From a sulfur-oxidizing endosymbiont of Gigantopelta aegis (GTDB taxonomy: Bacteria; Pseudomonadota; Gammaproteobacteria; GRL18), in assembly GCF_016097415.1 (NCBI RefSeq), contig NZ_JAEHGE010000001.1, positions 3,149,157 to 3,213,156 on the forward strand: a DNA stretch of 64,000 nt, written 5' to 3'. The translations under genes and the position numbers were made by a program. Positions 1-64,000 of the stretch are shown piece by piece. How positions within the stretch are numbered: the stretch's first letter is position 1; each line of letters opens with the position of its first letter. Below the pieces are notes generated by a model. It did no database searches. It was not told the DNA's origin and saw nothing but the letters and a program-made list of their open reading frames with translations.

Positions 1-326
<326 letters not shown>

Positions 327-353
<27 letters not shown>

Positions 354-866
354 AAGCTCATAAATTTGATTATCTAAATCCTCATCATCCTCAAATTCAA
401 ACGTAAGCTCATACTCCCAACCCTTTTTATCTAATTTTTTTGCGTTATAGTTTGAGAGGCAGTAGTCTTCAATATGCCTTCGTGACTTACCTTTTTTCCC
501 CCGAACAAACTTGCTGTTATTTTCAACGCATAACCAGAGTATTATTTTTGTGGTTTTTATTTGCGGTGGTGAACTGAACTGTTTAACTGCATTCAACGCT
601 CGGTAGATTGTTGCTTCTCCTAAGCTAAATTCTTTTGCCAATTGACCAATAGTGGTTCCTGAGAGTCGCCTTGAGTAAATTTCGTGTTTTTTGGTTTCAG
701 TTAATTTCACAGGCCTGCCAAACTTAACACCATTCTCATGAGCTTTAGCAATTCCTTCAGCCTGTCGTTCGGTGCGTAGATCATTTTCAAACTCAGCAAT
801 TGAGGCGAACATATTAAACATAAGTCGGCCCGTGGAACTGACTCGGGCGTACCCAATTCTTGGCAT
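327..866 (-). pseudogene. Serine recombinase with deleted catalytic core, fused to a small transposon-associated protein
   Basis: The N-terminus MPRIGYARVSS is the start of a resolvase/invertase, including the catalytic serine region. It then jumps directly to TGRLMFNMFASIAEFEND, which normally lies some 85-100 residues later, so most of the catalytic core is missing. The HTH part (GRPVKLTE to IYRAL) is kept. From about residue 100 the ORF continues into a Trp/Tyr-rich segment (ILWLCVENNSKFVRGKKGK onward) that recalls a small conserved protein often found beside transposases; that comparison is from memory. The last residues, SQTARELK, are read from the adjoining IS3 remnant. It cannot be an active recombinase. 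It lies beside a toxin-antitoxin pair, a common arrangement in Tn3-type transposons. Confidence 0.75.
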
Positions 867-980
867 TTTCTATCATATCTCTTAAAAGGTTTTGATTGAG
901 CACTTATGATAGTCGTTTTGACTTGATTGGCATGATTCGATTACAATGAGCGAATCGAACGATATGGTGAGGATACAAAA

Positions 981-1241
981 ATGGATGCTCTTTCTGCCAA
1001 TGAAGCCAAAACACAATTTGGCGATCTATTGTTAAAAGCACAGCGTGCACCGGTGCAGATCAACAAAAATGGAAAACCCGTTGTTGTTGTCATGTCGATG
1101 GATGAATACGAAAATATTGAAGCACTCAAACTTCGGTATTTACAATCAAGAGCAGCTCAGGCCAAAGTGGATATTGAAGCAGGCAACCTCACCAATGGAG
1201 ATGTTTTTTTTGATGCTTTAGAAAAAGGTCAATTTGATTAG
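981..1241 (+). CDS. Type II antitoxin, Phd/YefM family
   Basis: This 86-residue protein begins MDALSANEAKTQFGDLLLKA, the usual DNA-binding N-terminus of Phd/YefM antitoxins. A VVVMSMDEYENIEALKLR segment follows, also typical of the family. The acidic C-terminal half would bind and neutralise the toxin. The stop codon overlaps the GTG start of the downstream ParE-like gene (TAGTG), so the two are translationally coupled. Family members usually repress their own promoter through the N-terminal domain; the 114-bp gap upstream is the place for that operator. The pair is intact, unlike the transposon remnants around it. Confidence 0.9.
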   Translation: MDALSANEAKTQFGDLLLKAQRAPVQINKNGKPVVVVMSMDEYENIEALKLRYLQSRAAQAKVDIEAGNLTNGDVFFDALEKGQFD

Positions 1242-1549
1242 TGACTCACTTTCGTTTAATACCTGATGCCGAATCAGATCTCATAGAAATACGTCGTTTT
1301 ACCATACAGCAATGGGACAATACACAATCAAACAAATACCTATCAGAACTTCGACAAATCTTATGTTTATTGGCCGAAACACCCTCTATGGGTAAGTCAA
1401 GGACAGATATTGGAGTGGGTGTACTGAGTTTTCCCTATGTGAGCCATGTTATTTATTATGTGCTGCATGAGCAAGAGCTGATTGTCTTTGGTGTATTGCA
1501 TAAACGAATGGTTCCACTGAACCACCTGGAAGATCGAGATGTTTTTTAA
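1241..1549 (+). CDS. Type II toxin, ParE/RelE superfamily
   Basis: A GTG start overlaps the last base of the antitoxin stop, giving a 102-residue protein. The pattern FRLIPDAESDLIEIRRF, then a conserved Trp (QQWD), LRQILCLLAETPSMGK and the C-terminal VFGVLHKRMVP strand-helix element is that of the ParE subgroup. ParE toxins of known type inhibit DNA gyrase, whereas RelE relatives cut mRNA on the ribosome. The sequence looks closer to ParE, but the target cannot be settled by reading. The gene is intact and was probably carried as a passenger of the decayed transposon flanking it. Confidence 0.88.
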   Translation: MTHFRLIPDAESDLIEIRRFTIQQWDNTQSNKYLSELRQILCLLAETPSMGKSRTDIGVGVLSFPYVSHVIYYVLHEQELIVFGVLHKRMVPLNHLEDRDVF

Positions 1550-1680
1550 TTATGTTACGGTGTAACTTATTGTGCTTTGCATATTTTGGAACTAAGCAAT
1601 AGAATAGAAGCATTCAGTCATATTGCATGGAGCAATAAAAACTGAGCTTTAAATGGAATTCAATACAAGACAAGACAGGA

Positions 1681-1965
1681 GTCAGTATACCTAAAGCCGC
1701 TCGTGTAGGTGATCCCCTTGCACCCCATGGATGCGGTAATTGTTCACCTCATGGCCGTACTATTGCATCAGGTTCCAGTACCGTTTTTATTAATGGTGTT
1801 CCTGCTACCAGACTGGGTGATGCTATCAGTTGCGGTGGTGTCATTATTGCGGGTTCAGGTGATGTCATCATTGGTGATGGTGGAGGTTCTGGTTCTTCAG
1901 GCGGTGCAAGTTTTTTTGATACCGCAGTTACGATGATGTCAGCAATGACATTCAGTTTATCATGA
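1681..1965 (+). CDS. PAAR-domain protein (start codon unclear)
   Basis: The reading frame from 1681 encodes (V)SIPKAARVGDPLAPHGCG, then HGRTIASGSSTVFINGVPA, then GDVIIGDGGGSGSSGG, and ends at TGA 1963-1965. This is the PAAR-repeat fold that caps the spike of type VI secretion systems and related phage-tail machines. An AGGAG-like sequence at 1676-1680 abuts the expected start, but the codon there is GTC rather than ATG/GTG/TTG. No conventional start lies between it and the in-frame stop at 1636. The start may be mutated, or a base miscalled. No other type VI gene is present in the window, so this is an orphan. Confidence 0.7.
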   Translation, partial: VSIPKAARVGDPLAPHGCGNCSPHGRTIASGSSTVFINGVPATRLGDAISCGGVIIAGSGDVIIGDGGGSGSSGGASFFDTAVTMMSAMTFSLS

Positions 1966-1973
1966 ATGCCTAT

Positions 1974-2160
1974 ATCCTAAAATAATCAGTTGAATCGTAG
2001 CGAGAGCGACTTAGGTGCTGAAGATTAAGGGTTTTACAGGTTATTTTGGCTTTATTCGTAGTCACCCTACGGGTGAAGTCAAAATGTTCTGGAAAATCCT
2101 TAAGATTCAGTGCATAAGGCGGTCGCAGTAGGTTCAACTGATTTTTTTAGGATTATCCTG
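1974..2160. repeat. Imperfect inverted-repeat (MITE-like) element
   Basis: The left end (TCCTAAAATAATCAGTTGAA) and right end (TTCAACTGATTTTTTAGGA) are inverted copies of each other. Inside them a second inverted pair runs from GCTGAAGATTAAGGG to CCTTAAGATTCAGTGC. The arms also carry GCGAGAGCGAC and GGCGGTCGC-like blocks. A single end of the same kind recurs at 10571-10594. No ORF is contained, which fits a non-autonomous miniature element or a long hairpin. Confidence 0.65.
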
Positions 2161-2204
2161 ACTTAAAAATCTGCGATGATCTTGGGCTTACGATCCCCAA
2201 AAGC

Positions 2205-2561
2205 ATGACTAAATACTTGAAGCGAAAGCCTACTGATATTCATATTGACCCGTATTTATTTGAGTTTTTTGTTTACCAAAAAATCCATCATGAAATAGAC
2301 CGTAGCAGGTTATATTGTAATGACAGCGTGTCCTATTGCGATCAACATCTTGATGAAGCACTTCAAGAGCTTAGTGATACTTGGGCTAAAACGACTGGAA
2401 ATATTATTGATGAGTTCACCCGGATATCACCCATTGTCTGGACACACACTTTGTTTACAGGGCGTTACAGCTTCAAAACAAGCAAGGGTAATATTGATGT
2501 TGAGGAGATGGCCAAGATACTTGAGACTCATGTGAAACAGCATTTCTGGAGTGAGGAATAA
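2205..2561 (+). pseudogene. Probable Tn3-family transposase remnant
   Basis: This 118-residue ORF has two parts that recall Tn3-family TnpA proteins. The first, YLFEFFVYQKIHHEIDRSRL followed by CNDSVSYCD, resembles the central segment in which a subunit 'presents' a strand with the pattern GDI.V..S..Y. The second, ISPIVWTHTLFTGRYSF, resembles the family's C-terminal 'SP..W.HI...G.Y.F' block. Intact TnpA proteins are about 1000 residues, so nearly everything else, including the DDE residues, would be missing. The nearby serine recombinase relic and toxin-antitoxin pair support a decayed Tn3-type transposon. The assignment rests on motif memory only. Confidence 0.45.
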
Positions 2562-2718
2562 ACAGTTTTAAGGCTAACTTGTCATTTTTTTTTTGGGGGG
2601 GGGGCTGCCATTGAACCCCCATTAATGAATTGCTTTATAAATAGTGTGATTAGCATTTATTTTAACTTTTCACAATGCTATACTTTTTGCTTAATAATTA
2701 AACAAGGATGGTTAAATT

Positions 2719-2949
2719 ATGATCATAGTCAATTCTCATGAAGCTAAAATCAATTTTTCCCGACTAATGACCCAAATTGCCAATGGTCAAGAAATCATTA
2801 TCACCCGTTCCGGCCAAGATTTTGCTAAAGTCGTACCGATTAAAAAAATCAATCATAAGCGAACCCCTGGTCAGGATAAAGATTCTGCTTGGGTAGCCGA
2901 TGATTTTGATGCAGCATTGCCCGATGAACTGCAGAAATATTTTGTCTAA
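2719..2949 (+). CDS. Type II antitoxin, Phd/YefM family
   Basis: This 76-residue protein has the family N-terminus MIIVNSHEAKINFSRLMTQI, then a strand-turn segment GQEIIITRSGQDFAKVVPI and an acidic tail (DDFDAALPDEL). It is preceded by AAGGATGG about 12 bases before the ATG. It ends 13 bases before the PIN-domain toxin and would be co-transcribed with it. It is distinct in sequence from the antitoxin at 981-1241. A long T-run followed by a run of G at about 2588-2604 lies upstream. Confidence 0.9.
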   Translation: MIIVNSHEAKINFSRLMTQIANGQEIIITRSGQDFAKVVPIKKINHKRTPGQDKDSAWVADDFDAALPDELQKYFV

Positions 2950-2962
2950 GAAGGAAGATCAC

Positions 2963-3355
2963 ATGGATAAACAATACCTTTTAGACACGCAATGCTGGCT
3001 TTATTGGAATATTAGTCCAGACAAACTCAGTGATGAGCAATATAGCATTATTGAAGATGGCGAGAATGACATTTATTTTTCGACTGTGAGTGCATGGGAA
3101 ATCATGATCAAACACAAACTAAAAAAAATTAAGTTACCCGCCTTACCTTTTCGCTATATTCCTGATCGCATCAATAAAGATAAGCTGAAAGTACTCCCTT
3201 TTTCCTTGGAAAACTCGCTACGCATCGAGAACTTACCCGACCATCATGCCGATCCCTTCGATCGCTTTCTAATCACTCAGGCGCAAACCAGTGACATGAT
3301 TATTATCACTACCGATCCTATTTTTGAGCTTTATGATGTCAAAATAATACGTTAA
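2963..3355 (+). CDS. PIN-domain toxin ribonuclease (VapC-like)
   Basis: I chose the ATG at 2963, behind AAGGAAG, which gives 130 residues; a longer in-frame ORF overlaps the antitoxin and has no matching ribosome site. PIN acidic residues are visible in LLDTQCW (near residue 8), in SAWEIMIKHKL (near residue 45) and in HADPFDRFLITQA, with a final Asp in ITTDPIFELYD. PIN toxins are Mg2+-dependent endoribonucleases that cleave tRNA or rRNA; the target here is unknown. Pairing with a Phd-type rather than a VapB-type antitoxin is a known combination. The pair is intact. Confidence 0.88.
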   Translation: MDKQYLLDTQCWLYWNISPDKLSDEQYSIIEDGENDIYFSTVSAWEIMIKHKLKKIKLPALPFRYIPDRINKDKLKVLPFSLENSLRIENLPDHHADPFDRFLITQAQTSDMIIITTDPIFELYDVKIIR

Positions 3356-3535
3356 TGTTGTCAATTAATAGCAAGTCATATTTATTGATATTTGTACGGT
3401 TATGACCTATAGTTTATTTACTGTACTTTTATCGAATAAGGCACAGATCAAACCTTGTTTACACTTCAGGTGTAGGATGTGGTGAGTGCAACGAACCGCA
3501 TCAATGTATACGTCAAAACTTCCCACGTTGACGTA

Positions 3536-5012
3536 TCATTCCACTTTATTTAAAGGCTGAATTTTTTCAGTCAAATTCCATGGCAACAATTGCTCTAAAG
3601 CCTCATCATCATAATGCCTGCCCAGCTTAGGTAACTCAGTCAGAATGTGTGTTAAAAAGGCAAAGGGCTCTAGGTTGTTTGCTTTCGCTGTTTGCACGAT
3701 TGAATATAAAATAGCACTGGCCTCAGCACCACGAGGATTTTGGTTCATGACCCAGTTTTTGCGCCCAATCACAAAGGGTTTGATCCGCCGCTCTGCCATA
3801 TTATTATCAATCTGGAGGTTGCCCTCTTCAAGATAGACAGTCAGATACTTCCATTGATTGATCACATAACGAATAGCGACACCCAACTTACTGTCTTTTG
3901 TTGTTTTAGTCACTTTATCATCACACCACTTTTTAAAGTCATCCAGTAGTGGTTTGCTTTTTTCCTGACGGATCAGGTAACGTTGTTCAGCATTGAGCGG
4001 TTTGATTTGTTTTCAATCGCATACAATTTAGCAATTTTACTGATCGCCATTTGTACCATGCCAGGCTTTTCTGACTGTTCTTGGGTAATGCTTTTAAGGC
4101 ATCATGGAACTTGCGACGAGCATGTATATGATAACCGGGAAAGCCATCCGTTTGCAGGTAACCTGAAAACCCCGTTAAAAAGGTTTTGGCATGTTGGCCT
4201 GCACGAGTAGGCTGATACTCATACAAAACAATGGGACACTTGGAATGATAGCCGCCACTTTGATAGAGCCACATATAAGATTTAGGGCAATTCTCACGTC
4301 CATCATGGATCACTCGCATCGTTGTTTCATCGGCCTGGATGATTTTCTGCCTAATGAGATAATACAACAACCGATTATAAAAGGGTTTGAGTAATTCAGC
4401 TGATTTAAGCACCCAGTTGGACATACTGGCTCTGGAAAGTGTTATCTTATAGCGTTTAAATATCGCTTCCTGTCGATAGAGAGGCAAGCTGTCTAGGAAT
4501 TTAGAAACAATATAGGCCAGCAGGCTGGGTGATGCAAAACTTCTAGGAATGGGCTGTGCAGGCTTAGGAGCAGTTTTAACGCCTTCCTCACAAGCACGAC
4601 AGGCATATTTAACCTGAACATGTTCTACAACATATACCTGAGCAGGAACAATTTCCAGTTGCTCTGAGGTCTCTTCACCAATTTCATGCAAGTGATGACC
4701 GCAGTCACAGACTTGTTCTGCTTCAGATAACTCATGACGAACAACTTTACGAGGTAGGTCTTTAGGTAAAGGCTTACCGGGCTTTTTACGCTCATAAGTA
4801 ATGGTTTCACGGACTTCCGGTGCTTCTTCGGCGAACGTTTCTGCCTCATTAAAGAAGTCGGGGTGGGCTTCTTTTTCACTGGAAGTACCAAACCGTTTGT
4901 GTTGCAATAGACGAAATTGTTCCTCATACCAGTCCACTTTTGACTGGAGTTCAAGCACCCTGTTTTTGAGCGTTGGTATCTCTTCTGGTAGTATTTTGTC
5001 TGTTGAACTCAT
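3536..5012 (-). pseudogene. tnpC: IS66 transposase TnpC, two frameshifts
   Basis: From 5012 the frame encodes a leucine-zipper-like N-terminus (EIPTLKNRVLELQSKVDWYE), a zinc-binding block (CDCGHHLHEIG and CRACEEG) and the DDE catalytic region (IIQADETTMRV; LQTDGFPGYHIHARRKF). It leaves frame near 4100, where one G appears to be missing. It shifts again near 4005-4010 and resumes as KTTKDSKLGVAIRYVINQW, then NNMAERRIKPFVIGRKNW, down to 3536. The usual length for the family is about 500 residues, which the combined frames match. As written it cannot give a full-length transposase. Confidence 0.88.
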
Positions 5013-5086
5013 GCGTTATATTATACTAAAAATGAGCGTTAAATGCTTGTATTTATTCTGTTTAATGCGCATCTAAAGGGACTTTT

Positions 5087-5442
5087 TTAGTTGTTTTCCA
5101 GACCATGAATTTCAGGGTGAGCATGGTGTTGTGTGCAAGATAAACCATCCAGTAACCACTGTAATTCTCTCAGTGTTAACGAAAGAGTGGGTTGTTCTTT
5201 TTCCATCGGCCACTGGAATTTCCCTTTTTCAAGTGTACGATAGTAAAGCCAGAAACCATTACGCTCCCAGTACAGTATTTTAAGTTTATCTCGCTGACGA
5301 TTACAAAAACAAAGACACTGCCATCAAAGGGATTGTGTTCCAATTGCTCTGAGACAATCAGTGATAGCCCATTGGTTGCTTTTCTCATATCGGTAACACC
5401 AGAAACCAGATAAACCTGATTGACTGTGATGCCCGTTATCAT
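5087..5442 (-). pseudogene. tnpB: IS66 accessory protein TnpB (frameshifted)
   Basis: The first half reads VYLVSGVTDMRKATNGLSL, the hallmark of the IS66 Orf2/TnpB family. At about 5305-5310 the frame breaks. The other frame continues with a YWERNGFWLYYRTLEKGKF-type block, then WPMEKEQPTLSLT, and stops at 5087-5089. The combined length of about 118 residues is normal for TnpB. The start overlaps the tnpA stop by 4 bases, the usual coupling in these elements. Confidence 0.88.
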
Positions 5443-5774
5443 GAAACAGTCCTGAGCAAATCCAGAATGGACTTGAGCTGATTCAGGTTCGTATCAGAAT
5501 TGATTTCCAAACTGAAACCATTGGTATGGCTTACTTTAATTGCATTGCTTGTGGGGGAATTGGCCAGTAAATTAATGGGAATGAGTTGATTGTTGGTGTT
5601 GACCTGTTTTGATGAGCTAACATAACCCAACTTCTTTCGATAATAGCTAAAAATATGAGAGGGTATCTTATGTTGTTGACAATAAACTGCCTGGCTTAAG
5701 TTACTGGCTTGGCAGGCCTCTATGTGTTGCTTCATCGAAGCATCTTTTGAATGGTTGCTCATTTGTATCTCCAA
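5439..5774 (-). CDS. tnpA: IS66 accessory protein TnpA
   Basis: This intact 111-residue protein is the first gene of the element. It has a short N-terminal helix pair (QHIEACQASNLSQAVYCQQH) of the kind found in IS66 Orf1 proteins, and an Asn/Ser-rich linker. Its function in transposition is poorly known, but it is required in characterised IS66 elements. An alternative ATG lies four codons downstream (MSNHSKD). It is the only one of the three genes here without a frameshift. Confidence 0.82.
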   Translation of the reverse strand: MEIQMSNHSKDASMKQHIEACQASNLSQAVYCQQHKIPSHIFSYYRKKLGYVSSSKQVNTNNQLIPINLLANSPTSNAIKVSHTNGFSLEINSDTNLNQLKSILDLLRTVS

Positions 5775-6052
5775 ATTACGAATTGAAGATCATAGTTTGA
5801 GCTAACTGAAGCTTATTGTGAACGTGGGTTTTAATTGACGTTTACGCATCAATGGTTTAAATGTACGTCCTTGATGCGGTTCGTTCCTCACCACATCCTA
5901 CCAATGTAGGATAAATTGGCTTGTTTGATCTGTCCCCAAATAAACACACAATCCCTTACTTGTTTTGTAACTAATGTCACTTTTAAAGCTCCCGAATATA
6001 TGACATGATGGCTACTCGTTGATGGATTTAAAAAATTTAATAAGGATCACTA

Positions 6053-6520
6053 ATGAAAATAATAAAAAAACTGCTTATACTGCTTGCTCTAATACTGGCA
6101 TTAACACCCATTGCACAGGCTGATGATAAAGGGATGATCAGCAAGAAAAGTCAATATTCGGTCAAGGTGACACTTGATCGTCTTGAAGAAGTACTAACAA
6201 AGAAAGGAATTACGATTGTCACTCGTTGGAGTCATTCTGATGGTGCAAAGAAAGTGGGAATTCCTCTGCGTGACACAGAATTATTGATTTTTGGCAATCC
6301 TAAATTAGGCAGTCACTTTTTTACCAGTAGTCAAACTGCCGGTATTGATTTGCCGATGAAAGCACTGGCTTGGAAGGATGCGAAAGGCCAGGTTTGGCTA
6401 ACGTATAACGATCCTCAATACATGGCTGATCGCCATGGTATCAATGATCGTCCAGAGATTGTGAAGAAAATGACCGGTGCTTTAAATAAATTATCGAATG
6501 TTGCCACCGGTAACAAATAA
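6053..6520 (+). CDS. Secreted DUF302-domain protein
   Basis: This 155-residue protein has a clear Sec signal peptide: basic MKIIKK, a Leu/Ile-rich core, then TPIAQA before the probable cleavage site. The mature part follows the DUF302 pattern: SVKVTLDRLEEVLTKKGI, a TELLIFGNPKLGSHF block, IDLPMKALAWKDAKGQVWL and a C-terminal YNDP segment. DUF302 proteins are small periplasmic or cytoplasmic proteins of uncertain function, sometimes found near sulfur or metal genes. An AAGGATC ribosome site precedes the ATG. The gene stands alone between the IS66 element and the convergent rubrerythrin gene. Confidence 0.88.
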   Translation: MKIIKKLLILLALILALTPIAQADDKGMISKKSQYSVKVTLDRLEEVLTKKGITIVTRWSHSDGAKKVGIPLRDTELLIFGNPKLGSHFFTSSQTAGIDLPMKALAWKDAKGQVWLTYNDPQYMADRHGINDRPEIVKKMTGALNKLSNVATGNK

Positions 6521-6580
6521 GCACATTTAATTATAAACCGCTATTAACGCCTACCCTGTCCCAGAATTTTATATTCATAC

Positions 6581-6616
6581 TTTCAGCGTGGGCAGATAAA
6601 GCCATGCCCACACTAG
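6581..6616. repeat. Short palindrome, CAGCGTGGGCA...TGCCCACACTAGG type
   Basis: CAGCGTGGGCAGATAAAGCC is followed by ATGCCCACACTAGG. It belongs to the same small family as 9991-10023, 14684-14718, 14742-14779 and 37271-37305. It sits between two convergent genes and could act as a bidirectional terminator. Confidence 0.7.
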
Positions 6617-6638
6617 GTTTTAACTGTTTTGGCTTGCA

Positions 6639-7313
6639 CTATTTTTGTGCATTAAAGCGTGATTGATATTCTTGAGGGTGGTAACACACTGGACACACTT
6701 TCAGGGCTTTTTTACCATAATGAATATGCCCGCAGACTTCACAAATCCAAGCTTCATTCTCATCATCACTGACAAATTCAGCACCCGCTTCAAGGCGTTC
6801 AAGGAGCATTTTATACATATTCTCATGCTCTACTTCAATTTTCCCAATGCCGGTAAATAGGCGTTCTGCTTCAGCATGTCCTTCAGCCTTGGCCACGGCG
6901 GCAAAATCCGGATACATGGTCAGGTTTTCATAGCTTTCACCGGCAATCGCCATTTGTAAGTTTTCATTGGTCTTAGCAAAGCTATTATCAAAATTATTCG
7001 CATCACCACTGCTCATACGATTATGCAAAGCCAATTCTAGCTTAGCATGTGTTTTCTCATTATTGGCAGCACGCTGAAAATGCTCGGCAATGTCCCGGAA
7101 GCCTTCTTTTTGTGCCACTTTAGCGAAGTACTCATACTTATTTCTGGCCATGGATTCACCGGCAAAGGCTTTCATCAAGTTGACTAGGGTCAAGTCCTCT
7201 GTTGACATTGCCATCGCTTCGCCACAGCAGGTCAATGTGCCACCGCCCACCGTTTGTACTTCAACAACATTGCCACAATGTTTACAGGTATAAGTTTCGT
7301 ATTGTCTCATCAT
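6639..7313 (-). CDS. Rubrerythrin with N-terminal desulforedoxin-like knuckle
   Basis: The 224 residues hold three modules. The N-terminal Cys knuckle reads YTCKHCGNVVEV, then TCCGEAM (residues 8-35), like the desulforedoxin domain. The ferritin-like di-iron domain has FAGESMARNKYEYF, NNEKTHAKLE, AGESYENLTMY and EVEHENMY supplying the carboxylate and His ligands. The C-terminal rubredoxin knuckle reads CEVCGHIHYGKKALKVCPVC. Rubrerythrins reduce hydrogen peroxide with electrons passed through the rubredoxin centre, in the cytoplasm. The gene lies 50 bp downstream of oxyR on the same strand and is probably co-transcribed, which fits peroxide defence. The triple-domain order is less common than plain rubrerythrin. 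Confidence 0.93.
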   Translation of the reverse strand: MMRQYETYTCKHCGNVVEVQTVGGGTLTCCGEAMAMSTEDLTLVNLMKAFAGESMARNKYEYFAKVAQKEGFRDIAEHFQRAANNEKTHAKLELALHNRMSSGDANNFDNSFAKTNENLQMAIAGESYENLTMYPDFAAVAKAEGHAEAERLFTGIGKIEVEHENMYKMLLERLEAGAEFVSDDENEAWICEVCGHIHYGKKALKVCPVCYHPQEYQSRFNAQK

Positions 7314-7363
7314 TCACTCCGCGCAAATCTTTCTTAATAAGTTTAACTTTATCACAGTATAGA

Positions 7364-8263
7364 TTATTTTCGTTGTGATAGGTCAAGATTTTTAATCACC
7401 TGAGCTATCTGTTGATAGCTGGCTTCTCGATAGCTTCCTTTGCGATGTAACATGCCAATACGACGACTGGGCTTAGGCTCACTAAAAGGAATATACTGAA
7501 TCGAATCATCGGCACTACGTTTTTTTGGCACGGCTAACGCTGGCAACAAGGTCATACCGATACCTTCACTCACCATGTGGCGTAAAGTTTCTAAGCTAGT
7601 GGCTCGAAAAGCATTATTTTCCCTAGCTCCGGCACTAAAACAAACATCCAGCGCCTGCCCGCGCAGACAATGCCCTTCTTCGAGCAAAAACATTTCCTGT
7701 TGATTCAAATCCATGAGTTGGATGTCTTTCTTTTTACTGAGGTGTTCATTATTGGGTGCCGCCAACCAAAAAGCCTCCGAAAACAGGTCGATTTCAGCAA
7801 ATTCATCGGTATTAACTGGCAAGGCAAGTATTAATAAATCCAGCTCAGCATTTTTGAGTTTTTCCAACAAAATAGATGTCTGATATTCATGCAGCCATAG
7901 GGTCAAATGAGGGAAGTTGGTTTTTAACGGGCTTATAATTTCCGGCAATAAATAAGGCGCCAAGGTTGGGATTAGCCCTAGGTTCAGTTCACCTGCCATG
8001 GGATCGGAAAAACTTTGAGTAATTTCCTTTATCGCTTTGACCTCTTTTAAGATATGCCGTGCCTGTTGCGCCACGGCAGTCCCCACATCAGTCATAGCAA
8101 CATGACGGGTGCTACGTTCAATCAATAACACGCCCAGTTCTTCTTCGAGTTTTTTCAACTGCCCGCTCAGGGTTGGCTGGCTGACAAAGCAACGCTCTGC
8201 AGCACGATTGAAGTGCTGCTCTTCATCGACAGCCACTAAATATTCTAATTCCCGTAAATTCAT
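7364..8263 (-). CDS. oxyR: Hydrogen peroxide-sensing LysR-type regulator OxyR
   Basis: The 299 residues have the LysR HTH at the start (NLRELEYLVAVDEEQHFNRA, then SQPTLSGQLKKLEEELG) and a substrate-binding fold behind it. The two redox cysteines that form the regulatory disulfide are present in EEGHCLRGQALDVCFSAG, spaced as C199 and C208 of the E. coli protein. OxyR activates peroxide-defence genes when oxidised. Its neighbours are a rubrerythrin downstream and a glutathione reductase upstream on the opposite strand, both plausible targets. The length is normal. Confidence 0.95.
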   Translation of the reverse strand: MNLRELEYLVAVDEEQHFNRAAERCFVSQPTLSGQLKKLEEELGVLLIERSTRHVAMTDVGTAVAQQARHILKEVKAIKEITQSFSDPMAGELNLGLIPTLAPYLLPEIISPLKTNFPHLTLWLHEYQTSILLEKLKNAELDLLILALPVNTDEFAEIDLFSEAFWLAAPNNEHLSKKKDIQLMDLNQQEMFLLEEGHCLRGQALDVCFSAGARENNAFRATSLETLRHMVSEGIGMTLLPALAVPKKRSADDSIQYIPFSEPKPSRRIGMLHRKGSYREASYQQIAQVIKNLDLSQRK

Positions 8264-8314
8264 CGTGTATTACCTCCTCTAAACAGAGCAAATAAGCCCA
8301 TTTATTCTTCATTG

Positions 8315-8386
8315 GTAGGATGTGGTGAGGAACGAACCGCATCAAATAGGCATCTTTGATGCGGTTCGTTCCTCACCACATCCTAC
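8315..8386. repeat. Palindromic repeat, GTAGGATGTGGTGAGG family (complete short copy)
   Basis: The left arm GTAGGATGTGGTGAGGAACG, followed by AACCGCATCAAA, mirrors TTTGATGCGG, TTCGTTCCTCACC and ACATCCTAC across a loop of only about 8 bases. It lies in the oxyR-gor intergenic region. It is the most compact copy of the family. Confidence 0.9.
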
Positions 8387-8541
8387 GGTGCGAAGCGTAT
8401 TTATAATAAAAATCAAAAATAAATAGATAATAGCTATTAGTATAGTAGAAATAAACGATTTCAACAATTAGTTCAATTCATAGATACTAGCTTCATCTTA
8501 AAAACAAGCAAACATTTTTATACCAACGAGTGGAGACAGCC

Positions 8542-9960
8542 ATGATAAAGCAGATAAACGTAAAACAATTTGATTTAATTACTATTGGTGGTGGGAGTGG
8601 CGGTTTAGCCGTCGCAGAAACAGCGGCACAACTTGGCAAGCGTGTCGCCATTGTTGAAGCCTCTTTTATGGGTGGTACTTGTGTCAATCAAGGCTGTGTG
8701 CCGAAAAAAGTCATGTGGTATGCGGCCCATCTTAGCCATGCTAATCACGATGCTCAGGGCTTTGGTATTCAGGTCAAGCATGAGGGTGTGGACTGGTCAA
8801 AATTAGTTCAGGGACGGAACCAATATGTGAACGATATCGTCAGCTATTGGGATAATTATGTTGATGAAAGTGGCATAGAGCATATCAATGGCTATGGCCA
8901 CATGCTGGAGTCCATAGAAGGTCAACATCGAGTTGAGGTTAATGGTGAAATTTATAGTGCTGAACACGTTGTCATTGCCACGGGAGGTCAGCCTATGGTG
9001 CCACCGATTCCCGGTGTAGAATTAGGCATGACATCCGATGACTTCTTTAAACTTGAGCAGCACCCCAAGCGTATTGCCTTAATTGGCGGCGGCTTTATCG
9101 GCGTAGAGTTGAGTGGTGTGATGAATACTCTAGAGTCTGATGTCAGCCTTTACGCCCGTGAAGCGCGTTTATTGGAACATTTTGATCCCATGATAGGTAA
9201 AGTTTTGATGCAAGAAATGACTCGTCAGGGCGTTGATTTGAATATGCAGGCCAATATTTCTGCCTTGCGGAAAACCGATCAGGGCATTGAAATCATCAAT
9301 GGCGATGAGAGCAAAACCTTTGATGTGGTCATTTGGGCAATTGGTCGTGCGCCGAATACCCGCACCTTGAATCTGTCAGTGGCAGACGTTGAAGTACAAG
9401 CCAATGGAATGATTCCCGTTGATGCCTATGAAAACACCAATATTAACGGTATTTATGCCATCGGTGATATTACTGGTCGTCCGGCACTGACACCTGTGGC
9501 AGTGGATGCGGGTCGTAAATTAGCAGCTCGCTTATTCAATGAGCAACATGATGCCAAAGTGGATTATGATAAAATTCCCAGTGTGGTTTTCAGTCATCCA
9601 CCGATTGCCACCATGGGTATGACTGAGTGCAAAGCACGACAGGCATTTGCTGATGATGTGAGCATTTATCAGTCCAGTTTTACGCCAATGCGCTATGCCT
9701 TGTCAGACAACAAGAGCACCACTGCAATGAAACTTGTCTGCGTTGGCAGTGATGAAAAAGTCGTGGGTATTCACCTGATTGGTGATGGTGTGGATGAAAT
9801 GTTACAGGGCTTTGCGGTAGCAATCACCATGGGTGCAACCAAGGCCGATTTTGATGCTACGATGGCCATTCACCCGACCAGTAGTGAGGAATTGGTTACG
9901 ATGAAGCATCCTGTGGCTGACATTGAGGCTGAATGTATGCCGGTACAGGTGGCCTGTTAG
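8542..9960 (+). CDS. gor: Glutathione-disulfide reductase
   Basis: I chose the ATG at 8542, which has TGGAG nine bases upstream; the GTG at 8530 would place that ribosome site inside the gene. The protein is 472 residues. It has the FAD-binding GGGSGG (residues 16-21), the redox-active pair in [13 protein letters not shown] (Cys47 and Cys52), an NADPH-binding [14 protein letters not shown], an FAD segment [16 protein letters not shown] and the C-terminal His-Glu pair in HPTSSEE. The enzyme uses NADPH to regenerate glutathione in the cytoplasm. It is transcribed away from oxyR across a 278-bp gap that contains a palindromic repeat. All family residues are present. Confidence 0.95.
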
Positions 9961-9990
9961 GGTTCATCGTGAATAGGGTTCTTCGCGCTT

Positions 9991-10023
9991 TCAGCGTGGG
10001 CACAAAAAACGTGCCCACCCTAC
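9991..10023. repeat. Short palindrome, CAGCGTGGGCAC...GTGCCCACCCTAC type
   Basis: This hairpin lies just after gor and before the convergent hypothetical gene. Its arms read CAGCGTGGGCAC and GTGCCCACCCTA. It is the same family as 6581-6616 and may terminate both genes. Confidence 0.7.
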
Positions 10024-10070
10024 TCCTGCATTTTTTATGAGAAGGGGGTAGAGAAAGAGGAAAGCTAAAT

Positions 10071-10379
10071 TTAGTCAGAGTTATCAACAAAAAGTTGATC
10101 AAAAAATAAACGTTCTTCTTTGGTCAGTAACTCACTGCTATAATCATCTTTGCTGTTTTTGCTCTGGTTAAGGCTTTTGGCGTTTTGAAAGACTTGTCGC
10201 CTTTCACCAGTACGCCGCAGTGATTCACGGCGATCATTTTTTGGCCATGCCACATAGTTTTCTTTGACATAGGCTATCCATTCGGAGCTGCCGAAGTCTA
10301 AACCAGCCTGACGTCTGTCTTCAAGACGACGTTCCGGTTTTTTACGATCATTTTTTCTATTTTGTGTCTGCATATTCAT
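10071..10379 (-). CDS. Hypothetical hydrophilic protein
   Basis: I do not recognise this 102-residue protein. It is very polar. The first third is rich in Arg/Lys/Asp (RKNDRKKPERRLEDRRQAG), followed by FGSSEWIAYVKENYVAWP, and then a second Arg-rich stretch (NDRRESLRRTGERRQ). The tail is acidic and amphipathic (LLTKEERLFFDQLFV). There is no signal peptide or membrane segment. The paired ERR.EDRR motifs might be a nucleic-acid or membrane-surface binding element; that is only a guess. Confidence 0.65.
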   Translation of the reverse strand: MNMQTQNRKNDRKKPERRLEDRRQAGLDFGSSEWIAYVKENYVAWPKNDRRESLRRTGERRQVFQNAKSLNQSKNSKDDYSSELLTKEERLFFDQLFVDNSD

Positions 10380-10437
10380 ATTATATTCTTATTATTAAAT
10401 ATGAGTTGATTAATGTCCTTTGCGATTAAAAATCCTT

Positions 10438-10594
10438 GCACTTCCAAGAGTCACGGGTATACCTTTTCACTTTAAAAATAATGACGAAATAGCGTCATAA
10501 AAAGAATAAGGTGAAGCTATTATAACCAATTTTGACCACTATCACAAAAAAACCCATTGACGACATATTATCCTAAAATAATCAGTTGAATCAA
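10438..10594. repeat. Two solitary inverted-repeat ends from different small element families
   Basis: CTTCCAAGAGTCACGGGTATA near 10440-10461 matches the outer arm of the inverted repeat at 16731-16857. TATCCTAAAATAATCAGTTG near 10570-10589 matches one end of the element at 1974-2160. Neither has its partner arm here. They look like leftovers of excised or deleted elements, directly in front of the truncated glycosylase gene. Confidence 0.55.
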
Positions 10595-10595
10595 C

Positions 10596-10712
10596 ATGAA
10601 AAATTTACAACAAATACAAGCCTTACAGCAAAAACTGGAACAATGTACTCTTTGCCCAAAGATGTTTGGCCCGGCAGCGCATGGTTTAGCCGTTGATTCC
10701 AAGGTCATGTTA
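10596..10712 (+). pseudogene. Truncated uracil-DNA glycosylase-like gene (N-terminal fragment)
   Basis: The first 39 codons read MKNLQQIQALQQKLEQCTLC followed by PKMFGPAAHGLAVDSKVMLI. The CxxC pair and the VxGxxxxSKVMLI segment recall the start of family 4/5 uracil-DNA glycosylases, whose cysteines bind an Fe-S cluster. The homology stops at about 10712, where the sequence runs into the 3' end of the ABC permease gene on the other strand. A normal protein would be about 200 residues. A deletion has removed the rest. Confidence 0.55.
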
Positions 10713-13235
10713 ATCACTAAACTGCTTAAGCAGAGCATCGGCAGGCTGGGTAAAGAGTTTATTGACGACGAACATTCCCAAGCCGCACACCAGTAGTAAT
10801 GAAATCAAACTGATACCAAGCCATATTTCAGGATGCAATGAAAAGGCAATATCAAAGATACGTTGATACAAAACATAAGCCGCCACTTCGGAGAGTAAAA
10901 TAGCAATAAAAGCACTGAGCAAGGCAACAACAATAAACTCCACCAACAAGTAACGTCTAAGTTGTTTGGCACTGGCACCCAGGGTGCGAATCACAGCATT
11001 TTCATACATCCTTGTTGCTAAAGTTGATGTGAGTGATGAGCTCAGGATCAACGCACCCGCAATGATAATGAAGATAAAAATAAGTTCAATCGCATCGGAC
11101 ACGCGTTCAATAATGAGCTGTATTTCTTTGAGCAATTCATCTACTTCAATAATCGTAATGCCGGGAAATGCTTGCATTAGTTGGTTTAACTTAATTTTAT
11201 CCTCGGTGGATAAATAAAAACTAGAGATCCAGGTCATGGGATATTGCTCAATCAAACCCGGTGAAAAAATCACATAAAAATTAGGCTGAAATGAATCCCA
11301 ATTCACTGTGCGAAGTTCTGTGACTTGTCCGGCAATCTGTCTTGAACCGACGTTAAACCCCAGCCTATCGCCTATTTGTATATTCAGTGCTTTGGCCAGA
11401 CCTTTTTCGATTGAAATCTCAGCTTTATCCTTGAACGATTTGCTTGTCAAGTCAGGCATAAAACTTAAATTAAGCTCTCGATGCAAGGCATTATGCTCAC
11501 GTGATTTTTCCGACACTGCATCATTGATTGGGATGTCATTCAAACGACTTAAACGCCCTCTCACCATAGGATAAATCCCCTGAGTGATAATGTCATGTTG
11601 TTGTAGATAAGCTTCAAATTCTGGTCTTTCATTCGTTTGTAAATTGATCACAAAATGATTAGGCGTTTGTTCTGGAAATTGCTGTTGCCAATTTTGTAAC
11701 AATTCTGTACGTACTAAAAAAATAACGATAAGCAATGAAAATATCAGGCTAAAAGTCGTGATCTGTAATAATACACCCTGCTTATGACGCTGTAAATTAA
11801 GCAGTGTCAGACGATTGATTAATTGTAAGTGACGGCCAAAATATAAAATGCCTGACAGGATTAATTGGGCTATAAAATATAAAATGATGCTACTGAGCAT
11901 AAAAGCCAGATAAAAATTCAGCGTAATTTTTACATTGCCGGTATACCAAATTGAGAGCAGAATTAAGCCCACAAGACTGAGTAAATAAAAGAATTTATTT
12001 TGCTGTTTATCCACCAGAAAATCTTTTCTCAATAGTCCCATAGGTGAAATGCTACGTAAGCGGGAAAGATTGGCCATTGAAAGTGTCAAGAGTAAAAACA
12101 GACCACAGCAGAGTCCCACCCAGGCCGGTAGCAGATAAAATGCAAGCGCCTGACTGGACTCAGTGACCGAGTCAATCTGTAAAAAATCATCGATAACGGA
12201 CAGCATGCCAAGGTAAGCAACATAACCCAGAACAATGCCAATGAGACTGCCTATCAGCCCTAAAATAAATAACTTGGCCAGCTCTATGCAGATAATACGT
12301 TTTTCACTGCAACCTAAGCAAAGCATAATCGCACTGCTTTTATATTGCTGCTGACCATAGCGATGACTATTGATAGCAATTGCTATGGCAGATAATAATA
12401 CCGTTAAAATTGCCGCCAGCGATAAAAAGTCACCCGCTTTGTTCAAGCTCGCATTGACTGACTTCAGATCTTCTACACCCGTTTTCAGGGTCTGTCCTGT
12501 TTGTAGCTTGCTTTGCAGCCATTGTTGATACTGATCTAAAGCTTCACTGCTACCATCGAGCGTAGAGAAAAAATACAGATAATCGACGCGACTGCCTGCC
12601 TGAACAGTGCCTGTTTCGGCGAGATCGGAGAGGTTAATCATCGCCGTCGGGGCAATACTGATAAATGATTTTGACTGGCCTGGCACACGCTCTAAAATAG
12701 CCGTCGAGTGAAATTCAGACTCACCCAGTTCAAGTTTTTGTGCTGCTTTTTGTTGTAAAGATGAGGATAAATTAAATTGCACTGCCAGACGTTTATCTAG
12801 CCAAATTTCACCCGGCGGTGGCGCTTTGCTCACCACGGAACGAATTTTATGATTAGCCTCATCCAGTAACTGAACTTTCAGTTCCCCTTGCAAGGGAAAA
12901 TTAGCGGATACGGCTTTGATCTGTGCCAGTTTAAACTCATCATTTACCACCAGCATACTGGGAAAAACCTGCATTTGTGCCTGTGCTATTTTTAGGCTTG
13001 CAGCTTTTTCCAGCCATTGGGGCGGGACAGCGCGTGATGATTTCAAGATCAATTGCGCCCCATTTAATTGGTTCGCATGACTGCTCATCGATACATCGAC
13101 CCGCTTAATCAAGAAGCCGACACTGGTCAAACTACCTGTAGCGATAATTAAAGCCAATAATAGCAAGGTCAATTCACCGTGTCGAAATTCACGCAGGAAA
13201 AACTTCCAGGATAATTGTAAGGTTTGTGTCATCAA
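10710..13235 (-). CDS. ybbP: ABC transporter permease, YbbP family (FtsX-like)
   Basis: This 841-residue protein has an N-terminal membrane helix (LTLLLLALIIATGSLTSVGF), a large extracytoplasmic MacB-like domain and then FtsX-type four-helix modules (around residues 260-450 and 700-830). YbbP proteins work with the YbbA ATPase next door. They are thought to act in envelope export or lysophospholipid/ester metabolism, but no substrate is proven. The gene starts 13 bases after the ATPase gene and is clearly in operon with it. The divergent tesA-like gene completes the arrangement known from E. coli. The length matches the family. Confidence 0.9.
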   Translation of the reverse strand: MMTQTLQLSWKFFLREFRHGELTLLLLALIIATGSLTSVGFLIKRVDVSMSSHANQLNGAQLILKSSRAVPPQWLEKAASLKIAQAQMQVFPSMLVVNDEFKLAQIKAVSANFPLQGELKVQLLDEANHKIRSVVSKAPPPGEIWLDKRLAVQFNLSSSLQQKAAQKLELGESEFHSTAILERVPGQSKSFISIAPTAMINLSDLAETGTVQAGSRVDYLYFFSTLDGSSEALDQYQQWLQSKLQTGQTLKTGVEDLKSVNASLNKAGDFLSLAAILTVLLSAIAIAINSHRYGQQQYKSSAIMLCLGCSEKRIICIELAKLFILGLIGSLIGIVLGYVAYLGMLSVIDDFLQIDSVTESSQALAFYLLPAWVGLCCGLFLLLTLSMANLSRLRSISPMGLLRKDFLVDKQQNKFFYLLSLVGLILLSIWYTGNVKITLNFYLAFMLSSIILYFIAQLILSGILYFGRHLQLINRLTLLNLQRHKQGVLLQITTFSLIFSLLIVIFLVRTELLQNWQQQFPEQTPNHFVINLQTNERPEFEAYLQQHDIITQGIYPMVRGRLSRLNDIPINDAVSEKSREHNALHRELNLSFMPDLTSKSFKDKAEISIEKGLAKALNIQIGDRLGFNVGSRQIAGQVTELRTVNWDSFQPNFYVIFSPGLIEQYPMTWISSFYLSTEDKIKLNQLMQAFPGITIIEVDELLKEIQLIIERVSDAIELIFIFIIIAGALILSSSLTSTLATRMYENAVIRTLGASAKQLRRYLLVEFIVVALLSAFIAILLSEVAAYVLYQRIFDIAFSLHPEIWLGISLISLLLVCGLGMFVVNKLFTQPADALLKQFSD

Positions 13236-13247
13236 TTTAAGTCGTAT

Positions 13248-13916
13248 CTACTGGTTGATTTCTAATAGCTGACCATGATCCAATTGAAAATGGCGTTGGC
13301 AGGCTTTAGCCAATGATTGATCGTGGGTAACTAAAACCAGTGTTGTGCCTTGTTCCTGATTGAGTTGAAAGAGTAATTCAATGATTTTTTCACCACTGTC
13401 CTGATCTAAATTACCCGTTGGTTCATCAGCAAAAAGAATTTCTGGTTGTCCCGCAAAGGCTCTGGCGATAGCAACCCGTTGTTGTTCACCACCGGATAAT
13501 TGCAACGGTTTATGTTCACAGCGCTCAGACAAACCCACTCGTTGTAGTAATTGTAAGGCTTGCTCTTGAGGATTTTTTACACCTTTTAGTTCTAGGGGCA
13601 ACATCACATTGTCCAGTGCGTTTAAGGCTGAAATCAAATGAAAAGACTGAAATACGAAACCGATTTTATTTTGTCTCAATAATGCACGGCCTTCTTCATC
13701 CAGTGTATTCAAGGCTTGTCCAGCAATTGATACCTGGCCTGAACTGGGAGTATCCAACCCCGCAAGCAAGGATAATAAGGTTGACTTCCCTGAACCCGAA
13801 GCGCCGGTAATGGCCATGGATTCACCGGCTTGAATATGAAAATTTATATTACTTAATATATCGAGTCGGGCATTGGGTGTTATGATATGCTTTGCTAAAC
13901 TGTTCACTACTAACAA
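13248..13916 (-). CDS. ybbA: ABC transporter ATP-binding protein, YbbA family
   Basis: The Walker A motif GASGSGKSTLL, the signature LSGGEQQRVAIARA, Walker B ILFADEPTGNLD and the His switch LVTHD are all present, as in the lipoprotein-exporter/MacB class of ATPases. An upstream ATG at 13949 adds a Cys-rich leader (MYCCYPPRGC) that family members lack. An AGAGGT ribosome site at about 13923-13928 favours TTG at 13916; GTG at 13907 is also possible. The gene couples to the permease at 10710-13235. It lies about 60-75 bp from the divergent esterase gene, so the two promoters must overlap. Confidence 0.9.
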   Translation of the reverse strand: MLVVNSLAKHIITPNARLDILSNINFHIQAGESMAITGASGSGKSTLLSLLAGLDTPSSGQVSIAGQALNTLDEEGRALLRQNKIGFVFQSFHLISALNALDNVMLPLELKGVKNPQEQALQLLQRVGLSERCEHKPLQLSGGEQQRVAIARAFAGQPEILFADEPTGNLDQDSGEKIIELLFQLNQEQGTTLVLVTHDQSLAKACQRHFQLDHGQLLEINQ

Positions 13917-13992
13917 AATACAACCTCTTGGAGGATAGCAGCAATACAATAGTTCTATAACTGCTGTTATTATGGATGTTGAAAAACTTAAA

Positions 13993-14643
13993 ATGAAACA
14001 ATTACATTTATCAGCCTTATTTCAGACCACTTTTTTTCTGATTGGTTGCATCATAACGCTTACTTACAGCAATGTCAGCGCAGCCGAAACGGCTCCGCAA
14101 AAAACATTATTAATTTTGGGTGATAGTTTAAGCGCTGGCTATGGTATTACACAAGGAAAAAACTGGACTGATTTATTACAAACCACGCTGCAACAAAAGG
14201 GCAAAAAAATTCATTTGGTCAATGCCAGCATCAGTGGTGACACCACCGCCAATGGTTTAAACCGTCTGCCTCGGGCGTTGAAAACTTATAATCCCAACAT
14301 GGTTTTAATTGAGTTGGGCGCCAATGATGGCCTACGCGGTTTACCTCCTAAACTGATCCGAAAAAATCTGCAAGCACTGATCGAAAGTAGCTTGCAAGCC
14401 AAGGTAAAAGTCTATCTCATGGAGATTATCATTCCCCCCAATTATGGCAAACGCTATACGGATACTTTTCGCCAGATTTATCATGATCTAGCTGAGCAAT
14501 ATGATTTGCCCTTACTGCCCTTCTTGCTGGAAAACATTGCCCTGAAGCCAGAGCTGATGCAAGCCGATGGCCTACATCCTAATGAACGAGCGCAGGAAAA
14601 AATCAGCGCACAGATGTGGCAGACTTTAGAGCCTTTGCTTTAA
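13993..14643 (+). CDS. tesA: Periplasmic GDSL esterase / thioesterase I (TesA-like)
   Basis: GDSL-hydrolase blocks are in order: LILGDSLSAGYGI (nucleophile Ser, block I), SISGDTTANGLNRL (block II), IELGANDGLRGL (block III) and DGLHPNERAQ (catalytic Asp-His, block V). From the ATG at 13993 there is a signal peptide ending near NVSAAE; an ATG at 13972 would add seven residues with no better ribosome site. TesA acts in the periplasm on acyl-CoA, lysophospholipid and ester substrates. It is divergent from ybbA-ybbP, as in E. coli. An LIGC string inside the leader could be a lipobox, but hydrophobic residues follow it, so ordinary cleavage is likelier. Confidence 0.93.
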   Translation: MKQLHLSALFQTTFFLIGCIITLTYSNVSAAETAPQKTLLILGDSLSAGYGITQGKNWTDLLQTTLQQKGKKIHLVNASISGDTTANGLNRLPRALKTYNPNMVLIELGANDGLRGLPPKLIRKNLQALIESSLQAKVKVYLMEIIIPPNYGKRYTDTFRQIYHDLAEQYDLPLLPFLLENIALKPELMQADGLHPNERAQEKISAQMWQTLEPLL

Positions 14644-14683
14644 CTAGTGCCCATCCGTCAATAGGGTTCTTTATGTACAAAAT

Positions 14684-14779
14684 CGTAGGGTGGGCATGGC
14701 TTTATCTGCCCACGCTGACTCAAGCGCTTATTATGCACACTTTCAGCGTGGGCACAAAAAAAAGCGTGCCCACCCTACG
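14684..14779. repeat. Two inverted copies of the GTGGGCA palindrome family
   Basis: CGTAGGGTGGGCATGGCTTT then ATCTGCCCACGCTGA (14684-14718) is followed by TTTCAGCGTGGGCAC and GCGTGCCCACCCTACGG (about 14742-14779), so two hairpins lie head to head. They follow the tesA-like gene. The rest of the 363-bp gap before the sulfur globule gene holds only a weak hairpin near 14811-14838 and AT-rich sequence with the likely promoter. Confidence 0.75.
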
Positions 14780-15006
14780 GTCACTTTGCTTTAGCCAGAA
14801 CAAATAAGCCCCGAGAATAACCTGGGGGTAACCCTGAGGCTACACATGCTATTACTTACATTGAAGTAATTGGGCAAAAAAAACGCCTCTTTTTTTAATA
14901 TTAACACTTGCTAATATTACAATTCAAATATATACTTGATTCATAAATTTGAGAGACAAAAAATTTAACACACATTAAAAATTTCAATATTACTGGAGAG
15001 TATATT

Positions 15007-15585
15007 ATGAACAAATTACTTATCGCTGTAGCAATTGCTGCAACTACTGCTTCAATGTCAGTTTCTGCTTCTTCTTGGAGCCCTATGGGTGACGGAAACA
15101 GCAACTCTAACTTCAATGGCAATGGCTATAACAACATGAACAACAATGCTTATGGCAATGGCTATGGTAATGGTTGGGGCGACGGCAGCATGGACAGCGA
15201 CATGGACGGTGATGTTGAAATCACTATTAAAGCGCGTGGCCGTGGCCGTGGTAAAGGCAACACTCGTGGTTCAGCTTATGGAAATGGTAACAGCAACTAT
15301 GCTGGTAACAACAACATGAACAGCCGTTTCAATGGTTATAACAACTATGCAAACACACCTTATGGCTACCCACAGCAAGCACCTATGATGCAAGCGCCTC
15401 AGATGCAAGCGCCTGTTGCTAACCCAGCAGCTAAGGCTCAGTTTGAAGCACAACAGAAGCGTATGCAAGCAATGCAAAAGCAACAGCAAGCCCAAATGGA
15501 AGCTGCTCGTAAAGCTTATGAAGAAAGAATGAAGCAATGGTCAGCTCAAGCGCCAGTTGCTCCAGCAGCACCTGCTGCTAAGTAA
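15007..15585 (+). CDS. Sulfur globule envelope protein (SgpA/B-like)
   Basis: This 192-residue protein starts with a signal peptide (MNKLLIAVAIAATTASMSVS, cleavage after SASA/S). The mature N-terminal half is Gly/Asn/Tyr repeats (NGNGYNNMNNNAYGNGYGNG, WGDGSMDSDMDGD). A short strand with a basic RGRGRGKGN turn follows, as in sulfur globule proteins of purple sulfur bacteria and Endoriftia-type symbionts. A Pro/Gln/Met segment (YGYPQQAPMMQAPQMQAP) and a charged helix rich in Gln/Met/Lys come next. Such proteins coat periplasmic sulfur droplets. A GGAG ribosome site and a strong terminator frame the gene as a single, probably highly expressed unit. The identification rests on composition and repeat pattern. 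Confidence 0.75.
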   Translation: MNKLLIAVAIAATTASMSVSASSWSPMGDGNSNSNFNGNGYNNMNNNAYGNGYGNGWGDGSMDSDMDGDVEITIKARGRGRGKGNTRGSAYGNGNSNYAGNNNMNSRFNGYNNYANTPYGYPQQAPMMQAPQMQAPVANPAAKAQFEAQQKRMQAMQKQQQAQMEAARKAYEERMKQWSAQAPVAPAAPAAK

Positions 15586-15615
15586 TTAAAAAACTTAGCA
15601 CTAGAAGTTAGTACC

Positions 15616-15654
15616 AAAAGGCCGTCACAGGAAACTGTGACGGCCTTTTTATTT
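15616..15654 (+). terminator. Rho-independent terminator of the sulfur globule gene
   Basis: The 13-bp stem AAAAGGCCGTCACAG / CTGTGACGGCCTTTTT has a GAAA loop and is followed by a T-run. It is the clearest terminator in the window and suits an abundant transcript. Confidence 0.92.
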
Positions 15655-15697
15655 AAACGTCTTTTATTTAAATGCCTTTGATTTAAACCGCTAGGCA

Positions 15698-16576
15698 CTA
15701 AACACCAATCACCTGATTTCGTCCAGTTTCTTTAGCACAATAAAGCGCTGAGTCTGCACGGGCAATCATATCATCTAAATTTGAGTCTTTTTGTTCCAAT
15801 TGCACCACCCCGAAACTCATGGTCACAATTAAACCTTCCGGTTCCAATTGTTCAATCATATTACGTAATTTTTCTGCTTTTTTATTTGCATGAGTCAAAT
15901 CTGAGTGCTCAAACAGAATGATAAACTCTTCACCACCAAAACGAGCCACAATGTCTTCTTCTCGGCACTGGCTACCCAGCAATTGTGCAATGGCCTGTAA
16001 TACAGCATCACCGGTAGGATGACCATGTTGATCGTTAATGACTTTAAAATAATCAACATCCATCATGGCCAGACTCAAAGGTAATTGATGACGAACCGCA
16101 TAGGCAATTTTCTTGCCACCACCATGAAATAAATAATGGCGATTATACAAGCCTGTTAGTTGATCATGGGTAGCCAAAGCGAGTAGTTGGTCATGCTGTT
16201 GTTTCAGAGTAATATGCGTGTTTACTCTGGCGGCAACGATTAAGGGGCGTAAGGGTTTGGTGATATAATCAACAGCGCCTAGTAGTAAACCTTTTTCTTC
16301 ATCAGCCTCACGATCGTTTGCGGTCACAAAAATCACTGGAATATTCATTGTTAATGAATTGTTTTTTAATTGTTTACACACTTCATAACCATTCATGCCC
16401 GGCATTTCTATATCAAGCAAGATAAGATCCGGTTGGGGGCTAGTAATGGCAATATCCAGACAAGCTTGTCCATCTCTGGCAATTGTCATCTCATACTTGC
16501 CTTTTAAGCAAGCAGCTAAGATCTTACTATTCACTTCCACATCATCAACAATCAAAACCCGAGGTTTATCACTCAT
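15698..16576 (-). CDS. Response regulator with GGDEF output (diguanylate cyclase)
   Basis: The REC domain (residues 1-120) contains the acidic pair in VLIVDDVEV, the phospho-acceptor in LILLDIEMPGMNG, a Thr in IFVTAND and Lys in DYITKPL. The GGDEF domain (residues 135-292) has DQLTGLYNRHYL, MMDVDYFKVINDQHG and the active loop FGGEEF, so it should make cyclic di-GMP. No inhibitory RxxD site is obvious in front of the loop. The layout is like WspR without its stalk. The gene stands alone, convergent with the sulfur globule gene. Confidence 0.93.
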   Translation of the reverse strand: MSDKPRVLIVDDVEVNSKILAACLKGKYEMTIARDGQACLDIAITSPQPDLILLDIEMPGMNGYEVCKQLKNNSLTMNIPVIFVTANDREADEEKGLLLGAVDYITKPLRPLIVAARVNTHITLKQQHDQLLALATHDQLTGLYNRHYLFHGGGKKIAYAVRHQLPLSLAMMDVDYFKVINDQHGHPTGDAVLQAIAQLLGSQCREEDIVARFGGEEFIILFEHSDLTHANKKAEKLRNMIEQLEPEGLIVTMSFGVVQLEQKDSNLDDMIARADSALYCAKETGRNQVIGV

Positions 16577-16730
16577 TCCGTTTCCTTATTTCTATCCTTT
16601 ATCAATTATGAGTATATAGGGCATATTTTTAGCAGTTTGTATCAAACTAAGCTTACACTCCATATTAGCCCAGATTAATGCATTTGTCCTAGGATTTGCT
16701 TAAAAAGTGTTTTGTAGGATAATCTGTCTA

Positions 16731-16857
16731 TATCCATGATACTTGGAAATGCAGCGAGGCCTTTTGACTAAGAGCCGATTGATTGTATAAAAGTACTACA
16801 TGATTGAGGCTTTTAGTTAAAAGAACGAAGTCTGCATTTCCAAGTGTCATGGGTATA
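16731..16857. repeat. Inverted-repeat element with arms CTTGGAAATGCAG / CTGCATTTCCAAG
   Basis: TATCCATGATACTTGGAAATGCAG at one end is mirrored by CTGCATTTCCAAGTGTCATGGGTATA at the other. Inside, GAGGCCTTTTGACTAA and TTGAGGCTTTTAGTTAAAAG repeat in direct, not inverted, order. The 127-bp unit fills most of the 360-bp gap between the two REC genes. A solitary arm recurs near 10440-10461. Confidence 0.65.
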
Positions 16858-16936
16858 TTCTTTTTTTCACTATATAAAGTACCCTAGATAGCTGTTAAAA
16901 TATTTCTATTCTAATTAACTGATCATTGAGGGAAAA

Positions 16937-17129
16937 ATGATACGTGATTCTTTAAGCATTCTGGTTGTTGACGATATGAAATTCAGTTGTGAATTCATTC
17001 GCCGGGCATTAAAAAAAGAAGGTTATACTTCTGTTGATGTCGTCAACAATGCCCCTGAAGCCTTGCTACGCCTGCAAAAAAAATCAGTCGATGTTGTTTT
17101 AGCAGATTGGCTGATGCCGGAAATGGATG
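16937..17129 (+). pseudogene. Response-regulator gene, 5' part (cut by IS3 copy A)
   Basis: The start of a REC domain reads ILVVDDMKFSCEFIRRALKK, then VVLADWLMPEMD with the phospho-acceptor Asp. The IS3 element enters right after the codon for that Met-Asp pair. Removing the element and one copy of its ATG target duplication joins PEMD to GLELT and restores the frame. The 3' half is at 18624-19407. A GAGGGAAAA ribosome site precedes the ATG. Confidence 0.88.
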
Positions 17130-18623
17130 TAATGTGGCTATACTTAACCGGACACACAACTTAAAATAACTAAAAGATAAAAAGTGTGACCTAAAATGAA
17201 TGATCAAACAAAAAAACCGAATAAAAGCTATACATCAGAATTTAAAGAATCAGCTGTCAAATTAGCTAATGAGACGGATCAACCCGTTTCTCAGACTGCC
17301 AGGGAGCTAGGTGTTAATGTAAATACTCTACATACCTGGATCAGTAAATATTCAAACCGGTGAAGACGGTAGCCAATAGAAGTGATGAACACATTTATGA
17401 TGAAGTAAAACGTCTGAAAAGAATTGGCAAAGTGATTCAGGAGCGTGATTTATTAAAAGGCCACAGCGTACTTTGCAAGGGAAACTTTGTGAAGTACGCA
17501 TGGATCTGATCAGGCTAAAGATTACCCGGTAACGATTCTGTGCCGTTTATGGATGTTTCCGTAGTTGCTATTATGATTGGGTTAGCTCTCCTAAAACGGA
17601 TAGAGAGAAAGAAAATGAAGCGCTTACTGAGCAGCTAAAAAACTGTTTGAAGACAGTCGCAAGACTTATGGAACCCGTCGTCTTAAAGACTGGCTGAAAA
17701 GGCGTTCATATAAGCCGCCGGAGAATTGGTCGATTAATGAAAAAGCCGGTTTGTTTTGTAAAACGAAGAGACGCTTTAAAGCGACGACTAATTCCAAGCA
17801 TAATAAGCGTATATCTCCAAATTTACTGGAAAGAGAGTTTACTGTCTCTCAACCTGATCGCTACTATGTGGGTGATATTACCTATATTGCCACCAAGGAA
17901 GGCTGGTTATATTAGCGGTTGTCATTGACTTATTCTCTAGGCAAATTGTTGGCTGGTCGATGGATGAGCGAATGAAAGCCAAGCTAGTCAATGATGCTTT
18001 ACTGATGGCCATAGGAAGCGTAAACCAATGGATGGATTGCTTTGGCATACTGACCGAGGTAGCCAATATGCCTCTGATAGTCATAGAAAATATTGTCGGA
18101 TCATAACAAATTCAGTCTATGAGCCGCAAAGGAAATTGCTGGGACAATGCTGTATCAGAAGCTTCTTTCATAGTTTGAAAACTGAATTGACGCACCATTG
18201 TCGATTCAAAACCAGAGTAAAGCAAAGCAGGCAATATTTGAATATATTGAGGTATTTTATAATCGGGAGCGACTTCATTCGGCTAATGATTATTTGTCAC
18301 CAGTCGATTATGAAATACAGCAGGAAATAGCTTAAATCGATTGATTGAAGAGGGTAAAGGCGACATAAATGCCGCCCATTACCGTTGACGGCCATCGGCT
18401 CCTCAGCCTGTGCCGTGAAGATATTGTAACAGGATCATTACCGTTGTGAAAATACCTTGGGTGAATGGAACGGCTCTATCGTTCCAGAGGGCAAAGCCCT
18501 TTCTCTTCATCTGTTTAAAGTTAACATGAGAAACTAAAATGATAGGAAATACAAAATGACAAAAATCACTTGAAACAGCCAAAAAATATTTAGAAAACTG
18601 TCCGGAAAAGTGTTGACACATCA
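17130..18623 (+). mobile_element. IS3-family insertion sequence, copy A (degenerate)
   Basis: The ends TAATGTGGCTATACTTAACC and, on the right, GTGTTGACACATCA are the same as in copies B and C, and the ATG target duplication is at 17127-17129 and 18624-18626. It is 1494 bp and in the opposite orientation to B and C. OrfA starts at 17196 (MNDQTKKPNKSYTSEF). OrfB has the DDE signals ([23 protein letters not shown]), but both are broken by many single-base deletions. It carries more indels than the other two copies. Confidence 0.92.
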
Positions 18624-19407
18624 ATGGCCTTGAACTGACAAAAAATTCGCCAGTTAGACGAAGAGCGTTATCACTATACCGGTATTGTCTTACTCACAGC
18701 AAAAGATGATATTGCTTCGATTCGCACCGCCTTTGAAGAGGGTGTCGATGACTACATTGTCAAACCCCAAACAAAGTCGAATTAGCCGCTCGCATATACT
18801 CTGCTGGCCGAGTGGCCACTATGCAGAATGATTTGTTAATGAGTACTCAAACATTACACAAAATGTTTGAAATGAAATGCACGGTGGATCGAATCACCGG
18901 ACTAGGGCGTCTCAATGATACTCAAAATCGATTAGAAGCCTTATTGAAGCAAACCTATGCTCGCGGGGTGCAACCTGTTGTGCTATTTTAAAAGTAACCG
19001 GGATGGATGAAATCACCCAAAAATATGGCCAGCAAGTGCATGAACAGTTGCTCAGTAGTGTCGCAACACGTATTTGCCGCCATGTACGTCCGATTGATTT
19101 GGTCGGCCATACTCAACAGGATGAATTTCTCATTGCCATGTATAATGACAACAAGGATGATGTCCGCTGCCGTAACTTCAAACGAATATTACATGACTTA
19201 AATCATCGCTCTTATAAAACCAATGCCGGTTTTATCAGCATTCGCTGTGCCATGTCGATGACTGTGGCTGTGAAGAATGATGGCGAGAAAGATGTCGAAG
19301 CACTGATTGCGGCAACACGAAAAAATTACACAAATCAATTGAAATGGGTTTTGAAGAAGTCGCCAGTTAAGCCCCGTTTTTATGATGTAGCCATTATTAC
19401 ACTTTAG
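18624..19407 (+). pseudogene. Response-regulator gene, 3' part with degenerate GGDEF domain
   Basis: It continues the REC domain (YHYTGIVLLTAKDDIASIRT, DDYIVKP), then a linker helix, then a GGDEF-like domain (VDRITGLGRLNDTQNRLEAL, VTGMDEITQKYGQQVHEQ). The active loop reads HTQQDEFLIAM, so the two glycines are replaced by glutamines and cyclase activity is unlikely. A frameshift near 18773 and another near 18988-18990 break the ORF. The last 134 codons from 19003 are open. The domain may once have served as a cyclic di-GMP or GTP sensor. Confidence 0.8.
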
Positions 19408-19484
19408 GATGTGGTGAGGAACGAACCGCATCAATGGAGACAGTTTGAAGTCATTGATGCGGTTCGTTCCTCACCACATCCTAC
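19405..19484. repeat. Palindromic repeat, GTAGGATGTGGTGAGG family
   Basis: TAGGATGTGGTGAGGAACGA, then ACCGCATCAATGG, mirrors CATTGATGCGG and TTCGTTCCTCACCACATCC. It begins on the stop codon (TAG) of the response-regulator fragment and lies between it and the efflux operon. Confidence 0.9.
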
Positions 19485-19551
19485 ATAGATTAGATTAGAT
19501 TAGCTTATTTTATCTGCCCCTGAACACTTATTTAACATCTATGGATCACTC

Positions 19552-19609
19552 ATGATAGCCAAGCGTTCTCATCTGTTTATACTTCTTTTAGTCATGCAGT
19601 GCTGCAGTC
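19552..19609 (+). pseudogene. RND efflux adaptor, 5' fragment (signal peptide)
   Basis: The first 19 codons read MIAKRSHLFILLLVMQCCS, a signal-peptide core. IS3 copy B inserts after base 19609. The GTC target duplication joins this exactly to QISLASPLTK in the fragment from 21118. Confidence 0.85.
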
Positions 19610-21117
<1,508 letters not shown>

Positions 21118-22175
21118 GTCAAATTAGCCTCGCCTCACCGCTCACAAAGGTGCAAACCAGCCCCATCACTCGGGGAACATTGAATACCGAGCAAACTTTT
21201 ATCGGTAGTATCCATTTCACTCAGTCATCCCTCCTAGCTTCTAAAACACAAGGCCTAGTACTTGCTGTTAATTTCGATGCCACACAAGAAATACATAAGG
21301 GTGACACTCTGGTTGAATTAGATCATGAAATTTTAGACTCAACAATTAAAGCCTTGCAAGCCTCTATAAAAGAGCTGAAACTATTAACCGAAAAATCAGC
21401 CAAGGATCTCAAGCGTTATAAGATTTTGGTCAAACAAAAAAATGTCTCACAACAAAAATACGATGAAATTTATTATGATAAAATTCGTATTGATCAAAAA
21501 TTCATCTCTTCTAACGCTGAATTACAAGCCTTATTAATTGAACGCAAGCAAAATATGATTACCGCCCCATTTAGCGGCATCATCACCGAACGCCATGTGG
21601 AAATTGGTGAGTGGGTTGATAAGGGTGGCAAGATAGCCACCCTGGTTAACCCAAAAAAAATGTATGCCCTATTTGACCTGCCTGCCTCTTATGCTCTAAA
21701 CATTCATCCAGGAAAAACACTGATCCTAAGCATTGGCAAAGAGACCATCAATGGCACAATTGAAGGTATCATCCTTAAAGGGGACAATAAAAGCAGAACT
21801 TTTCCCTTGCGGATAAAGCTTGACCTTAAATCAAGCAAGTACCCAAGCAATAGCACGGATACTTTCTTTTCAGGAATGGAAGCCTTGATCAAACTCCCAA
21901 GAAGCCAAAATCATGAAATGCTACTCGTCCCTCGAGATGCAGTGATAAAACGCTTTGGTCATGATGTGATATTTATTGTGCAAACTAAAGAGCAACAAGA
22001 TAGCGCTAAAATGGTTGCTATCACTGTCAGCCTATTCGATGGATCAATGGCTGCGATCCAAGCAAGCGATGAAAATGAACAATTAGTAGCAGGCATGCAA
22101 GTCATCGTTAAAGGTAATGAACGAGTTTTTCCCGGTCAGGCACTTAAAATACAAAACCTGAATCAAGCTCAATGA
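21118..22175 (+). pseudogene. RND efflux periplasmic adaptor (HlyD/MFP), body of disrupted gene
   Basis: About 350 codons encode an MFP subunit: a lipoyl-type half motif (LVLAVNFDATQEIHKGDTLV), a coiled-coil hairpin (IKALQASIKELKLLTEKSAK onward), the second half motif (ITAPFSGIITERHVEIGEWV) and beta-barrel segments. The adaptor would bridge the inner-membrane pump to an outer-membrane channel. The native signal peptide is cut off by IS3 copy B. The frame stays open back to a TTG at 21090 inside the IS end, but that product would lack a leader. The gene ends 19 bases before the permease. The substrate is unknown. Confidence 0.88.
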
Positions 22176-22194
22176 TAGTGATCAAAAGTAACTG

Positions 22195-23140
22195 ATGGAT
22201 ATTATAAAATATTCCTTACATAAGCCCGTCAGTATTGTCGTGGTGGTATTATTACTGCTGATTTTTGGCATATTGGCCTTAAATAAACTCCCCCTGCAAC
22301 TCACTCCAAACGTCAGTGAAGCTAAAATTTCCATCATTACTGCTTGGCCCGGGGCATCACCACGTGAGATCGAACAGGATATTATTGATGAGCAGGAACT
22401 GGTACTAAAAAATACCCCGGGACTCCTTATTTACGAGGCCAAAGCACAGGATAATTTAGCCACTATTACCCTGACATTTAAATTAGGCACACGCATTGAA
22501 AAAGCCTTGCTGGATGTTAGCAATAAGCTGTCTGAAGTCAATAACTACCCCGACAATGTAAAAAAACCTATTATCAAAGCAACCGGAGAAAGTGCTTCGC
22601 CTGTAATTTGGACAATGCTCAGAACCCTGCCTGAAAACCCCAATGATATTGATACCTATAAAACCTATCTGGATGATCATGTTCGTGAGCATATAGAACG
22701 CGTTCCCGGTGTCGCAGAACTGCTCATTCTCAGTGGCACAAAAAAGCAAATGCAAATCACACTGGATATCCATCAACTGGCAAAATACCGACTCAGTATT
22801 GATGACATTATTGAGCGGATCAGGCGTCATAATCAGGATATTTCAGCAGGTTCTATTGATATTGACCGAAGAAATTATCGCATCCGAACCACCGCTCAAT
22901 TTCGTGATGCACACAGTCTGGGTGAACTGATTTTAATTGCGGACAATAATCGTCTAGTCCGATTGAGTGATATAGCAACTATCGGTTTTTCTTATGCGGT
23001 GGCAAATTCCTTTTCTGCACTCGAAGGTACTAAGGGCTTAATCATTGGTGTCAAACCAGAAAACAATACCAATATCGTTGCACTCAGTAATCAGGTTGAA
23101 GCGGTGGTCAAGCAACTGAACGCTGGCATGCTTAAAGAAA
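22195..23140 (+). pseudogene. RND efflux permease, N-terminal part (cut by IS1595)
   Basis: It starts MDIIKYSLHKPVSIVVVVLL with transmembrane helix 1, followed by the first porter-domain loop (GASPREIEQDIIDEQELVLK; RVPGVAELLILSGTKKQM). This is the HAE1/AcrB-like type and not clearly the metal (CusA) type. After codon 315 the frame enters the IS1595 element. The 8-bp duplication TAAAGAAA lets the gene be rejoined as AGMLKEMGLHLN with the fragment from 24189. It would work with the adaptor upstream; no outer-membrane factor is seen. Confidence 0.9.
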
Positions 23141-24181
23141 CTTGATTACCCACAAAGCTCCGCCATATTTCGATAATTATACTATAATTATACTATAATT
23201 AAAGTATAGATTATGTGTGGAGTAGAATGATGTCAAAAAATAAAATTCAGTTTCAAGAAGGTTATAGTTTATTTGAGCTTTTTAATGATTATGGCACTGA
23301 CAAACAGTGCCGACAAATATATTTAAATGGAAATTTCCTGATGGATTTGTTTGCCCAGAGTGTGGCAATAAGACTTATTGCACTCTAGAACATCGCCATC
23401 TTTATCAGTGCCACCATTGTCATCATCAGACATCAGCAACCTGTGGGACAATATTTGATAGTACCAAACTGCCTTTATCTAAGTGGTTTTTAGCGATTCA
23501 TCTTATGACTCAATTGAAGACAGCGGTTTCAGCATTAGAATTAAAGAGACAGCTTAAGGTAAGCTACAATACAGCCTGGAGTATGAAACAAAAGATCATG
23601 CAGGTTATGAAAGAACGTGATGACAGTAAACCTTTATCAGGCATCATTCAAATTGATGATGCCTACTGGGGTGGTGAGCACAGAGGCGGCTCCAGAGGTC
23701 GTGGTTCAGAAAATAAAACACCGTTCGTTGCAGCCGTTTCTACTAATGAAGATGGACACCCGATTGCAATGAATTTAAATGTGCTTAAAGGGTTTAAATC
23801 CAGTGAAATAAAACGATGGGCACAAACTCATTTAACACCTGGAAGTACTGTTTACTCAGATGGGTTAAATTGTTTTCCTGCAGTTAAAGAAGCTGACTGT
23901 AAGCATGTTCCAATCGTCACGGGTGGTGGTGCGGCAAGTGTTGATAAAATTGAGTTTATCTGGGTTAACACTATGATAGGTAATATTAAAAACTCTATGA
24001 AGGGAAGCTATCATTCCATTAACTCAAAACATTTACCTCGGTATCTTGCTGAATTTTGTTATCGGTTTAATAGACGCTTTAACTTAAAAGACATGATGCC
24101 AAGGTTTTTATGCGTGGCGATGAAAACGCCACCTATGAATGGAAAGCTCCTAAAAATGGCGGAGCTTTATGGGTAATCAAG
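23141..24181 (+). mobile_element. IS1595-family insertion sequence with 8-bp target duplication
   Basis: The ends are perfect 11-bp inverted repeats (CTTGATTACCC and GGGTAATCAAG). The similarity extends inward through AAAGCTCCGCCAT / ATGGCGGAGCTTT. TAAAGAAA is duplicated at 23133-23140 and 24182-24189. It is 1041 bp with one transposase gene. It interrupts the RND permease in frame-neutral fashion. Confidence 0.95.
23227..24176 (+). pseudogene. IS1595-family transposase (one frameshift)
   Basis: The start reads MMSKNKIQFQEGYSLFELFN, then the frame shifts near 23310-23320. The main ORF from 23307 holds the zinc ribbon (CPECGNKTYC, CHHCHHQTSATCG) and the DDE/N domain (IQIDDAYWGGEHRGGSRGRG; TVYSDGLNCFPAV; SMKGSYHSI). 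An AT-rich region with repeats of TATACTATAATTA at 23176-23203 lies upstream and may be its promoter. One extra or missing base is enough to restore the gene, so it could be a recent or artefactual break. Confidence 0.88.
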
Positions 24182-24188
24182 TAAAGAA

Positions 24189-25622
24189 ATGGGACTGCAC
24201 CTTAATTGGCTTCATGATAAACGTGCTTATATTCAAGGTGCGATTAGTTTAGTGCAGCAAAACATCTTGATTGGTGGACTGCTAGCCATTATCATTTTAC
24301 TGCTATTTTTACGGGCAATATCTGCCACTGCGGTGGTGGCTTTGGCAATTCCTATATCAATTATTGCTACCTTCATCATCCTCCATCTTATGGGGCGCTC
24401 ACTGAATACCATCTCATTGGCCGGCATCTCTTTTTCTGTAGGTATGTTGGTTGATTCAGCCATTGTGGTGCTGGAAAATATTGATCGTCATAAAAAAATG
24501 GGCAAGTCATTTTTTGCTGCGGCCTATGACGGCACTAGCGAAGTATGGGGAGCCTTAATCGCATCTGCACTCACAACGATAGCGGTCTTTTTGCCCATTA
24601 TCTTTTTACAAAATGAAGCAGGGCAATTATTTAAAGATATTGCCATTGCGGTGACTGCTGCCGTGACATTTTCACTGTTTGTATCCATTTCAGTGATACC
24701 GATGCTATGGCATCAATTAATGACCTTGCATTCCCCTGAAACAAATACGCCCCGCCGCTTATTTTCTAATCGCCTGACACATGCAATTAATGACGCACTG
24801 GTTGCTGTCGGGCGCTGGATCAGTCATTTTATTATGCACTTAATCAGTCAAATTTTACAGACTAAGACACGCCGTTTAGTGACTATTTTTAGTTTAACAT
24901 GCCTATCTGCTTTAAGTGTTTATAGCCTCTTACCAAAAATGGAGTATTTACCTCAGGGCAATCGCAATTTATATTTCAACATTCTCATTCCACCCCCAGG
25001 CTTTCCTATCAGGAAAAAAAAATCCATTGGTGACTCTATCTACCAACAATTAAAGCCCCATATCAATCAGGATTATAAGGCCTATCCTGCTATAGAACGC
25101 TTATTTTATGTGGCATCCGGTAGCTTTATGATTTTTGGTGTCATTGCCGAAGAAGATAGTCGAATAAAAGAGCTCAAGCCCTTATTAATTCCTATTGTGA
25201 ATAGCTTTCCCGGTATTTTTGGCATCACTAAACAAGCTGGTGTGTTTGAACAAGGCATAGGCAAGGGCAGAACCATTGACATTGATATCAGCGGTGAAAA
25301 AATAGAACAACTTACTCTGGTGGGTGCGACCTTATTTGGTGCAATAAAAAAATCTGCACCTAAGATGCAAATCCGTCCCATTCCTTCGATTGAATTGCTC
25401 TACCCTGAAGTCTTACTCAAGCCCAAACACAGTCAATTACAACGCCTGGGTATGGATTTGTTATCACTTGGGATTTTCGCCGACGTGCTATTAGAAGGAC
25501 GCAAGATTGATGACTTTAAAGTAGAAGGTGAGAAAAAAATCGATTTGATCTTACAGGCTGATAAACAAGATATTCATTCTCCGGAAGAACTGTATTATAG
25601 CCTGGTGGCCACCATCGGGTAA
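24189..25622 (+). pseudogene. RND efflux permease, central part
   Basis: It resumes after IS1595 as MGLHLNWLHDKRAYIQGAIS, then membrane helices 2-6 (GGLLAIIILLLFLRAISATA; GISFSVGMLVDSAIVVLENI, which keeps the essential helix-4 Asp motif) and the second porter domain. A frameshift at about 25615 ends the ORF; the gene continues from 25628. Altogether about 1070 codons remain, close to the family norm of 1030-1050. Confidence 0.88.
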
Positions 25623-25627
25623 GTTAG

Positions 25628-26467
25628 TTGGTTTTAATACCCTGGCTGAGTTTGGAAGCAACCAGTGGCATCAGTGAAATTCGTCATTTTAACGGCAAAA
25701 GAACCATCACTTTAGAAGTGACGCCACCCGATGAGATGACCTTGCAAGAAGGCATGGAGCTCTTTGAACAAGAGATTATTCCCAGCTTAGAAAAACAAGG
25801 TAAGTTAAAGGGTGTGAGCATTTCTTTAAGCGGCACAACGGATAAACTCACTGAAACCGTTGATTCGATGTATCTCAATATCATCCTTGCCATTGTGATT
25901 ACTTATTTATTAATGTCAGCATTATTTGCTAATTTTGTTTATCCATTGATCATTTTATTTACTTTGCCTTTAGCGGCGGCAGGTGGCTTTATTGGTCTAG
26001 CTTTTACCAATCAATTTTTAGCCCATCAGCCACTCGATGTACTTACAATGTTGGGCTTTATTATTTTAATTGGTATTGTTGTTAATAATGCTATTTTGAT
26101 CGTTCATCAAGCATTGAATTTAATACGCAATGAAGCCTATGCACATAAAGAGGCGATCATTGAATCAACACGCAGTCGTTTACGCCCTATTTTTATGGGT
26201 TCTTTAACATCGTTATTTGGTATGTTGCCCTTGTTGCTATCGCCGGGGCCAGGTTCTGAGTTTTATCGAGGCTTGGGTAGTGTGATCACCGGTGGTTTGG
26301 CTTTCTCTACCATTTTTACTTTGTTTGTAATTCCATCGTTATTAATGTTTGTGATAGGGATGGAGAAGAAGCAACCCCTCAGTCCCCTTCTAAAAGAAGG
26401 GGAAGTCAAACAACGTTACAAGTACCTATCGTGCTTATTAATTACTGCTCACTTGCGCCCCGGATAA
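25628..26467 (+). pseudogene. RND efflux permease, C-terminal part
   Basis: It continues the second porter domain (HFNGKRTITLEVTPP) and helices 8-12 (IILAIVITYLLMSALFANFV; GFIILIGIVVNNAILIVHQA; GSLTSLFGMLPLLLSPGPGS; FSTIFTLFVIPSLLMFVIG). The last 35 residues (QPLSPLLKEGEVKQRYK onward) are not typical and may be read-through into unrelated sequence. It overlaps the tail of the decayed lipoprotein on the other strand. Confidence 0.85.
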
Positions 26468-28283
26468 GGCAATACTTTTCATGGTATCTTCTGTTGAATC
26501 CGGCGCACTGCTAATGGCCTAAACTGTCCCATGGTTAAATCAGGAAAACTTATTGCAATTCTGAATTTACCATTAAGCATATAGGCCTTATTGCCTGAAA
26601 CAAAAGAATCTCATAAGGCAGATGAGCCGAATGCTTTACACTGGCTACATCAATATTCCCCATCACTGTTCTATCAGCACCTGCTCCTTTGGTGATAGCA
26701 ACACCAAAGACAGTTTCTTCTTTACCTAGTTGAGCGCTCCCCCTTATATCCGTCTTATCCCAGGGATCGTAAGCAACTTTTGCACAGGCTTTTTGCAATA
26801 CAGGTGCTACAGCTACTGAGGTGATGGCTTGAGTAGTGACCACATTTGCTTGCTGCAGAAGTTACTGTAACAGGGGTTATAGAGGGGCTAGGCTGGCTGC
26901 TTGAAGTTTTAGCAACTGCCGTGCTTGTAGTGATGGCTTTTGGTTGTGTTTATAGGCTGTGACTTGTGGCTTAGCTGTTGTTTTAGCAACTGGCTTTGAG
27001 CTCACTACTTGCTTAGGGGTTATTAACTGCTGGCTTAGGGCTATAAGCCAGCATTTTAGCTGAATCCTGCCATTGCATTGGCGGCTGTTTTTTGAGTCTG
27101 AGAGATGCCTGCTGCTGTTGGCTGATTGCTAATTGTTTGCACCATCGCTATGGCTTCAGCTTCAATAGGTGAGTTCAGTTTTCTATCGACTTCAGCAATG
27201 GAACGACTAATGACTTAAATAAAAGCTTGCCTTGTTCGTCACACACCATGGGTTAAGGCTGATAAACCAAGCAACGACTAGCAAGCATATTCAAACCATC
27301 CTGAGCATGAATTATCGGATCACACTGTCCACATGGTTATACCGTTCCATGGCATTTTTCCCGGTGGTGCCGTTAAGCCGATCAGCTTTAAGTTCTGGAA
27401 GTGGAATCAATTGTTTCCATCAATGAAATATATTGCTGTACCTCAATATTCATTGGCGGCTGAAGCTATTTATTTGTCAACATTGGATATGTGGGCGAGG
27501 GCTGGCACTTGACTTGTTTGTTGAGTATTCCAGACAGCAGGTTCAGCATAAACATTGCTGAGGCCAGTTTAGCCCTATTTTGCAGTGGTTGCTTTCGCTC
27601 ATAAGTCGGCATGACCATGTGTGATTGTAATATTTCATAGAACTGCAAGAACATATCCGCACCGGCACACTGCAAGTGTCAGTCCACTAGAGTATCAGAT
27701 TTTAACCACCACTTTTGGCTTTCAATAATGGCGAATAGTCATTCACCACTCATGGTCACCTATCAATGATGACAGTGCAGATAATTCACTGTAGCCAGAG
27801 TTGAGTGGCTATTCACATCACCGATTGAAGCACGAACAATTCAGCACAAAATCTTCAGGACAACACTTTACAACTGGCATTGTAATCACACAATGGCAGC
27901 GGATCGTGGCTGGAAAATGCAGAATGCCCATGACATTATCCGATCACATGGCAAACAATTTCTCGCAATGCTGATGGCGTTCGCCTTGTTAATTACACTA
28001 AACCAATCATGATAGCCAAAGTGGCCTGTGGATAGTCTTCACATCCTGCTTTTTCATAAAAACAGCTACGTGCTTAGACGCTCACTGGGGACTTCTTTGT
28101 AACAAAGAAGCATCGGTCAAAAAAGCTCTGTCTCAAGCAAATGTCAGCCGACATCGGCTGAGTGCTTTGGCAACCAGTTAAGCTGGTGGCTGTGATAATA
28201 AAACTTGTGCTGACTGCGATAGCGAGCAATGTTTTTTGAGCAAATTTCGGGAGTGAAGTGGTGGCAGATTTTCCGGTAGACAT
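26437..28283 (-). pseudogene. Decayed lipoprotein gene
   Basis: It starts at 28283 with a lipoprotein leader: MSTGKSATTSLPKFAQKTLL, a hydrophobic run, then the lipobox SLTGCQST. Short coding-like patches on the same strand follow in shifting frames: DYPQATLAI, ADMFLQFYEILQSHMVMPTY, EQGKLLFKSL then RSIAEVDRKLNSPIEAEAIA, a Lys/Ala/Thr/Pro-rich linker, and QKACAKVAYDPWDKTDIRGS then FGVAITKGAGADRTVMGNID. The end reads MKSIALSGAQVSSN. At least ten frame changes are needed to join these. I do not recognise the family. The layout suggests an envelope lipoprotein with a disordered linker and a compact C-terminal domain. Confidence 0.5.
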
Positions 28284-28714
28284 AAGCGATTCCTTCTAGC
28301 GTAAAGATTGGAAGCAGTAAGGGCTTATATTGAAAACAATAACTCCTCCTGAGGTAAAGGCGGGGAGTTAGGTGTAATTTAACAGCTACATCGTGACATT
28401 TTATTTGGCAATTGTTCTTTAATATCCTATTAAAAACGATGATTGCCTAGTTCTTATTTTGTCTCTGAAGCAGTAACTGCCAGCATCCTTACTACATTTT
28501 CCATGAATTAATATAATTTCTGCATGAATTATAACCAAGGCCTTTTTTGATTATTATTAGGTGTTTCCCTAGAAGATTTATATTTTTTCCAACAATTTAT
28601 CTATTTTCCAACAACAGGGTAAAAAAAGAGGTGGTAAAATGTGCGGTCATTTATTCAGGATGATGATCAGTCTTTAGCTCAGAAAATTCATCCCCCTATC
28701 AATAGGTTTATTGC
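28284..28714. other. Intergenic region without recognisable gene
   Basis: This is AT-rich. One weak hairpin (AACTCCTCCTGAGG with GGCGGGGAGTT, about 28340-28370) is visible, and otherwise I see no coding signal, RNA gene or repeat from the families in this window. Confidence 0.5.
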
Positions 28715-28895
<181 letters not shown>

Positions 28896-29235
28896 GCAAG
28901 CATTACAACAAAAGCCCGATGCTGCTAATGCCGATAAAACACCCTTGGTCAGTGCTGCGATTATCATTGGCACTCCCTCTTTCGGCACAGAAATACCACA
29001 TAGTAGCCCCAAAATGATTGAGAAAATAAAAAATTCCCCTATTAGATATGTATGGCAGCCTGGATCTTGATTCCGTTATGCGCTCTGCCAAGGCACGTAA
29101 AACAGCAGCGAAAAAATGCATCATAAGCATTCCCGTCAAGTAGAGACGATTGGCGCCAATCACTTTTATAATGGCCTGGATGATGAGTTGGTGAGTTATG
29201 TTAACAATTGGTTAAACAAAGTATTTTACCCCTAG
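28896..29235 (+). pseudogene. Alpha/beta-hydrolase (DUF3530-like) C-terminal fragment
   Basis: Joined frames read VSAAIIIGTPSFGTEIPHSS, then a LDMYGSLDLDSVMRSAKAR strand with the acid residue of the triad, and finally QVETIGANHFYNGLDDELVS and YVNNWLNKVF with the catalytic His. This layout is that of a C-terminal alpha/beta-hydrolase half. Two frameshifts (near 29038 and 29110) and the loss of the nucleophile half show it is dead. It is fused to the purD remnant upstream. Confidence 0.6.
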
Positions 29236-29294
29236 CTTATTGGCTATAATAAACCCTAGATATATTTTTATTCCCTGTTTTTTGAGGTATTTTT

Positions 29295-29764
29295 ATGACT
29301 TACTCGCTAGCATTTACTCTGCATTTACTTTCCGCTGTTATTTGGGTGGGTGGAATGTTTTTCGCACACATGATTCTGCGCCCTTCTGCCGTTGAACAAT
29401 TAGAGCCACCACAGCGTTTACCTCTTTGGGTTGCAGTGTTCGGACGGTTTTTCTTTGGGTTTGGATTGCCGTAGGGACGATTTTAATCACTGGATACTGG
29501 ATGATTTTTGATGTCTTTGGTGGTTTAGCGGGTTTAAAAGCACTCTATATACAGACTATGCATGGCATCGGCCTGATCATGACCGCCATTTATGCCTATA
29601 TCTATTTTGTCCCTTATCAGCAGCTAAAAATAGCCGTAGCCAATAAAGAATATCCTGTCGGCGGTGCCTTGATGAATAAAATTCGCCAACTAGTGACAAC
29701 CAATCTTATTTTAGGCTTGATTACCATCGCGATTGCCAGTGGTGGGAAATATATTAATTTGTAA
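29295..29764 (+). pseudogene. CopD-like integral membrane protein (one frameshift)
   Basis: The start MTYSLAFTLHLLSAVIWVGG, then MFFAHMILRPS, shows the His and Trp-Gly-Gly pattern of CopD/DUF2269-type small membrane proteins. A frameshift at about 29446-29455 (in a T-run) moves to the frame that continues LWVWIAVGTILITGYWMIFD, HGIGLIMTAIYAYIYFVPY and NLILGLITIAIASGGKYINL. The combined protein would be about 156 residues with four helices. The conserved histidines suggest a haem or copper role, but that is family-level inference. Confidence 0.75.
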
Positions 29765-29923
29765 GACTGCTGTTAGTATGAAGGCATTATTTTTTACATT
29801 CAATGATGTGCTTCGTACCTCATTGGCATCCTAGGTCGAGGTAAATTTCGATATTTGTAGGATGTCGTTAAGGCACGATGCGCATCAACATTCACTTATT
29901 TCTTACGCACTTCTTTAACCATT

Positions 29924-31185
<1,262 letters not shown>

Positions 31186-31189
<4 letters not shown>

Positions 31190-31697
31190 TTATTGATATG
31201 AATAATTATAGTTCTTTGGCCACTATGCTTGCGATGTTCCCATAAATATAAACCTTGCCATGTACCCAGTGCCATTTTATTTTGCATTACGGGTATCGCA
31301 ATTGATGTTGCCGTAATTGCTGATTTGATATGTGCCATAAATATAAACCTTGCCATGTACCCAGTGCCATTTTATTTTTTCATTACGGGTATCGCAATTG
31401 ATGTTGCCGTAATTGCTGATTTGATATGTGCTGGCATATCGTCTGCGCCTTCAAAGGTATGAGTATAAAGTGGATCGTTTTCTATCACTAAACGCGATCA
31501 ACCAGTTTTCTAAATCATGTGCAAACAGATGGATCGGCATTTTCCTGAATAATTAAACTGGCGGATGTATGTTGCACAAACACAGTACATAAACCTTCAA
31601 TTCAATATATTTGCATGATGAATAACGCGATCAATAGACTCTGTTATATTATGCAAACCCTGTCCTGAAACCCCTATTTTTATCGATTCAATCACAT
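31186..31697 (-). pseudogene. YjbQ/UPF0047-family gene with internal tandem duplication
   Basis: Joined frames give [79 protein letters not shown] and HRKHSGQRTIIIHINN. These are the conserved blocks of the YjbQ family, whose members have weak thiamine phosphate synthase activity. The stretch coding for [11 protein letters not shown] through GLYL is present twice in tandem (31242-31336 and 31337-31433). Several single-base shifts are also present. Confidence 0.8.
31242..31433. repeat. 95-bp tandem duplication inside the yjbQ remnant
   Basis: The unit starting ATAAATATAAACCTTGCCAT and ending TGATTTGATATGTGC occurs twice head to tail. The second copy differs by a couple of bases (CATTTTATTTTTTCATT instead of CATTTTATTTTGCATT). 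It lies within coding sequence and is not shared with other sites in the window. Confidence 0.92.
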
Positions 31698-31974
31698 TTT
31701 TGCCTTTTTTTCATAAATTATTCAATTAAATACACTTTTTTTCATTATTCTGCTACTTTTATTACAATAAAACTATACATCTGTTAGATCAATAAAAGCC
31801 CTTAAATTATTATCATACTGATATCATAGACTGATATTATGTCATAATTAAAAAGAATAGTTAGAGCAATTTGAGCCCTATACCCAAGCGTTTTACTTAG
31901 TAAAATAATTAAAAAATAGTTAGAAACAATAAAAGCCCTAAAAAGTCTTATTATCATAAAAAATCAGTCCAAAA

Positions 31975-32389
31975 ATGGTGGCTAAAAAACCAGTGGCTAA
32001 GAAAGTTACCACCAAAAAGAAAGCCGTTGCAAAAAAAGCAGTGACTAAAAAAAAAGCAGTCGCTTGCTAAAAAACAACCGCTATTCAAAATAAAATGACC
32101 AAGTCTCAAATTCTGACTGAAATAGCAGAAAATACAGACATCAGTAAAAAAGATGTTTCAACAGTACTGGCTGAGTTAGACATGCTGATCGAACGTCATA
32201 TCAAAAAACGTGCCTGTGGTGAATTCTTACTACCGGGTTTATTAAAAATCGTTACTGTCAAAAAAAAGCCGTTAAAGCACGTAAAGGTATTAACCCTTTC
32301 ACGGGTGAAGAAATGATGTTTAAAGCCAAAAGGCCACTACTGTCGTTAAAGTACGTGCGCTTAAAAAGTTAAAAGAAATGGCTGTTTAG
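31975..32389 (+). pseudogene. HU-like DNA-binding protein with Lys-rich tail (frameshifted)
   Basis: The start MVAKKPVAKKVTTKKKAVAK is an H1/AlgP-like basic tail. After a shift in an A-run near 32060 the body reads MTKSQILTEIAENTDISKKD, then VLAELDMLIERHIKK, then GEFLLPGLLKIVTVKKK. Two more shifts (about 32258 and 32325) lead to ARKGINPFTGEEMMFKAK and VRALKKLKEMAV, which match the DNA-binding arm and C-terminus of HU/IHF-type proteins. Such fusions act as nucleoid proteins. All breaks are in A-runs, so base-calling error is a real alternative to decay. Confidence 0.8.
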
Positions 32390-32397
32390 CATTTACT

Positions 32398-32422
32398 ATG
32401 GATAGGCCTTCGGCTTATCCAT
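32398..32422 (+). terminator. Hairpin after the HU-like gene
   Basis: ATGGATAGGCC, a short loop, and GGCTTATCCAT form a stem about nine bases after the stop, followed by a pyrimidine-rich stretch. It fits a rho-independent terminator, though the T-run is imperfect. Confidence 0.65.
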
Positions 32423-32595
32423 TTCCCTTTCTTACCCCTTTACCCTTCCCTTCTACAATTAAAATTTCTTTGATATTTCCCCTTTTCATTGAATTCCTGA
32501 GTATCTTTGTCTACATTTTATTTCAAGGGTGAACTTATTTACTCACACTAAGAGTCTCACACTAAGAACTTCACTCACATAAAGGGAGATGTACG

Positions 32596-33198
32596 ATGCC
32601 TACTAACTATCAAGCGCTCGAAATAAAGCCATTACAAGTGGCGGCAACCTCTGTGTGAACCCAATTATTATCCTTATGACAGTATCACTCTCGAAGACCC
32701 TGCGGGCAAAGCAATGACCGATCTAACGAAGGTCTCTGCAATAACCATATCCCCTGCCTGTAGTTTGGATGAAGTCATTGATCGTATGCAAAAAATGAAG
32801 GTTAAGTTATTATTCGTAACTGATGCAATGCAAATCGCATTATAGGCCTCATTACTTATAGCGACTTACAAGGTGAAAGACCCATACAGTTTCAGCAAAC
32901 AAACGGTGTGTCACGCAGTGAAATTTGTGTGCTCGACATTATGACCAGTATAGATTCCATTGACGCGATGGAGTGGAATGCGGTTGAGCGGGCACGGGTG
33001 GGTGATATTGTCAGCACCATGAAAAAACTAAATCGCCAACATGCGCTGGTACTTGAGCATCCTGACGAAGATAATTATCGGATTCGAGGTATTTTTTCCA
33101 CCAGTTTACTCAGTAAACTTCTAGGAATAGAAATTGAAAGTAACGAAATGGCTCAGACTTTTGCAGAATTTGAGCGGATTTTAGCGAGTAAATTATAA
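32596..33198 (+). pseudogene. CBS-domain protein (frameshifted)
   Basis: Joined frames read MPTNYQALEIKPLQVAATSV, then PNYYPYDSITLEDPAGKAMT, and SPACSLDEVIDRMQKMKVKL then LFVTD..IIGLITYSDLQGE, a typical CBS half-pair. The open 96-codon 3' part (from 32908) holds the second CBS repeat (SRSEICVLDIMTSIDSIDAM; HALVLEHPDEDNYRIRGIFS). A GGGAGA ribosome site precedes the ATG. CBS pairs usually bind adenylate ligands to regulate a partner; none is identified here. Breaks are at about 32656 and 32836. Confidence 0.75.
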
Positions 33199-33216
33199 CT
33201 GTGATTTATCCTAATC

Positions 33217-33618
33217 TCACTTGCTTTCTAGGTGCTTAATAATATCCAGATAACGCTTTTCTTTCTTAGCCCATGAATTCAACATGACAGCTAATAAAAT
33301 AAGCAAAATGAACACTGCTGAAACTGCTCATGACAGCTAATAAAATAAGCAAAATGAACACTGCTGAAACCTGCCGCCGATGCACCGGTCACAGCCAAAA
33401 CGGCAATATCGGTGAATTGGCTCATATCGATACCACTGTCTTTTTTTTGCCTTCAAAAGACTCAATACCGCCTGTGGATTAACCATTTCAGGTTTTAACC
33501 AATACATCAGTCCCCAGGCAACTGCGCTCGAAACACCAACACTCCATGCTGTATAGCCTGACACCTTCTGAAACAGTGAGCGTTTAAAGATAAATTGTTT
33601 TTGTGTCTCTGTGAGCAT
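33217..33618 (-). pseudogene. Small membrane protein of unknown function (frameshift and duplication)
   Basis: The N-terminus MLTETQKQFIFKRSLFQKVS is followed by one helix (GVSSAVAWGLMYWL). A second frame carries DMSQFTDIAVLAVTGASAAG and a helix FILLILLAVMLNSWAKKEK-like end (YLDIIKHLESK). A 46-bp tandem duplication (33283-33328 and 33329-33374) lies within the second helix region. I do not recognise the family. The rebuilt protein would be about 120 residues with two helices. Confidence 0.6.
33283..33374. repeat. 46-bp tandem duplication
   Basis: The unit CATGACAGCTAATAAAATAA through CACTGCTGAAAC occurs twice in direct succession, within the 3' part of the small membrane-protein gene. Confidence 0.9.
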
Positions 33619-33722
33619 AAAATACCTTCTTTTTACAATTTAAGCCCCATATTATACCCTAAGCATCTTTAAAGATAACGCCTTATAAACCAAACAACCT
33701 ATAACCTAATACCTCAAAACTT

Positions 33723-34699
33723 ATGTCAAAAAAAGATTATTACAAAATACTCGATGTCAATCGCAATGCCAGCGATGCTGATATCAAAAAACAATATCGA
33801 CGTCTGGCCAGAAAATTTCACCCTGATGTCAGTAAGGTAAAGAATTCGGAGGCCAAATTTAAAGAGATCAACGAAGCCTATGATGTGCTTAAAGACAAAA
33901 CTAAGCGCGATAATTATGATCGCTTCGGTAGTGCCGATGGCAATCCTTTCCAGGGTGGCGGCGGTTTTACTCCTCCTCCCGGTGGTGCAGGCCAAAGCGG
34001 CTTTGGTGGTTTCGGACAAGGCAGTTTCAATGACATCTTTGATAATATGTTTACCAATTCAGGGGTGGACAATTTCATGGTCAGGAAGATACGTTCACTC
34101 GCCAACGACGTCCACAGAAAGGGCAAAATCAAAATGTTGTCATTTCCGTTGATTTGGAAGACTCATACCATGGTGCTGAACGGTCTTTAAATGTCCAGAT
34201 TCCGGGCAGTCATCCTTCGGTAGCAACAGGCACTAAGAAACTCAAAGTAAAAATCCCCAAGGGGATTAAAGAAGGACAAAAAATACGCCTTGGTGGTCAG
34301 GGTGGCGCAGGTCAGATTCGTGGTGATTTGTTACTGGAAGTAAAATTTAATCGCCATAAACATTTTACTGTTGATGGAAAAAATATCAGTCTGATACTCC
34401 CGATTACCCCTTGGCTTACTAATGCAGGGGACTCTGTTATCTGACAGATTATGACAGCTGAAGCTGATAGTGATGAGATGAAAGCTACCCTAGGAGGTAT
34501 AGTTGAAATGAAATTGGCAGCTAATACCCCCGGTGGCAAAAAGCTGCGTTTAAAAGGTCGAGGCTTACCGGGTAAAGATGCAGGGGATCAATTTGTTATC
34601 TTACAGATTATGACACCTGAAGCTGATAGTGATGAGATGAAAGCACTTTATGAGAAAATGCAAACACTCAGTGAATTTAATCCTCGTGAGGATTTTTAA
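33723..34699 (+). pseudogene. cbpA: DnaJ-class curved-DNA-binding protein (CbpA-like), frameshifted with internal duplication
   Basis: The J domain is intact ([28 protein letters not shown] with HPD), followed by a Gly/Phe-rich linker ([19 protein letters not shown]). The frame breaks near 34075. It resumes as [39 protein letters not shown], and then a C-terminal part with AANTPGGKKLRLKGRGLPGK. A roughly 65-base piece coding for QIMT.EADSDEMKA is present twice (about 34425-34490 and 34580-34645), only the second in its proper place. CbpA is a DnaK co-chaperone and nucleoid protein. Confidence 0.85.
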
Positions 34700-34735
34700 T
34701 TGATTGCTGAAGTAAAAGTGTTGGATACTTCAAAT

Positions 34736-34829
34736 GTAGGATGTGGTGAGGTACGAACCGCATCAATGGTTTTAAATTCATGCTCTTAAACATAAGCTTT
34801 GATGCGGTTCGTACCTCACCACATCCTAC
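34736..34829. repeat. Palindromic repeat, GTAGGATGTGGTGAGG family
   Basis: GTAGGATGTGGTGAGGTACG mirrors CGTACCTCACCACATCCTAC. Both arms carry a T/A change (GAGGTACG instead of GAGGAACG), a compensatory pair that keeps the stem. The loop contains TTTTAAATTCATGCTCTTAA. It follows the cbpA remnant. Confidence 0.92.
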
Positions 34830-34945
34830 CCTGTAAAGATGAATTGGCTTATTTAGACGCTCATAAAGGTGCTATTGAACTAAGTTAATAAAATACAGTC
34901 ACATAAACTACAGTAAATTATAAAAGAAAATTTGGTTAAAAAGAT

Positions 34946-35375
34946 ATGATTCATACAAAGAAAAACATCTTCATTACCGGCTTATCAATCTTCTTGATTA
35001 GCCTGATATTATTAACTTAACGCTCTGCCCACTCGTTGGAAAAAGTGACTGGCGGTTGTTAATATCTCCAAAATAAAGTCCTTGCCGACTCTCTCTTAAC
35101 CGATGTTGGAAAAAGTTTAATGATCCTCTCTTTAAGCGTTTTTTAAGTTTGACACACCGAAACGCCTGGCACCACAACAACGCCCCCCCATGCTTTAGGC
35201 TCTGGAGTAATCGTGGATGCCCATCACGGGGCTATTGTTGCACAGGTTATTCCCAATTCAGCAGCCAGCCATGCAGGGGTCAAGTCCGGTGATATTATTA
35301 CTGGCGTTAATGGCGGATACGCATTGATAATTCATCAGAGTTGCGTAACTATATTGCCGGTAAGACGTCCGGTGA
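34946..35375 (+). pseudogene. Deg/HtrA-type serine protease remnant
   Basis: A leader-like start (MIHTKKNIFITGLSIFLISL) is followed by frame-shifted pieces resembling the mature N-terminus (DPLFKRFF-like; HALGSGVIVDAHHG). The sequence then jumps to a PDZ segment (AIVAQVIPNSAASHAGVKSG, DIITGVNG). The whole protease domain with the His-Asp-Ser triad between these is missing, apparently by deletion at the shared DAHHG..A sequence. Envelope Deg proteases degrade misfolded proteins; this copy is dead. It runs straight into trpC. Confidence 0.75.
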
Positions 35376-35379
35376 GAAA

Positions 35380-35998
35380 TGGCCAAATAAAAAAAGATCT
35401 CGCCAAGCAAAGGGTGATTCGGGGAAAACTTTGTGCCTGCTGAAATTGCACAATCTTATGAGCAAGGCGGTGCAGCATGTTTGTCGGTCTTGACGGATAT
35501 TGATTTTTTCAGGGTAGTGATGCTTATTTGCAACAGGCGAGAGCTGCTTGTTCATTGCCGGTATTGCGTAAAGACTTTGTTATTGATACTTATCAGATTT
35601 ATGAAGCACGTTTAATGGGTGCGGATGCAATTCTATTAATTGTCGCTTGTCTCAGTGATGCGCAATTGAGTGAGTTTGCTGCCTTGGCAGATGAACTGTC
35701 ACTTGATGTGTTAGTGGAAGTACATGATTTAGCTGAGTTGGAGAGGGCTTTGAAGTTGCCGACACGCTTGCTGGGCATTAATAATCGTAATTTACGCACC
35801 TTTGAAACAACTTTGAATACCACCATTGAATTATTAGATAAAATTGCTGATGATCGTATTGTGGTGACTGAAAGTGCCATTCATTTGCCTGAAGATGTGG
35901 CCTTGATGAAGAGTCATCAGGTCAATGCCTTTTTGGTCGGTGAGTCGTTTATGCGCGCTGAGCAACCGGGTGAAAAACTTGCTGAGCTTTTTTTCTAA
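35380..35998 (+). pseudogene. trpC: Indole-3-glycerol-phosphate synthase, 5'-truncated and frameshifted
   Basis: Joined frames give a damaged SPSKGVIRENF block, [20 protein letters not shown], and [20 protein letters not shown], with the catalytic Lys of the LRKDF motif. The open part from 35528 continues [35 protein letters not shown] and [20 protein letters not shown] to the normal end. The N-terminal 50 or so residues are gone, replaced by the protease remnant. TrpC closes the indole ring in tryptophan synthesis. Confidence 0.88.
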
Positions 35999-36006
35999 GC
36001 CCTTAC

Positions 36007-37267
36007 ATGTCTGATAATATACCATCTGCTCATAAAATCAGCTCCTTTTCATCGTCATCAGAATGGCTCGCCTACGATAAGGCGCATCTCTGGCATCCCT
36101 ATACCAGCATGAGCGATCCTCTGCCGACTTATCCTGTTGAATCCGCTCATGGTGTGCGCCTTAAATTAGCTGATGGTCGTGAGTTAATTGATGGGATGTC
36201 TTCCTGGTGGGCGGCAATTCATGGTTATAATCATTCCGTATTAAATGCTGCTTTGGAGCAGCAAATTCAGTCCATGTCTCATGTGATGTTTGGTGGTTTG
36301 ACGCATTTGCCTGCGGTCACTTTAGCGAAAAAATTAATTGAATTGACGGCTGAACCATTGCAGCATGTTTTTTTTTGCTGATTCAGGCTCTGTGGCGGTG
36401 GAAGTGGCGATAAAAATGGCCATGCAATATTTTCAGGCGCAGGGGAAACGAGTAAGCAAAAACTGCTCACCGTGCGCAGCGGTTATCATGGTGATACCCT
36501 GGGTGGTATGTCGGTTTGCGATCCGCTTAATGGCATGCATCAGTTATTTCAAGGGATTTTAGCACAACATTTTTTTTGCTCCTGAGCCCCATTGTGCAGA
36601 GGATGGATCGAGTAATATTGCTGAACTGGAACAACTTTTACAACAGCATCAAGCTGAAATAGCAGCAGTGATCATTGAGCCTCTGGTTCAGGGGCGGGCG
36701 GTATGCGTTTTTATTGCCCGGAATATTTACAGCAGCTCAGAGCGATCTGTGATGACTATGATGTGTTGCTTATTTTAGATGAAATAGCGACTGGTTTTGG
36801 GCGAACGGGAAGCCTCTTTGCCTATGAACAGGCAGGTATTGTACCTGACATTCTATGTCTGGGTAAGGCATTAACAGGGGGCTATTTAACGCTGGCCGCA
36901 ACGATGACAACGCAAAAAGTGGTACAGGGAATCAGTGCTGATGGCGCGGGTATCTTAATGCATGGGCCAACGTTTATGGCCAATCCTTTAGCCTGTCAGG
37001 TGGCCAATGCCAGTATTGAGCTACTCTTGTGAGTTGGCTATTTGTCGAAGTTTAGATTGTGTTGAAGACGTGCGGGTTAAGGGCGCTATTGGTGTTGTGG
37101 AATTAAAAGAGTCGGTTGATATGAAAACCATGCAAGCAGACTTTGTTGCCCTAGGCGTGTGGATTCGCCCCTTTAATAAGTTAGTCTATATTATGCCCCC
37201 GTTTATTATCGAAACTAAGGACTTAAGCAAATTGACCCGCGCAATATATCAAGTCTTGAGTAAATAA
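36007..37267 (+). pseudogene. bioA: Adenosylmethionine-8-amino-7-oxononanoate aminotransferase (broken)
   Basis: Pieces in order are [40 protein letters not shown], a shift in a ten-T run at 36368, [20 protein letters not shown], then [48 protein letters not shown] and the PLP-lysine block [18 protein letters not shown]. After [20 protein letters not shown] about 50 residues are missing before KGAIGVVELKESVDMKTMQA. BioA makes the biotin precursor DAPA. Four or more lesions, including a real deletion, make this a true pseudogene rather than a base-calling artefact. Confidence 0.9.
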
Positions 37268-37270
37268 AAA

Positions 37271-37305
37271 CGTAGGGTGGGCAGATAAAGCCATGCCCAC
37301 CCTAC
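37271..37305. repeat. Short palindrome, GTAGGGTGGGCA...TGCCCACCCTAC type
   Basis: CGTAGGGTGGGCAGATAAAG and CCATGCCCACCCTAC pair into a hairpin just after bioA and before the convergent hypothetical gene. It is the same family as 6581-6616, 9991-10023 and 14684-14779. Confidence 0.75.
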
Positions 37306-37321
37306 TATTTACGCATGGACA

Positions 37322-38595
37322 CTAATTAAAAATCTCAGCAGATTTAATCGTATCAATCGGGATATGATAGGTAATATTCCCCGAACGTAAACGCGTGACC
37401 ACCTTATAAATCCTTGGATGATCGATCTTTAATTTTCCCTTAAATGTTTTGTCTTTAGTGGTCACGAGCTTGATTCTAAAACCATTGAAATTAACAAGAT
37501 TCTCTATAGCAACAGGACGATATTTTTTAATAATGATCGCTTGTTTTTTCTTGATTTGATCCGGCGTTTCTAACTCAACTTCTTTATTGGTTGCGGACTC
37601 GATGAGTTTTTCTTTGTCAACATGAATAGAAATTTCATTAATGCGTTTATTGTTAACGAATAGTTTTAGGCGGACAAACTGAATAAAATCGTTAGGTTCA
37701 AAAGTCACAATTTCTTCAGTACCAGTGAGATCACTGAGATCGGCTTTTAAGGTAATTGTACCGTGGGTTTTGAGAATGGTTTTATAGGCATTGAGCAAAC
37801 CTTCTTCGGCTTCCACACCATAGGATAATAAATATTCTTCTACTTGAAGGGTATGTTCATTGATATATTCATCAATGCTTAGTTTGCTTTTGCTGGCGCA
37901 AAAACGATTTTTTCTTTCAATATAAGAGTCATCGGAAATTTCCAGTGTTATATCTCCAGGCTGTATCGTCTTGTTCGTAAAGAATTGAGATCACGAACTC
38001 CTGTTAATTCACCACTGATATTGATGCGGCTAAAGTCTCGAATGTCATTGTTTAGTGTGTAATTGAGGGTTTTTTTACGGGCGTTGAAGTGGTATTTTAA
38101 TAAAATATCACTGGTGAGAGTATCATAGCCCATTTTTGCCAATGCCTGACTACCGATACGATAAACATCACCACAGGCAAGGGTGGAAAAAACTTCCATT
38201 TGTGTGGGTTCAATGTCTGGGTTATCAATCATTTTCATGAGTTTGCCGGTGAGATTGACGGAAGCACCGGTGATGATCAAATTTAAAGATTCAGGTATTT
38301 GTTTATTTTCCAATTGATTGTTTAAAGTGATTAGGGTCATAAGATCCGGCGCAATAAATTGCACGGATTCTATGGAAATACTATCATCAAATAGTGGTAG
38401 GTAGACTTTAATGCCAGTGACTGTGGCGCTGCCAGCAAATGAGGTTTTTATTTCATCATAAGAAATTTGTGCGAAAGGTTTGGCATGAAAAATCTGATTA
38501 TCGACAAACTGCTGGGTGAAATACCATAAGCCACCCTTAAGAGCGCCAAAAGAGACGATACTAATAACAAACAAAGCAATGACAATTTTTTTCAT
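37322..38595 (-). pseudogene. Hypothetical membrane-anchored protein (one frameshift)
   Basis: I do not recognise this protein. The ORF from 38595 has an N-terminal membrane anchor or leader (MKKIVIALFVISIVSFGALK) and an AsmA/DUF945-like look, with beta-rich alternation. At about 37965 one base change shifts the frame; the other frame continues DITLEISDDSYIERKNRFCA, then EYINEHTLQVEEYLLSYGVE, and joins the ORF ending IDTIKSAEIFN at 37322. The rebuilt length is about 424 residues. The C-terminal part has repeated strand patterns and a Lys-rich stretch (KKKQAIIIKKY). Confidence 0.6.
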
Positions 38596-38637
38596 TGGTA
38601 TCCTTGGATGAACAAAAAATAGCGATTTAATATTTAA

Positions 38638-39169
38638 CTAATACCACGAAGGCTTGTTTTCAGGTACTTCTAATAAGGCTTTGATATTCGCTGCAATAAT
38701 ATGATAGCCAATATTACCATAAAGTCGCTGTCTGCCCTCATTAAAAACAAAAGAGGGGCTGCCCTCAATTAATTTTTGTTTATCATTAGTGGTGCAGGAT
38801 GATAAAGCGGCCATTCCTTCACCATTGTTTAGCAGTTTTTCAATAGGGCTTCTAGGGATATTAAGTTGTTCTGCAATACGCATGAGTTGAGTATTGTTGG
38901 AAATATCCAGAGCATCGCGAAAATAAGCGAGTCGAACTAGCCAATCGGCTTGTCCCATCAGGCTTGTTTGTGGATCTGAAGGCAATTTCGCCGCATTGCT
39001 CCAATAGCTGGATGGATTTTAAAAATAAATGACATGAAGCAGAAGAATAAGGCAGGTTTTTAGGCCAATTTCAGGGTGTACTTCAATATGCGGGAATTTT
39101 TTTTTGTAACTGCAGCATGGCTGTATTGTAGCCTTACAAAGTCACCTTTGTTAGCCCAGTTTGTTTCTA
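38638..39169 (-). pseudogene. DsbA-like thioredoxin-fold protein, N-terminally truncated
   Basis: The open part reads WLVRLAYFRDALDISNNTQL, then a helix SPIEKLLNNGEGMAALSSC, and the late thioredoxin-fold block LIEGSPSFVFNEGRQRLYGN then IGYHIIAANIKALL, which resembles the 'GTP.F..NG....GN' region of DsbA-like proteins. Frame-shifted coding extends upstream to about 39169 (LPYSSA.CHLFLKSIQLLEQ), where the IS3 relic has replaced the N-terminus, including any CxxC site. The family call is tentative. Confidence 0.55.
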
Positions 39170-39513
39170 TGATGTGTCACGGCTTTTTCATTAATCGACC
39201 AATTCTCCGGCGGCTTATATGAACGCCTTTTTCAGCCAGTTTTCTTTTAAGACGACGGGTTCCATAAGTCTTGCGACTGTCTTCAAACAGTTTTTTAGCT
39301 GCTCAGTAAGCGCTTCATTTTCTTTCTCTCTATCCGTTTTAGGAGAGCTAACCCAATCATAATAGCAACTACGGGAAACATCCATAAAACGGCACAGAAT
39401 CGTTACCGGGTAATCTTTAGCCTGATCAGTTATCCATGCGTACTTCACAAAGTTTCCCTTGCAAAGTACGCTGTGGCCTTTTTTAATAAATCACGCTCCT
39501 GGCATTCACATTA
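39170..39513 (-). mobile_element. Internally deleted IS3 derivative
   Basis: The left end TATGATGTGTCA and the last bases CACATTA match the two termini of the full IS3 copies, but only the orfA-orfB junction region (about 39182-39500) is kept between them. This is a 344-bp derivative. It keeps six As at the orfA/orfB frameshift site, where the three full copies have four. No clear 3-bp target duplication is seen (CTA versus CTT). Confidence 0.85.
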
Positions 39514-40038
39514 CTTAAAACTAATACCGTTAAAAACAGATTCCTTTTTCAATGATGAAACAAATTCCGGAATAGCCTTCACATCCGTAGACTGACCTTG
39601 CAAAATGATTTGCTGACCACCGGCATAAACGTTAATATTGTCAAACCAGATAGGCTCAACATTTTTTCTTGCGAGTGCCGCAAAATAAGCAGACAAACCA
39701 ATATCATTACCCCTGACCATGGTTGATAAGTCCTTTAATGCTTGCTGCTTACTGGCAAGCACGCGTTTTAAATGTTCTAGTTGCTGTTGCTCTTTTTTTG
39801 AATTGGTTAAACCGGCTACCGTCAGCTCAAGTTTTTCAACAATTGTTTTAGCCTGCTCAAATTGTGATTTACTGCTGGCTACTTCTCTTTGCATGCTCAT
39901 ATTATTCCAATACAAGAAGCCATAAAACACCATCATCAACAAGGCACTTGCTGCCACTAGACTTAATAACATATTGGCTGAAAAAGGCTCTTCATTCGCC
40001 GTTGATATGGGTTGATATAAATTAATTTGCTGTTGCAT
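39511..40038 (-). CDS. PilN-like MSHA pilus biogenesis protein
   Basis: This 175-residue protein has a short cytoplasmic N-terminus (MQQQINLYQPISTANEEPFS), one helix (MLLSLVAASALLMMVFYGFL), a coiled coil (QFEQAKTIVEKLELTVAGLT; EQQQLEHLKRVLASKQQAL) and a PilN-type periplasmic domain (WFDNINVYAGGQQIILQG). The N-terminal INLYQ motif is typical of the group. It starts 3 bases after the MshI gene and would bridge it to the inner-membrane pilus complex. The TAA stop falls on the terminal bases of the IS3 relic, so the genes that normally follow have been lost or moved. Confidence 0.8.
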   Translation of the reverse strand: MQQQINLYQPISTANEEPFSANMLLSLVAASALLMMVFYGFLYWNNMSMQREVASSKSQFEQAKTIVEKLELTVAGLTNSKKEQQQLEHLKRVLASKQQALKDLSTMVRGNDIGLSAYFAALARKNVEPIWFDNINVYAGGQQIILQGQSTDVKAIPEFVSSLKKESVFNGISFK

Positions 40039-40041
40039 TGT

Positions 40042-41304
40042 TTACTGTACACCCTGCTGTTTCTTTTGAGAGTGCTGCCCTTCATTACGTAGGGCTAAAC
40101 CTATCGCATAAAAACAATAGGCCTGTAGTTCTCGACTCAGGGGCTTGGCAACATTAAGTGCTTCGTTAAAATCCAGTGCTTCTACCGGCACACCCAACAT
40201 TTCATGAATATATTCAATCAGACCGGGGACTTCATTGACCAGAGGGGCCAGAATAATTTTTGTCACCGGACGTTGATTAAAATGACTGACGTAATAATCA
40301 AGAGAACGCTGAATTTCAAGAATGACTTCATCAACAATCAATTTGCCCTGCTCATTTAAGCCATTAATTGTGCTTTGCTCTGCATCCGGTTCTTGAATAT
40401 CGTCTTCAAAGCTAATACCATCCAGATCATGGATACTATCAGGGAGCTTAAAATCATCTTCTTTATCAAAAATGACATCTTCATCTGAAATGTTAAGTTC
40501 TATTTCTTCGGCATTAAAATCATCTTCTTCAAAAGAATTCTGTTCAGAACCCTTGCTTTCACTTGACTTATTTTCAGCATTCTCGCTTTCAAAAGCAGAA
40601 TCCAAAACCTGCGCTAAGCGATTAATACCAAAATCAATTTTCCGAGTAAGATACAAAGTACCTTGACGTGTAATCGTCAACAAACCACTATTGGCATTAA
40701 AACGCAGCATTACAATGCCATCTTTATCTTCGGGTAAAATAGCCGCGATATTTCTCTGTGCCAACTCATAAATGTCAATCGCCTGAAGCTTCATTTCAGC
40801 CTGTTGTAACTGTTCAACACGCGCATCAATTTGCTGCTTTTGTGAAGCGACCACATACATGTGTTGTGCACGTCCTGATTGCTGACCGGGAATTTCGAAG
40901 ACATCAATGACCGCATCGTCAATATGATAGGCTAATTGATCTTTAATGCGCCAGCGAACAGCTTGTTTCAGTTCAGAAGACTCGACATTAGGCGCATCAA
41001 TTAATAATAATTCATAGGCGGATTTTTCGATGGATGAATTACAGGGGAATTGTTTGATGGGAAAGCTATGCACTATTTTTTTCAGGGCGTCATTTTGTGC
41101 ATGATGATTCGGAGCTGAGCCTGTATTTAACGCGTCAGCAGACTCATCAGGGAGTATTTCAAAAGCACATTGCTTCAAGGTGGGTTTGAAAATAGGCTTT
41201 TTGCCCGGTAATAGATGGGCCATAGCCACGCGACTAGCGCGAAAATCAACGCCGATTAGACCCTCTGCATTCTTCTTTTGCTTAAAAAAAGGAAATTGCA
41301 TCAT
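40042..41304 (-). CDS. mshI: MSHA biogenesis protein MshI (PilM-like)
   Basis: The 420 residues have an actin-fold (PilM-like) pattern: LIGVDFRASRVAMAHL, APNVESSELKQAVRWRIKDQ, MYVVASQKQQIDARVEQL and DIYELAQRNIAAIL, then DGIVMLRFNANSGLLTIT and the C-terminal KIILAPLVNEVPGLIEYIHE. An acidic low-complexity insert of roughly 80 residues (about 245-325, rich in Glu/Asp/Ser/Asn) interrupts the C-terminal half. MshI is a cytoplasmic part of the type IV pilus assembly platform and contacts PilN-like proteins. It forms an operon with the PilN-like gene downstream. Confidence 0.82.
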   Translation of the reverse strand: MMQFPFFKQKKNAEGLIGVDFRASRVAMAHLLPGKKPIFKPTLKQCAFEILPDESADALNTGSAPNHHAQNDALKKIVHSFPIKQFPCNSSIEKSAYELLLIDAPNVESSELKQAVRWRIKDQLAYHIDDAVIDVFEIPGQQSGRAQHMYVVASQKQQIDARVEQLQQAEMKLQAIDIYELAQRNIAAILPEDKDGIVMLRFNANSGLLTITRQGTLYLTRKIDFGINRLAQVLDSAFESENAENKSSESKGSEQNSFEEDDFNAEEIELNISDEDVIFDKEDDFKLPDSIHDLDGISFEDDIQEPDAEQSTINGLNEQGKLIVDEVILEIQRSLDYYVSHFNQRPVTKIILAPLVNEVPGLIEYIHEMLGVPVEALDFNEALNVAKPLSRELQAYCFYAIGLALRNEGQHSQKKQQGVQ

Positions 41305-41341
41305 TACCTATGTTAATCCTATTTATTGATATTACTCCTAA

Positions 41342-42199
41342 CTATGGCAAATAATTGAAGAAAATTCCAATAAATATGATCATTCCTAGCCAATGATTGT
41401 TCAAAAATGCCTGAAAACAGCTTTTTGGCTCTCTATTTCGGATTAAATACTGCTGATAGACCGAAAAAACCATAGAAAGTCCTATTCCTAAATAGAAAAA
41501 TAATCCGGCTTGCACCTGCCAGGCCACTATGAACATGCCTAAAGTAAAGAGCATTTGTAATAAGGCAATCATCAGCTTATCGTAGTCTGCAAAAATAATT
41601 GCTGTCGATTTCACGCCTATTTTTAAATCGTCTTCTCTATCCGTCATAGCGTACATCGTATCGTAGCTAACAATCCAGAGAATAGTGACCCCATAGAGTA
41701 ACCAGGCAACATTAGGAATAGTATTTAATTGCGCAGCAAAGCCCATTGGGATCGCCCAACTAAAGGCCATCCCAAGAGCAATTTGCGGATAGTGGGTATA
41801 ACGCTTCATAAAGGGATAAGTCGCCGCCAGTAATAAAGCCACCACACTGAGCAAAATAGTATACCAATTCAGCCATAGCACTAGCAGAAAAGCAATGAGA
41901 ATGCAGATAGCAAACAAGGCTAGCGCTTCATTAGGGCTTACCTTACCCGAAGTAATGGGGCGATTTTTAGTGCGTTCAATATGCTTATCAATATGACGAT
42001 CAGCATAATCATTAATCACACAACCTGCCGAACGCATAATAAAGACCCCCAGCGCAAAGACCAGTAAAATATCCAGCGGAGGTATTCCTTCTGCCGCAAT
42101 CCACAAGCCCCAGAAAGTTGGCCATAGAAGTAACCAGGTACCGATGGGACGATCCATTCTCATTAATAAGTAATATTGGTATAAGCGCTGCTTAATCAC
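41342..42199 (-). CDS. ubiA: 4-hydroxybenzoate octaprenyltransferase
   Basis: This 285-residue protein has about eight membrane helices. The first Asp-rich motif reads [20 protein letters not shown] (NDxxDxxxD), and the second region [20 protein letters not shown] supplies the DxxxD site. It attaches the prenyl tail to 4-hydroxybenzoate in ubiquinone synthesis, in the inner membrane. It lies 58 bp downstream of ubiC in the same orientation, the standard ubiCA operon. The length is normal. Confidence 0.95.
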
Positions 42200-42206
42200 G
42201 ATTTAA

Positions 42207-42262
42207 TTCTCTATCTTAAACTCTCTGTCTTAAACTCTCTGTCTTAAACTCTCTGCCTTAAA
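42207..42262. repeat. Four 14-bp tandem repeats (CTCTCTGTCTTAAA)
   Basis: Four units lie between ubiC and ubiA, with the last one reaching over the ubiC stop codon. Changes among units are single bases (TCTATC, TGTC, TGTC, TGCC). Each unit contains an in-frame TTA, a stop on the minus strand, so repeat-number change would not lengthen UbiC much. Confidence 0.85.
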
Positions 42263-42857
42263 CACCCTGCTCAAACACACTGGGCAAAAAAACTTCAGCA
42301 ACCAGCAGGGGTTTGTGGTGCAGATAAAAAATAGAGCGCCTCGCCCAAATACTTTCAAGTTCAGAACTATAATTACCCAACTCACAATGCTCTTGTGCTG
42401 AATCAAACAATTGGTGACCATTTGACAATGCCGCCACTTCAATTGCATCACGTTGCAAGTCTGGCTGGGCAAACAAGAACTCACCTAAAGGGCGGTTGCC
42501 CAAATGGCTTAATTGTTTTTGTGGCCCCGTTAAGGTTTTGATGGGGATGACCGTACGCGCAAAAATAACCGCTGTATCACCACAATAAAGTAATACTTCG
42601 CGAATGAGCGCACCACGTTGGCTTGGCAGTTTGAGGCGTTGAACTTCATCATTGGAGGGAATAGCCATCCCCTGATGGAGCAATTTGACCGAAAAACAGC
42701 CCTTATTCTCTGTCTGACAATGATTTTTGATTCTTTGGGTCAAGGAATCACTGTCCAGCAACCATTCTCTGATATCATCGGGAATATGCAAAATAGAGGC
42801 ATAATCAACAGCAACCCAGTGCGGGATCCGTTTAAACTGTCGAGTTATTGCTGGCAT
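42258..42857 (-). CDS. ubiC: Chorismate lyase (chorismate-pyruvate lyase)
   Basis: The 199 residues contain the family motifs SLTQRI, then ALIREVLLYCGDTAVIFART, with the conserved Arg that grips chorismate, and LGNRPLGEFLF, with the catalytic-region Arg/Pro/Leu-Gly. It splits chorismate into 4-hydroxybenzoate and pyruvate, the first step toward ubiquinone. It is slightly longer than the E. coli protein (165 residues). It is first in operon with ubiA. The ATG at 42857 begins MPAITRQFKRIPHWV. Confidence 0.92.
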   Translation of the reverse strand: MPAITRQFKRIPHWVAVDYASILHIPDDIREWLLDSDSLTQRIKNHCQTENKGCFSVKLLHQGMAIPSNDEVQRLKLPSQRGALIREVLLYCGDTAVIFARTVIPIKTLTGPQKQLSHLGNRPLGEFLFAQPDLQRDAIEVAALSNGHQLFDSAQEHCELGNYSSELESIWARRSIFYLHHKPLLVAEVFLPSVFEQGV

Positions 42858-42997
42858 AGATAATTTTACAGGGCTTCATTGCTAATTTTGGAGCGTTAAT
42901 GTTAAGGCTCAAAGAAAGCTTGATTCTAACACAAAGCAGTATTTTCTTGAATTATCCTCTTTATAGACACCGATCAAACCTTGTTTACACTTCAGAT

Positions 42998-43092
42998 GTA
43001 GGATGTGGTGAGGAACGAACCGCATCAATGGTTTTAAATATACGAGTTTTAAATGTACACCTTTGATGCGGTTCGTTCCTCACCACATCCTA
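42998..43092. repeat. Palindromic repeat, GTAGGATGTGGTGAGG family (full-length copy)
   Basis: GTAGGATGTGGTGAGGAACG is mirrored by CGTTCCTCACCACATCCTA. The flanks GATCAAACCTTGTTTACA (about 42972-42989) and GGCTTATTTGATCTGTCCC (about 43111-43129) extend the inverted symmetry, giving a unit of about 160 bp. It is the uninterrupted match of the IS66 target site at 3.4-5.9 kb. It fills most of the 285-bp gap between ubiC and the DUF4124 gene. Confidence 0.9.
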
Positions 43093-43142
43093 GCAATGTA
43101 AAGATAAATCGGCTTATTTGATCTGTCCCTCTTTATATACTC

Positions 43143-44395
43143 TCATCGACCAATAAAGTTAATGGCTTTAATGCTCTGCAATGAGTATTCAAAGTCACCG
43201 GTTTCACTGCTACCGATAATACGTGTAAACGGGGGCGACATCACTTCCATTTTAATCTCTTTGCTACTGAGTTCGACTGCCACAATGAGCTGATTGCTTG
43301 AGGTGGGACGAATTTTAATTTTTTTGATGTCCTTATAAGGGATTTGGGTTTTACTGCTGATTAAAAATGTCTGGCCATTGCTTTTTTTACCCCCCTTGCT
43401 ACTGCTTAAATTATTACCTTGAATGGTTCTTTTTTTATCATCGGTAAACATCAATTGAATACCGACATCAGGTGAGCTTCCCGGTGCGACAACTTTTATT
43501 TTTGGCTTTGTTGCCGGGGGCGGTATGGACGTACTGACGACTTTAATTTCAGGTTTAACTTCTGGTTTAACTTCTGGTTTAACTATGTGCTTAGATTTTT
43601 TCGGTTTCACTGCTGCAACTTGATGTGTCAAATCCAACTCAATTACAGGTGATTCCTTAGATTTGGCTTTATTAGTCTTACGAGTTTTAGCTAAAGCTGC
43701 CTGTTGCTTACGTTGTTTATTAACCTTTCTAAGCACACTTTTAGAATTAAAAAACTCGACCTGTTTAATGTCTTCTAAGGATTTACTAAAACGGCCAATC
43801 TTTGATTCGCCACTTAACACCGGAAAGGGTGCTTTAATTATTTTCACCTCTTCATGACCATCAGCCATAATAAAACGCGCCTGCAACTCACCCGTTTTTT
43901 TCCACGGCTCAGAAGAATTTTTTTAACGCGTAATAAATCTACCGTAATACCATCATCCAGTTTCAGCTCTGGACTGTCACTCATATCGCCATCCTGAGAA
44001 CTTCTTAATGTTGCAGTTTCTAATTCCAGTTGCGTGGTGGTTAATAGGGATAATAAAACATAGGCCTGATTATTTTTTTTCGCTTTTTTGGCCGTTTTCT
44101 GTGCCTGAGTAGTGCGTTTTTTCTTAACAGCCTTAGGCTGTTTTTTTGTCGATGTTGCTCCTTTTAACCAATCCAGTCGTTCACTTGTTTCACCTTTGGC
44201 ACAGGGTTGATCGGAGAAATTCGTATTACCAAAATCATCTTCACACTTATAAACCTGAGCGGATAGGCTCGCACTGAAAAAGAAAAATACGATAAAACTC
44301 AGGCATTGCTTGTTCAAACATTGCTTATTCAAACATTGCTTATTCAACATATTCAAGAGCACTCTTCGAAATCCTGTTCTTACGTCACTATACAT
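43143..44395 (-). pseudogene. DUF4124-domain protein with duplicated C-terminal module (one frameshift)
   Basis: The leader contains a triple repeat (NKQC/L three times) before a hydrophobic core. The mature start VYKCEDDFGNTNFSDQPC is the DUF4124 motif. A Lys-rich linker leads to GITVDLLRVKKIL, where the frame shifts at about 43915; the other frame continues KTGELQARFIMADGHEEVKI. Two related modules are visible: IIKAPFPVLSGESKIGRFSK, and near the end SPPFTRIIGSSETGDFEYSL. Between them is an imperfect Val-Lys-Pro-Glu repeat. The intact protein would be about 417 residues and periplasmic. The gene overlaps the recG stop by 8 bases. Confidence 0.75.
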
Positions 44396-46553
44396 TCTTA
44401 TAGTCCACCTTATGCCCGATCCAACGCTTAATTAATGGTTCAACAGTCTCAGGATAGTCATTTATTAAGCGTTGGGCAAGGGTATTTATGCCGGGAATAA
44501 GATGTTGATCACGGATCACATCAGCAATCTTCATTTCTGCCAAACCCGTTTGCCGTGTGCCTAAGACCTCACCCGGACCTCTAAGAGCCAAATCTTTACG
44601 TGCAACCTCAAAACCATCGCTGGTTTCACGCAAAGTCATCAAGCGGGACTTACCATTTTTTGATAAGGGGCTACCATACATTAACACACAGGCGCTGGAT
44701 TGACTGCCACGCCCTACACGCCCACGCAATTGATGTAATTGCGATAAGCCCAGACGTTCAGAATTTTCTATGATCATCAAACTAGCATTGGGCACATCAA
44801 CACCCACTTCGATTACCGTGGTAGCCACCAACAATGCCAACTCACCTTGTTTAAAAGAAGCCATGACGGCTTTTTTTTCATCACCTTTCATGCGTCCATG
44901 TACCAGACCAATGGCTAAATCCGGTAATTGTAAGCACAATTGTTCATAGGTCTTTTCTGCTGCCTGACATTGCAATACTTCTGATTCTTCAATTAAAGTA
45001 CAGACCCAATACGCCTGTCGCCCCTTAAGACAGGCCTGATGTACACGTTGTAAAATATCATCCCGTCGTTGTTCACCTAAAACAACCGTTTCTACCGGTG
45101 TCCTCCCCGGTGGGAGTTCATCAATAATAGAGCAGTCCAGATGCGCGTATGCCGTCATTGCCAGCGTTCGCGGAATCGGTGTTGCCGTCATGATCAACTG
45201 ATGAGGATGACGTTCTTTTGGCAGTCCTTTGTTCAAGCCTTTTTGCAAAAGAGCTAAACGCTGATGTACCCCAAAACGATGTTGCTCATCAATGATCACC
45301 ATGGCCAGATCGTGGAAAACAACCTCCTCTTGAAACAAGGCATGGGTGCCAATAATCATTTGCGCCGAACCATCGGCAATGGATTCTAATGCCTCCCTGC
45401 GCTGTTTGACTTTACTCTTGCCACTGAGCCAGGCTACATTTAAACCTAGCGGTTCTAACCATTGCTGAAAATTATCTCGATGTTGTGCCGCTAATAATTC
45501 CGTCGGCGCCATTAAGGCCGCCTGAAAGCCATTTTCTATGGCATACAAAGCCGATAATGCAGCAACGACTGTTTTTCCAGAGCCGACATCACCCTGAATA
45601 AGTCGTTGCATCGGATGTGCGTCACTCACATCCGATGCAATATCCGCTAACACACGAGACTGAGCCTGGGTTAGCTCAAAGGGTAATTGTTGTAAAAACT
45701 GTTCACTATAAGGGCGGGCGATATTTTTACTGGCTGCCAAAAGAAAAGGGGGGGCATGATATTGCTTTTGCTCTTGATAAGCCTGCTTCATGCTTAACTG
45801 ATGTGCCAATAACTCTTCAAACACCAGACTTTGACGATAAGGGTCATTGCCTTCAACTAATTCAAAAACAGCACAATCCGGGGGCGGTGCATGCAAATAA
45901 ATGAGCGCCTCTAATAGCGAGGGTAATTGCAATTCCTGACGTATAGCAGGGGGTAAATAATCTTTTACTAGAGTAATGCTATCCCCTTTCGTATTAGCCA
46001 TTTGGGTCTTTAGCTGTTCGATAACTGGAATAACGGCATTACGAATCGCTAACTGAGACAAGCCATCTGTCGTGGGGTAAATTGGGCTAAGACTTTCTTC
46101 TAATTGAATCGTCTGGTGCTGATCAATGACGCGATATTCCGGATGAATGATTTCCAGACATTGCCGACCACGTTTAATTTCGCCAAAACATTTAAGCCAT
46201 TTTCCTTGCTCTAAGGCACGACTTAAACCAACGACCTGTTGTTTATTAAAGTGAAAAAAACGCAAACTGAGTACGCCGCTGCCATCATCAATTTCACAAC
46301 TTAACACTGCACTGCGAGCATAGTGTGTTTTGCAACTCAAAAGTTTGCCTGTCACTAAAGCGCTATCACCTATGCGTAAGCTAGCGATAGAGATGACCCG
46401 GGTTTTATCCTGATAACGTAGGGGCAAGTGAAATAAGAGATCATTAAGGCTAAATAAAGAACGTTTAGAAAAACGCTCCAGCATTTTTTCACCTACGCCT
46501 TTAAGTACGATGATAGACTGCTCAAGCCAGTCTTGATCGACAGTTTCTTTCAC
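44388..46553 (-). CDS. recG: ATP-dependent DNA helicase RecG
   Basis: This 721-residue protein has an N-terminal wedge domain with an OB-fold (VISIASLRIGDSALVTGKLL) and the superfamily 2 helicase motifs: QRLIQGDVGSGKTVVAALSA (I), DEQHRFG (II, as DEQH), TATPIPRTLAM (III), VHGRMKGDEK (IV), ATTVIEVGVDVPNA (V) and QLHQLRGRVGRG (VI). RecG reverses stalled replication forks and processes branched DNA. The length and motifs are complete, with no lesion in over 2 kb. Confidence 0.97.
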   Translation of the reverse strand: MKETVDQDWLEQSIIVLKGVGEKMLERFSKRSLFSLNDLLFHLPLRYQDKTRVISIASLRIGDSALVTGKLLSCKTHYARSAVLSCEIDDGSGVLSLRFFHFNKQQVVGLSRALEQGKWLKCFGEIKRGRQCLEIIHPEYRVIDQHQTIQLEESLSPIYPTTDGLSQLAIRNAVIPVIEQLKTQMANTKGDSITLVKDYLPPAIRQELQLPSLLEALIYLHAPPPDCAVFELVEGNDPYRQSLVFEELLAHQLSMKQAYQEQKQYHAPPFLLAASKNIARPYSEQFLQQLPFELTQAQSRVLADIASDVSDAHPMQRLIQGDVGSGKTVVAALSALYAIENGFQAALMAPTELLAAQHRDNFQQWLEPLGLNVAWLSGKSKVKQRREALESIADGSAQMIIGTHALFQEEVVFHDLAMVIIDEQHRFGVHQRLALLQKGLNKGLPKERHPHQLIMTATPIPRTLAMTAYAHLDCSIIDELPPGRTPVETVVLGEQRRDDILQRVHQACLKGRQAYWVCTLIEESEVLQCQAAEKTYEQLCLQLPDLAIGLVHGRMKGDEKKAVMASFKQGELALLVATTVIEVGVDVPNASLMIIENSERLGLSQLHQLRGRVGRGSQSSACVLMYGSPLSKNGKSRLMTLRETSDGFEVARKDLALRGPGEVLGTRQTGLAEMKIADVIRDQHLIPGINTLAQRLINDYPETVEPLIKRWIGHKVDYKNV

Positions 46554-46586
46554 GTTTTTCCCGCAATGAAATTTAATATTCAGGCA

Positions 46587-47186
46587 TTAATAATGATGCA
46601 CATTACCATCGACAAAGGAATGATAAACAACCAATACCACCCTCTCACCTTGTTCATTCACTTTAAACTTTTTATACACACCTTCTTGCAACATGATCTG
46701 CCGACACTTCATTTTATCTTTATAGCTAATACACACTTCACCCTTATCGTTGACTTCCCAATGCGAAGTAAATTTATGCTCACCTTGCATACCCCGTGTC
46801 GTACCATTGGGAGCTGCATAGACTGTCATGGTTATTTTTCGCGAGGGAATTTCAACTTGATAGGTTTTATCAGAAAATAATTTGGTCACTTCTGCTGCTG
46901 ACAGAATACGTTCAGGGCAAGCCGCTGGCGTATAAGAAACAACACTCACATCAGAACATGCGCCACAGCCATTCGCATAGGTTTTACTCTGCCCTTCAAT
47001 ATTCACACCACACACCGGCATATAATCCATAGTACACATCATTGGGCGCTCTTGAGGGCACGTTGTTTTACTGCTGTTTCCTGCTTTTTTTACAATAGTT
47101 TCTTCCATGCCATCGGCTGAAACAGTGGTAAAACTCACTAGCATCCCAAAATAAATTGTTAAGCACACAAATAAGCATTTTTTCAT
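46587..47186 (-). CDS. Secreted protein with Kazal-type inhibitor-like domain
   Basis: The 199 residues start with a signal peptide (MKKCLFVCLTIYFGMLVSFT, cleaved near VSADG). A Kazal-like segment follows, CPQERPMMCTMDYMPVCGVN then KTYANGCGACSDVSVVSYTP and AAC, with the CxVCG..G.tY.N.C.A pattern. Kazal domains inhibit serine proteases. The C-terminal 95 residues (ERILSAAEVTKLFSDKTYQV; GEHKFTSHWEVNDKGEVCIS; CRQIMLQEGVYKKF) look like a beta-rich unit with two Cys and resemble DUF995-type domains. The gene begins 7 bp from the IS30 element, which may have displaced its promoter. Confidence 0.75.
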   Translation of the reverse strand: MKKCLFVCLTIYFGMLVSFTTVSADGMEETIVKKAGNSSKTTCPQERPMMCTMDYMPVCGVNIEGQSKTYANGCGACSDVSVVSYTPAACPERILSAAEVTKLFSDKTYQVEIPSRKITMTVYAAPNGTTRGMQGEHKFTSHWEVNDKGEVCISYKDKMKCRQIMLQEGVYKKFKVNEQGERVVLVVYHSFVDGNVHHY

Positions 47187-47195
47187 TTCGCGGAT

Positions 47196-48191
47196 TCAAC
47201 TCTGAAGTGCAACGCAGGAAATTCCAGTTCTTGCAAATGATTTTTTCATTGCCTGGAATGGTGTTTGAAAGCCGAGTGCCTTTCTAGGTCTATTATTAAG
47301 TTTTTCCATCATGTTGTAAACCTCTTTATCAGTCACTTCTTTAAAGTCTGTATCTTTAGGAAAATATTGTCTAATCAGTCCATTAGTATTTTCATTTAAC
47401 CCTCGCTCCCATGAAGAATAAGGGTGGGCAAAATAAAATGCTGTATCAAGAGCTTTGCTTACCTGCTCATGATAAGCAAACTCTTTACCATTGTCTGCGG
47501 TAATACTATGAAGCCTGTCTTTAAAGGGTTTAAGCAATTGTATTGTTGCTTGTGTCACCCAATCAGCCTGTTTGCCATTCACTCTTGCTACTAATGTGTA
47601 AAGCGTTTTTCTTTCTACAATCGTGACCAGAGCACCACTGTGTCCTTTACCGATCACTGTATCAATTTCCCAGTCACCAACACGACGTTTATCATCAACA
47701 ATCTTAGGACGGTCATCAATGGAAATTCGATTAATTATTTGTCCTCGACTGCTTTTACCGTTACTACCACGCTTTTGGTATTTCTTTCCCTGACGCCTTA
47801 AATACTGATGTAAATCACCACCTTGCTTCTTATCATCCCATATGTGTTGATAAATACGTTCATGGCTAAGAAGTAGCATTTTGTCATTCAGTAACCAACC
47901 TGATATCTGTTCAGGACTCCACTGGTGCTGTGAAAGCTTTTCATCAATAAGGGCAATCATGTCATCCGTCATTTTAATTGCTTTAGAAGCATTGTAGCGA
48001 CGCTTAACGGCTTTTTCTTGAGCTTGCTTAAATCGATAGCCACGTAAACCAGCGTTGCGTTTAATTTCACGGCATATAGTAGATTTACTCACCTCAATCG
48101 CCTGAGCAATTTTAGACTGGGAAATGCCATTTTTAATCTCAGTCGAAATGTAGTATCTTTGTTCTTGTGTCAATTGCTTGTAAGTTCTCAT
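47196..48191 (-). CDS. IS30-family transposase
   Basis: The 331 residues start with the HTH MRTYKQLTQEQRYYISTEIK, then SQSKIAQAIEVSKSTICREI. The DDE residues are visible in RVGDWEIDTVIG, SITADNGKEFAYHE and SSWERGLNENTNGLIRQYFP, followed by the LNNRPRKALGFQTPFQ C-terminus typical of the family. It is the only fully intact transposase gene in the window and could be active. Confidence 0.95.
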   Translation of the reverse strand: MRTYKQLTQEQRYYISTEIKNGISQSKIAQAIEVSKSTICREIKRNAGLRGYRFKQAQEKAVKRRYNASKAIKMTDDMIALIDEKLSQHQWSPEQISGWLLNDKMLLLSHERIYQHIWDDKKQGGDLHQYLRRQGKKYQKRGSNGKSSRGQIINRISIDDRPKIVDDKRRVGDWEIDTVIGKGHSGALVTIVERKTLYTLVARVNGKQADWVTQATIQLLKPFKDRLHSITADNGKEFAYHEQVSKALDTAFYFAHPYSSWERGLNENTNGLIRQYFPKDTDFKEVTDKEVYNMMEKLNNRPRKALGFQTPFQAMKKSFARTGISCVALQS

Positions 48192-48302
48192 AAGTCACTT
48201 TACTCTTGCAGGAGAAAATGGCCGATTTTACAAGCAATTGGCCATTTTTTCGAGCAAATCATTGCTGTACTTATGATTTTTTTAGTAGCGCCGTCAGGCG
48301 CG

Positions 48303-48374
48303 TCGCTGGCTCATGAAATTCCCGGGGTGGCCATCGCTACGCTCGGCCACCCCGGGAATTTCATGAGCCAGCGA
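48303..48374. repeat. 72-bp palindrome with 30-bp perfect arms, GC-rich
   Basis: Arm 48303-48332 (TCGCTGGCTCATGAAATTCC, then CGGGGTGGCC) is the exact reverse complement of arm 48345-48374. The loop is ATCGCTACGCTC. It is far richer in GC than its surroundings and lies upstream of the IS30 transposase start, inside the element. Confidence 0.93.
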
Positions 48375-48581
48375 TAAACCAGCAAATATCACAAATACAA
48401 CCAAATAGTGTTGCACTTATGAGTTGAATCTAAGTTTTCAATTCCTTTGTTAAATTTATTTTATTTTACACATTAAATGTACGAATATCAATATGGCAGT
48501 TTAAGCAACTTATGGATATAAATGATTTAAGATAGTTTATAACAATAAAGCAGCAGGGGGATAATAGCGATGCCTGGTATT

Positions 48582-49775
48582 CTAAAGTGCTTTTTTATAG
48601 AGAAAAAATGCTGAAGCCATCAAAAGCAGACCAAAACTGGCAAAGGTTTGCGGTAAACCAAATAGATTGATCAGCGGTTGGGTAATAATCGGGCAAAGAA
48701 ATTGACCCAGCCCCATAAAGGTGACGATCCAACCTAAAGCACGGCCACGATCATGCTCTGGCACAATTTCAGCTAACCAGGTGTTAATATTCGGCAATAA
48801 TAGACCTGTTCCTATACCTATTATTGTTAAGGCAATTAGCACTTGATAGTATGAATGAGTAAACCAGATCCCCATAAAACCAATGCCTAAAATAAAAAAT
48901 GCCAACGCAAAGACCTGATTAAAATTCAGCCTGAACTTAGCCTGTTTGTATAATAGTGCCGATGTCCCTTTGAAACCAGTCCAACAGGCAATTGCCAAAC
49001 CAATATCTGAGGGCTGAATATTGCCCAAAGAAGTCAGATAAAAGGGCAAATGAAGCACTGTCATAAAGGTAAGTATCACCGTAACAAAGGTCATAAAATA
49101 AATAAAATAAAGTTTAGGATAAGCTTTAAATATCGACTGTTCCGTTTGTGCAGAATCAGGAATAGGCTTTGGGTCGTTTAAATCAATCGGTTGAATATAT
49201 TTGATAATAAAGGGTAATAATAACACCGGAAACAAGAAAATATAAAACGCAGAACGCCAACCATAATCGCCTAAATAACCGATCACCAGTAAACCTATAA
49301 TAGGTCCAAAGCCATACGCACTGGCATGATAGCCCATCATTTTTGCTCGTTGCTGCCCTATCGTATTACTGGCGATTAATGCCGTTGTTGAAGTAATAAT
49401 ACCAGCTTGGACAAAGCCTAAAAAACAGCGTGAGGCAAATATTAAATAGATTGAATCAAGAAAATAGGGCACGAAACCAATGACACTGAGACCCAAAATA
49501 GAGGCGATAAAGATATTTTTTTTACCATACAGATTTAACCAGCGACCAACTATTGGTGCCACCATAGCAGCTACAAAACCCGGCATAGTAACCAATAATT
49601 TTATCCAAAAATCGATATTCTCTACGCCTTCAAATTCCCTGGCCATTACGGGTAAAATGGAGACAATACTGGGCATATAAGTCGCGCAGGAAAGGCCGAC
49701 GATAATCGTTAATGCCCACAGAGTGGGGTTTTTTATTATGTATTTTTGACCAGAGCCTTGTTGAATAGTATTCAT
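48582..49775 (-). CDS. MFS transporter, probable siderophore or small-molecule exporter
   Basis: This 397-residue protein has twelve membrane helices. The inter-helix 2-3 motif reads GRWLNLYGKKNIF, a variant of the MFS signature, and helix 5 holds GFGPIIGLLVIGYLGD. The C-terminal half has LAEIVPEHDRGRALGWIVTF. It follows the TonB-dependent receptor gene by 53 bp in the same direction. Together with the NRPS relic at 58.2-59.5 kb this suggests export and uptake of a siderophore. The substrate cannot be read from the sequence. It is intact. Confidence 0.85.
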   Translation of the reverse strand: MNTIQQGSGQKYIIKNPTLWALTIIVGLSCATYMPSIVSILPVMAREFEGVENIDFWIKLLVTMPGFVAAMVAPIVGRWLNLYGKKNIFIASILGLSVIGFVPYFLDSIYLIFASRCFLGFVQAGIITSTTALIASNTIGQQRAKMMGYHASAYGFGPIIGLLVIGYLGDYGWRSAFYIFLFPVLLLPFIIKYIQPIDLNDPKPIPDSAQTEQSIFKAYPKLYFIYFMTFVTVILTFMTVLHLPFYLTSLGNIQPSDIGLAIACWTGFKGTSALLYKQAKFRLNFNQVFALAFFILGIGFMGIWFTHSYYQVLIALTIIGIGTGLLLPNINTWLAEIVPEHDRGRALGWIVTFMGLGQFLCPIITQPLINLFGLPQTFASFGLLLMASAFFLYKKAL

Positions 49776-49828
49776 CGGAGGTTAATGTATTTCCATGAAG
49801 GCATTTAAATTCATTGCTGAGCTCAGCC

Positions 49829-51907
49829 TTAAAAACTATAGCTTGCTTTGATACCATAAGTTCTGGGCGGCATGATATTTCCTGCTATGCCATTTTGAGT
49901 ATCAAAATCAACGGTACCATTAAAATAATCTTCATCGGTTAAATTATCACCATATAAAGTCAACGTTAGCTTGTCATCATAAGTGACTAGACTGACACTG
50001 GCGTTCACTAAATCATAATCAGATTGGCCTTTGAGGGAATTATTATCCGCAGTATAAAACACATCATCCTGCCAATAATAATTTACACGATAAACAATCG
50101 TACCGGTACTCATATTTTGAAAATAACGTAGCGTGAAATCGGTCGTCCACTCTGGTGCCGCATTGAGATAGTTGCCGGAAATATCATCATTATCCAAAAA
50201 CTTATCATAAGTAGCATCAAGCCAGGCAATACCAGCATCAAGCTGCCAATTAGCCGTAGGCAGATAAGAGACTTCAAACTCTGCACCATTAATATCAGCA
50301 CTGGCAGCATTTTTAACCACAATGACACTATTTTCAAACGACTGCACCTGAAGATCAGTATAATCATAATAAAATAAACTGGTATTAAATCTCAGCTTGT
50401 TATCCAGCCAATTGGATTTCATGCCCATCTCATAGGCCGTTAAATATTCAGGTTTAAAATCAGACACAGCAATCGGTGAAGTAAAATTAAAACCCCCGCT
50501 CTTAAAGCCTTCTGAGATTGAACCAAAGAAAAATACATCTTCGGTCATATAAAAGTCCAGGCCTATTTTAGGAGTGAATTCTGACTCGGTAATTTTATTT
50601 TTACCTGCACCGCCAAAAAAGCTAGTACCTTTAATTTTCTTTTCTTCACGGGTATAACGACCGCCTAAAATGAGCGACAGGCGCTCAGTCATCGCGTAAT
50701 TACCCTGAAAATAGGTAGCATAGGAAGTGGTATCGGTATCCCCTTCAAACTTCAAAGACAAAGGAATAAATAATAACTTACTTTCAGTAAAATACTCATT
50801 GTCTTCCTTAAAATAATACAGACCCGCCTGCCAAGTGAAAATACCGGTTTTCTTAATCAATTGAAACTCTTGTGAAAACTGAGTTTGATCTTCTTTTAAT
50901 AACACATCATTTCTGACAAATTCCGTATAGTCCGAGTCGACACGTAATTTCCAATCAGACCCCCTATAGGCCGAAATAGATTTAAACTGGTAATCATCTG
51001 AGATATCCCAGATAAACTTACCGTGTACACCCCAGTTATTTAGTTTGTTCTCTGGATTGAAATTAGGATTAATTTTAAACGGATCACTAATATAGGTAGA
51101 TGCATTGGTCATAGTACCATCGGCTAGACGATACGTGGGTTTGCGTTGCTGACCCGAGTCATCTTTTTTATAATAATCCGAGCTTAAAATAAATTCTGCA
51201 GAATCCGTTAATAACCAGCGTAAAGTACCTCTAAGACCATAGTCATTCTCATCGTTAAAATTCGATTGACTAGCACCTCCCGTACCCAGATTTTTTACAT
51301 ATCCATCACTATCATTGGTGATAAAGGATATGCCTGCCATCAACTTGTCTTCAATTAATGCGCCACTGGCCGCACCAGAAAAGCGATAAGTATCATAATT
51401 ACCCACATCAACACTGGCTTTAATACGACGTTCATTCGTCGGTAGATAAGGCTTGATATTAATGGTTCCCCCTACAGAATTTCGACCATAGAGTGTGCCC
51501 TGTGGGCCGCGCAACACCTCAACCTGTTCCACATCAATAAAATTGCTGAACATCATCATGGGGCGGGAAAGATAGACATCATCATAGTGAATCGTACTAC
51601 TGGCTTCACCACCGGGGAAGACATTATTCGTGCCCACACCCCGGATATAAATTTGCGAATACTCCACATTTTGAGAAATATTTAAATTAGGCGTTGCATT
51701 CGCTAAGCCTTTGACATCACGGATATTTCTGCTCGATAACTGTTCTTCATCAAACGTCGTTATTGATATCGCTGTTGTTTGTAAGTCCGTTTCACCCATT
51801 CGGGTCGCTGAAACGGTGATGTCTTCTAATTGATAAGCCTGATCGGCGGCGATATTAACGATGGGATAAAGCACAAGGAAAGTAGATAATAAATAACTTA
51901 ACTTCAT
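49829..51907 (-). CDS. TonB-dependent outer-membrane receptor
   Basis: The 692 residues begin with a signal peptide (MKLSYLLSTFLVLYPIVNIA). A TonB-box-like stretch (QLEDITVSATR), the plug domain (SRNIRDVKGLANATPNLNIS; IYIRGVGTNNVFPGG; VEVLRGPQGTLYGRNSVGGT) and a 22-strand barrel follow, ending in a terminal aromatic (IKASYSF). Ligands are probably ferric siderophores or similar; the RGPQGTLYG motif is of the general type. It is transcribed ahead of the MFS gene and behind the large kinase gene. Confidence 0.92.
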   Translation of the reverse strand: MKLSYLLSTFLVLYPIVNIAADQAYQLEDITVSATRMGETDLQTTAISITTFDEEQLSSRNIRDVKGLANATPNLNISQNVEYSQIYIRGVGTNNVFPGGEASSTIHYDDVYLSRPMMMFSNFIDVEQVEVLRGPQGTLYGRNSVGGTINIKPYLPTNERRIKASVDVGNYDTYRFSGAASGALIEDKLMAGISFITNDSDGYVKNLGTGGASQSNFNDENDYGLRGTLRWLLTDSAEFILSSDYYKKDDSGQQRKPTYRLADGTMTNASTYISDPFKINPNFNPENKLNNWGVHGKFIWDISDDYQFKSISAYRGSDWKLRVDSDYTEFVRNDVLLKEDQTQFSQEFQLIKKTGIFTWQAGLYYFKEDNEYFTESKLLFIPLSLKFEGDTDTTSYATYFQGNYAMTERLSLILGGRYTREEKKIKGTSFFGGAGKNKITESEFTPKIGLDFYMTEDVFFFGSISEGFKSGGFNFTSPIAVSDFKPEYLTAYEMGMKSNWLDNKLRFNTSLFYYDYTDLQVQSFENSVIVVKNAASADINGAEFEVSYLPTANWQLDAGIAWLDATYDKFLDNDDISGNYLNAAPEWTTDFTLRYFQNMSTGTIVYRVNYYWQDDVFYTADNNSLKGQSDYDLVNASVSLVTYDDKLTLTLYGDNLTDEDYFNGTVDFDTQNGIAGNIMPPRTYGIKASYSF

Positions 51908-52065
51908 TTCAACCTCAATTTTACTAACGATGTTTGCAGCGATGCTTTACAGTTCTGGCCAAGGCACATGATGCTCTGTCATTAAGATTAGATGACAATT
52001 TTCTACAATTCAAGGCCGATGTAAAAAAGTAATTTTTAGATACGTTCTGATTCTTCAACTTAAAT

Positions 52066-55000
52066 TTATACCTTGTTTTTGACCCCCAGCTTAATGGTAA
52101 ACACTGCGCCTTTACCCACACCTTCACTTTGTGCCGAGATGCTACCATCATGTGCAATGAGGTAATTGGCGCAGGCGTGTAGATTAAAACCTGAAGTAAT
52201 TGAAGAAGGTGTAGTATTTCGCCGTTCTTGTTTTTTTTCATTAGCATAATCACCGGCAAAAATCCGTTCTTTTAGTTCCGGAGCAAAACCAATGCCATTA
52301 TCCTGAACACATAAAACAATCGCCTCTGATGAACCGACTGCAGTCTCAGTACCTCCCTTCTCAAGGTAAGTACTGATACGTATTTGACGCTGCTCTATGG
52401 CAATGCCATTCATTGCCTCACAGGCATTTTTAACAACACTGAGTATAATCTGCATCAACTGATATTCTTCAGCATACAATTTGGGTAAATCAGTACATTG
52501 TAATTGCACCTCAATATGCTCTGAACGTAGTATATTATCTAACATTTTCAGGGCATCATTGAGCAGTTCATTGACATCCAAATAATCATTCATCGGTTTA
52601 ACAGTCGTATATTTTGACTGCAAGTGAATAAACTCTTCAATACGCCGAATGGTATTACAGGCTTGTTCCAAATTATCTGCGTGACTTTGATATTCTGTTG
52701 CCATAATATTCGGTAACATGGAGGTGATTTTAGTCAACTTCATGCGCTCTGATTCTTCAAGGCCATTATGTGTCGCTAGCGCATCAGCCAACTTTTGCAT
52801 CAATTTTGGTGCTTTATTTACCAGTTCACTATTATGCATAGCACTATAGGTTTGTTCTGTCTTGGTTTTCAACGGAGTCAAAGCATTGCCAATATTGTGC
52901 ATCACTTCAATGGCAATTTCAGCCTGTCCCGATTCCCGCGCTTGTTGTAATAATTGTGCCTGAGCATTTTTTAACTCATGAGTACGCTCTTTAACTTTAT
53001 CTTCTAAATTTTCATATAATAAAGCATTCTCCAGCGAAATGGCTGCCTGTGCTGCCATCATCTGCATGAGTTGCTGACGACTCTGATGAAAAACGTGGGT
53101 GGCAAGTTTGTTTTCCAAATACAATAGTCCCGTTAATTTTCCTTTGGTAAGTACAGGCTGACATAATATAGATTGCTGCTCTCTATCCTGGACAAAATAA
53201 GGATCGTCATAAAAAGCTTGATAAGCTTCACGAGCATCATCCAGCGCAATACCTTTTTTCACTTTAATCACATGTTGTAATAAGGTTTTAGGTATTTCCT
53301 GATATTCACTCAATGGCGTATTGTGTAAAATTTGTCGAGTGCGATTATCCATGCGGCATTCACCCGCAATATGCCACTTTGATAGATGGTTAGAGCTTTC
53401 AGTCGATTCTTTAAGTAATAATATCGTACGCTGAGCACCCGCATTTTCCATCACCGTACTCAATAGTCGGTCCAACACACTCGACAGGCTTAATTCACTG
53501 GATAAGCTATGGGCAAATTTCATCACGGTATCCAGATCCATACCAACGGATGTCTCATTTTTGAGGCTTGAAGTAGAACTGACGGTGCGAATACTTCCAC
53601 TCGTATCCGGCTTTGACTTACTAAGCTTATTCAATAACTGTGGATATTCTTTTTCTAACTGTTCTGTTTTAGCCTTGGCTCCCCATCGTGCCCAGGTATA
53701 ATAGGCTTTCATCATATAAGCTTGGGCAATAATGGTTTTATTACGTTGCAAATAAAATCGAGCGCTCAATTCACAGGCCAATGCCTCTTCTTGTACAAAC
53801 TTATTTTCTATAGCATAATTTATCGCATCATCGTAATAATCTTCTGCGCTAAAAAAATCACCCTGCACCCGATAAAATTCTGCTTCTACCAATGCCCATT
53901 TATGCGCAAAGTTCATGGGTGCATACTGCTTCCAAAAACTCATTTTTGTTTGGTTGTCTATGACTTGTTTCAGGGTAAAAGCTTGCTCTTCCAGTGTTTG
54001 CTCCGAATAATGCGCTAAACGTATCAATGACTCATAAAAATTTAATTCAGGAACAAAGATGTTACTGCTTAAGGCATCCTTATATTCCACTGCCTGATTA
54101 ATAACTGTATATGCTCTTTGGATATCAAAAAATACAAAGGCCAGTATGGATTGATATAACTTTAAAAAACAAATTGCAGTTCGATTACCCATTTTTTGAT
54201 ATTGGAGTAAACTGACCTGTTCATCATAAAGCTCTCCCTGCAAAGCGATTGCATTTTCTTGCGCCCCCATTAAGTTCAATGTAACCTGATGTAACATCTG
54301 AGTATAATTTAAAGGCAGATCCTGATGTAGGCTGGCAATAAACTGCTCATAATTCATCAATTGCCTTTCCAATACAGAAAGCTCTTCTCCTGCAAAAAAG
54401 GCATGGGTAGATGCCCACCAGGCGCCTGTCGCCGAAAAAAATAAATCGCCTACCTCCAAACCACTGAGAGATGCTTCTTTTAAAGGTTCTATACTCTCTC
54501 TAAGGGCTTGCTTATAAAACTGATTGCCATAAACAACGGTCCAAGTCTTAGATTTTTGAGAAGTCGCTTGTAGTTTGTCTAATAAGGCTAAGGCCAACAG
54601 ACCAAACTCATAACCCGCATTAATATCATTGAGTTTGCTGGATAAAATATTGCCATAAGCCGCATAAGTAGACAACATCTCTGGCGCATTACCATACTGA
54701 ATGGCAAACTGAACACGTTTAAACACCGTCAGAGCAAAGATAACGGGACTAATCATATAAAAAGCCTGATTCAGCTTATCCAATAAGCCCATTCCAGATA
54801 AAATCATGGTCTCTGTCATCGCTGGCAAATTAATTAAAGAGGCTGTGCTATTCCCCTTCAGCATCGCCTGTGTTTTCATCAGTTCAGCTTGAAAATCATC
54901 ACTCGTCGCTTGTGCTGGAAATTCAAAACCACATTGCTTTAACATTGGCAATGCATATTGGATCGCCGCTTTGAGATCATTTTGTGCAATCAGACTCAGA

Positions 55001-57579
55001 CAATGCAATTGATGAGCCTTTATCGTATCAGTGAGCGTTTTGCTCTGCGCAAATAAAATCTCAGCCCTTTGCTGCTGTACTTGATAATCACCTAATAAGA
55101 AAGCGACTTCGATAGCTTCATCATACAAACCCAGTGCCAAGGTATAATCCGTCTGCCAGCAGGTCTCAGTCTCCAGCAAAGATAACCCCGCTTTAATATA
55201 TTGCCCTGCGGAGTCATAAGCAGTTGAGCGCCGGGCAGCTTGACCGGCCTGATAATTTAATGTCGCCAACTCAATACGTTCTGTTGATACGATCACTAGA
55301 TGCTGAGCCAAATTCAACTGATTAACCACATTAAATAACCAGCCAATCTTATCCTGCTGTTGGTGTTGCTTTTGCTGTTTAAGCGAACAACCAATATCAA
55401 AATGAATTTGGGCTTTCTGTACTTCGGGGAGCAAGGAATAAGCTGCCTGCTGAATGCGATCATGGGCAAAATCAAAACGCAGATGAAGCCCTTTTATATC
55501 GTCTTCCCGGTGGTCATCCTGAGCACTCTGCAAATCAATATCTGGCACTAGTTTATAGTCATCGCCCACGGGAATTAGTAGCTTAGCCTTAACTCCCTGC
55601 CAACAGTTTTTAAGACATTGACTCACAGTGCTGTCAGTCACTTTTGCTAATGTGGCCAAATCAAATTGATGACCAAAACAAGCAGCATAACTGAGAATAT
55701 TTATAATAGCCGGTTCTAAACAACGCAGGCGGGTAGCCACAAATTCCACGACGTTTTCACTGGCAGCCAATTGCACAATGGATTCCAGTTCATAAATCCA
55801 ATGTTCCTGCTTAAAGTCATAACTCAGTAAGCTCTCATCCTTTACCTGTTGCATGAACTGATGAACAAAAAATGGGTTGCCCTGGGTTTTTTTGTACACC
55901 ACTTGTGTTAATGGCTGAGCATAATCACTCTGACAGAGACAGGCATCCATTAGCATGTCGTTCAAATCGGTTTCACTCAAGGCCTTCAGAAGCAAGTGAT
56001 TTATTGGCAAACCACTTTGAATTAAACTGTCCAGAGTCAAATGTAATGGATGCTCCGCCGGGATTTCATTATCCCGGTAGGCACCGATAAACAATAAGGA
56101 CTGATGGGCACAATCCAACTGTGGATCAGACCGATAATTCAATATAACGGATAATAGCTGTAAGGTGGCAGAGTCTATCCATTGCAAATCATCAAGAAAT
56201 AAAATTAAAGGATGCGCCTGGGTCGTGAATATCTGTAAAAACTGTTGGAATAAATGATGAAAACGATAAGTCGATGCCACACCGGATAATTCTTCAACCC
56301 CAACTTGTGGACCAATGAGTTGCTCCAACTCAGGGACAATATCCACCAATAATTGCCCCTGAGTACCCAGTACTTGTTGAATCTGCATCTTCCAGACTTG
56401 TTGCTGGTCACTATTTTCAGCCAATAACTGCTTAATGAGACAGCCTAAGGCCTGACTCAGGGCTGAAAAAGGTGTATCTCGTTTGAGTTGATCAAATTTA
56501 CCCTTAATAAAATAGCCTCGACTGCGCGTCATAGGCTTATGAACTTCATTAACCAGCGCTGTTTTACCCACACCCGATAGTCCACGGATGAATATAGCCT
56601 CCATATTTCCTTCGAACACCCGTTCAAATGCCCCGAGAAAGGATTTCACTTCATCAAAGCGACCATAAAGCTTAGAATTTAATTGGAAGTGCCGAGCAAC
56701 ATCGGTCTGACCCAGGGTAAAAGAAGGGATCGCCCCCTTTTCTTGCCAAAGTTGTTGGCAGTATTGTAAATCGGCCATCAAACCCTCTCCACTTTGATAG
56801 CGCTCCTCGGCATTTTTCGCCATCAGTTTTTTTACTATTTCATTAATGGCGGGAGGAATTTCTGAGTGAAGTACCAACAAAGACTCGGGTTCTTTTGCCA
56901 AATGACAATGTACCAATTCCATTGTATCTTCTGAATAAAAGGGTAATTGAGCACTTAATAATTCATAAAACGTGACCCCAAGGGAATAAAAATCCGTGCG
57001 ATAATCAACACCACGATTCATTCGTCCGGTCTGTTCCGGAGACAGGTAGCTAAGGGTGCCGGAAAGCTCATCAGGATTTTGCAAGCTCTGGTTCTCAGTA
57101 TTCAAGACAGAAGCAATACTAAAATCAATAAGAGCTATTTGCAGGCTTTGAGGCTGAATAATAATATTGCCTGGTTTAATATCTCTATGGGTTATACCAA
57201 GTTCATGTAGTTGTTCCAAAATATTGGCCAATTGGCAGGCAATATTTAAAAACACATCAATATTTAAAGGCTGAGCATCAGCATAGCGTTTTAGGTCTAA
57301 CGACTGGCTATCCGGCATCACCAGTGCCAGCTTGTCCTGCCAGGACTCCATTGCCAGCGGTCTTACAACACCATCCAGTTGTATTTCTTTAAGCAGGTTA
57401 TATTGGTGACAGAAGTTGAGCAACTCATTGTGGCTGGGCTGATCACGTTTCAGGAACTTAACAATGACCGGACACTGATCGCTTTGTCTCACACCACGAT
57501 ACACCATACTTTTAGCCCCTTCATAGAGGGCTTCGTTGATATCATAACCTGTGAGTTGAGGGGGTAAAATTTCGCTCAA
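52066..57579 (-). CDS. Trifunctional Ser/Thr kinase - AAA ATPase - GAF - histidine kinase sensor
   Basis: This 1837-residue protein has, in order: a eukaryotic-type kinase (about 10-270; HRDIKPGNIIIQ catalytic loop, DFSIAS in place of DFG, LSPEQTGRMNRGVDYRTDFY); an AAA/STAND ATPase (Walker A GLSGVGKTALVNE near residue 330, FLDDLQWID for Walker B); a long helical repeat region (about 650-1300); a GAF domain (about 1345-1500); a coiled coil; and an H-box-like segment, EVMHNIGNALTPLKTK. The HATPase domain (NACEAMNG; DNGIGFAPELK; GFNLHACANYLIAHDGS) closes it. No receiver partner is adjacent. DFS rather than DFG, and the atypical H-box, leave both kinase activities open. The ORF is intact over 5.5 kb. 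Confidence 0.93.
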   Translation of the reverse strand: MSEILPPQLTGYDINEALYEGAKSMVYRGVRQSDQCPVIVKFLKRDQPSHNELLNFCHQYNLLKEIQLDGVVRPLAMESWQDKLALVMPDSQSLDLKRYADAQPLNIDVFLNIACQLANILEQLHELGITHRDIKPGNIIIQPQSLQIALIDFSIASVLNTENQSLQNPDELSGTLSYLSPEQTGRMNRGVDYRTDFYSLGVTFYELLSAQLPFYSEDTMELVHCHLAKEPESLLVLHSEIPPAINEIVKKLMAKNAEERYQSGEGLMADLQYCQQLWQEKGAIPSFTLGQTDVARHFQLNSKLYGRFDEVKSFLGAFERVFEGNMEAIFIRGLSGVGKTALVNEVHKPMTRSRGYFIKGKFDQLKRDTPFSALSQALGCLIKQLLAENSDQQQVWKMQIQQVLGTQGQLLVDIVPELEQLIGPQVGVEELSGVASTYRFHHLFQQFLQIFTTQAHPLILFLDDLQWIDSATLQLLSVILNYRSDPQLDCAHQSLLFIGAYRDNEIPAEHPLHLTLDSLIQSGLPINHLLLKALSETDLNDMLMDACLCQSDYAQPLTQVVYKKTQGNPFFVHQFMQQVKDESLLSYDFKQEHWIYELESIVQLAASENVVEFVATRLRCLEPAIINILSYAACFGHQFDLATLAKVTDSTVSQCLKNCWQGVKAKLLIPVGDDYKLVPDIDLQSAQDDHREDDIKGLHLRFDFAHDRIQQAAYSLLPEVQKAQIHFDIGCSLKQQKQHQQQDKIGWLFNVVNQLNLAQHLVIVSTERIELATLNYQAGQAARRSTAYDSAGQYIKAGLSLLETETCWQTDYTLALGLYDEAIEVAFLLGDYQVQQQRAEILFAQSKTLTDTIKAHQLHCLSLIAQNDLKAAIQYALPMLKQCGFEFPAQATSDDFQAELMKTQAMLKGNSTASLINLPAMTETMILSGMGLLDKLNQAFYMISPVIFALTVFKRVQFAIQYGNAPEMLSTYAAYGNILSSKLNDINAGYEFGLLALALLDKLQATSQKSKTWTVVYGNQFYKQALRESIEPLKEASLSGLEVGDLFFSATGAWWASTHAFFAGEELSVLERQLMNYEQFIASLHQDLPLNYTQMLHQVTLNLMGAQENAIALQGELYDEQVSLLQYQKMGNRTAICFLKLYQSILAFVFFDIQRAYTVINQAVEYKDALSSNIFVPELNFYESLIRLAHYSEQTLEEQAFTLKQVIDNQTKMSFWKQYAPMNFAHKWALVEAEFYRVQGDFFSAEDYYDDAINYAIENKFVQEEALACELSARFYLQRNKTIIAQAYMMKAYYTWARWGAKAKTEQLEKEYPQLLNKLSKSKPDTSGSIRTVSSTSSLKNETSVGMDLDTVMKFAHSLSSELSLSSVLDRLLSTVMENAGAQRTILLLKESTESSNHLSKWHIAGECRMDNRTRQILHNTPLSEYQEIPKTLLQHVIKVKKGIALDDAREAYQAFYDDPYFVQDREQQSILCQPVLTKGKLTGLLYLENKLATHVFHQSRQQLMQMMAAQAAISLENALLYENLEDKVKERTHELKNAQAQLLQQARESGQAEIAIEVMHNIGNALTPLKTKTEQTYSAMHNSELVNKAPKLMQKLADALATHNGLEESERMKLTKITSMLPNIMATEYQSHADNLEQACNTIRRIEEFIHLQSKYTTVKPMNDYLDVNELLNDALKMLDNILRSEHIEVQLQCTDLPKLYAEEYQLMQIILSVVKNACEAMNGIAIEQRQIRISTYLEKGGTETAVGSSEAIVLCVQDNGIGFAPELKERIFAGDYANEKKQERRNTTPSSITSGFNLHACANYLIAHDGSISAQSEGVGKGAVFTIKLGVKNKV

Positions 57580-57989
57580 AAAAATATCTTCTAAATTTAT
57601 GAAGTGATTGGCTAGAAAAACTGATGGAATACTTTGAAATTATAGAACAAATCAAGCCAATTTCAATGCTTACAGCAAAGTAGTAATCATATTGCTAAGA
57701 TTCTTTCTAGTTGAAAAGCAACCATATAAGTATTGAAGTGAGTATATTGTAGCGCACAAGACTCCCATCGTACAATTTCCCAAATTATTCATCATACGAT
57801 TTGGCTAAAATCACTTCATTTTCCCACACTCCCATCATAAGATATTTTCCCCTAGCCACACTAAAATTATACGTTCAACCAAACTGCATTATAGTGCACA
57901 CCAAATTATCATCGTCTTTTTTTAGTAAAATAATGATTTCAGTGCGTGATTAAGCTAAGAAGAGATAATTATAAAATAAATGGGATTGG
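57580..57989. other. Intergenic region, nothing recognised
   Basis: 410 bp of AT-rich sequence separate the large kinase start from the AAA fragment. It should hold the kinase promoter. CCCACACTCCCATCATAAGA at about 57816-57835 and CAAGACTCCCATCGTACAAT at about 57757-57776 are loosely similar and could be a degenerate direct repeat. I see no ORF or RNA gene. Confidence 0.5.
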
Positions 57990-58217
57990 CTAATTCACCT
58001 GTTGCTTGATGAGTTCTTCATGAGAGCGCCAGTGAGGTTGAATTAAGATATTATTGACATGCTGAATCGAAACGTTCCGCTTGCCTTCACTACAAGCTTC
58101 AATCAGACTGCCATAACAGAGATTACGACATAATCGCAGATTGCCTTGAGCGGAGCGTATGATAAACTCCGTCGCTGCACTATCAAAGGTATTTAAGCCC
58201 ATATAAAGCTTAATCAA
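57990..58217 (-). pseudogene. ExeA/MshM-like AAA ATPase, C-terminal fragment
   Basis: The 75 codons read FDSAATEFIIRSAQGNLRLC, then RNLCYGSLIEACSEGKRNVS and IQHVNNILIQPHWRSHEELI. The sensor-type GN.R..NLC helix and the following helical lid are typical of the C-terminal part of ExeA/GspA-class and transposon-type AAA ATPases. Walker motifs and everything upstream are missing. The frame is open into the end of the NRPS relic, whose stop overlaps the ATG at 58217. It looks like a deletion product, not a small gene. Confidence 0.5.
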
Positions 58218-59493
58218 TATTATTTATTATATCTTGAAGCCGTTTAGCAATAAGTTCTACATTAGGAGCCTGCATCATGGTGAGATGATTACCGACAACA
58301 TCAATTAATTCAAAGTCATTCATTGCTAATTGCATCCAGCTTGACTCCGGATTAGCAGGATTAAGTTCATCTCGGCTCAAGGCTCGAAAATACAAAATAT
58401 CGCCTTGATACCGCTTTGTTTGATAGGTAAACATTGCACTCTGATTTGCCTTAAACATAGTCAGATAATGGCGCAACTGCTCAATCGAAGTATCCGGTAA
58501 CAAACGACTTGCTAATTGTGCATGATTCAAGAATAGCTCTAACTGTTCTTCTTCATTTAAATCCGCTAATTGTTCGCTATAAATTATCGGTGGCTGCTTT
58601 AATAGTAATGCGGCATTGTAAAGCTTTTCCAGCACACCATTCTTTGATTCATAGGTCGGCGCTATAGCAACGGTAAGTGGCGTAACCCCAGCAAGTATAC
58701 ATCCCCAAAAAACAGGAAAAAAATCTTCCAGCGTTGCCAATTGCAAAATAACAACATCATTTGCCTTAAGACCTTCTTTTTGTAGCCCAGAGACAACCGT
58801 TTTTGCTTTTATCAGTAGTTCATTATAGCTTTGAAAAACATCAGAGCCATCTTGTTGCACGAAAATAATCCCACTATCCGAATGTTTTTGTGCTGCAAAT
58901 AAACCCTCCGATAATGTCATTGGTAAATGAGACTCATTAGTTAATAATAATTCTCCTTCACTTAATGCAATGACATCAGTTTTCTCTCCCTCTTCGTAAT
59001 CAATATCATCAATATCTTCCTGGGACATTTCTGTTTTCCAAACTGGACATAAGTGTGATAGATGCAGTGGTTCACATTGATAGTCTTTATATTGTGCAAG
59101 CACTGAATAATCTAATAGTTCAGGCGTGTCTTCTAGTTCATGACTCCATGATTCGAGCAATTGCTTATTTACAACAACAAGCGGTAACAACTGCTTGTCA
59201 TCTATTTGTCCAGACTCTGTTAATGGCATATTAGTAATAGCGATATATGCTTCCGGCAATATGCTATTTGGCAAACAAGATTTGAGATATTGGCGCAAAT
59301 CATTTGCAATAAATTCAGCATCTAAAACAATGTAAGCCACAAGCTGCCGCCCACTTTCATGACATTCTTTAGCAAGTACACGGCAATCAATAATATTAGG
59401 ATAAGCAAATAAATTGTATTCTATTAACTCTGGAAAGATAGTTTGTGTGCCTATAATAATTTCACGGTCATATCGATATTCGAGTATACTCAT
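58210..59493 (-). pseudogene. NRPS-like relic (adenylation parts plus thioesterase tail)
   Basis: Three pieces are fused in one 427-codon frame. The first (ELIEYNLFAYPNIIDCRVLA; AYIVLDAEFIANDLRQYLKS; LPEAYIAITNMPLTESGQID) is the C-terminal subdomain of an adenylation domain, lacking its catalytic core. The second (SGIIFVQQDGSDVFQSYNEL; VVILQLATLEDFFPVFWGCI; AGVTPLTVAIAP) is the start of another adenylation domain, without the AMP and Mg sites. The third (RYQGDILYFRALSRDELNPA; MNDFELIDVVGNHLTMMQAP) matches the end of a thioesterase, with the catalytic His in GNHLTM. Carrier and condensation domains are gone. The 5' side ends 22 bp from IS3 copy C. Nearby MFS and TonB genes suggest a lost siderophore synthetase. 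Confidence 0.72.
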
Positions 59494-59806
59494 TTGTTTT
59501 ACCCTTTTTTATTACTGATGTGTCAACACTTTTCCGGACAGTTTTCTAAATATTTTTTTGGCTGTTTCAAGTGATTTTTGTCATTTTGTATTTCCTATCA
59601 TTTTAGTTTCTCATGTTAACTTTAAACAGATGAAGAGAAAGGGCTTTGCCCTCTGGAACGATAGAGCCGTTCCATTCACCCAAGGTATTTTCACAACGGT
59701 AATGATCCTGTTACAATATCTTCACGGCACAGGCTGAGGAGCCGATGGCCGTCAACGGTAATGGGCGGCATTTATGTCGCCTTTTACCCCTCTTCAATCA
59801 ATCGAT

Positions 59807-60451
<645 letters not shown>

Positions 60452-60722
60452 TCAGCCAGTTTTCTTTTTAAGACGACGGGTTCCATAAGTCTTGCGACTG
60501 TCTTCAAACAGTTTTTTAGCTGCTCAGTAAGCGCTTCATTTTCTTTCTCTCTATCCGTTTTAGGAGAGCTAACCCAATCATAATAGCAACTACGGGAAAC
60601 ATCCATAAAACGGCACAGAATCGTTACCGGGTAATCTTTAGCCTGATCAGTTATCCATGCGTACTTCACAAAGTTTCCCTTGCAAAGTACGCTGTGGCCT
60701 TTTAATAAATCACGCTCCTGAA

Positions 60723-60965
60723 TCACTTTTGCCAATTCTTTTTCAGACGTTTTACTTCATCATAAATGTGTTCATCACTTCTATTGGCTACCGTCTTCAC
60801 CGGTTTGGAATATTTACTGATCCAGGTATGTAGAGTATTTACATTAACACCTAGCTCCCTGGCAGTCTGAGAAACGGGTTGATCCGTCTCATTAGCTAAT
60901 TTGACAGCTGATTCTTTAAATTCTGATGTATAGCTTTTATTCGGTTTTTTTGTTTGATCATTCAT
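60723..60965 (-). pseudogene. IS3 OrfA (truncated by frameshift)
   Basis: The 80 codons encode the HTH protein MNDQTKKPNKSYTSEFKESA, then VSQTARELGVNVNTLHTWIS. The normal continuation, KRLKKELAKVIQERD, is broken after KRLKK by loss of one A. OrfA provides DNA binding and the leucine zipper for the transposase. Confidence 0.9.
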
Positions 60966-61028
60966 TTTAGGTCACACTTTTTATCTTTTAGTTATTTTAA
61001 GTTGTGTGTCCGGTTAAGTATAGCCACA

Positions 61029-61613
61029 TTAAATTTCTTCAGTCATATAAAAGGCTGTTTTTAGTTTAAAGAAACTATCGATCATGCCTTCGAGAATTTT
61101 GACCATGCCTTTTACTTTAATTTCAAGATTCCAACGCATCGAGAGAGAATCAGCCAATTGTAAGACTTCCTCGTCATCAAATGGTTTTTTCAAGTACAAT
61201 AAGCGATCGGTAAATCCAACTTGTTTCACAATATCTGATACTGGTGCATCTGAATACGCAGTGACTATAATAATTTCAATTGTGGGGTCAATGTTGCGCA
61301 CCTCACGCACTGTTTTTATACCATCCCAACCCGGGGGCATACGCATATCAGAAAATAACACGCTATAGGGTCGTCCTTCCGCAATAGCTTGTTTAACCAT
61401 TTTGTAACCTTGTTCACCCTGGCTGGCTGTATCCACATCAAAAATACGTTTTTCCGGCTCATCTACATCAGTGATATCATCACTCAATAAGTCATTCAAT
61501 AGACTTAAAGTAGACTCTTTAGCAGATGATTTTTTTGGACTTAATATTGATTCAAAGATACTCAATATATTGGGGTCGTCATCAATGATTAATACACGAT
61601 TATTATAAGGCAT
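61029..61613 (-). pseudogene. Receiver-domain protein, truncated at its C-terminus by IS3 copy C
   Basis: I chose the ATG at 61613, behind AAAGGA; the longer ORF start lies in the preceding gene. The REC domain has VLIIDDDPNI, the phospho-acceptor in VLFSDMRMPPGWDG, IIVTAYSDA and the Lys in LYLKKPFDDEE. An atypical 50-residue Ser/Lys/Asp-rich insert lies between the first helix and strand 2 (about residues 25-60). After SMRWNLEIKVKGMVKILEGM the gene runs into the IS, whose terminal TAA supplies the stop. A related REC-PAS-kinase gene at 62584-64000 suggests the lost part could be a PAS/kinase module. Confidence 0.75.
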
Positions 61614-61623
61614 GGTTTTTCCT

Positions 61624-62520
61624 TTATACCGGTAATACAATAGTAAATTGCGCGCCTTTACCTTCACCAACACTTGTCGCTTTAATCTCACCGCCAATGC
61701 TGGTTAGAAAACTGGCACAAAAATGCAGGCCAAAACCTGAACCATCTTTTTTAGATGTATAGCCAAAATCAAAAAATCGTGCTTTCATCGCTGGGTCAAA
61801 GCCTAGACCACTGTCTTTTATTGTAATAATAACATTCTGCTTCTCGACATAGGCCTTCAACAGAATGTGCTTGTCACTCTGAGGATTAGCATCAATGGCT
61901 TCATAAGCATTTTTTAATAAGTTGACCAGAACTTGTAATAACTTTGATTCTTGTATTTTCAGGTAAGGCACTTCTGCTATTTCTTTCACAACTTCAATAT
62001 TACGACGTTTAATTGACTCACTTTGCATACTAATTGCGTCATCAATTATACGTGAGATGTTCACATCACAAAGATCGGCTTTTAAATGTGAATAACGCAT
62101 GTGTAAGGCTATGATACTGGCAATATGTTCCTGCTTGTCTCTAATATTTTCTACATCACTGATGTTTTGTGCATATTCTTCTTCTAAACCATCCGGTAAG
62201 ACTTTAATGATTTTTAGTAATTTTTGTTTTTCGTCTTCTGCTAGTGGACAATCAGGAATAGCTATTTCTAAGGGTTGTAATATTTTTCTTAGATGATTAC
62301 GTAAGGGGCTTTTATCTAAGCGTTGCAAGAGCATCGATACTGCAATTTTTGATGGTGTTAGGGTATTACCAATATTATGTAAAACACCCACTGATAGCTC
62401 AGCGATTCCGGCTTCGTATTCTTGTTGTAAAAGCGTATTTTTTGCTTCCTCAAGTTCCATACTTAATTGCTCGACTTGAGTCTTTACGTTTTCATAGTCA
62501 CTATTATTTTTATTTTCCAT
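61624..62520 (-). CDS. Histidine kinase-like ATPase with HNIG motif
   Basis: The 298 residues begin with a coiled coil (VEQLSMELEEAKNTLLQQEY). Next comes the H-box-like AELSVGVLHNIGNTLTPSKI. The HATPase domain carries the N-box LVNLLKNAYEAIDA, the G1 box IKDSGLGFDPAMKAR and the G2 box GSGFGLHFCASFLTSIGGEI. There is no sensory or membrane domain, so it is cytoplasmic. The stop lies 10 bases before the REC gene at 61029-61613, with which it forms a pair. The HNIG motif matches that of the 1837-residue protein at 52-57 kb. An ATG at 62520 is the clear start. Confidence 0.88.
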   Translation of the reverse strand: MENKNNSDYENVKTQVEQLSMELEEAKNTLLQQEYEAGIAELSVGVLHNIGNTLTPSKIAVSMLLQRLDKSPLRNHLRKILQPLEIAIPDCPLAEDEKQKLLKIIKVLPDGLEEEYAQNISDVENIRDKQEHIASIIALHMRYSHLKADLCDVNISRIIDDAISMQSESIKRRNIEVVKEIAEVPYLKIQESKLLQVLVNLLKNAYEAIDANPQSDKHILLKAYVEKQNVIITIKDSGLGFDPAMKARFFDFGYTSKKDGSGFGLHFCASFLTSIGGEIKATSVGEGKGAQFTIVLPV

Positions 62521-62583
62521 AGTCTTTTTGCTTGCCCATAGTTTCCAAAAATATGAAGATAATAAATCCTATCCTAATGCTAT

Positions 62584-64000
62584 TTATTTATAATCTATGT
62601 TTTTATTCGCATACGGAATTTTAATGGTAAAACAAGTTCCTTTTCCAAGTTCCGATACCACTTGAATCGAACCATTATGATCTTTGGTTACAATAAAATA
62701 AGATAACGAAAGCCCAATTCCTGTACCAATACCCACTTCTTTTGTGGTAAAAAAGGGTTCGAAAATTCTTTTTTTATTTTCATCACTGATACCGGGGCCA
62801 TTATCTTTTATTTCTATACAAGCATGATTATTTTCCTGATAGAGCCTGATATGAATTTTAGACTGATGTGACTCTGGCATATCTTTCATGGACTGTGCGG
62901 CATTTCTTAGCAAGTTCATAATAACCTGTTCCAACTTGGTTTTTTTGCAGGCTATTGCTTCCATTTCAGTATCATATTGAGTCTGTATATCAAAATCTCG
63001 AAAATGATAATTTTTTTTCATATCATAATCATTCATTGATAAATTAATGGCTTCATCAATCAAGTCTGATAATTTTTCTACCATCGTTGAACTACTTTGA
63101 TGGCTGAAGCTGAGCATACTCTTTACTAACTTGGACGTACGACCACCACATTCTCTGATACCATCAAGCAATTGGATGATGCCACGCTGTTGTAGATAGT
63201 CATGAATAATTTCCATCGTGACATTACAGGCTTCTGCTTGTTGTTGATTTTTTTTGTTATCCACTGCAACCCGGTTTGTGATCACCTGAGCATTTTGCAT
63301 AATACTACCCAAGGGGGTATTAATTTCATGTGCCATGCCTGCGGCCAGACCACCGACCATAAGCATTTTATCCGTTTGCAATAAGGCTTCTTCCAACTTA
63401 ACTCTCTCACTAATATCATCAATACGAATAACAGCACTATTCTTTAATATACTGGATTCTTCAGTGATAGAAATAGGATAAATAATAATATCACAGAGAA
63501 TGGATTTATCATGAAAGTGAAAGTTAAATTTTTCTTTTGTTTCAGTCGTAGAACGAATGACAGCACGATAAATCAAGTCATTGATACCTTCTAAAACAGG
63601 TAGAACTTGTTCTATGGGTTGTTTGAACACGCTTTCATAACTGAGTCCTGTAAAAATTTCAGTTTGAGTATTCCAGTGTGTGATCCACCCTTCACCGGTT
63701 ACTCCAATCAACATTGATGGCATTGAGTTAATCATACCATCGAGGTATTTCCTCATTTTCAGGTTTTCATTTAACAGTCTTTTTATTGCACCTTGTTGTT
63801 GCTGTTCTTGTTTATAGAGTTGCCATTTAGTGGTTAGTTGCAGTGCAATTTGCGCCAACTCATCATTATCAAAAGGCTTTCTTAGGTAGAGTAGTTTTTC
63901 TGGATGGCCAATTTTATTGACAATATGACTCCGTGAAACATCAGCATAGGCTGTGACTATGACAATTTCTATATCGGGATCAAGTTCACGTATTTTTTTT
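62584..64000 (-). CDS. REC-PAS-histidine kinase hybrid (5' end outside window)
   Basis: The frame is open to the right edge; the part upstream of 63858 reads DPDIEIVIVTAYADVSRSHI, then KLLYLRKPFDNDELAQIALQ, the second half of a REC domain. A PAS domain follows (SMPSMLIGVTGEGWITHWNT; FTGLSYESVFKQPIEQVLP), then a dimerisation helix with the phospho-acceptor His (GLAAGMAHEINTPLGSIMQN) and HATPase boxes (VIMNLLRNAAQSM; IKDNGPGISDENKKRIFEPF; GIGLSLSYFIV). It should phosphorylate itself and may pass phosphate to a REC protein. It lies upstream of, and in the same orientation as, the kinase at 61624-62520. The catalytic parts are intact. Confidence 0.9.
   Translation of the reverse strand, partial: KKIRELDPDIEIVIVTAYADVSRSHIVNKIGHPEKLLYLRKPFDNDELAQIALQLTTKWQLYKQEQQQQGAIKRLLNENLKMRKYLDGMINSMPSMLIGVTGEGWITHWNTQTEIFTGLSYESVFKQPIEQVLPVLEGINDLIYRAVIRSTTETKEKFNFHFHDKSILCDIIIYPISITEESSILKNSAVIRIDDISERVKLEEALLQTDKMLMVGGLAAGMAHEINTPLGSIMQNAQVITNRVAVDNKKNQQQAEACNVTMEIIHDYLQQRGIIQLLDGIRECGGRTSKLVKSMLSFSHQSSSTMVEKLSDLIDEAINLSMNDYDMKKNYHFRDFDIQTQYDTEMEAIACKKTKLEQVIMNLLRNAAQSMKDMPESHQSKIHIRLYQENNHACIEIKDNGPGISDENKKRIFEPFFTTKEVGIGTGIGLSLSYFIVTKDHNGSIQVVSELGKGTCFTIKIPYANKNIDYK

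Follow-up and report, generated by a model that had tools for sequence, protein, structure and literature searches.

A fragment of a peptide synthetase gene close to a TonB-dependent receptor and an MFS exporter raises the question of whether a cell has stopped making a secreted compound while keeping the means to take it up, and whether that compound was a siderophore. The locus considered here lies in a stretch of 64,000 nucleotides (the window) from the sulfur-oxidizing endosymbiont of Gigantopelta aegis. The genome of the window (G000) is assembled in 11 contigs, and the one carrying the window spans 4.2 Mb. The species is represented by one strain, and the genus by 16 genomes including G000. 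A search for the fragment across 96 genomes gave strong matches (E 1e-97 or better) in four, namely G000 and the congeneric genomes G004, G005 and G008, all of one genus. The features of the locus are collected in Table 1. A first-pass annotation had given the same positions for the synthetase relic, receptor and exporter; the large kinase gene between relic and receptor was absent from its gene trio.

Table 1. Features of the synthetase locus and its surroundings (window coordinates).
Feature	Position (nt)	Strand	Description
IS30-type element	47189-48434	-	downstream of MFS gene; bounds from second copy in L003
MFS exporter	48582-49775	-	397 aa, intact; MFS_1; 83% to G008
TonB-dependent receptor	49829-51907	-	692 aa, intact; Plug and barrel (PF07715, PF00593 over cut-off)
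Ser/Thr-kinase/AAA/GAF/histidine-kinase gene	52066-57579	-	1837 aa, intact; between relic and receptor
Synthetase relic	58210-59493	-	427 aa; Asub-like ~7-105, linker, partial loading A to ~309, thioesterase (TE) tail of ~120 residues
Deletion scar	58558-58575	-	around relic residues 307-312
IS3-type element	59516-61031	-	ends TGATGTGTCA...CCACATTA; no 3-bp target duplication; cuts response-regulator gene
Truncated response-regulator gene	61029-61697	-	residues 1-197 of 344-aa G004 protein, 76.8%; end inside IS
Histidine kinase gene	61624-62520	-	part of regulatory island that precedes synthetase in relatives

The relic had been described as adenylation and thioesterase pieces joined by an in-frame loss of the core domains, and both parts of this description hold. 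Pfam places AMP-binding_C at residues 24-95 and, below the gathering score, positions 16-98 of the 384 of AMP-binding at residues 213-297. The thioesterase tail alone has no Pfam match; it aligns at 73-74% with the last part of the thioesterase domain of an intact relative. Residues 6-316 match G008:C60:5517-6449 and residues 306-427 match G008:C60:18126-18491, within the same open frame. The relic joins residues ~1-309 of the G008 protein to ~4210-4330 with the frame kept, and therefore ~3,900 of 4330 residues (~11.7 kb), about nine tenths of the enzyme, are gone. Missing are the A3 loop, the PCPs, C, KS, AT, the KRs and the TE serine. The N-terminal AMP-binding_C piece might be taken for a by-product of the deletion, but this is ruled out because it is also native to the intact enzymes. 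In the relatives a short similar motif (E-[EQ]-L / L-N) occurs on both sides of the scar; the scar carries no IS, and its two sides have no long repeat in common. With intact homologues in relatives and core domains missing here, the relic falls in the NRPS-PKS synthetase pseudogene class. A structure model of the relic has a mean pLDDT of 42, with only residues ~10-80 near 70 (alignment of 7 rows only). Downstream, a short frame (nt 57990-58203, minus strand) resembles by eye the C-terminal end of the AAA ATPase of a transposition operon and is possibly a mobile-element remnant.

A second lesion lies upstream, where the IS3-type element ends 22 bp before the relic ATG. In relatives this place is occupied by the promoter together with a CheB/CheR/GGDEF/EAL gene and 1.5 response-regulator genes. 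In G004 the matching interval, which runs from the regulator cut in G000 to the start of the synthetase, measures about 5.7 kb. It holds the remainder of that regulator, another response regulator and a gene for 1297 aa, the G008 counterpart of which is CheB/CheR/GGDEF/EAL. Elsewhere in G000 no ortholog of this last gene was found: of 33 matches, the best covers residues 742-1283 only, at 41%, so that the promoter and a regulator have been lost too. Two of the four IS3-type copies with inspected ends have a 3-bp duplication, and two (the relic copy and one at locus L003) do not. Further near-identical copies are found at nt 17127-18623 and 19610-21117 of the window, with 3-bp duplications CAT and GTC, and partial pieces at nt 1-314 and 39180-39501. 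The IS30-type element contains a perfect 30-base inverted repeat with a 12-base loop (nt 48303-48374).

Synthesis in G000 is dead, as had been proposed: the enzyme core is lost, and the condensation family has no match in any of the 11 contigs. G000 has just one other match to the relic, a piece at 37% that belongs to another broken synthetase. Four KR matches occur in this genome, only one of them in a large frame (2685 aa, C1:1320626), which lies ~11 kb from the single PPTase match of G000 (a 247-aa ORF) and is taken for a putative PfaA-type synthase. The second large synthetase of G000 is also broken (L003:2330-12555; G000:C1 about 2,907,300-2,917,600). It consists of a 979-aa frame with AMP-binding, PP-binding and a truncated ketosynthase, followed by an IS30 copy and by the IS3 copy without target duplication.

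A search of relatives for the full cluster, as the first-pass annotation had advised, recovered fuller synthetases in G008 (4330 aa), G005 (4304 aa) and G004, where the same gene is divided by a contig break. Pfam recognises in the G008 protein two AMP-binding stretches, one then followed by AMP-binding_C, one Condensation, two KR and three PP-binding domains, KS, AT and Thioesterase. The ancestral enzyme is therefore a hybrid NRPS-PKS whose loading module is of the alpha-keto-acid A-KR type; the label 'NRPS relic' was right as to a synthetase remnant and wrong as to a plain NRPS. The domain order is read as [Asub-like]-A(keto acid)-KR-PCP-C-A(aromatic)-PCP-KS-AT-KR-ACP-TE. The best solved relatives of the loading A domain are StsA (1.1e-125) and McyG (2.4e-110), with other acyl-AMP ligases from 1.5e-45 down, and the segment after it matches the KR of StsA (9e-64). 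The relic belongs with NRPS-PKS enzymes, and not with a non-NRPS acyl-CoA ligase family, though its A-domain piece is of the keto-acid/acyl-AMP type and not an amino-acid A domain. An orphan Asub-like domain stands at the very N-terminus of the intact synthetases, ahead of the loading module (L025:5502-5831, with G005 and G004 alike in this respect); extra Asub domains occur in keto-acid modules. For the second A domain, the residues at what we take to be the GrsA positions spell DAFTIAAVWK in G008 and, in both G005 and G004, DASTVAAVCK; these codes are presumably aromatic, Phe- or Tyr-like. The predicted product joins an alpha-hydroxy acid to an aromatic amino acid, with a single reduced extension of two carbons.

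The other genes of the locus are in a different state from the relic. Receptor, exporter and kinase are all full length without stops, and the Pfam domains expected of receptor and exporter span most of each protein, in agreement with their earlier description as intact. The receptor is 82% identical to that of G008, 53-54% to those of G004 and G005, and 56% to that of L024, a locus in another genome (G096). Receptor orthologs (53% or more) and the synthetase co-occur in the same 4 of the 16 genus genomes, side by side in each. The synthetase neighbours in relatives are the TonB receptor and a large sensor kinase, with an MFS exporter in G008; in G005 and G004 the ortholog of the 1837-aa kinase adjoins the synthetase, and in G008 it lies downstream of the MFS gene. 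At L024, receptor, MFS and kinase genes follow in a row at a contig end, with MFS after receptor. A search of G096 with residues 1-1345 of the G008 synthetase found no ortholog, but since the receptor lies at a contig end, L024 says nothing about linkage there. An O-methyltransferase gene, located between receptor and MFS genes in G008, was considered as a further loss and dropped, as G004, G005 and L024 also have no gene there. A TonB/ExbB/ExbD-type operon lies ~9-14 kb upstream, beyond the window end, and is kept in G004 upstream of the synthetase. Its gene row (TPR, TonB, ExbD, ExbB and a long MotA-ExbB gene; L004:12150-16572, or 67993-72415 on the window scale) resembles what we take to be a TonB2-type system. 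Elsewhere in the window, translations show an RND-type efflux operon (nt 21090-26467), the pump gene of which is apparently split by a transposase gene (nt 23307-24176). A secreted-looking protein with a Kazal-type protease-inhibitor domain is encoded at nt 46587-47186.

Between G000 and G008 synonymous sites are near saturation (dS of 1.90 for the TonB receptor, 1.86 for MFS and 1.70 for part of the kinase), and for the N-terminal part of the relic dS is saturated. The dN/dS values are 0.056 for receptor and MFS alike, 0.079 for the kinase part and 0.160 for the relic tail; the last lies within the range of 0.12-0.25 seen between intact relatives over the same stretch. The receptor is constrained, but most of this signal predates the loss of synthesis, and so is no proof of present use. 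Under neutrality a stop would be expected in the relic after a median of 14 substitutions, and in 95% of cases by 61, which is ~5% of the G000 branch if the branch is half of dS. As the fused frame is still open, either the deletion happened recently or constraint continues to act on the frame, and the core deletion appears to be recent. Relative-rate counts (changes in G000 only vs G008 only, with G004 as outgroup) are 29 vs 30 for the receptor, 46 vs 20 for the kinase, 69 vs 24 for the N-terminal part of the relic and 4 vs 7 for its tail. Neutral drift after the deletion was rejected as the cause of the faster N-terminal part, since the tail is not faster and the kinase, although intact, is. 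Mixed ancestry of the N-terminal part is just as likely, because there G008 is nearer to G004 (73%) than to G000 (57%).

Whether the product was a siderophore is less readily settled. The receptor was classed by ranking against solved structures; its own structure model is poor (mean pLDDT 45). In a sequence search (phmmer) the pesticin receptor was best (5.2e-24), and the seven solved sequences reached at E 1e-5 were six siderophore receptors and one heme receptor; the pesticin receptor is counted here, on our assumption, as the yersiniabactin receptor. It also comes first in the profile search (3.3e-41); the 19 sequences of that search contain heme, YncD/PQQ and pseudopaline (CntO) receptors too. 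The best NCBIfam match is the siderophore-receptor family TIGR01783, but at 161.3 bits against a cut-off of 223.5. The receptor is not ranked among nickel or sugar receptors, the groups that would have spoken against a siderophore locus. The receptor class, and feoB and Fur-like sites in G005 and G004, speak for such a locus; the lack of chelator genes and transport partners among the genes scanned, and of a Fur-like site before the window receptor, speaks against it. No chelator biosynthesis gene (catechol, hydroxamate, salicylate, beta-OH-Asp etc.) was recognised in the proteins scanned near the synthetases of G008 and G005, the G008 contig being 25 kb; such genes can lie elsewhere in the relatives' genomes. 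Under a rule given in PMC12971057, a siderophore NRPS locus needs two of PF00593, PF01032 and PF01497. In the genes scanned at the three loci (window, G008 and G005) only PF00593 is present, with no FecCD (PF01032) or periplasmic-binding (PF01497) partner.

The signs of an iron link differ between genomes. A Fur site before nt 51907, which the first-pass annotation had advised testing for, was not found: the best candidate in the window receptor promoter scores 11/19, which 301 of 500 shuffles match. Nor is there a Fur-like site at the G008 receptor (427/500 shuffles as good). In G005 the gap between feoB and the receptor holds a 14/19 Fur-like site, a score reached by 12/500 shuffles. Directly before the G004 receptor the best is 13/19 (105/500), and two overlapping 16/19 sites lie upstream of a feoB-like gene that an IS and other sequence now part from the receptor. 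The scan identified feoB and an ArsP-like permease adjoining the receptor in G005; the similar same-sized genes of G004 are recognised by size and similarity only. Fur is present in G000, and FeoB has no match there at E 1e-20, while G008 has two and G005 has one, beside the receptor. PF00593 has eight rows in G000, two of which share one frame; one is the window receptor, and the seven others mean that it need not matter for iron. That the lost product was a siderophore is unproven.

The reading preferred here, with a probability of about 0.55, is that of a decayed secondary-metabolite locus in which two lesions ended synthesis while receptor, exporter and kinase still work, making the cell a non-producer and at most a user of the relatives' compound. 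The IS3-type element stands in place of the upstream stretch of ~5.7 kb (on the G004 scale), and the in-frame deletion, the scar of which carries no IS, removed ~11.7 kb of the enzyme core. Receptor, exporter and kinase would still be working proteins, and the most that the cell could do is import what relatives produce, in all likelihood complexed with iron. A receiver-only ('cheater') state, as the first-pass annotation had suggested, is plausible. Its strict form, in which the lost compound was a ferric siderophore and selection maintains the receptor since neighbours still make that siderophore, is possible, though the odds are somewhat against it. It would account for the receptor ranking nearest to siderophore receptors, for its nearness to feoB and Fur-like sites in G005 (14/19) and G004 (16/19), and for Fur without a FeoB match in G000, and there is a precedent in Bordetella of transporters with a small NRPS fragment (PMC12971057, in the relevant part). 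It sits badly with the lack of a known chelator pathway and of the transporter pairs in the scanned genes, with a predicted backbone of alpha-hydroxy acid, aromatic residue and beta-hydroxy acid that has no usual chelating group, and with receptors in G000 and G008 that have no Fur-like site. Alternatively, the product was no siderophore but a signal, an enzyme inhibitor or another metallophore, and the receptor imports it or its metal complex for another purpose. The statine-like logic of the module order, the presumably aromatic A-domain code and the large sensor kinase and two-component genes alongside point that way; the solved relatives of the receptor and the feoB adjoining it in G005 do not, and we regard this alternative as doubtful. 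Equally doubtful, but worth naming, is that the relatives' compound, of alpha-hydroxyacyl-aromatic-beta-hydroxy-acid type without the usual chelating groups and imported through TonB, represents a new metallophore class or a signal, with the window strain a natural non-producing receiver.

Passive decay, in which receptor, exporter and kinase are of no benefit and merely not yet lost, is unlikely, if less so than the last two readings. The deletion looks recent, and the second large synthetase of G000 is likewise broken beside IS copies, so that loss is general; yet the three neighbours are full length without stops, and the receptor shows no rate increase (29 vs 30). The 427-codon open frame and the tail dN/dS of 0.16, inside the 0.12-0.25 of intact relatives, could suggest that the fusion is a domesticated protein under selection. 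This is very improbable for a gene with its own promoter replaced by an IS, a predicted structure with confidence near 70 at residues ~10-80 only (mean pLDDT 42), and neither the thioesterase serine nor most of the A domain. A collapse of the gene by assembly error is more improbable still, given a contig of 4.2 Mb, scar sides that share no long repeat and no condensation domain anywhere in the 11 contigs. Under the preferred reading of a decayed locus with working neighbours, this is a clean case of a former producer that no longer makes its compound: each lesion can be read, and the relatives supply fuller versions to compare it with. The locus also draws attention to a family of hybrid NRPS-PKS enzymes, so far uncharacterised, whose genes keep company with those of a TonB receptor and a large sensor kinase. 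The product, its receptor and the link to iron could be tested there as a set.

Among known systems, the nearest solved relative of the receptor by both sequence and profile is the pesticin (presumed yersiniabactin) receptor 4EPA. It is a distant relative, and the window receptor scores under the TIGR01783 cut-off. The loading module is like the A-KR-T module of StsA from cereulide-type depsipeptide synthetases (6ULW, 6ULX; PMC11253843) in having A followed by KR. Section 2.5 of that paper ties I306 and M415 of StsA to keto-acid A domains, and these positions are V and M in all three relatives (placed by alignment; same motifs), likewise a hydrophobic residue and Met. Unlike the StsA module as that section presents it, the relatives' A-KR opens a three-module NRPS-PKS with an extra N-terminal Asub-like domain, and the window keeps only a piece of the loading module. 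A dead synthetase beside kept transporters is already a known pattern. In a narrow search of the literature on cheaters and receptors, no closer case emerged than the following two. Bordetella petrii DSM 12804 is described in the pertinent part of PMC12971057 as a likely 'cheater', with transport genes kept beside a small NRPS fragment and the full version in congeners, as here. It differs in that its full version is for a putative graminine metallophore, whereas the window locus has no known chelator pathway and its enzyme is a hybrid NRPS-PKS. Certain Vibrionaceae species have only the piscibactin receptor FrpA (PMC5812596), and share with the window locus a receptor present and biosynthesis genes absent; the relevant part of that report describes no synthetase fragment, whereas the window has one.
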